IMG/VR virus record: IMGVR_UViG_3300009703_003450
Location: 1-28,833 of that record
Origin: a virus
Direction: 5' to 3' (one strand)
Length of the DNA stretch: 28,833 bases
Positions 1 through 28,833 of this stretch are shown in pieces (position 1 is the stretch's first letter; every line of letters starts with the position of its first letter). The notes under the pieces were generated by a model. That model was given only the letters and a program-made list of their open reading frames with translations. It made no database searches and had not been told where the DNA came from. The position numbers and the translations under genes were made by a program.

Positions 1-869
1 AATTGTGTAACTTGGTAGAAGTTTTCCCAGACAAGCATGATTCAAAAGAAGATTTTATACAGTCTCTAAAATATGCATACTTATACTCTAAGACTATCAC
101 CTTATTAGACACTCACTGGCCTGATACTAATAGAGTTATGTTGCGTAATAGAAGAGTAGGTACAAGTGTAAGCGGTGTAGCACAATTTCTATCCAAAAAT
201 AGTTTAAAAATTTTAAGAGATTGGTTAAATGATGGCTACGACGCGTTGAAGTCTTATGATAAATTATACTCAGACTGGTTTGCTATACCTCGAAGTATTC
301 GACTAAGTACAAATAAGCCTAGTGGCTCAATTAGTTTACTAAATGGAAGTACTCCAGGTATACATTTCCCTGAAAGTAGGTTCTATATTAGACGAATGAG
401 GCTAGCTTCAAACAGCGACTTAGTTAAACCATTAGAAAAAGCTGGATATACACTAGAGCCTGCTGTGGGACAAGAAGAGTCTACTGTCGTAGTAGAGATT
501 CCTGTTGACGTAGGAGAGGGTATAAGAACTGCTAAAGAACTTACTATGTGGGAACAGCTTGAATTAGCTGCCTTTATGGGAGAGCATTGGGCTGATAACG
601 CTGTGAGTGTAACTATAACTTTTGATCCTGAAACGGAAGGAAAAGACATAGAAAAAGCTCTAGATTTTTACCAGTACAGGTTAAAATCTGTATCGTTTTT
701 ACCAAGACTAGAACACGGTGCTTATCCTCAAATGCCTTATGAAGCTATTGATGAGGATACCTATACAAACATGTTAAGTGGTCTAGGTAAATTATCCTTT
801 TCTAATATTAAAGGGGAAGAAGCTGATATAGAAAAATTCTGTAATAACGATAGCTGTGAAATTTTATAA
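1..869 (+). CDS. nrdJ: Adenosylcobalamin-dependent (class II) ribonucleoside-triphosphate reductase, C-terminal part (5' cut by window edge)
   Basis: This is the C-terminal part of a monomeric, B12-dependent ribonucleotide reductase, which makes deoxynucleotides for phage DNA synthesis. The in-frame codons begin at base 3 and the gene continues upstream of the window, so no start is present. The opening residues C-N-L-V-E match the family segment that follows the active-site C-G-E motif; by family knowledge this Cys is one of the reducing pair. The stretch K-P-S-G-S-I-S-L-L-N-G-S-T-P-G-I-H fits the substrate-binding barrel. The last residues hold C-N-N-D-S-C, the Cys-x4-Cys shuttle pair expected at the end of Lactobacillus-type class II enzymes. 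It ends in TAA and is followed by a hairpin terminator. Family identity is firm; the missing N-terminal part prevents checking the active-site Cys and Glu. Confidence 0.88.
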   Translation, partial: LCNLVEVFPDKHDSKEDFIQSLKYAYLYSKTITLLDTHWPDTNRVMLRNRRVGTSVSGVAQFLSKNSLKILRDWLNDGYDALKSYDKLYSDWFAIPRSIRLSTNKPSGSISLLNGSTPGIHFPESRFYIRRMRLASNSDLVKPLEKAGYTLEPAVGQEESTVVVEIPVDVGEGIRTAKELTMWEQLELAAFMGEHWADNAVSVTITFDPETEGKDIEKALDFYQYRLKSVSFLPRLEHGAYPQMPYEAIDEDTYTNMLSGLGKLSFSNIKGEEADIEKFCNNDSCEIL

Positions 870-913
870 ATATGGTATAAGAAGTATAGAGATCAAGAGT
901 TTTTATTAATAAA

Positions 914-940
914 AAAAGCCATTCTTTCAGAGTGGCTTTT
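914..940 (+). terminator. Rho-independent terminator after the ribonucleotide reductase gene
   Basis: An 11-bp stem (914-924 with 930-940, including one G-T pair) closes a 5-nt loop. The 3' arm ends in TTTT and is followed by CTGTTT. It lies 45 bases after the reductase stop and before the next gene, so it probably ends or attenuates that transcript. Confidence 0.7.
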
Positions 941-992
941 CTGTTTAGCCGCAGAGTCTGCCAATATTAACAACACAAAATCAAGGAAAACA

Positions 993-1412
993 ATGACAGA
1001 CTTTTTAAATCTTGAAATAGGAAACCCAACTCGTACTGTGAAAGTATTGAGTATAAACAAGGAACTAATTGCTATGCCAGATGGCAGGCAATCAGAAAAG
1101 ATTGTGTTTAATGTACAAGACGGAGATAAAAGATTTACCATATCTGACTCTTGGGTAGAAGACCACAAAGGTGCTAAAAGAATACAAGGACTATGGTATA
1201 CTACCACAAAAACTGGGGACACTTCAAAACTATCCCCTGCCAGTGCTTTAGCTAAACTTTTAAGGTTTTATAATAAAGCCTCATTAAAAGAGCTAGTTAA
1301 TTCGGAAGTGGAAGTGTATCCAGACCATAACAATTTTTTAGTGCTTTTAGCCTGCGTTGCCCCGGCAAGTATGGGCGCCAGTGACACTTCAAAAACAGAT
1401 CTTTTTAACTAA
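993..1412 (+). CDS. Hypothetical phage protein, 139 aa
   Basis: I do not recognise a family. The ATG at 993 follows AAGGA at a normal distance. The protein is soluble, mixed alpha/beta in character, has no signal peptide or membrane segment, and ends in a short polar tail (D-T-S-K-T-D-L-F-N). It sits between the reductase terminator and the large 699-aa gene, with 22 bases to the next ATG, and probably shares a transcript with it. An acidic or hydrophobic C-terminal tip is seen in some single-stranded DNA-binding proteins, but nothing else here supports that. Both Trp codons are TGG and the stop is TAA. Confidence 0.75.
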   Translation: MTDFLNLEIGNPTRTVKVLSINKELIAMPDGRQSEKIVFNVQDGDKRFTISDSWVEDHKGAKRIQGLWYTTTKTGDTSKLSPASALAKLLRFYNKASLKELVNSEVEVYPDHNNFLVLLACVAPASMGASDTSKTDLFN

Positions 1413-1434
1413 CTAATTTAAAGGAAACTAGAAA

Positions 1435-3534
1435 ATGAAAACATCTACACAACTCCTGCCAGCCATAAACGAGCTCTACAGCTTAAAACTGTCCGACAAC
1501 GATCTAGACCTGCTAAAAGGAAAGATAAGTAATTTAAAAAATGACCTAGCGGACGTAGAAGACATATCCCCGTCATTATGGCGTATAGCTTTTGTGCTGC
1601 GAAGAGGTTTAGGGATTTATGCTGTGCGGGGAAATATAGCCAACGACGTGGAAGTTGAGCGCGTCTCTCCCGAAAATGAGGGCCGAGTAGCGCAGATAGA
1701 CGGGATGATTGCTGATGGTACTCACTTTTTTAAGTATACATTGGACTACAGCCAGCATAGAAAGAATTATTGCCTAAAGCTAAAAATAGTACAAAAAGAA
1801 GATATAGCCAAACTTCAATCTCTTACAAGCATACTAGAGAGCTGTGATTCTGTTTTTAAATCACAGATTGAAACCTTACTTAAGGATACTTACGATACAT
1901 ACGCCTCCTTTGAAGCTGCCCTCACAAAAGTTTTAAAAGAAAAGACTGAATTACTAAGTATGGAAGGCAGGGGTGAGGATACTGAGCTATTTACAAACTT
2001 TCTTAAATCAATTTTCCCAGAGGCTGTCGTCACGGAAGTGCCAGACCTGCAGGAAACTGTATTTAAACTCAGACAAGCTAACTGTTCTTTACTGCAAGTT
2101 ATAACACATCGGTTTGAGTTTGATAATAAACGAGTTTGTGTCAACAGTCAGTTCGGCAGATATAGCAGAAGTGCTACTAGTATAAGAGTAGTTGATGTGG
2201 CAAGTAATGCATATAACTATGCAGATGTAGGACGGTTTTTTCTAGACGAGGATGAGGCCCGATACGCCTACAGCGAGACAAGTAATAAACGCTTAGGCAA
2301 AGTATTAGGAAATGTCGTATTCAGCGGGGACAACGTAGTATTGCCTAAAGAATCTGCTCTTCAGTATATAGCAACGCAACATCGAGGAGATGAAACTGCT
2401 ATACTTGATAGCAACGCTATAAGAATGTTTGTAAAAAGAATAGCTCAGCAAGAAGCCAGAAAAAATGCCGACACCTTACGCGAACAAGCCCTAGAAGCTA
2501 AAATAGAAAAGAAAATAAATATTTTAGGAACCACTACAGGGAAACTAAAATTAAATAATGTTTTATTTGAGAACGACACTATAACATATGTAGACCAAAC
2601 CTTAAAACTAAATAACGACACAAATTGGGTTCAAAGTTTAGTTAAAGGAATATTGTTTAGATGGAACTTAAATGACGTAAACTATGATGCTGTTTTTGAT
2701 GCCTTTATTGTAAAAGCTTCAGACGGGCTAACTAGATCAGGTATTATAGGTAGTGTTTCTTTTGACCTTAGCGTAGTTAATGCAACAAATAGTCGCGGCA
2801 TCACTAGTAAAAGGTACTATATAAACGGTTATAGAATCAATAGGGATGAGCTGCAGGCGAGCTTAGGTAGAGCTATTTGCTTTGATACGCAAGATGACTT
2901 TAACTACTTTTTAGAGTCAGTAAGTAAATGCTCTTTGAAGGTTCATAAATACTTACAACTAGGTTTAGATATAAATGTACGTGATAGCTTTGAGGGTTGT
3001 CAGTGTATTATGAAGCTACCTCTAGAACGTAGAAAAAACATAAACTATTTAGTGTTGAGTGATATGGAGTTCCGTATCAAAGATACTAATAAGGTTTTAA
3101 GCCTGCAGAACAAGCATGATTTGCTAGAAGTTATTACTGTTCTCTTAGACGGTAAGGCGATCGAAGGCATTGAACCGGAAGATATTAAAGGCATTATTAA
3201 AGGGGCAAAGCAAGCCTTTATAACCGCAGTGAATAAAAGTAAAGAGTTGCTGAAAGAGACTGAGGACTTATTTAAAATCAAAGTCTCTACAGTTACCTTA
3301 GATAGCGGAGAAGAGCGTAATGGCTATATAATTAAAGGAAAAATGAACTCATATCTCTTAGAATTTAATGACAAAGAGGATGAGCGGGCCGGGGTATATA
3401 CATACCCAGCAGGAAAATATATCTGTATAGTAGACAAAAGTACCTCACAAGTGGGCATGGATAAGCTAGTGAATAGGATATATGCTTTACATAATGACTC
3501 GCTAGTAGCAAGTCAGATAAACACACTAACATAA
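1435..3534 (+). CDS. Large hypothetical protein, 699 aa, upstream of the ubiquitin-like cassette
   Basis: No family is recognised. The ATG at 1435 is preceded by AAAGGAAACTAGAAA, a good ribosome binding site. The protein is soluble. It has a charged helical stretch at about residues 335-360 (many Glu, Lys, Arg and Ala) that may be a coiled coil, and mixed alpha/beta sequence on both sides. No P-loop, metal site or clear nuclease motif was found. It lies 11 bases upstream of the ubiquitin-like gene and looks co-transcribed with it, so it may be a partner or substrate of that system, but this rests on position only. A fold prediction could show a hidden E2-like or DNA-binding domain. Its three Trp codons are all TGG. 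Confidence 0.8.
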   Translation: MKTSTQLLPAINELYSLKLSDNDLDLLKGKISNLKNDLADVEDISPSLWRIAFVLRRGLGIYAVRGNIANDVEVERVSPENEGRVAQIDGMIADGTHFFKYTLDYSQHRKNYCLKLKIVQKEDIAKLQSLTSILESCDSVFKSQIETLLKDTYDTYASFEAALTKVLKEKTELLSMEGRGEDTELFTNFLKSIFPEAVVTEVPDLQETVFKLRQANCSLLQVITHRFEFDNKRVCVNSQFGRYSRSATSIRVVDVASNAYNYADVGRFFLDEDEARYAYSETSNKRLGKVLGNVVFSGDNVVLPKESALQYIATQHRGDETAILDSNAIRMFVKRIAQQEARKNADTLREQALEAKIEKKINILGTTTGKLKLNNVLFENDTITYVDQTLKLNNDTNWVQSLVKGILFRWNLNDVNYDAVFDAFIVKASDGLTRSGIIGSVSFDLSVVNATNSRGITSKRYYINGYRINRDELQASLGRAICFDTQDDFNYFLESVSKCSLKVHKYLQLGLDINVRDSFEGCQCIMKLPLERRKNINYLVLSDMEFRIKDTNKVLSLQNKHDLLEVITVLLDGKAIEGIEPEDIKGIIKGAKQAFITAVNKSKELLKETEDLFKIKVSTVTLDSGEERNGYIIKGKMNSYLLEFNDKEDERAGVYTYPAGKYICIVDKSTSQVGMDKLVNRIYALHNDSLVASQINTLT

Positions 3535-3545
3535 ACGGAGATTTT

Positions 3546-3800
3546 ATGAAAACTAATAAATTAGACGAACTAAATACTGAATTACATGAAAAGGTATTAT
3601 TAAAGATTGTGTCCTCTAGAGGCCATGATGAATTTGAAGCTAGCCCTTCAATGGTATTGGATCGTATTAAAGACGAAACTGAGACAAATAAAAAGTGGCT
3701 TTACCTTGATGGTGCACAAGCTAACCCTGATGTTGTGTCAATAGATGACTTAATACAAGCAAGTGATGTAACGCTTACTAACGCCTTAGTAGGGGGATAG
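3546..3800 (+). CDS. Ubiquitin-like (beta-grasp) protein with C-terminal Gly-Gly, 84 aa
   Basis: A small protein with the layout of a ubiquitin-like modifier or sulfur carrier: a first strand and turn (V-L-L-K-I-V-S-S-R-G), a helix (about residues 34-48), a central strand (K-W-L-Y-L-D-G), an I-D-D-L segment, and a last strand ending V-T-L-T-N-A-L-V-G-G directly at the stop. An exposed Gly-Gly end is what E1 enzymes adenylate in ubiquitin, MoaD and ThiS relatives. The next two genes encode a JAMM protease and an E1-like enzyme, which strongly supports this reading. The ATG follows ACGGAGATTTT, a clear ribosome binding site, 11 bases after the 699-aa gene. The stop is TAG. It could belong near the plasmid PRTRC protein C type or the phage tail TAPI-type beta-grasp proteins; primary sequence alone does not decide. 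Confidence 0.72.
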   Translation: MKTNKLDELNTELHEKVLLKIVSSRGHDEFEASPSMVLDRIKDETETNKKWLYLDGAQANPDVVSIDDLIQASDVTLTNALVGG

Positions 3801-3809
3801 ATAAATTTA

Positions 3810-3840
3810 GGAGGGGGGGGGTTCTCCCTCCTCCGCTTTT
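3810..3840 (+). terminator. G/C-rich hairpin between the ubiquitin-like gene and the JAMM gene, possible attenuator
   Basis: A purine-rich arm at 3810-3818, within a run of nine G (3813-3821), can pair with the pyrimidine arm CCCTCCTCC at 3826-3834, followed by GCTTTTA. One position mispairs. It starts ten bases after the Ubl stop, and the next ATG at 3850 has no nearby Shine-Dalgarno. It may act as a partial terminator or limit expression of the downstream protease and E1. Confidence 0.5.
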
Positions 3841-3849
3841 ATCGTTATT

Positions 3850-4275
3850 ATGAAGATACTTATTCAAAAATCAGTAAGACAAGAACTCATTAAATACGGA
3901 GAGGGCAGTCCTACAAAAGAGGTTTGCGGTTTTTTATTGGGAAAAAGGAATGAGGAAGGGTCTTGGGAATGTGATGAATTTAAACCTTTGACTAATATAA
4001 GTGAAAGCCAAGAAGTCCATTATATACCAGATCCTAACGAAATGTTTAGCGCCCTAACAGAGACAACCCACATGAATAAAGATGCAAATAAAGACTTAGT
4101 GGGGGTATATCATACACATCCGCACCACGCAGCAACTCCATCTATTACGGATTTGTCGGGTGCTGGTTATAGAGGTTTTTATCTTATATACTCACCAAAA
4201 TTTAAAAAATTAAATGCATTTTACTATGACGGGGATTACCCTTGTTTTGAAGATGCTGATTTACACATAGCATAA
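3850..4275 (+). CDS. JAMM/MPN-family metalloprotease (deubiquitinase-like), 141 aa
   Basis: A single-domain zinc isopeptidase of the JAB/MPN family. The full JAMM signature is visible: Glu24 in E-V-C-G-F-L-L-G, then His88-x-His90, seven residues, Ser98, two residues, Asp101. These residues bind the zinc and the catalytic water. In known systems such enzymes trim Ubl precursors or remove Ubl from targets. Since the neighbouring Ubl already ends in Gly-Gly, deconjugation is the more likely job here. There is no NlpC/P60 domain, unlike the lambda gpK tail protein. The ATG at 3850 has no obvious Shine-Dalgarno, and an in-frame TAG at 3808 limits how far upstream the start can lie. The E1-like gene follows after 11 bases. 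Confidence 0.87.
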   Translation: MKILIQKSVRQELIKYGEGSPTKEVCGFLLGKRNEEGSWECDEFKPLTNISESQEVHYIPDPNEMFSALTETTHMNKDANKDLVGVYHTHPHHAATPSITDLSGAGYRGFYLIYSPKFKKLNAFYYDGDYPCFEDADLHIA

Positions 4276-4286
4276 GGAATTTACAC

Positions 4287-4880
4287 ATGGACAATAAAAT
4301 TTTAATAGTAGGTGCTGGAGGGATTGGGTCTTGGTTAGCAGCAAACTTATATGAAGCTGAGAGGCACGGACAAATACCTTCTAATGTTTCTATATTTTTT
4401 GCAGACCATGATACCGTAGAGCCAGATAACTTATCATATCAAAATTTTGAATTAGACGATGTGCTAGACTATAAAACCGAATCTATAAGTTCTCGGTATG
4501 GTTTTGGCGGGATATCCTCTAAAATAGAGACAACTGCCGAATTATCTGGATACACTTGTATAGTGAGCGCAGTTGATAATACAATCTTTAGATCAATGCT
4601 GTTTAAGTACGCAGACACTCACCCAGATACTTACTGGGTGGATTTAAGATCTGAGGGACGGTCTATAGCGGCTTTTTGTAAACACAAGTCTAATGACTTA
4701 GAAAGCATGCTAGCCACTATTCCAAAAAAAGTAGAAAATGGGAGCTGTCAGTTACAAATAGATAAGGACGAAGGCACCATACAAAATGGCAATAAAATTA
4801 TAGGAGCTATTGGCGCTCAATTAATTTTAAATTATGTCAGAGGAGATAGTAACTCAGCTCGCTTTGTTGCTACCTTTTAA
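4287..4880 (+). CDS. E1/ThiF/MoeB-like adenylating enzyme, 197 aa
   Basis: A compact E1-like enzyme expected to adenylate the C-terminal glycine of the ubiquitin-like protein. Visible motifs: Rossmann loop G9-A-G-G-I-G-S15; A-D40-H-D42-T-V-E-P-D-N48-L49-S-Y51-Q52-N-F, which matches the E1 pattern DxDxVexxNLxRQ except that the usual Arg is Tyr51; and V-S-A-V-D-N-T-I-F-R, matching the later Asp-Asn-Arg motif. Cys154 in G-S-C-Q is a candidate for the thioester Cys and sits where PRTRC-type ThiF proteins, as I recall them, carry a P-S-C-S motif. No CxxC zinc pair or separate Ubl-binding domain is seen, so it is shorter than ThiF or MoeB. AAGGA precedes the ATG. Family assignment is firm; the replaced Arg leaves activity to be shown. 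Confidence 0.85.
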   Translation: MDNKILIVGAGGIGSWLAANLYEAERHGQIPSNVSIFFADHDTVEPDNLSYQNFELDDVLDYKTESISSRYGFGGISSKIETTAELSGYTCIVSAVDNTIFRSMLFKYADTHPDTYWVDLRSEGRSIAAFCKHKSNDLESMLATIPKKVENGSCQLQIDKDEGTIQNGNKIIGAIGAQLILNYVRGDSNSARFVATF

Positions 4881-4899
4881 CAATTAACCAGGACAATTT

Positions 4900-5097
4900 A
4901 TGTCAGATAAACTAAAATCAAGAAAACTTTGGGTAGCCTTAGGAGGGCTATTTACTGTAATCGCCACCGAATGGGTCGGAGTAGATCCCTCAGTATCGCA
5001 GCAAATTATTGATGCAATGGTGATTATAATACCTTCATATATAGGAGGTCAAAGCGTTGTAGACGCTATGGCAGCTTATATGAATGGTCCCAAGTAG
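4900..5097 (+). CDS. Small holin-like membrane protein, 65 aa
   Basis: A 65-aa protein with a basic start (K-L-K-S-R-K-L-W) followed by two hydrophobic segments, about residues 11-28 and 36-62, joined by a short polar turn. The pattern S-R-K-x-W-V near the N terminus, then a G-G-Q-S-V-V-D-A stretch near the end, is common in small phage membrane proteins annotated as holins. No endolysin gene is adjacent, so a holin role is not confirmed. The ATG follows CCAGGACAATTT, and a terminator hairpin follows the TAG stop at once. It might instead be a minor inner-membrane protein. Confidence 0.6.
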   Translation: MSDKLKSRKLWVALGGLFTVIATEWVGVDPSVSQQIIDAMVIIIPSYIGGQSVVDAMAAYMNGPK

Positions 5098-5107
5098 ATA
5101 AATTATG

Positions 5108-5140
5108 GGAAGGGCTGGCTTTCTAAGCCCTTCCTATTTT
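5108..5140 (+). terminator. Rho-independent terminator after the holin-like gene
   Basis: A perfect 9-bp stem (GGAAGGGCT at 5108-5116 with AGCCCTTCC at 5126-5134) with a 9-nt loop is followed by TATTTT. It separates the Ubl/E1/holin-like group from the phosphoesterase gene, whose own ribosome binding site starts four bases later. Confidence 0.75.
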
Positions 5141-5143
5141 AAT

Positions 5144-5150
5144 AAGGAGG
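5144..5150 (+). promoter_or_regulatory. Strong Shine-Dalgarno setting the phosphoesterase start
   Basis: AAGGAGG lies five bases before the ATG at 5156. A longer in-frame reading from 5105 would translate through the terminator hairpin and has no ribosome binding site, so 5156 is the better start. Confidence 0.85.
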
Positions 5151-5155
5151 TGCAT

Positions 5156-5860
5156 ATGGCACGATTATTATTTGTGGGCGATGTCCACACAAACTTACAG
5201 CGGCTAAAGGAATTAATAGAAGTTAATGAGGTTGATGCTGTATTTCAAGTAGGCGATTTTGAACTATACCACTCTATGGAAGAGGCTAAGGCGGATAAAA
5301 AAGCTATGTCAAAAAATCCAGAAGGTATACAAAAAATCATAGATTATATACATTCAGGTGCCCTCCCTTTTAAAACACCGATTTACTATATAAAGGGCAA
5401 TCATGAGGATTTTAAAAACTTAGACTCTATGGAACTATTAAGATTGAATATTAATTATATGGAACAAGGTGATATTATTAATATTAAAGGGGTGACCATT
5501 GCTGGGTTTGGGGGTATATTTTCTCCCATTAAGTTTAAGTGGAATAAAGATAAACTTGTTGGAAAGCTGAATCGTTTTTTTAACTCAAAAGATTTGAAGG
5601 TATTACATAAAAACTGTAAGGGTAAAAAGATTGATGTCTTGATTACGCATCAAGCAGCAACATGCACGTTACCCAGTAAGCATAAGGTAGAGGGCATATT
5701 TCATATGAATAATATTTTGGATTGTCTAAAACCTAGTTATTATTTTCATGGGCATCACCACCTACAATATAATACCAATTATAATAATACCGAGGTATAT
5801 GGTTTAGGCCATTTTGGTAAAAATCCGCAATCATATAAAATTATAGAGATAAATGGATAG
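5156..5860 (+). CDS. Calcineurin-like metallophosphoesterase, 234 aa
   Basis: A soluble phosphoesterase with the binuclear metal site of the calcineurin-like superfamily. In order: G8-D9-V-H11, Q-V-G-D34-F, a later G-N-H-E-D motif, L-I-T-H-Q, and G-H-H-H near the C-terminal end. The substrate cannot be told from sequence; phage members have been described as acting on nucleic acid ends, cyclic nucleotides or phosphoproteins. The start is fixed by the strong AAGGAGG five bases upstream. Its 3' end overlaps the sigma factor gene by 8 bases, which suggests translational coupling of the two. Confidence 0.85.
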   Translation: MARLLFVGDVHTNLQRLKELIEVNEVDAVFQVGDFELYHSMEEAKADKKAMSKNPEGIQKIIDYIHSGALPFKTPIYYIKGNHEDFKNLDSMELLRLNINYMEQGDIINIKGVTIAGFGGIFSPIKFKWNKDKLVGKLNRFFNSKDLKVLHKNCKGKKIDVLITHQAATCTLPSKHKVEGIFHMNNILDCLKPSYYFHGHHHLQYNTNYNNTEVYGLGHFGKNPQSYKIIEING

Positions 5861-6650
5861 ATACTTAAACGAAATCAAAGATTTTAAACCGTTAAAGGGA
5901 GCGGAAGAAAGAGAAATAATAAGGAAGGCCAAAGATGGTAATAAGGCAGCTTATCAAAAACTAATGAATAGTAATTTAAAGTTTGTGATAAGTGTCGCTA
6001 AACGTTACCAATATCAAGGCTTAGACTTGCAGGACTTAATAGCTGAAGGCAACTTAGGGCTTTGCAAAGCATTTAAAAAATTTGACTTAAATAAAAATGT
6101 TAAATTTATTACATACGGCGTTTGGTGGATTAGGCAAGCCATTCTAAACTCAATACATGAGCATGCTAAAACTATAAGACTTCCTTTAAATAAAATAGTT
6201 AATGTAACTAAAGCGCGCCAAGCTGAGGATGATTTCATGCGCACAAAAGGGCGCACCCCTGATATGTGGGAACTGGCTCACGAGCTAGAGAATCCGGAAA
6301 TTTTAGAAGATTTAAAGTATAACTATACCGTAATCGCCTTAGATAAGCCCCAAACAGATAATGACAAAGATTTGTATGAGATTATTCCTGTACAAAAAGA
6401 TGTACTAGATGCAGATGGAGAGCGCGCCGAATTTTTAGGAGAACTAGAAGAAGCTTTATTAAATTTCACAGACAGAGAACGAGACATCATTTATATGTAC
6501 TATGGAATTAATCATATAAGGCCTTATACCCTAAAGGAGATTGGTGCGGATTTAGGGTTAACTAGAGAGCGTATACGCCAAATAAAAGAAAAAGTTTTGA
6601 ATAGGTTAAAGACACAAAATTCTTCTGGAACTTTAAGATCATACATGTAG
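5853..6650 (+). CDS. Sigma-70-family RNA polymerase sigma factor (primary-like), 265 aa
   Basis: A phage sigma factor that should direct host RNA polymerase to phage promoters. It opens with a region 1.2-like D-R-Y-L-N-E-I. It has a well-kept region 2 (N-L-K-F-V-I-S-V-A-K-R-Y, then D-L-I-A-E-G-N-L-G-L, then I-T-Y-G-V-W-W-I-R-Q-A-I), an R-L-P-L-N-K region 3 start, and a region 4 helix-turn-helix near the end (T-L-K-E-I-G-A-D-L-G-L-T-R-E-R-I-R-Q-I). This is the organisation of short primary or group 2 factors rather than of ECF or T4 gp55 types. The gene overlaps the phosphoesterase by 8 bases. The two late promoters in this window have near-consensus -35 and -10 boxes that such a factor could read; that link is inference. 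Confidence 0.93.
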   Translation: MDRYLNEIKDFKPLKGAEEREIIRKAKDGNKAAYQKLMNSNLKFVISVAKRYQYQGLDLQDLIAEGNLGLCKAFKKFDLNKNVKFITYGVWWIRQAILNSIHEHAKTIRLPLNKIVNVTKARQAEDDFMRTKGRTPDMWELAHELENPEILEDLKYNYTVIALDKPQTDNDKDLYEIIPVQKDVLDADGERAEFLGELEEALLNFTDRERDIIYMYYGINHIRPYTLKEIGADLGLTRERIRQIKEKVLNRLKTQNSSGTLRSYM

Positions 6651-6657
6651 GAGACTT

Positions 6658-8448
6658 ATGGAATATTATATAACAAACACCACACAAATGGATGAAGCTT
6701 TATCCTACTTAAAAACTCTTTCTGTAGTAGGCCTTGATACTGAAACAACAGGATTAGATTTTTTAGTCGATAAAGTACTACTAATACAAGTTGGGGACCA
6801 AACAAACCAGTATGTTTTTGATGTATATCAATTAGGGTCAGATATTTATCCACTACTAGAGTGGCTTAAATCTGACGAGATAGTTAAAATTTTACATAAT
6901 GCTAAATTTGACTACTCCTTTATTAAAACAAATTTTGATATAGAATTAAAAAATATAAAGTGTACTATGATTGCCAACCAGCTTCTTACTCAAGGATTAA
7001 AACTAAGCAGTAGCTTGAAGGCTGTCTTAGATAAGTATTTAGGAGTGAACATGGATAAAGGGGAGCAAGCGTCTTTTATAAATATGGTTATGGGGCAATC
7101 TTTTACTAATGACCAGATTAAGTATGCTGCATTAGACGTCCTTCACCTCATACCTTTATATAAAAAGATGCAGAAACTTCTAGTTGAGCGGGACATGGAA
7201 GTTCTTTCTAAACTAGAGTATGAAACTGTTAGAGTGACGGCGGACTTAGAAATTAATGGCATTTATATTGACAAGAAGGCCTGGCTAAATTTAAAAAGCC
7301 TTGCTGAGGATAGAATGAAAAAAGCTAAGGCAAAGCTTGATGAGTTTTTTAAACCTCATTGTGGGGTAGACTTGTTTGGCAGTGCTAACATTAATTATAA
7401 TTCTCCAAAACAATTACAGCCTGTCCTGTCTACTATATGTAATACATATATAGAGTCGACTAGCGAATTTAATCTTAAGAGAATTAAACATCCCGTTATA
7501 GATGCTTTATTGCTGTATAGGGAAGCGTTTAAAAAGATGTCTACTTATGGAGCGGAATTTGTCGAAAAGTATGTGTCAAAGGTGGATAACCGAATACACT
7601 CCCAGTTTAAACAGCTCGGGGCTGATTCGGGAAGATACGCAAGTAAGAATCCTAATATGACTAATATACCTAGTGAGGCAGAATACAGGGCAGCGTTTAC
7701 AGTGCAGAGCCCTGAATATAAATTAATTGCCGCAGATTTTTCAGGACAAGAGCTACGACTCCTGGCACATCTAAGCCAAGAGCCTCAGTTTATACATGCT
7801 TTAAGCGAGAATATGGATTTACACTCATACTCAGCTAGTCTTATTTTTGGAATAGATTATAAGGATTTCTTCGACGAAGAAGGTAACGTAAAAGCTGATA
7901 TGAAAAAGAAGTATAGAAACCCTGCGAAGTCTTTAACATTTGGGCTTATATATGGTATAGGGCCTTATAAACTAGCAGCAAACCTAAATATTAGTACTGA
8001 TGAAGCTAAGACTTTGATGGTAAAATACTTTAGGACATTCCCTAGAATTAAAAAGACTCTGGACCAGTTAGTACAGTATGCTAAGAAGAATAAGTATGCA
8101 TACTCTCCTTTAGATAAAAGGAGACGTGACTTATCAACTTTTGATTGGGATAATAACCGACAAGTAGCACATGCTTTAAACATATCTAAAAACCTCCCTT
8201 TTCAGGGAGCTGGAGCTAGTACTACTAAGCTAGCTTTATGTCGAATTAAAAAACGGATAGAGGACAGCAATTATGATGCTAAGCTAGTAAACGTAATTCA
8301 TGATGAGGTTTTAGTGGAAGTACACAAAACAGAGGCTGAAGAAGTAGCTAAGATGGTTGAACTTGAAATGGTAAAAGCGTTTAATTACTTCGCACCTTCA
8401 GTTCCTATGGAAGTTGAAGCCGCTATAGGGGATTACTGGATACATTAA
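6658..8448 (+). CDS. polA: Family A DNA polymerase with 3'-5' exonuclease domain, 596 aa
   Basis: The replicative polymerase of the phage. The N-terminal third is a DnaQ-like proofreading domain: D27-T-E29-T-T-G, then I-L-H-N-A-K-F-D-Y, then the distal Y-A-A-L-D. The polymerase domain has motif A (A-A-D360-F-S-G-Q-E-L-R), the O-helix motif B (K-S-L-T-F-G-L-I-Y-G-I-G) and motif C (V-I-H548-D549-E550). The O-helix residue matching E. coli Phe762 is Phe, as in the E. coli enzyme. There is no 5'-3' exonuclease domain, as in T7-like polymerases. The ATG follows GTAGGAGACTT, seven bases after the sigma factor stop. All four Trp codons are TGG and the stop is TAA. Confidence 0.95.
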   Translation: MEYYITNTTQMDEALSYLKTLSVVGLDTETTGLDFLVDKVLLIQVGDQTNQYVFDVYQLGSDIYPLLEWLKSDEIVKILHNAKFDYSFIKTNFDIELKNIKCTMIANQLLTQGLKLSSSLKAVLDKYLGVNMDKGEQASFINMVMGQSFTNDQIKYAALDVLHLIPLYKKMQKLLVERDMEVLSKLEYETVRVTADLEINGIYIDKKAWLNLKSLAEDRMKKAKAKLDEFFKPHCGVDLFGSANINYNSPKQLQPVLSTICNTYIESTSEFNLKRIKHPVIDALLLYREAFKKMSTYGAEFVEKYVSKVDNRIHSQFKQLGADSGRYASKNPNMTNIPSEAEYRAAFTVQSPEYKLIAADFSGQELRLLAHLSQEPQFIHALSENMDLHSYSASLIFGIDYKDFFDEEGNVKADMKKKYRNPAKSLTFGLIYGIGPYKLAANLNISTDEAKTLMVKYFRTFPRIKKTLDQLVQYAKKNKYAYSPLDKRRRDLSTFDWDNNRQVAHALNISKNLPFQGAGASTTKLALCRIKKRIEDSNYDAKLVNVIHDEVLVEVHKTEAEEVAKMVELEMVKAFNYFAPSVPMEVEAAIGDYWIH

Positions 8449-8462
8449 ATAAGAGGGTCGAA

Positions 8463-8990
8463 ATGATTATAGGAATTTCAGGTAAGATTGGGTCAGGTAA
8501 AGATGTTCTGGGTCAGTACTTACGTGTTAAATTTAATTATAAAATAGTTAAATTTGCTGATAAAATAAAAGAGGTGTCTGCACTATTAACAGGTACTGAT
8601 ATTAGTATGCATGCAACCCAACAAGGGAAGCAGACAGTATTAGGTCAGTGGGGTATGACGGTTAGAGAGTTCCAACAAAGGCTTGGAACTGAAGCCATGC
8701 GTAATGGCCTGCATAAAGACTGCTGGGTAATCTCTACCCTTGCAAATTACAAACCCTGCAGTAAGTGGGCCATTACTGATGTACGCTTTAAAAACGAAGC
8801 GAACGCGATACTAAAAGAGGGTGGTAGGCTTATACGAATTTTAAGGCCAAACAACCCTTTTCCACAATCAAATCACCAGTCAGAAACCGATTTAGATGAG
8901 TTTAAATTTACAGACACAATTGTAAATGATGGAAACTTTGATATGCTGTATCAAAATTTCCACGAAATACTAAAAAAGGGCAACTACTAA
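8463..8990 (+). CDS. Deoxynucleoside monophosphate kinase (T4 gp1-like), 175 aa
   Basis: A P-loop kinase that phosphorylates dNMPs for DNA synthesis. The Walker A motif is at residues 7-14 (G-K-I-G-S-G-K-D). Further family marks are a central helix with R-E-F-Q-Q-R-L-G-T-E, the strand I-T-D-V-R-F-K-N-E-A, and L-I-R-I-L-R after it. These match the phage dNMP kinase family that includes T4 gene 1. It is the last plus-strand gene; its TAA stop lies in the loop of the bidirectional terminator. With the reductase and polymerase it forms the DNA-precursor and replication set. GAGGG precedes the ATG. Confidence 0.85.
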   Translation: MIIGISGKIGSGKDVLGQYLRVKFNYKIVKFADKIKEVSALLTGTDISMHATQQGKQTVLGQWGMTVREFQQRLGTEAMRNGLHKDCWVISTLANYKPCSKWAITDVRFKNEANAILKEGGRLIRILRPNNPFPQSNHQSETDLDEFKFTDTIVNDGNFDMLYQNFHEILKKGNY

Positions 8991-9005
8991 GCTGCCCTTT
9001 TTTTT
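8972..9005. terminator. Bidirectional terminator between convergent early and late blocks
   Basis: An 11-bp perfect stem (AAAAAAGGGCA at 8972-8982 with TGCCCTTTTTT at 8993-9003) closes a 10-nt loop. It has a T run on the plus strand and a matching run on the minus strand, so it can stop the kinase transcript and the tail tube transcript that meet here. Confidence 0.9.
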
Positions 9006-9052
9006 ACATTAAAAATGCTATTAAGTGATGATACCTCTTATATTTAAGGTCC

Positions 9053-9700
9053 TTAAACGGGTCCTACATTTAAAGGTACCATACCACTTGCTCTAATTCC
9101 CACATTCTCTAGAAGAACTGTTTGCTGCCCTGCTAATGAAAACGAATGCGTTTGGAAATAACAATTTTCTAAGTAAAATCCCCCATAAGGATCGTTCTCC
9201 ATATCATGTAATACGAAGCCTATCCCTAAAGGTTTATTAAAAAACTTAGATGCTAAATTAATGAAAAAGTCACCGTCGGTATCCGGGGTATTACTATAGG
9301 GCAGAGCTGGTTTCTGGGTATCCGGAACATCTGTCCCGGACGAATCAAACCCAGTGTACGCTAGGCCAGCAGTTTTCATCTCCACTGACATTGCTTTCAT
9401 TAATGAGGGGCCATCAAAGAGCACTCTCGATATTCCGCACTGAATTATTGTTCTTCCTGGAATAAAGAAAGGCATTCTTGATCCAATTTCAAACAATTGC
9501 TGCATTTGCTTGTTTTGACTAACTTGTGCATTTTGCACTAACCCTATAGGAACAAGACTAGTACTGTCACTGTACTCTGCTGGGCCTGCAACTAGGACAA
9601 CTGACTCAGAAGAAAGAAAGTCTCCTGCTACAGTATCTCGATCTTGTACGTGGCCATCAGCAAAGTCCCAATCTAAAAAGGGTGTTAAATTTGTTGACAT
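9053..9700 (-). CDS. Tail tube protein (putative), 215 aa
   Basis: Probably the inner tail tube subunit of the contractile tail. It directly follows the sheath gene, is the last gene of the late operon and has a length in the normal range for tube proteins. The sequence is rich in beta strands and glycine with few charges, and includes I-Q-C-G-I-S-R-V-L-F-D-G-P-S. The ATG at 9700 is preceded by TAGGAGGAAACTATT, a strong ribosome binding site, as expected for an abundant protein. No in-frame TGA is used; its one Trp is TGG. Assignment rests on position, size and character more than on a motif; a paralogous sheath-associated protein is the alternative. Confidence 0.7.
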   Translation of the reverse strand: MSTNLTPFLDWDFADGHVQDRDTVAGDFLSSESVVLVAGPAEYSDSTSLVPIGLVQNAQVSQNKQMQQLFEIGSRMPFFIPGRTIIQCGISRVLFDGPSLMKAMSVEMKTAGLAYTGFDSSGTDVPDTQKPALPYSNTPDTDGDFFINLASKFFNKPLGIGFVLHDMENDPYGGFYLENCYFQTHSFSLAGQQTVLLENVGIRASGMVPLNVGPV

Positions 9701-9715
9701 AATAGTTTCCTCCTA

Positions 9716-11350
9716 TTAAAATACTAAGGTTATTTTGATGTAATTCACTGGATATTTCACCAATACATTAATTTCCACTTGCAACGTATCTGGTGAAATA
9801 GAATCCTGTTTCACTGATGCAACTTGAAAGTCATTTAAGACTCCTTCTCTAACTAGGTACATTCCCACGCCTACTAAAACTGTATTAGCTAGCTTTAGGA
9901 AAGCCGGTGAAATAACATTTTTACCTATATAAGGCGCCATTGCTTTTCTCACAAATTTAGCAGTATAGTCTAGTGCGGTTGTTACACTTAATTCCCGTTT
10001 GGCAATGCTTGTAACATCTGTACTCATCTGGTGTCTTGAAACTATAGGAGCCGCAGGAGATGACTGTGTCATAATATATGTTCCTCCCTCAGCTAAAGTG
10101 TTTAAAGCTGATTCAGAATAGTAATCTTGCGATCCTAATGTTTGTTTAATCCCGTTAATAGCTACATTTGTTAAAGGCTGCTCAGGTGCTTTACCTATGA
10201 CTGCTCCCGCATTAGCGGCGCAGAAGTAAAAACCTGGAACAGGTGCTAGGACAGTTACTTGTCCAGAAGCGCCTCCCCATCCACCAGCAACTAAGTCTGC
10301 AAACACCGTATCTGTAATATACTCCCCAGCTCTATAAGTCTTTGTGCCTACTACTACGTCGGCCGCAAACTTACACTGGTTTCCTACAGAGTCGAAAACT
10401 GTAGTGTGTGCTGTCAAACTGCTTTTAATCCATGAAGACTTAATAGTTGATATGTGTCTAGACTCTTCAACATACGCGGAGTCAGGATGTACATTAAATG
10501 TACGTTTCTTACCTATAAGTGCATTTGCATCTCGCATTGCTCCTGCGTCAATTAGCCTTTCTGAGCTAGTTTGAGACCACCTAGATCCCCCACCAGAAAA
10601 AGACTGTTCTGGATTTAAAAAGAGAATTCGCTCTTTTTTCATCTCAGGCTCTGATTGCGACGTACAATGTGTTCTATAATCCCCGTCTGTAAGCTTGTGA
10701 GACATAGGAGCAATCACATAAGTATCTACTGTTTCCAATACATCTAATGCGTTGCCGTATGCTGTTGCATCTGACGTGCCGCTTACGGCAATAACGTCTA
10801 CTGACGCTCCAGCATTTCCCATAGCTAACGAAGCTCCAAAAGCTAATGGATTAAAGCTGTAAGGCTCCCCAACCCCATCCTGTATGTCCGTAAGACTAGA
10901 ATAGGTTAAATGATTAAAGGAGTTATCTTCCCGTTTTGCCAGAAATCCTACTTTTATAATAGCCGAGTTACCGTGACCTGCAGTAGATAAAACATTCGCA
11001 TTGATTGTTAATCCTGAAGTTGAGACATTTGACACATCATCTGCACCCAATCGCACAGTTGTTCCTGCCCCGCTTCCAGCAGTCACTACAAGGTCTATAA
11101 CCCATAAGCCTGCGTCTGGAAGTTCATTATAGGCAGCATTAACTGTCGAATATGTGATGCTCTTCACAACATTCGTATAAGTTGTCGGATATTCTGAGTT
11201 TCTTAACGGATCGCTGGCATCGTCCCATGACGGGTCTTGCCACCAATAACCCCTTCCTACTATAGTAGCTGATAATTCGGGAGAATTAAGAATAGGTGTT
11301 GCTGTTCTTTGTACTTGTTTTACCTCAACACCTGGTTTTACGTAAGGCAT
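9716..11350 (-). CDS. Contractile tail sheath protein, 544 aa
   Basis: The outer sheath of a myovirus tail, which contracts to drive the tube into the host. The start M-P-Y-V-K-P-G-V-E-V is typical of sheath proteins. The C-terminal part fits the conserved domain that links subunits: L-D-Y-T-A-K-F-V, then V-L-V-G-V-G-M-Y-L-V-R-E-G-V, then V-E-I-N-V-L-V-K-Y-P-V-N-Y-I. Variable domains in the middle would be surface exposed. The ATG at 11350 is preceded by TGGAGGAATAAAAG. All seven Trp codons are TGG, in contrast with the fibre genes upstream. The stop is TAA, with the tube gene starting 16 bases on. Confidence 0.88.
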   Translation of the reverse strand: MPYVKPGVEVKQVQRTATPILNSPELSATIVGRGYWWQDPSWDDASDPLRNSEYPTTYTNVVKSITYSTVNAAYNELPDAGLWVIDLVVTAGSGAGTTVRLGADDVSNVSTSGLTINANVLSTAGHGNSAIIKVGFLAKREDNSFNHLTYSSLTDIQDGVGEPYSFNPLAFGASLAMGNAGASVDVIAVSGTSDATAYGNALDVLETVDTYVIAPMSHKLTDGDYRTHCTSQSEPEMKKERILFLNPEQSFSGGGSRWSQTSSERLIDAGAMRDANALIGKKRTFNVHPDSAYVEESRHISTIKSSWIKSSLTAHTTVFDSVGNQCKFAADVVVGTKTYRAGEYITDTVFADLVAGGWGGASGQVTVLAPVPGFYFCAANAGAVIGKAPEQPLTNVAINGIKQTLGSQDYYSESALNTLAEGGTYIMTQSSPAAPIVSRHQMSTDVTSIAKRELSVTTALDYTAKFVRKAMAPYIGKNVISPAFLKLANTVLVGVGMYLVREGVLNDFQVASVKQDSISPDTLQVEINVLVKYPVNYIKITLVF

Positions 11351-11390
11351 CTTTTATTCCTCCACTTACTTGTTTTGTTTATACTCGAGT

Positions 11391-12293
11391 TTAATAATTG
11401 GCTTCTTCGCCATTATTACGTTTCTTTTTAGAGCCTGTCAAAAACATGCTAGCCATTCCGACCGGTGCGCCGACTAGCCAAGGCAGTCCCTCTTTTACAC
11501 CATACCCTACTCTCTTAGCAAGGCCTGGTTTCTTTTGTTGTCCAACATTGGTACCTGTTTCTTTAGGAGGCCCTGTGAGCATGCCTGTCGCCGCCATGCC
11601 TGGCGCCGTAAATGCAGCTGCCGCAGGTCTAACGATAGCTCGTTTTTTTACTAATCCGGTACCGCGATTAGTTGTAGCTACCACCTTCCTATCAAAGCTT
11701 TTAAAGTTTTTTAAAAATCCTCCACCTTTAACTGTAGTCTGTCCTTTTTTAAGCGCGACTTCTTTATACTGAGATGCTCTTAATTGTTTTTTACTGACAT
11801 CTACCAAATTTTTACCAAATTGTTTTGTACCACTTATAAATCCTTTCCCTTGAACACCCTTACCCATAGCCATTAAGTTTTGTGCTGTATTGCCTATTGA
11901 TGTCCTTATACCCCTAGCCAGGGTGCCGCCTTCAGCTCCCACTCTTTGCATTTTCTTAATATTTATTTTACCGCTCTTTAATGTGGCCTTACTTAACTGG
12001 CTGCCAGGGCCTGCAAAGCTACTAAAGTATTTTAAACCTTGCCCTTTTTTTACAGCAGCAACCCCTCCCTGAGCCCACTTATGCGTATTAGTGGCTTTGA
12101 ATGCATTTGAAAACCCTTTATTCTTTACTGACTTTCCAAAAGAAACGAGTTTTTTAGGCGCTTTACTTACAATTTTTTTTAAAATAGGCAACGCTGCTTT
12201 TCCGAGCGCTGACCAAAAAGCTTGTTTTTCTAGCTCATCTAAAAAAGCTTGCTGCATAATAAAATCCTTCTCTGCTTGTGATAATTTAATCAT
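11391..12293 (-). CDS. Very basic Lys/Gly/Ala-rich virion protein of unknown function, 300 aa
   Basis: No family is recognised. The protein is strongly basic, with many Lys, Gly, Ala and Thr and few acidic residues except near the ends. It opens with a short acidic helix (S-Q-A-E-K-D-F-I-M-Q-Q). Long stretches look low in complexity. The basic charge could suit DNA packaging, internal head contents or RNA/DNA contact, but this is only inference. I chose the ATG at 12293, which overlaps the upstream stop as TAATG, rather than the GTG at 12308, which has its GGAG too close. It lies between a probable tail-completion gene and the sheath gene. Confidence 0.72.
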   Translation of the reverse strand: MIKLSQAEKDFIMQQAFLDELEKQAFWSALGKAALPILKKIVSKAPKKLVSFGKSVKNKGFSNAFKATNTHKWAQGGVAAVKKGQGLKYFSSFAGPGSQLSKATLKSGKINIKKMQRVGAEGGTLARGIRTSIGNTAQNLMAMGKGVQGKGFISGTKQFGKNLVDVSKKQLRASQYKEVALKKGQTTVKGGGFLKNFKSFDRKVVATTNRGTGLVKKRAIVRPAAAAFTAPGMAATGMLTGPPKETGTNVGQQKKPGLAKRVGYGVKEGLPWLVGAPVGMASMFLTGSKKKRNNGEEANY

Positions 12294-13213
12294 TAAACTT
12301 GTAACCACTCTCCGCTTATAGTTTCTTCTCCACCATCTAATTCATTATCTGTTAAAGTCAGTGCTTCTATATTAGGTCCCGAAACAAAAAGATTTTCCAT
12401 AATTTTATAATAACCGTATATGCTTCCTGAGCTAGGTAAAGTAAATATTGCTGTAGCGCCGTCACCAGTTCCTAAGTCCGCTAACTCTACAATACTACTA
12501 TCTATAGCATCAGCATAAGTAACTTGTAAGGCTGTTCCTTCATCTGGTATCGTTGCAAACTGTATTTGAGTCCCGTTGGTAATAACTGAGAAGTCAATGC
12601 CTTCTAAAACTTCAGCACCATTTATATACACATTACAATTATTAAGTCTCTCACTTCGCTGTATATCTCGTTTAGTCAGAAAACTTATGTTGAGCTGAAC
12701 AGCAGATACTTCAATTTCAGAAGTGGCTCTTACAGTACTCTCTTCTCCAAAAGTAAGAGAAGTAATTTGATTAATTCCTTTATTTTTTAATTCTTGTCCA
12801 TAGGCAGTAAAAGCTATAAATAATAAATTAGCTATTTCCTCAGCCTGAACCCCGTTCTTAGATAGAACATTCAATGATACAGATCCCCTAAGTAAATCTG
12901 AGAAACTTTTATTTTTGCTAGTGTCTCCGCTAGGGATTTGAGACCCTAAAAAACTATTAGTTCCGTAAATACTTGATGCGCTTCCTTGCTGCCCCCTTAT
13001 AGAGTAAGTTCACCCAAAACCCCCTCTATTTAAAATAACAGAAGGCCGTCTTGTAACAACACCTACATCTATTGAATTTTTGTCTGCTACAAGTAACTTA
13101 GTAGTCTGTATATCCTTCGTTCATTTATACTTTGTATTTTCAGAAAAAAATTGCTGTACAAAACTTAAAAAAATATATTTTATGTCTAAGCTTATATTTC
13201 CAGTGCCTGCCAC
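12293..13213 (-). CDS. Virion protein near sheath, possible tail completion or terminator protein, 306 aa, two recoded TGA (Trp) codons
   Basis: With the standard code this gene is broken; reading TGA as Trp gives one 306-aa protein. The TGA codons are at 13121-13123 (Trp31, in K-Y-K-W-T-K-D) and 13010-13012 (Trp68, in G-F-G-W-T-Y-S-I-R-G). The start is GTG at 13213, overlapping the upstream TAG stop as TAGTG, with AAGGAG 11 bases before. An ATT at 13219 has better spacing but would be a very rare start. The N-terminal half contains a V-T-R-R-P-S-V-I-L-N-R-G-G segment; the C-terminal half is beta-rich with an N-V-Y-I-N-G-A-E-V-L-E-G module. Position next to the sheath suggests a tail terminator or baseplate role; this is weak. 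Confidence 0.72.
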
Positions 13214-13413
13214 TAAAATGGTATCTCCTTAAATAGAACCTTTTTTAATGGTTTGAGCTTTTCTTTAAATAAACTCGCAACGGACGTTGTTAATTGTATG
13301 TTTTCTGTAAGGGGTACTTTAGCACTTTTTCTAATAGATGCCTTTGCTTCCCTAATTATATACTGATCAACCATAAATTTATCCACATCGCTATCTTCTC
13401 GAACTAATTTCAT
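13213..13413 (-). CDS. Small basic hypothetical protein, first gene of the sheath/tube operon, 66 aa
   Basis: A short charged protein with an acidic N-terminal part (V-R-E-D-S-D-V-D-K-F) and a lysine-rich C-terminal part (K-E-K-L-K-P-L-K-K-V-L-F-K). No family is recognised and no membrane segment is present. It is supported as a gene by its promoter just upstream and by its TAG stop overlapping the next start (TAGTG). The ATG lies only five bases after the promoter -10 box, and there is no Shine-Dalgarno, so its mRNA may be leaderless. A regulatory leader peptide or a small virion protein are both possible. Confidence 0.6.
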   Translation of the reverse strand: MKLVREDSDVDKFMVDQYIIREAKASIRKSAKVPLTENIQLTTSVASLFKEKLKPLKKVLFKEIPF

Positions 13414-13418
13414 GTTTA

Positions 13419-13447
13419 AATATAAACGGTGTCCACAATATAGTCAA
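13419..13447 (-). promoter_or_regulatory. Late promoter upstream of the sheath/tube operon (TTGACT, 17-nt spacer, TATATT)
   Basis: On the minus strand TTGACT (13447-13442) is followed by a 17-nt spacer and TATATT (13424-13419). The ATG of the 66-aa gene begins five bases later. The promoter lies in the 41-base gap after the 1137-aa fibre gene stop. Its layout matches the promoter at 27760-27788 almost exactly. Confidence 0.8.
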
Positions 13448-13454
13448 GTTTTAT

Positions 13455-16400
13455 TTAGTTAACTGACCTAGAGGTTTCATATACTTTGCCACCGTAAGAT
13501 ACTAATGTTATAGTAGATCCATATGTCAAAGTCATATCAAGCCCTTTATAAAGGTGCACATTATTGGTAGTAGAGTCTTGAAGCAATATGGTTGCGCTAG
13601 GGGCGGTTCTTATGTTTAATATGGTTATTTGTTGTCCGTCAGCTACATAATTAGCGAAGGCTGTTACTGTAGACGACGCCGTGGTCGCCCCTTTAAATAC
13701 AAAGAAATTACCAAGCCTTCCATCTACAGATACGTTTCCAGTTGATGTTACTTCAACTGGAGTATTTAAAAATCGCTTGTTTGCAGTTATTGATAGGGCA
13801 CCGCCAGAGTCTCCTAGGTCTAGCATGCTTGTGCTATTCACAGTCATATTAATTGCATCAGTTCCTGCACGTGTATCTATAAAAGTGGTGTTTGCGGGGT
13901 TTTGGGCTCTTCCAACGGTATCCCATTCAAACTCTGAAAGAGTTGAATTATATCCTAAAAAACTTCCCTGAGAGTAATTATTGCTAATAGTGATATTAGA
14001 AGCCCCTATGGTATCTACAACAAGTGTTCCAGGAGATCCCTGTACACCTGGTTCAATAGTTAATGTGCTCTGATCTACGTTTACACCTAATCCACCTGCG
14101 GTAGAGGTTAAGGCAGAGCCTTCTCTGTTTTTTACCTGCAAGCCATCTTGAACTACTTCTAAATTTTGATGGTTGGTTGAGGCTACATTAACTTTTAACT
14201 TGCCAGAGGCGCTGTCAGTCATTATAGAAGTCCCGTCTGCATCAACTTTTAATTGCCAATCGTTAATCGAATCTTGGGCTAATCCAGCCCCAGCTAAACT
14301 TCCTATAACTTCTCATTCCATGTTCCCTAAATCATTAATAATTAGCATGCTATTGTCTGTTCCTTTGGGTAGTATACCAGCCGCAGAAAGGCCTGATCCT
14401 ACTACTAAGTCTCCTGCTGCTGTTCATATATCATCTGTCGAAACATCTCCAGATCCTCCAGATCCTCCAGATCCCCATGTATACCCGTCTGCATTATCAT
14501 TTACTTGTAGAGTTTGTCCGGACGCTCCTATGTCTACCGCAACAAAAGATCTTCCTAAATTTGGCCCTCTCATTAAAAGAGCTGCATCATGTCCATCATC
14601 TGCACCTTGCCAATCATTAAGGCTTGGTTGGACTTCGGCTTTCTTTGTAACAATTAGTCCAAGCTTATTAATTTCTGATGACTCCATATCCAATATCTCA
14701 GATTGACCTAAGTCATTTACATTGTTAAATAATCCATAGTAGCCAGAGCCAAAATTCGAGTCTTGTACTGTTAAACTAGGCGAAAATTGGCTAAAATTAC
14801 CTGCAGGATTTGCATCTAAATATTTAAATGTTACATCAAATCATTGTGGGGTGTAAGCAAGTGCAGGATCAGTTGACCATGTAACGCCGCTCCCAACTAA
14901 ATCTGCATCAGGTAAAGGCCCAGATGCCCCTCCAGCTGCATTATTCGAAGAATCTCTAGTATAAGCACTGCAATCCACAGATACCAAACCTGCCCCCTCT
15001 TCAAATCTATAGTAAGCTAATAATCCCTCTTCTGGTGTAATGACTGATCCATCTAATGATGGGTTTTGGAAATTAGAGGGTACTCCATGGTTCCACGCTT
15101 TAAAAACATCTGCTTTATTAAAGTAATAATCAAAAAATGAGACTTCGTCAATTTTTAATGTTCCCTGAGCAGCTGGCGGTACGGGGGGAAATCTAAACCT
15201 TAAGTTAGGCCCACTAATCGATGCATTAGATGTGTCGTCATTCCAAGCAGTATCAGAGCCGCTCGCTCTATGAATTACATTGTAAGTTCTATAAGATCCA
15301 GCATCCTGCAATAGATCCGTAACTTCGAAAATTTGAACCGATGAAGCATTTGAGCTGCCCCCACACGCATATATAAAAACGGGGTAATCAGGCCTACTAA
15401 CATACGTTTCAAATGTATCTAATGCGTTAGAAAAACTAGCTCCTGTATAGTCATTCTCATCAATTTTTATCTGAGTATTTTGATAAGGATTAGTATCATA
15501 CAATGAAAACTCTCTATCTCCGGGATTACTTATAGTTTGGTCAAATTTCATTTGTATTGTTAGGGCTTCTAATGTATTGACCTCAGCTAAATCGCTAGGC
15601 GGGCTAGTGCTTCCGATATCTTCATTATATTTGGCTTTTCACTTATCACCAACATAATAGTCTCATGTATGAGGATCATCTGAACCAGTGGCTTGTGCTG
15701 AATAGGTTTCTGCCATACTTAAATAAAAAGGCACAACCCCTATTTTAAAATAAGCACTGGACTGTATTGGACTAAAATACTTAACTTGAAACCATCCAAA
15801 TTTAGTTGTATCACTATCTTTTGTTACTTTAAGGTATACATCAGATCCTGCGTCGAACTCAGCCTTTAAAGCCTCGTAATCAGGCTGTCTGCTTGAGCCA
15901 GTATTGTCAATTTTATTAGGATAAAAGGCGGCATTTAGGAGACTTCCTCCTTCATCGTCATAGTTTTGAGTCCTTAAATCTCTTCAATAAAAAGTATTGC
16001 CCCCGCTATTTCATGAAGACGCATTACCTGTAGTGTTACCAGCCCATCCCCAAAAAACTGTGTTATAATCATTAAGATTGCTGTTATCGACAGGGGTACT
16101 ATCTGTCGTTCGTCGCTTATACGTAAAAGAGTATTCAGGAGATTCTATCAAGGGTGGCGGAGTAAATTTTCCAATAATAATATCTTGGTTAACATTCATT
16201 TCGTATTTTTTAATAACATCAGATTCGACATTAACATTTTCTAATTGATTGTTCTGAAGAACGTTATCAACATATACCGATCCACCAAATAATGAGGCAG
16301 GTATAGTAATTACAGCATGATGCCAAGCATCGTCGTTATAAGCGGTATTGGAGACAGGTTGCCAATCACTTCCATTAAATTTTACATTAAAAATGCCATT

Positions 16401-16868
16401 AATCAAAGCCGAGGCAAAAGTGGCCCCTGCTTGTCCTGTTATATCTGTGTCTCCCCTACTTATAAACTTAACATTGGCTGTAGAGGTCTTAAACCAAAAA
16501 CTATTTGTAAAAGGCTTTCCCCCTAATTCATAGGCCAATGTGAATGGCTGGTGTAAATTAACATAATTATCATCTCCAGAATCAACTTGTAAAGAGTATG
16601 TGTTTAAATCAAAACCACTTATGCCAAACCATATATCTTGGTCTTCAACTATGCCGCCATCTCTATCACTAGTTAAGGCTCAAGTATATGTGGACCCGCT
16701 GTCTGTAGTAGTTGCTTCAGCTTCACTATTATACTTATCATCAAACGATCACTTAATACTAGTAAGATAATCAGCCTCGCTTTCTATAATTGTTCCAACT
16801 AAATGAATTTTAGCTGGTGCTTGTTTTTTAAGCGGGTTTAATTTAAAACTGGTTTCTAGTGCTGGCAT
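13455..16868 (-). CDS. Giant LamG-containing tail fibre or adhesin protein, 1137 aa, nine recoded TGA (Trp) codons
   Basis: One reading frame runs from the ATG at 16868 (TAGGAGATAAAGG before it) to TAA at 13455 if TGA is read as Trp. The nine TGA codons encode residues 40, 63, 286, 295, 402, 410, 676, 815 and 852, with contexts such as S-I-K-W-S-F-D-D, H-T-W-D-Y-Y-V-G-D-K-W-K and M-E-W-E-V-I-G. There are about 14 TGG codons as well. Residues about 105-230 look like a LamG/concanavalin-type sugar-binding fold (S-F-W-F-K-T, then D-A-W-H-H-A-V-I). A second such start appears near 618 (L-L-A-Y-Y-R-F-E-E-G). A Gly-Ser linker at about 799-807 leads to a fibre-like C-terminal part. It is probably a host-binding fibre. 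Under the standard code it would appear as at least four false ORFs. Confidence 0.85.
14448..14474 (-). repeat. Three tandem 9-bp copies encoding a Gly-Ser linker in the fibre gene
   Basis: Three exact copies of TCCAGATCC (plus strand) encode a Gly-Ser-Gly repeat at about residues 799-807 of the 1137-aa protein. It marks a flexible joint between the N-terminal lectin-like part and the C-terminal fibre part, and is a likely site of repeat-number change. Confidence 0.85.
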
Positions 16869-16878
16869 CCTTTATCTC

Positions 16879-19800
16879 CTAGTTAATGTTAGGTTCTTTA
16901 ATATTTAATATATATGTACCATCAGCTGTATTTGTTAGCTGAGTGTGCAATGTTGGGCTTAGTGTAGCAATTCCATTTTCATCCGCACTCATATTAATCA
17001 ATAATTGATTATCATTATTCGGATTAATAACTAAAAAAGCCGCAGAAACTGTAGGGCCTGCCGCAACAGTTACATTCCCTAAGTTTGCTGCATCATGAAA
17101 ACCTGTTGCACTTCCTTTAAAAGCGCTATCAGCTAATGCATCAATACTTGAATATCCAGTAGATTGGTCTTCAGCATTATACCCTGGAGGAGTAAAGCCG
17201 CCGTTAATAAGCCACTTCCATCAATTTGCTGTCACGCTCTTAGTTTGCGCAGTCTGCATATAAGCATTACCAGTAACATAAACGGCCCCATCCTCAACGT
17301 CCGAATGGCTTCCAGATATAGTATAGCTAGCTTCGTAATAATTTGACGCCGTATTAGACAAGGATGCACTAGTAGGGCCTCCAAAAGCACTAAAATTAGC
17401 CGTATAGGAGGGGTTGATTCCGCTGCTATGATTTATGCCTACAGTAATAGTATTGTTATAATAATAGTAGTCTACCTGATTTAGTGTGGGCATGTCAAAT
17501 ATCAGAGGTTCCACAGGAATTATATTGATACCCGATGTGACCGGGATGGTAATATTAGATGAAGCTTGGGTTGCTGTTAATGTTCCTTCTGTGGTGAAGG
17601 TTAAGAAATTTCCAGAGGCTGTCATAATGCCTGTATAGGTTCAGGTAATATCTCCTGATAAAGTACACAAAGATTGTGCGTCGTCTAAAGATACTGAATA
17701 CTCTTCTCCAATCCCAATAGTAGGGGTTAGGTTTGGAGCGCTGCCGTCTGCTGCTTTTATAGAAATAAGTGGTGCTAGTCCGTCTACAGTAAAAGTCTCT
17801 ACTTCCGTATCCACACCGGATGCTCCATCATTAGTCTGCGTAGCCTTAACTTGATACTCACTTGCTGATGCATCAAAAGTGTGTGATATAGTTCCATCTA
17901 AGTCTTCCCCCGAAATAAGCGTTCAGCTACTCCCTGAATCTATACTTTTGTAAAAATCAAAACTTCTTCCATGTTCACACCCCGGAGCGTCTACAAAAAT
18001 GTCCACCGACACCCCTGCTCCAGGAGTTGTTTCTATATAAGTTGAACCATTATTAAAGTTACTAAGAGATAGCCCGCTTTGGAACACGCTATGAGGATCC
18101 CAGTCATAGCTTATAGTGGCAAAGTCGCTGTAGTAGTCTCATGTATTATAAACGAAGCGTGCTTGTCCCGAAATAAGGTATGTCCCACTAGTAGTTTGAG
18201 ACCAAGATTGTACACGAAGGCCCACTACAAATTCTGAAGATACGCCGTCCTTTCAAGAGTAGGTGCCGGCAGCAATAGTAGTGTTGGATTCTAAAGAGGA
18301 AGTGTCTATATTCATAGTAAACTGAACATCCGAATTTATATGTTGTGGGGATGTTAGGTCTGCACTAATGCTGGTAATTACTGGCTTTAAAAAATCTCTA
18401 GTTTTGATATTAAAACCATAAGTGGTGTCAGACACGACCTCTCCCGCCATATTAGTAGCTGATATCCCAGATACTGTTATGGGGGTAGTTGTGAAATTGG
18501 TATTGGGAGCTCCTGTTCCATGAGGCACCGTTAAGGTTGCCGTGAATTTTTGATTGTCTGCTGTCCCGTCCCAAACTAAATCTGCAATTGTATGGTCTGT
18601 GGGCAAGTTTTCAAAACCCGCAATACTTGGAGTGCCTTGTATCTCATCGTCAAACGTGATATTAAAAGGATAAGTTCCAGGGGTGAGCTCCTGGTTGTGT
18701 ATAGAGACATTACTAATAGCTGGGGCCGAATTATCGATCGGAAAGGCGTACATCGCTGTTGTAGACATTCCATTATTAGCATTGTAAGTTATGATTGCTG
18801 CGTTATCAACACCGGTATGTTCAAACTCTGTGTTGCTATTTAAAGTAAAAATTATTGGGGTGTTTCCGTCCGGATTAGTTACGTCTAAGTATCTATTAGC
18901 CACGCTTACTGGGTTGCTTGATGCATTCTCGGATCCATAAAATTTTATATCTGTTGTATTACTAGATGCGGTTGGGTTCCATGTTAAGCTATTTCCATTA
19001 GACAGCATTGTATTTCCGTTTCCAATTGTGTAGTTATCTAAATTTGATAATGAAGGAGCTGTTTTATTAAAGACAACCGATGGCAGCTCGACAACCTCAG
19101 TGCCTCAGTAATAATCAGTTATTGTTGCTGATAAGACGATGTTTGTATTATTATCTCAATCATCCACAACTGCGGTACCCGTAAAAGTAGTTTGACTCTC
19201 GCTTAGCGTTACTGAGTTTTGGAGGGCGGCGTGAGATACCTCAATACTTATGTTGGACCCTCCGTGGGTAGTCTGCACAGCTACAGCTAAACTTGACCCA
19301 GTGGAGGCCTGTGTTTGACCTTCTTCCAGGCCAGTTATAGGGTTAGTAGATGAGGGTAAAGTCACGGAAGAGCTATTTACTTTAAGCACTCCAGGAATTG
19401 TAGGAGTAAAGGGGTTACCATTAGAACTAACAAAGCTAGACTGTTTTCCTGACGAGTTTGTTACTGTTGTAGAAAAATTGAGGGACTCATCAGACATAAA
19501 AGTGTCATCAATTGTTAGTCTATAATAACAATATGAGTTACCCGACCATGACCGACTATTGCTGTTATAGGGGGAGTCAGGCCCGTCCCAAGGTTCTAAA
19601 TTTATTCCATTCGGGTATGTATCTGTAGCCACAGTTAACGTGGGCGGCTCATATTTAGGATCTTTCTGAAGATAGTCCGTAGCTGATATCCTTAATTTAT
19701 ACTCTCCTATAGTAATAGGATGGTTTGTATTACTGGATATTGTATAGGTTGTATTCCCAGAAGCACCTCCTTCTACTAAAGAAAGGTGTATATAATCGCC

Positions 19801-21048
19801 ACTCCAACCAGCGTCTACAGGTACAGTAATTTTTTGATCAAGGGCTGAATTACTCCCACCATTAAAGGCTGAGAAAGCTTTAAAAGTAAGATTATTGAGG
19901 GAATTGGGAGTTACCTCACTATTAGCGGAAGTTAATACCCCTGCAATACCAACCCCTGTACTCTGTATTTCATAAGAAGCGGAAGAGAACCCTGTATTTG
20001 TAGATACTGCTGCACTATTATTTGCAGTAAAAGTGAATGTATTACTGCCAGTAACAGCAATTCCTAAAATATCTGGATGTTTTCCAAAGTAACTGTTTGT
20101 ACTATTGGAGGCAAGATTTGTAGAAAAGGTGTCGTTTACCGCTAAAGACGAATTTAAGGACGCAGTAAAAACAATAGGTCCTAAGGAATCTCAGGCAGGG
20201 GTGCTGTTGTCATACAATATTGGGTTATTTTCTTTATCAGAAAAGTCAGGTGTGGAGGTATATACTCCTGAAATTGTTGTGCCGTCTACTACTCTAGTAG
20301 CTACAATCTTAATTCTTGGTGTATTTATTAAAGTATTATTGTGCTGTAAGCTGCTCGAAGTTAAATCAAACTTATTATTTGCAGTAGTTTCTCAGGTAGA
20401 CCCATTTTGTACTAAGTTAATAGGCCCGAGAAGCGTGTAATCGCTGTTTATATCTGATGTAAGAATAGAAGCTGTGACTGCGCTGGGTGTTCCTCCTGAG
20501 GTCGTTACTGACAGTTTTCCTGCTGTAGTTCCTCCGCTTGATATACTTTGTCCGCCTCTAAAAGCACTTTGCTGGTATGAGTCACCTAAAAACGGTGTTT
20601 GGGGGTATGTTATAGTAGGTGCGTTTGGCGTCGCTGGGCCTGTATCTCTGAATATATCAAAGGATACGTCTACTGTCTCAGACCCGTTATTTACCTGTAT
20701 CATGTAGGTATTTTGCCCAGAACTCAGTGTAAGGGTTAGAGTAAAATGTATCATATCATCGTCCGTAGAAACGGCTGATGATACAATGCCGGTAATAGGG
20801 CTGCCCTCTTCATACACGGTATATGCAGGATACACTATGTTATCTGAGGCGTATGCTACATGGGGCAAAGTCCACCCCTTTATCTCAATAGTGTTTACCC
20901 CTACTGTATACGTACCGTTAGGAGTGGGGTAGTCTTGGTTATGTAACTTCGTAACTACAAGCCTATTATATCCCGTGGCAATGGTTTCTGATTGTATTTC
21001 AAACTGAGTAGTTCGAAGATTAAACCCAAATTTAGTTCGTTCAGGCAC
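16879..21048 (-). CDS. Giant Ig-like repeat fibre or adhesin protein, 1389 aa, nine recoded TGA (Trp) codons
   Basis: With TGA read as Trp, a single frame runs from GTG at 21048 (AAAGGA before it) to TAG at 16879. The TGA codons encode residues 219, 286, 631, 648, 932, 970, 1042, 1136 and 1276. Contexts include N-G-S-T-W-E-T, D-Y-Y-W-G-T-E, Y-N-T-W-D-Y-Y-S-D-F and G-D-I-T-W-T-Y-T-G. About ten TGG codons occur too, one next to a TGA (W-W-K-W at 1276-1279). The protein is rich in Thr, Ser, Asn and Val, with repeated Ig-like beta modules: I-S-N-V-S-I-H-N followed by Y-P-F-N-I-T-F-D-D, later P-V-I-T-S-I-S-A-D. No Cys-rich or enzyme motif is seen. It is probably a virion surface or fibre protein. 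Confidence 0.82.
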
Positions 21049-21052
21049 GAGC

Positions 21053-21493
21053 TTAAATCCTTTCTATAGATGTTAAGTCTTCTGTGGTGATGTCTTTAGT
21101 AATTTTTAAAGTGGCTACAAGGTTTGGTGCAGCGATTGCGCCGTTATAGTAGTATACATACTGGATATTACCACTTGGGACAATGTTTATATTGGTGTGT
21201 CTTTCTGGTACTAACCCGCCCCCAGGTAGAGTTCCGTCTTCCATAAAAATTTGTATGTCATTTGGATTAAGGCCGGATAAGCTTCCATTATCAAAAGTTA
21301 CATCTTGCCCTGATACTGTGATATTTAATGTGGGATCAGCAAAATTATAAAGCAATGTCCCTGATGAGATGTCGGTTGCAATTAAAAACTGTGTAGGGGA
21401 TAAGGTAGTACCTAATCCGGAAATAGTTATAGTATTGTCATTTGCACTGACATTAGTTATCTCTCCCTTATCAACACCTACCATTATCTTCAT
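21053..21493 (-). CDS. Hypothetical beta-rich virion protein, 146 aa
   Basis: No family is recognised. The sequence is beta-rich with many Asn, Thr and Gly and includes I-T-N-V-S-A-N-D-N-T-I-T-I-S-G-L-G, a pattern common in phage fibre and baseplate accessory proteins. It has no Trp at all. The ATG at 21493 overlaps the upstream stop as TAATG, which suggests coupling; a second ATG three codons on is possible. Its TAA stop lies five bases before the GTG of the giant Ig-like protein, so it may be a baseplate adaptor for that protein, by position only. Confidence 0.7.
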   Translation of the reverse strand: MKIMVGVDKGEITNVSANDNTITISGLGTTLSPTQFLIATDISSGTLLYNFADPTLNITVSGQDVTFDNGSLSGLNPNDIQIFMEDGTLPGGGLVPERHTNINIVPSGNIQYVYYYNGAIAAPNLVATLKITKDITTEDLTSIERI

Positions 21494-21936
21494 TATAAAG
21501 CTACCGCCATTGCTATTGCAAAAGGTTTTTCAGACTGAGCCTGCTCATTGTCGGTTGAAACCCACCCTTCTGTTTTTAATGCATAATTCTTGTCATCGTC
21601 TGCATTATATAACTCGCCCCCTAGCCCATCTTCATTAGCACTGTATATAATATGGAATCCCGTATAAGTTGCAAAGTCCTGCTCATACTCACCGTATGTT
21701 ACGATATCATTATTGGTTAATGAGGCATACATGCCTGAGCCTATTATCCCAAAACCTGAATGTAAAGCAGTAACATCTTCTAAAAGATAAGAGTTTCCAG
21801 ATGTTAGGGTAGGTACTAAATCAGCAGCTTTCTGAATATTAAGCACACGCAGACGACTAACAGGCCGGTTACCCAGCCTGGCTTCGTCTTCAGTTAATAC
21901 TTTCTCATCTAGCTGTTCTACTCTAATTTTAGCCAA
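21493..21936 (-). CDS. Hypothetical tail/fibre-associated protein, 147 aa
   Basis: No firm family. The N-terminal part is helical and charged (M-A-K-I-R-V-E-Q-L-D-E-K-V-L-T-E-D-E-A-R-L). A beta-rich middle (Y-L-L-E-D-V-T-A-L) and a D-D-K-N-Y-A-L-K-T-E-G-W-V-S stretch resemble small fibre-linked domains that carry a G-x-W motif. The start is TTG at 21936, overlapping the previous gene; AAAGGATTTAGACA before it gives a good ribosome binding site, which supports the unusual start. Its one Trp codon is TGG. The stop is TAA. Confidence 0.7.
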   Translation of the reverse strand: MAKIRVEQLDEKVLTEDEARLGNRPVSRLRVLNIQKAADLVPTLTSGNSYLLEDVTALHSGFGIIGSGMYASLTNNDIVTYGEYEQDFATYTGFHIIYSANEDGLGGELYNADDDKNYALKTEGWVSTDNEQAQSEKPFAIAMAVAL

Positions 21937-22402
21937 TGTCTAAATCCTTTTTAGCTCGAGATTTTATTATAGCTTCCTGTATTGGAACTGGCTTACTTTT
22001 TTTCTTTTTTACAGGCTTCTTGTTGTCTTTCTTTTTAGTCAAAGTATACTTCTCCTTTAACTCTTTTTTAGCATCTAGATAGCCTTTCTTAAAGAATTCC
22101 TCTTGAGCGTCTGTTACGTTATCAAAATTTTGTTGGGCTCTTCTTTTTATAGTGTCTTCATATCCTTGGACTTTTGTATCCCAAGAAGTATTTACTGACT
22201 CTACTAAAGAGGTGGCCTGCTTCAAAGCACTTTGTGCCTGTGCAAGGCTTCCCTTACTTTCTTGATAGTTTTTAGCTGCTTCTTCAAGTGCATGCTTAGC
22301 AGAAATCCAAGCAAGTTTATTTGCCTGGACTTCTGCTTTATATTTAGTTTCTTGTTGAACGAAGGCCTTAAAGGCCTCGTCCGGATTAATTAATGTGCTC
22401 AT
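21929..22402 (-). CDS. Coiled-coil, lysine-rich virion protein, 157 aa
   Basis: A mostly helical protein. Residues about 10-115 have a heptad-like pattern with many Ala, Lys, Glu and Gln (A-L-E-E-A-A-K-N-Y-Q, later S-A-L-K-Q-A-T-S-L-V), consistent with a long coiled coil. Residues 118-140 are very lysine-rich (K-K-K-D-N-K-K-P-V-K-K-K-K). The family is unknown; a fibre stalk, chaperone or scaffold role fits such a shape. The ATG at 22402 has no clear Shine-Dalgarno, which is unusual in this operon, so it may depend on coupling to the 683-aa gene ending 14 bases upstream. Its two Trp codons are TGG. Confidence 0.72.
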   Translation of the reverse strand: MSTLINPDEAFKAFVQQETKYKAEVQANKLAWISAKHALEEAAKNYQESKGSLAQAQSALKQATSLVESVNTSWDTKVQGYEDTIKRRAQQNFDNVTDAQEEFFKKGYLDAKKELKEKYTLTKKKDNKKPVKKKKSKPVPIQEAIIKSRAKKDLDIG

Positions 22403-22416
22403 TTATTTTAAGTGGT

Positions 22417-24468
22417 TTATATTGTGTTATTTTCAAAAGGACCTGCTATTACAATTTCATCTTTAGGTGCAAACCTCCAACCTAGATTTGAAATGTTAGG
22501 AGTAATGTATGCCCAGCCTGCGTTACTGATACCTATATCAGTGGCGCCTAAAGCTGCATCAGTCCAGTTAATTTCGTATGCATCTGGCTCAAGTAGGGAC
22601 CCATTTACAGATACTTGGAATTTATCTTTATCTGCATTTGAAGGAGTGCCTGTAGATAGGAAACCGCTATGTGGCTTAACATCTTTAAAATACCATTTAT
22701 TGTGTCCAGTAGCTGTGCTTGCAAACTCATTTTTAAGCTGTTTTAGGTTGTCTATCCACGCACCGCCTGACTCTTTTAAGTTGGATATGTCCTCTTGCAT
22801 AGTACCTAAGTTTGCCCCTGAAGTGACTGTGATGTGTCCTACTTTTGTTTGTTCATCTGTTGTGTATGTCTCGTCAGTAAGAGACAAAGTGTCCCCTGTT
22901 AAAGTTATACCCGAAACAGCAGTTAAGTTTGTATCGTCTGATATATCAATAGGATCTACTGTTATTTGCTGTCCGCTAATACCTAAATAGGATCCTGAAC
23001 CTGTTAATGTAACGTCGTCGGTATTTCCAGATATTTCGCCTTGCACAAAAGCAGTTGTAGCGATTTGAGTACTACTATTACCCCCACTCACCGTAGGAGC
23101 TTCAGGAGTACCAGTAAACGTAGGTGAATCTATTCTAGCTAGAGTTCCATTAGCACTAATAGTGACGTTGTTTCCTGACCCAGTAGTAAGTATATCATTA
23201 CTTCCCAATATTGCTAGGGTTTCTGTATCTAAGTCTATAGATAAGCCCGTCGTAGTAGTGTCATCTGTAAACTCTAAACTAGCCGCTGTGGCCGTACTAT
23301 CTACATAAGCTTTAATTGATTGTTGTGTTGCTAATTTAGTACTAGAATCAGAAGCCATACTATCTTCATCTAGTACAAATGCCATTGAAGCAGTCGTTAC
23401 GCCACTTGCCATCACGGCACCAGCAGCAGAAACATTAGCTGTGTCCGTGACATCGGCAGAAGTTTCAATACCGCTTAACTTAGTTTTTAAGGTAGTAGTA
23501 AAGTTCTCTTGTGTTAATCCGCTAGCACCTACAGTGTAAGTAGTATCCGTAAATAACGCTCCAGGAGGCACTGCTGTTTCCACAGTTAAGCTATTAACTG
23601 TTGCAGCGTTTACATTTAAAGAGTTTACGCCCGATGTGGTAAGTATAAAATTATTAGCAGAATCTTCTATACCGTCTAGTTTAGTTTGCATTGCGCTGAT
23701 ATTTGAACCAGTTATCTTTGCCGGGGAGCCTTCATTAGAAGCTTCCCAAGCCTGGTCTCCCTCATCCCATAAAAACTTTGGAAATGAAGTATGTCCTGAA
23801 ATACCTATCTCAATACCACCAAAGCCAGTGCCTGATGCAATAATTGGAGTTGAGACGCCGCTAATAGTTTCAAACCCTATGCCAATCTCCGAGTCTTGAA
23901 AATCAATATTAGCTACATCAAATTCTATTGTAGACCCTTGAACGGATAAATCACCAGCAATATATACGTCACCCGTATTTGGGTTCATGGATACTTTAGC
24001 CGATGTGCTATTATCAGCGTGTAGAGATAGCTGAGCTGCTGATGCAGAGTGCCCTGTCCAATCTAAAGAGCCTCCAGTAGGGGTCCAGGTGCTCGCTTCC
24101 GTGTAGCTCACAGGTGTGGAGCTCCATGTCATACTTGCTGCAGTCTCGTCGACTACCGGATAAAGTTTAAACTGGTCGACGCCTAGATCAGTAAGACTCG
24201 CTACTTTAAAATAAGCCGGAGCTTGGTTTATAGGCAGACCATCTGAATCTGTTAAAAGGACAAGATCGCCTTCAGCAAGTCCATGAATGTCAGGCGGGGT
24301 CCCCGCGTCTATATCAAATAAAGCATCTGACCCATCTTGGTCTATGGAAGATATGCTTCCAGAAGAGAGTACCTTGGCATGCTCCCATTTTAAGAAGTTG
24401 CTTCCCACTGACCCCAGTGTGAAATCTCCCGTGTTTGTTGTTTGTCTTGATAAATCTATTAATGGCAT
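22417..24468 (-). CDS. Tail fibre protein, 683 aa
   Basis: A large fibre protein. The part around residues 450-475 has the common phage fibre motif D-S-P-T-F-T-G-T-P-E-A-P-T-V, then T-Q-I-A-T-T-A-F-V. Upstream there is L-A-T-Q-Q-S-I-K-A-Y-V-D, another recurrent fibre element. The middle has repeated short Thr/Ser/Asn-rich beta stretches, and the C-terminal part a helical section (M-Q-E-D-I-S-N-L-K-E-S-G-G-A-W-I-D-N-L-K) before a terminal domain. The ATG at 24468 follows AGGAGGATGCACTA. It contains 11 Trp codons, all TGG, although its neighbours use TGA freely; this contrast suggests a different origin or constraint. The stop is TAA. Confidence 0.85.
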   Translation of the reverse strand: MPLIDLSRQTTNTGDFTLGSVGSNFLKWEHAKVLSSGSISSIDQDGSDALFDIDAGTPPDIHGLAEGDLVLLTDSDGLPINQAPAYFKVASLTDLGVDQFKLYPVVDETAASMTWSSTPVSYTEASTWTPTGGSLDWTGHSASAAQLSLHADNSTSAKVSMNPNTGDVYIAGDLSVQGSTIEFDVANIDFQDSEIGIGFETISGVSTPIIASGTGFGGIEIGISGHTSFPKFLWDEGDQAWEASNEGSPAKITGSNISAMQTKLDGIEDSANNFILTTSGVNSLNVNAATVNSLTVETAVPPGALFTDTTYTVGASGLTQENFTTTLKTKLSGIETSADVTDTANVSAAGAVMASGVTTASMAFVLDEDSMASDSSTKLATQQSIKAYVDSTATAASLEFTDDTTTTGLSIDLDTETLAILGSNDILTTGSGNNVTISANGTLARIDSPTFTGTPEAPTVSGGNSSTQIATTAFVQGEISGNTDDVTLTGSGSYLGISGQQITVDPIDISDDTNLTAVSGITLTGDTLSLTDETYTTDEQTKVGHITVTSGANLGTMQEDISNLKESGGAWIDNLKQLKNEFASTATGHNKWYFKDVKPHSGFLSTGTPSNADKDKFQVSVNGSLLEPDAYEINWTDAALGATDIGISNAGWAYITPNISNLGWRFAPKDEIVIAGPFENNTI

Positions 24469-24489
24469 TAGTGCATCCTCCTAAATTGG

Positions 24490-25149
24490 TTAAGCAAGTG
24501 TTTTAGTTATATTGCTATTTTTTGAAATTGTTATTGATCCTGTTGTGGGATGAATTTTTGTATTTTTTTGTAATAAATTAATGTGCCCTCTGTCATATTG
24601 ACGTTGTACAACTTTAACTCCTATGTCGTCAAGGACCCAGTCTTTTAAACCTTCCCATGTGTCTCCATTTGAGGCCCACACAGCTGTATCAGCTGGGGTA
24701 GTTGAAAAAGTTCTGTCCATGTAAATTCTATCATTCGCAAAAAAAGCATTAAAACCAGTTCCTGCTATATTATCTACTTGTGTAAATGCATCTTCCCCGC
24801 TCCTCATTAAAGACTTGGCAATCCTCTTAGGCAGTAAATAATGTAAGTATCGGTATCTTTCGTCTCCTATACCTCCAGTATCATTTACTATTCAATCCTT
24901 TATTAGACTTTTAAAGTTACGCGTTTCTAACGTCCAACCTGTAGCAACTAAAAGGTTTGCTTCAGTTTTTAAAGCATTACTATTCATACCTAAAGGGCTT
25001 AAAATCATGCTGTTATACAAGCTCGCCTTTTGCGTCTTTAAGTATACTAGCAGTAGTAAAAAACTATCTGCTGTGGTGGATGCTATTTCATCCTTAAAAC
25101 TTCGTGGAATGTCTCCCAAAGTGTTTTTAGCGTAAGTATCAAAATCCAT
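24490..25149 (-). CDS. Virion structural protein (baseplate or connector type), 219 aa, one recoded TGA (Trp)
   Basis: Two apparent ORFs join in the same frame when the TGA at 24892-24894 is read as Trp86, in K-S-L-I-K-D-W-I-V-N-D-T. The result is a 219-aa protein with no other break. The N-terminal half is helical (S-F-K-D-E-I-A-S-T-T-A-D-S-F-L-L-L-L-V-Y); the C-terminal half has more beta character and D-W-V-L-D-D-I-G-V-K-V-V. Four Trp codons are TGG. The ATG at 25149 is preceded by AGGAGGATAATAA, which overlaps the end of the upstream gene. The family is not recognised; position between connector-like genes and fibres suggests a baseplate component. Confidence 0.75.
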
Positions 25150-25152
25150 TTA

Positions 25153-25563
25153 TTATCCTCCTGAATTAAAATCTCGTTGAAAGTATACTCCTATTGAGTC
25201 ATACTTTGCTATTGATATACTACCCCCATTTCTTAAATTTTTTATTAAAACATAATCGTCCCCAATAAAAAAATCTACTCCAGATATAGTTGATCTCTGA
25301 TTTGTAGCAGATAAATAGTAAACTCCGTTTATTATAACCACTACCGACCCATTGCGCAAGCTTTCTCCTGTATTTAATGTAAGAAAAAATTTAATTCCTA
25401 CAGCATCACTCACTCCGTCTGCCCCATTAAACCTAGCAAACGAAGTAATTCCCCCTACAGCTTCTAAAGAGTCTATTCGACTTGACAGCTCAGCGTCGTT
25501 ATCGTTTCATTTAGTGCGACCCGTAGCTATTGTATCAGTGGAGCTAACTTTTTTGATAGCCAT
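25153..25563 (-). CDS. Fibre-like structural protein, 136 aa, one recoded TGA (Trp)
   Basis: The start is ATG at 25563, two bases from the TAA of the gene before. The TGA at 25507-25509 encodes Trp19, in T-G-R-T-K-W-N-D-N-D-A-E-L. This looks like the N-terminal element of many short phage fibres, where a Trp follows a basic residue and is followed by an acidic, coiled-coil-like stretch (E-L-S-S-R-I-D-S-L-E). The rest is beta-rich with N-G-V-Y-Y-L. With the standard code only a GTG start at 25413 would remain and a third of the protein would be lost. The only Trp codon in the gene is the TGA. No specific family is recognised. Confidence 0.75.
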
Positions 25564-25564
25564 A

Positions 25565-26365
25565 TTAGGTGCCTATCGATATTTGGTATACATAGTCGTC
25601 AGGAGATATTAAACTGATCTGTACTGACTGCTCTATTAGCACCCCATCTTTTTCTAAAGGCCTAATCTGCCTTACAAGCCATCTTCTGTTTATATTATCG
25701 ACTATTACATCTCTGGGGCGTAATGGGGGATAATTTAGAATATTCAATACCGCATCGCTCGGTAAAAATTCTCCAAACATAGTAATTTGGTTGTACTTGG
25801 GCGCTGCGTTTATCATACCCCTTACAGAGATCGGATCGAAGTAGCCTTGTAAAAATCCGGTTCCCCAGCACGTAGGGCAATTAGAATCTGTAGATCTAAA
25901 CAGAACCTCATCAAAGCATACAGTGCAATAAGTTCCATACGTTCTTCTTTTTAAAATAGTAAGATCACGGCCTACAAATCTATCTAAAACTTTCTTCTTT
26001 CTTCTAAGAATCTCCTTATATGCTTTATTTGTAGAAGAGTCATTTACATAAGCAGGTAAGCTTGGCTGAATAGAGTCATTTGCTGGTGTCGCTATTTCAT
26101 ATATGTGTAGCTTATAATACCACTTACGATAGGGGTCGTATAAATTTGTTATGGAAGTATCTGTATAGGAATATGTGTCTGCCCCTATTCCGCTGGCAAT
26201 TAATTCATAGCCGCTTATAGAGGCCGCCTCCTCATTAGGAGACTCCGCTCTATATACATCTATACCGTATGCAGAGAAAAATTCCTTACTAGGTTTAAAA
26301 TCCCACGTCAGGGTAAGCTGGTCTACGTTGAAGGAGCTTACTGTTAATGAGTTTAGTGTTAACAT
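25565..26365 (-). CDS. FN3-like plus zinc-knuckle structural protein, 266 aa
   Basis: Residues about 1-95 look like a fibronectin type III fold: L-T-L-T-W-D-F early, I-D-V-Y-R-A-E in the middle, then K-W-Y-Y-K-L-H-I-Y-E. After a basic linker (R-R-K-K-K-V-L-D-R-F) come two Cys pairs, Cys147-x2-Cys150 and Cys163-x2-Cys166, the second in C-P-T-C-W-G-T-G. This is a probable zinc ribbon, of a type seen in some phage head-tail or baseplate proteins. The C-terminal part is beta-rich (D-V-I-V-D-N-I-N-R-R-W-L-V). Four Trp codons are TGG. The ATG at 26365 has only a weak ribosome binding site. The exact virion role is unknown. Confidence 0.78.
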   Translation of the reverse strand: MLTLNSLTVSSFNVDQLTLTWDFKPSKEFFSAYGIDVYRAESPNEEAASISGYELIASGIGADTYSYTDTSITNLYDPYRKWYYKLHIYEIATPANDSIQPSLPAYVNDSSTNKAYKEILRRKKKVLDRFVGRDLTILKRRTYGTYCTVCFDEVLFRSTDSNCPTCWGTGFLQGYFDPISVRGMINAAPKYNQITMFGEFLPSDAVLNILNYPPLRPRDVIVDNINRRWLVRQIRPLEKDGVLIEQSVQISLISPDDYVYQISIGT

Positions 26366-26380
26366 TATTTATAGGTGCTC

Positions 26381-26878
26381 TTAAAGATCTCATCCGCTTT
26401 TGGGACCGTACTCCGAGGCAACGCCCCCATAAGCTGCTTCTACATTTTGTCCAAGCTTCATACCTGTAACTCCCCGCATATACTTATTAACTAGTACATT
26501 ATAGTAATTTATATACCGCCCGTATTTATCCATATCTTGTACAGTAACGCCGCCGCTGTCTTGGTAGGTCAAAGTATTACGTGCTGATAGAATCCCTTTA
26601 CTAGTGAGTATTTGGAGCGTTGCTCCTAATTTTAATAAGTTTCAGCTAGGAACCGAAGCTATATTTTGGTAAACAATAGAAGTCGGGCTAAACTCGTAGT
26701 TTATCTCATCTAAAGCATCTTGTATTGCGTGGTGCAATTCTTGGTCAGTGGATTCTTGCACTTCGTCGAGAGTGTTGAGCTCTGCAGTATCTCCTAAAAA
26801 CTCTCGAAGCCTTTCTACATATAAGGAATCTTCGAAAGATATAATATTGGTTAACATTTCTTTTTTAGTTCTACCCAT
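26381..26878 (-). CDS. Head-tail connector-type protein, 165 aa, two recoded TGA (Trp) codons
   Basis: The frame is continuous from ATG at 26878 to TAA at 26381 when two TGA codons are read as Trp: 26642-26644 (Trp79, in S-V-P-S-W-N-L-L-K-L-G) and 26390-26392 (Trp163, in K-S-G-W-D-L then stop). The N-terminal half is acidic and helical; the second half contains L-T-Y-Q-D-S-G-G-V-T-V and K-Y-G-R-Y-I-N-Y-Y, a pattern I associate with phage neck or connector proteins. The gene starts inside the end of the upstream gene (8-base overlap) with GGAGG before the ATG. Both of its Trp codons are TGA. The second TGA would cost only three residues if read as stop. Confidence 0.78.
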
Positions 26879-27209
26879 TGTAATCCTCCAGAATAGCGAT
26901 TGTAAGAACGCCTTGGGTTGGGACAGTTAGCCGGTCATCTACCCCGTAAGTAATTTCAAATTCACCTAAATAGGTGCCTGCTGTGTCTGTGTTAACAGGT
27001 GCCCAAGAGTAGCGAACTGCTCCTCCTGCCTGATCTACAAAGGTACACGCCTGTGAATTTACTTTTACTTCGTTAGTATCAGAATCCTTCATAGTGAAAG
27101 TGACGGACTGTGCTGAAGTTAAATCCATGGCCGTGCCGTCTATATCTGTTAAGGTAACATCTAAAAAAGGCCTTGTGTCGTTTCGTTTCATGTAAATTAT
27201 ATTGGCCAT
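26871..27209 (-). CDS. Ig-like structural protein (BppU N-terminal-like), 112 aa
   Basis: A small single-domain beta protein. The opening R-N-D-T-R-P-F-L-D-V-T-L-T-D-I-D-G and the following D-L-T-S-A-Q-S-V-T-F-T-M-K-D match the pattern of Ig-like domains found at the start of phage baseplate upper proteins and in many small connector-region proteins. The end of the domain is visible as G-T-Y-L-G-E-F-E-I-T-Y. The ATG at 27209 is preceded by TAGGAGATACT, where TAG is the stop of the gene before, so the two are tightly coupled. The single Trp codon is TGG. The stop is TAG. Confidence 0.75.
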   Translation of the reverse strand: MANIIYMKRNDTRPFLDVTLTDIDGTAMDLTSAQSVTFTMKDSDTNEVKVNSQACTFVDQAGGAVRYSWAPVNTDTAGTYLGEFEITYGVDDRLTVPTQGVLTIAILEDYNG

Positions 27210-27217
27210 AGTATCTC

Positions 27218-27754
27218 CTACTTAATCTTAGTGCCGGTAGAGTCTGCGGTAACGTCAGTTTTTGACTCGTCGGCTGTTAAAACAATTTTCTGTGAATCTA
27301 TTATTATTGATTTATATGGTGCTGAAGTTAAATCTAATTTAGACGCCTCTGCTGCTGTAAGCTTTATTGTGCCTATAGCTGTCTCTACGCTTACTGTCGA
27401 TGCCTGAGGTATATCCTTTAATAGGGAACCTATTTGAGTTTTTATATCTAAAGAAGCTTCTACCTTTTTAGAGCGCACAAGCTTGGCAGAGCTTTTCATA
27501 GAAAGCGAGTGTCTCGCTGACGTATCTCTAAGCACCTTATTATTCTTTGTAGCCTTAGTTATAATATCCCTTTTATCAGTGTCTAAGGGGGATATCATTC
27601 GTAGTTTTAAGTCTGCGTGCGTTAAATTAGCAAAGCTGGATTGAAAGGAAAAAGGGCTACTCCAGCTATTTACGTCTGGATCTAGCGGATAGCGATCAGT
27701 ATCCTTCTGAATACTGCTTAAAAAGGTTTTATAATTCTCAGTCAACACCAGCAT
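27218..27754 (-). CDS. Hypothetical virion-region protein, 178 aa, first gene of the long late operon
   Basis: No family is recognised. The N-terminal part is helical and polar; the C-terminal half is Thr/Lys/Ser-rich and beta-like, with a repeated pattern around I-G-T-I-K-L-T-A-A-E-A-S-K-L-D and S-Q-K-I-V-L-T-A-D-E-S-K-T-D, which looks like two copies of a short module. The ATG at 27754 lies five bases after the -10 box of the promoter and has no Shine-Dalgarno, so it may be translated from a leaderless mRNA. The single Trp codon is TGG; the stop is TAG. Confidence 0.7.
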   Translation of the reverse strand: MLVLTENYKTFLSSIQKDTDRYPLDPDVNSWSSPFSFQSSFANLTHADLKLRMISPLDTDKRDIITKATKNNKVLRDTSARHSLSMKSSAKLVRSKKVEASLDIKTQIGSLLKDIPQASTVSVETAIGTIKLTAAEASKLDLTSAPYKSIIIDSQKIVLTADESKTDVTADSTGTKIK

Positions 27755-27759
27755 AGTTT

Positions 27760-27788
27760 AATATATACTATATACAAGTTTTAGTCAA
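27760..27788 (-). promoter_or_regulatory. Late promoter after the capsid gene (TTGACT, 17-nt spacer, TATATT)
   Basis: On the minus strand TTGACT (27788-27783), a 17-nt spacer and TATATT (27765-27760) end five bases before the ATG of the 178-aa gene. It sits just after the capsid terminator, so it starts a new late transcript. It has the same boxes, spacer and ATG distance as the promoter at 13419-13447. Confidence 0.8.
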
Positions 27789-27807
27789 GAATTTATTGGA
27801 CAATAAA

Positions 27808-27834
27808 AAAGGGCTTTGAAAATCAAAGCCCTTT
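27808..27834 (-). terminator. Rho-independent terminator after the major capsid gene
   Basis: A perfect 12-bp stem (27808-27819 with 27823-27834) closes a 3-nt loop. On the minus strand it is followed by a run of T residues. It lies 26 bases after the capsid stop and just before the next promoter. It would cap the abundant capsid transcript and separate it from the downstream operon. Confidence 0.92.
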
Positions 27835-27859
27835 AATAAAACTACAAGTATTAGCTTGT

Positions 27860-28777
27860 TTATGAGGATGTCAAGGAAAGAGAAGCGATTGCTTTCTGAT
27901 TTCCAATACCCATTCCGATACTTTCGTATGCAGACCATGAGATAACATTCTTTTTCTTTTCGATCCAGAACTTCACATCATTAAGAACACAGAATTGTCC
28001 TAAAAAGTCTTGACCTGCAAAAGTGTAAATCATTTCATTTCCACCAGAAGTAAGTAAGTCAACTTTATTAGAAACAACTAGCTTTCGTCCAAACAAAGTA
28101 GAATATGTGTAACCATTTACACTAACCTCGCTTCCTACTGCATCACCTACTGTAGTAGCGTCATACAAGAATAAGCGATTAAAAGTAGTAGAGCCCATCA
28201 AAATAGTCTCTGCTCTTAACTCTTGGCCGTCTAATTGGTCAAATAGCGCTTTCATTTTTGGCTTGCTAATTTCGCCATTCGCCTCTAATCCAACAGTAAC
28301 ATCGTTAGATGCTGCTGTAGACGCCGCGGCTGCTGCTGATATGAATTTGCTATCTTCTACTTTTTGAATATCAAGAACGGAGTTCTTTTCGATAATCTCA
28401 GTTAATGGTATGTCGTAGGCCAATAATTCTTCTTCAGTCTTTTGGAAATCTTCAGAGCTGATCATGTAAAAAGGAATCTCAAATCGATCACCTGTTACAT
28501 AATTAAAATCAGCATTACCTCTGAAATTGATTGCCATAGCTTTAGAATCTGGCTCGATATCAACGATTTTTACCATACCGTCGTGATTTACAGATCGTTG
28601 TAAATCAGCTTTTGTTACATATTGTGGATTAATGATCTTTCTTGCGAAAGATACTTCACGTAGTTTCTGTCTTATAAAAGCAGATCCTTCCTGAGCAACT
28701 TTTTCTAAACCGTCAGGAGAATTCAACTTCTGTAAAAACAATTCATTAATTGTACTAGCAGATATATTGTTAGACAT
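27860..28777 (-). CDS. Major capsid protein (HK97-fold type), 305 aa
   Basis: Very likely the major head protein. The N-terminal part carries the usual helical arm (F-I-R-Q-K-L-R-E-V-S-F-A-R-K-I-I), then P-Q-Y-V-T-K-A-D-L-Q-R-S, an element seen in several myovirus capsid proteins. The middle has an E-I-P-F-Y-M-I strand and a long helix. An Ala-rich helix (A-A-A-A-A-S-T-A-A-S) precedes the A-domain with I-L-M-G-S-T-T-F-N-R-L. The C-terminal part ends in a strand with W-S-A-Y-E-S-I-G-M-G-I. The ATG at 28777 is preceded by AGGAGGATAGAAA, a very strong ribosome binding site, and a strong terminator follows, as expected for an abundant protein. Both Trp codons are TGG. Confidence 0.82.
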   Translation of the reverse strand: MSNNISASTINELFLQKLNSPDGLEKVAQEGSAFIRQKLREVSFARKIINPQYVTKADLQRSVNHDGMVKIVDIEPDSKAMAINFRGNADFNYVTGDRFEIPFYMISSEDFQKTEEELLAYDIPLTEIIEKNSVLDIQKVEDSKFISAAAAASTAASNDVTVGLEANGEISKPKMKALFDQLDGQELRAETILMGSTTFNRLFLYDATTVGDAVGSEVSVNGYTYSTLFGRKLVVSNKVDLLTSGGNEMIYTFAGQDFLGQFCVLNDVKFWIEKKKNVISWSAYESIGMGIGNQKAIASLSLTSS

Positions 28778-28788
28778 TTTCTATCCTC

Positions 28789-28833
28789 CTATAGGGTTAC
28801 GAATTCGATTACGTTTGCAGTTTGAGCCGTGCC
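28789..28833 (-). CDS. C-terminal end of an unknown protein just upstream of the capsid gene (5' part outside window)
   Basis: The last 14 codons of a minus-strand gene are present, reading G-T-A-Q-T-A-N-V-I-E-F-V-T-L and then TAG at 28789. The stop lies just before the capsid Shine-Dalgarno. In many phages this place is held by a head decoration, scaffold or protease gene. The beta-like end would suit a decoration protein, but there is too little sequence to say more. Confidence 0.55.
   Translation of the reverse strand, partial: GTAQTANVIEFVTL

Follow-up and report, generated by a model that had tools for sequence, protein, structure and literature searches.

The window analysed here, meaning the whole stretch of DNA, is a linear virus record of 28,833 bases whose genes form an early block on the plus strand and a late block on the minus strand. 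The early block (3..8990) encodes part of a ribonucleotide reductase, JAB, ThiF/E1, sigma-70, DNA polymerase A and dNMP kinase, among other products; it contains 27 TGG and no TGA codons and is compatible with the standard code. The late, structural block (9053..28777), which includes the sheath, fibres and major capsid, contains 62 TGG and 24 TGA codons. Recoding in the window is thus confined to late genes (TGA share of Trp codons 0/27 early vs 24/86 late; Fisher p = 0.0008), a restriction that fits the known phage pattern. The 29 genes terminate in TAA (21) or TAG (8), and a sequence-only reading of this DNA had correctly stated that none ends in TGA. The window is collinear with recoded phages of 205–210 kb and is a fragment of a tailed phage of roughly 200 kb.

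The TGA codons fall in six minus-strand genes, for which the same reading gave coordinates and counts (2, 9, 9, 1, 1 and 2) that were exact on recount; its claim that the joined genes are uninterrupted also held, with neither TAA nor TAG in frame across 3352 codons. The five alternative frames of this DNA hold 90–270 TAA and TAG codons, so the open frames are not due to chance. Two very long proteins account for 18 of the 24 TGA codons. The first is a tail-fibre/depolymerase-like protein of 1137 aa (13455..16868; TGA first bases 16751, 16682, 16013, 15986, 15665, 15641, 14843, 14426 and 14315) with a weak Pfam match to Phage_depo_C, slightly below the cut-off. The second, of 1389 aa and no assigned family (16879..21048; 20394, 20193, 19158, 19107, 18255, 18141, 17925, 17643 and 17223), gave no match to the families and solved structures searched. 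The residue contexts quoted earlier were also right, with PHTWDYY at aa 402 of the first protein and NTWDYY at aa 970 of the second. The remaining TGA-bearing genes encode proteins of 306 aa under table 4 (12293..13213; 13123 and 13012), 219 aa (24490..25149; 24894), 136 aa (25153..25563; 25509) and 165 aa (26381..26878; 26644 and 26392). Late genes for the capsid, the sheath, a 683-aa fibre and others have no TGA at all; the placing of TGA in late structural genes stands, refined in that it does not extend to every late gene.

Homologues were available for five of the 24 sites, four of which were informative, and the reading of the remaining sites rests on the shared code. As proposed earlier, the TGA positions were aligned with homologues, and Trp was conserved at all four informative sites: both sites of 12293..13213 align to TGG in 9/9 relatives, 25509 faces Trp in 4/5 (two of these likewise encoded by TGA) and 26644 faces Trp in 18/21. 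The fifth site, 26392, is the third-last codon of its gene, and the alignment is uninformative at this C-terminus. In an unbiased vote across eight recoded relatives, Trp was the majority residue in 147 of 215 TGA columns (37/59, 26/36, 34/54, 15/21, 8/10, 14/20, 7/7 and 6/8 per relative), resembling TGG columns. The informative window sites and this vote together support the prediction that UGA codons in the late genes of the window phage are translated as tryptophan. So far, the phage is a new member of the known TGA-to-Trp late-recoding phages.

Near-whole records of recoded collinear relatives (G004, G011/G012 and G013) extend the comparison beyond the window. These relatives too confine recoding to late genes, with the exception of a minus-strand cluster, and almost no genes in their early blocks end in TGA, against 16–40% of genes in non-recoded relatives. 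The late strand of these relatives carries, immediately upstream of an amidase gene, a tRNA with a UCA anticodon; it was found at the equivalent place in G012, G004 and G013, as well as in L184 and in L181, which bears the tRNA yet is only weakly recoded over 11 kb. It was not found in the non-recoded L177 and L178, and in the non-recoded G002, G003, G014 and G016 a covariance model gave ordinary tRNAs alone, at ≤46 bits. A scan of viral contigs based on the sheath returned no matches. Standard tools label the relatives' tRNA(UCA) as tRNA-Sec or overlook it, and ARAGORN reported no tRNA at the first relatives' loci examined and none in the 28,833-base window. The expectation of a tRNA-Trp with a UCA anticodon was accordingly not borne out within the window, yet was borne out in the recoded relatives, in an unforeseen architecture. 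Its discovery led us to drop the idea that UGA is read by tRNA-Trp(CCA) alone, a tRNA that the relatives do have. Some, though not all, TGA-to-Trp recoded phages carry a TrpRS or release factor. The search for such a gene that the reading had suggested found none in 14 relatives, and the TrpRS profile PF00579 had no match in the window; these genes being optional in recoded phages, their absence is not disqualifying.

The tRNA of the recoded relatives, together with dozens alike in other phages, has two anticodon-like hairpins. The first has the loop CUUCAAA, containing UCA. The second occupies the position of a long variable arm and has the loop (G/C/U)UCCAA(A/C), resembling the loop in which tRNA-Trp(CCA) bears its anticodon. 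A transcript of such a tRNA would be 96 nt long. The acceptor/T branch has 7+5 bp, and the 20–27 nt or so between the UCA arm and the T stem form a paired arm, which is not compatible with a four-arm cloverleaf with a short variable loop. The loop of the extra arm mostly has 7 nt, and 3–5 nt separate this arm from the T stem. RNAalifold, unaided, predicts both arms, with compensatory change at 19 of 23 pairs; the CCA-arm pairing is kept in 26 clusters, and the CCA loop is present in all five lineages found by synteny. In one tRNA (L210), the minimum-energy fold is not the five-arm form. Overall, the two-armed architecture is well supported.

The acceptor end usually has the bacterial Trp identity pattern A1-U72, G73, which was also encountered in the viral scan without selection for it; among 26 clusters that had been selected for U72-G73, the first pair was A1-U72 in 22 and G1-U72 in the other four. 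Pairs 2-71 and 3-70 are sometimes other than G-C. Canonical tRNA-Trp(UCA) suppressors, found in Mycoplasma and some phages, have a variable loop of 4–5 nt; the two-armed tRNA shares with them the UCA anticodon and usually A1-U72 and G73, but adds a whole second anticodon-like arm. Like tRNA-Ser and tRNA-Leu of class II, it has a long arm between the anticodon and T stems; unlike them, this arm mimics the anticodon loop of another tRNA and is followed by 3–5 nt before the T stem, as in a normal variable loop.

Frequencies were obtained from a scan of viruses for long-arm UCA tRNAs whose pattern did not demand CCA. An earlier pattern scan, in which CCA was built in and which additionally picked up ordinary tRNA-Trp whose D arm contains TTCAAA, was excluded from these figures. 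By our count, a CCA loop was present in 30 of 31 U72-G73 tRNAs vs none of 14 of tRNA-Sec type (Fisher p = 3e-8, even when a misparsed tRNA is counted against this association). Exceptions occur in both directions: L331 combines a Trp acceptor with a long arm lacking CCA, and L318 and L336 are C72 tRNAs that do have the CCA loop. TrpRS was not found in 36 suppressor-bearing records. Among sampled genomes, phages with the dual tRNA were TGA-recoded at least in part in 6/6 cases (G041 and G043 in part only) vs 0/3 for phages with tRNA-Sec. Across short loci of the two types, coverage gain differed significantly (p = 0.0009) but TGA/(TGA+TGG) did not (p = 0.11). The local ratio is a weak test, since many of these loci consist of tRNA arrays with a low coding density, and larger stretches were used in its place. 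BLAST against isolate phages gave partial matches only, mostly to ordinary tRNA-Trp, and no named isolate with a two-armed tRNA. Of nine pattern matches in bacterial genomes, seven are apparently genuine tRNA-Sec in which CCA occurs by chance; the other two are in metagenome-assembled genomes, one clear (L396) and one doubtful (L393).

Ordinary late recoding, in which a canonical tRNA-Trp(UCA) elsewhere in the window phage does the work as in other code-4 phages and the two-armed form goes unused, is possible but in our view unlikely. A 28.8 kb window cannot show the phage's own tRNA, and some phages (L311, L315, L335 and L338) do have ordinary UCA tRNAs that combine a short variable loop with a Trp-type acceptor. 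No TrpRS was found in their partial records either, which means that a CCA arm is not a necessity. Against this, recoded relatives covering the region have the two-armed tRNA at one conserved place, with no canonical UCA tRNA among those that ARAGORN reports for them. It is similarly doubtful that the CCA arm is a by-product, either a duplicated anticodon arm or a variable arm of class II type, retained because it serves folding or the ribosome rather than recognition by TrpRS. Long variable arms are known from tRNA-Ser, tRNA-Leu and tRNA-Sec, and the D arm is Sec-like or Leu-like in several two-armed tRNAs; however, the UCCAA loop stays constant while its stem varies by compensation across differing tRNA backbones, and the CCA motif accompanies Trp-type acceptors, not tRNA-Sec.

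Hosts with code 4 or code 25 exist, and a host that itself reads TGA as Trp or Gly would leave nothing phage-specific to explain. We consider this very improbable and rejected it: TGA is absent from the early genes (none among 27 Trp codons) rather than used throughout, Gly is the majority in a single TGA column across the eight relatives, and non-recoded relatives terminate genes in TGA while recoded ones bring their own UCA tRNA. Even less credit is due to the view, likewise rejected, that phages use the UCA tRNA as a tRNA-Sec, with selenocysteine at some TGA codons. ARAGORN does label it tRNA-SeC, copies from one lineage score just over the RF01852 cut-off, and it resembles tRNA-Sec (selC) in having UCA in a CUUCAAA loop, a long extra arm and sometimes a 6-bp D stem. 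Yet its 7+5 branch is one pair shorter than that of tRNA-Sec from the same scan, its acceptor has U72-G73 in place of the 13-bp, G1-C72 form, CCA stands in a mostly 7-nt extra-arm loop, and homologues at the decoded positions have Trp, not Cys. Sequencing or assembly errors, for which there is nothing beyond the breaks themselves, can be dismissed, as 24/24 breaks are TGA, testable positions show Trp and independent contigs agree in this usage.

In bacteria, Trp identity resides in G73, A1-U72, G2-C71, G3-C70, C34, C35 and A36 (PMC9976931). We propose that the UCA arm would pair with UGA on the ribosome and that the CCA arm would provide the C34-C35-A36 identity for charging by host TrpRS; both functions are predictions. 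The phage would then need no TrpRS of its own, because the CCA arm would give the identity that the UCA anticodon lacks. The CCA arm is not needed for reading UGG in L210, which has a normal tRNA-Trp(CCA) adjoining its dual tRNA. Placement of the tRNA gene in the late block could leave early genes under the host code and put late genes under the new one, and arm stacking under the D stem perhaps switches between the two anticodon arms. By homology with its relatives, the window phage would carry the two-armed tRNA outside the window, and we regard it as fairly probable that its late UGA codons too are read as Trp through this tRNA, with UCA decoding and CCA serving host TrpRS. For UGA-to-Trp phages at large we lean, with less assurance, towards a two-anticodon tRNA whose UCA arm decodes and whose CCA arm is the identity handle for host TrpRS. 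The occurrence of the two-armed form on Trp-like, Sec-like and Leu-like backbones suggests that it arose repeatedly.

Late-gene recoding in phages is already known. Phages with TGA read as Trp in late genes (table 4) are described in PMC10746230 and PMC11210395, both citing Borges et al. 2022. The present phages resemble these in that TGA is read as Trp in structural and lysis genes, early genes can be read with the standard code and relatives carry a UCA tRNA; they differ in that no TrpRS or release factor was found in the relatives and in the second, CCA-bearing arm. A Sup-TCA tRNA was present in only 11 of 73 table-4 phages, and many of the isolates infect code-4 hosts (PMC11210395); two-armed tRNAs, which go unrecognised or are labelled SeC, may account for some of this gap. 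The open-access literature searched yielded no description of a two-anticodon tRNA, and the two-armed form would be an architecture new to that literature. A puzzle of such recoding is how a UGA suppressor obtains Trp from a host enzyme that reads a CCA anticodon. A tRNA with both anticodons would bear on this charging puzzle as well as on the scarcity of recognised table-4 suppressors, and would explain how the new meaning of UGA is enforced. If true, decoding and charging identity would be separated inside one tRNA, offering a way to uncouple them.

Translation of the window yielded 29 likely genes, divided between the plus strand (11) and the minus strand (18). The plus-strand genes (1-9 kb) include part of a ribonucleotide reductase gene and genes for JAB, ThiF, calcineurin-like phosphoesterase, sigma-70, DNA polymerase A and dNMP kinase proteins, and the minus-strand genes (9-28.8 kb) include those for the sheath, tail fibre and major capsid; from gene content and strand we infer an early and a late block. 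The sequence-only reading had counted 24 in-frame TGA codons in six minus-strand genes (12293-13213, 13455-16868, 16879-21048, 24490-25149, 25153-25563 and 26381-26878). That count needed no correction: the six genes contain 0 TAA or TAG in 3352 codons, and, read in the remaining frames, this DNA has 90 to 270 of them. TGA made up 0 of 27 Trp-type codons in plus-strand genes versus 24 of 86 in minus-strand genes (Fisher p = 0.0008), and none of the 29 genes ends in TGA, as had also been claimed. The early block further encodes a sigma-70 family factor (5853-6650, plus strand), a candidate switch for the late genes, and a suspected ubiquitin-like system of three neighbouring genes (3546-4880, plus strand) for an 84-aa protein with a GG end, a JAB peptidase and a ThiF/E1-like protein. 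Homologues of the 84-aa protein end in GG in relatives G012 and G004 and in GGK in G013.

The window's capsid protein, used as a query, retrieved 57 viral loci at 45-87% identity. In codon-by-codon alignments, the TGA sites at residues 31 and 68 of a 306-aa protein corresponded to TGG in 9 of 9 relatives, that at residue 19 of a 136-aa protein to Trp in 4 of 5, and that at residue 79 of a 165-aa protein to Trp in 18 of 21; the reverse was also seen, with window TGG sites being TGA in relatives. The two longest window proteins, which hold 18 of its TGA codons, had no homologues among the relatives compared. A residue vote was performed with TGA written as X, comparing proteins of eight recoded relatives with non-recoded relatives only (i.e. 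those that keep TGA as a stop). Of the 215 TGA columns, 147 had a Trp majority (37/59, 26/36, 34/54, 15/21, 8/10, 14/20, 7/7 and 6/8 per relative). This rate was about equal to that at TGG columns of the same genomes, and Gly held the majority in one TGA column only. Taken together, the alignments indicate that TGA codes for Trp, bearing out the late-gene assignment both at window sites and across the eight relatives.

Three nearly complete records are collinear with the window: G012 (205.5 kb), G004 (210.2 kb) and G013 (210.3 kb). Their early genes form one block on one strand and their late genes lie on the opposite strand; TGA is about as frequent as TGG in the late blocks, and the matching early blocks are almost without it. 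TGA stops end 16-40% of genes in non-recoded G002, G003, G014 and G016, and almost none in recoded early blocks. The rule is broken by a minus-strand cluster of TGA-containing genes within the early strand of G012 and G013 (L122:976-8927, L133:2149-6187), partly glycan-related (DegT aminotransferase, glycosyltransferase 11 and an asparagine-synthase-like gene).

No tRNA was found in the window. Large relatives carry tRNA arrays, some including tRNA-Trp(CCA), and no canonical UCA tRNA was found in them. ARAGORN reported 'tRNA-SeC (tca)' for G012 and G004, and the UCA tRNA of G013, missed by ARAGORN, was detected by Rfam models; on the late strand, each of the three sits immediately upstream of an amidase gene. 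Using the ParM-like gene that follows as a query, the tRNA was also found in L184, which is strongly recoded, and L181, and not in L177 and L178, both non-recoded. G009, a recoded record without it, is a piece of the G012 phage that ends before the tRNA site. Of the decoding genes proposed earlier, a UCA tRNA was thus found in recoded relatives, and a search of 14 relatives detected neither TrpRS (PF00579) nor an RF-1 domain (PF00472). G012 and G013 also carry a CUA (amber) anticodon tRNA, labelled Pyl by ARAGORN (L126:5393-5469, L137:15365-15439), and several relatives have their own tmRNA with varied tag peptides (L125:16897-17268, L137:4475-4855, L144:19007-19330, L150:15541-15943).

The UCA tRNA has a 7-pair acceptor, mostly A1-U72, with U72 and G73, a 5-pair T stem and, in most copies, an encoded CCA end. 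The UCA arm is followed, ahead of the T stem, by an additional arm, whose loop (GUCCAAA in three of five synteny-found lineages, UUCCAAC and the 8-nt GGUCCAAG in the others) resembles the tRNA-Trp anticodon loop. Bacterial Trp identity elements include C34, C35, A36, G73 and A1-U72 (PMC9976931). Both arms have a canonical neighbour on one side: the UCA arm closely follows the D stem, and the CCA arm lies 3-5 nt, mostly 4, ahead of the T stem (26 clusters), matching the normal gap between anticodon arm and T stem.

A first scan of viral contigs demanded both UCA and CCA loops; a second, with CCA left out of the pattern, recovered 66 distinct UCA tRNAs, 52 of them long-armed. A CCA loop was present in 29 of 30 long-armed tRNAs ending in U72-G73 by automatic parse (30 of 31 once a misparsed G012 copy was corrected) and in 0 of 14 tRNA-Sec-type tRNAs. 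Two tRNAs with a G1-C72 acceptor and G73 had the loop GUCCAUA (L336:5402-5493, minus strand; L318:4851-4945, plus strand) and may represent an intermediate form or differ in charging. Across 26 clusters, a set chosen for having U72-G73 together with a UCCA loop, the CCA-arm pairs were maintained with many compensatory changes. RNAalifold predicted both arms unaided from 24 sequences, with compensatory changes in 19 of 23 pairs. A covariance model built from these sequences scored the dual tRNAs of G004, G011, G012 and G013 at 63-71 bits, the G004, G012 and G013 copies matching by construction as members of the training set. Best scores in non-recoded relatives were ordinary tRNAs at ≤46 bits; the model lacks full specificity, since ordinary tRNA-Trp(CCA) in some recoded records also reached 63.6 bits. 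A two-armed UCA/CCA tRNA also occurs on an 11.7 kb contig, perhaps of a phage, in a Coriobacteriia metagenome-assembled genome (L396:4038-4089, minus strand).

In larger stretches, coding coverage rose with TGA as sense in 6 of 6 dual-tRNA phages, strongly in G033, G049, G051 and G052 and only in parts of G041 and G043, and did not rise in three tRNA-Sec phages. Short loci around the tRNA gave a mixed signal. A search of 36 records, four of which carry canonical-type suppressors, detected no TrpRS; its absence alongside dual and canonical-type tRNAs alike therefore does not tell the two types apart. In one locus (L210), a normal tRNA-Trp(CCA) lies 8 nt downstream of the dual tRNA.

TGA stands at Trp positions in late genes, and recoded relatives and dozens of other phages carry a two-armed UCA tRNA. 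The UCA anticodon would decode UGA, and the CCA arm would give back the anticodon identity required by the host TrpRS. The arm as a necessity is argued against by canonical Trp-type UCA tRNAs (L311, L315, L335, L338) and by the sole exception in the U72-G73 class (L331:2905-2999), whose acceptor is fully of the Trp type and whose long arm lacks the CCA loop, on a contig that appears TGA-recoded. Since the tRNA sits in the late block, its place there may set the timing of recoding. Because each arm has one canonical neighbour, either might stack beneath the D stem, although a conformational switch is speculation. TGA-to-Trp recoding in phage late genes is already known (PMC10746230, PMC11210395), and the window phage is one more case. 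A full-text literature search, mostly of open-access papers, found no description of a second anticodon-like arm in any tRNA; the decoder tRNA of the window's relatives looks like a new variant of suppressor tRNA, and possibly a new class.
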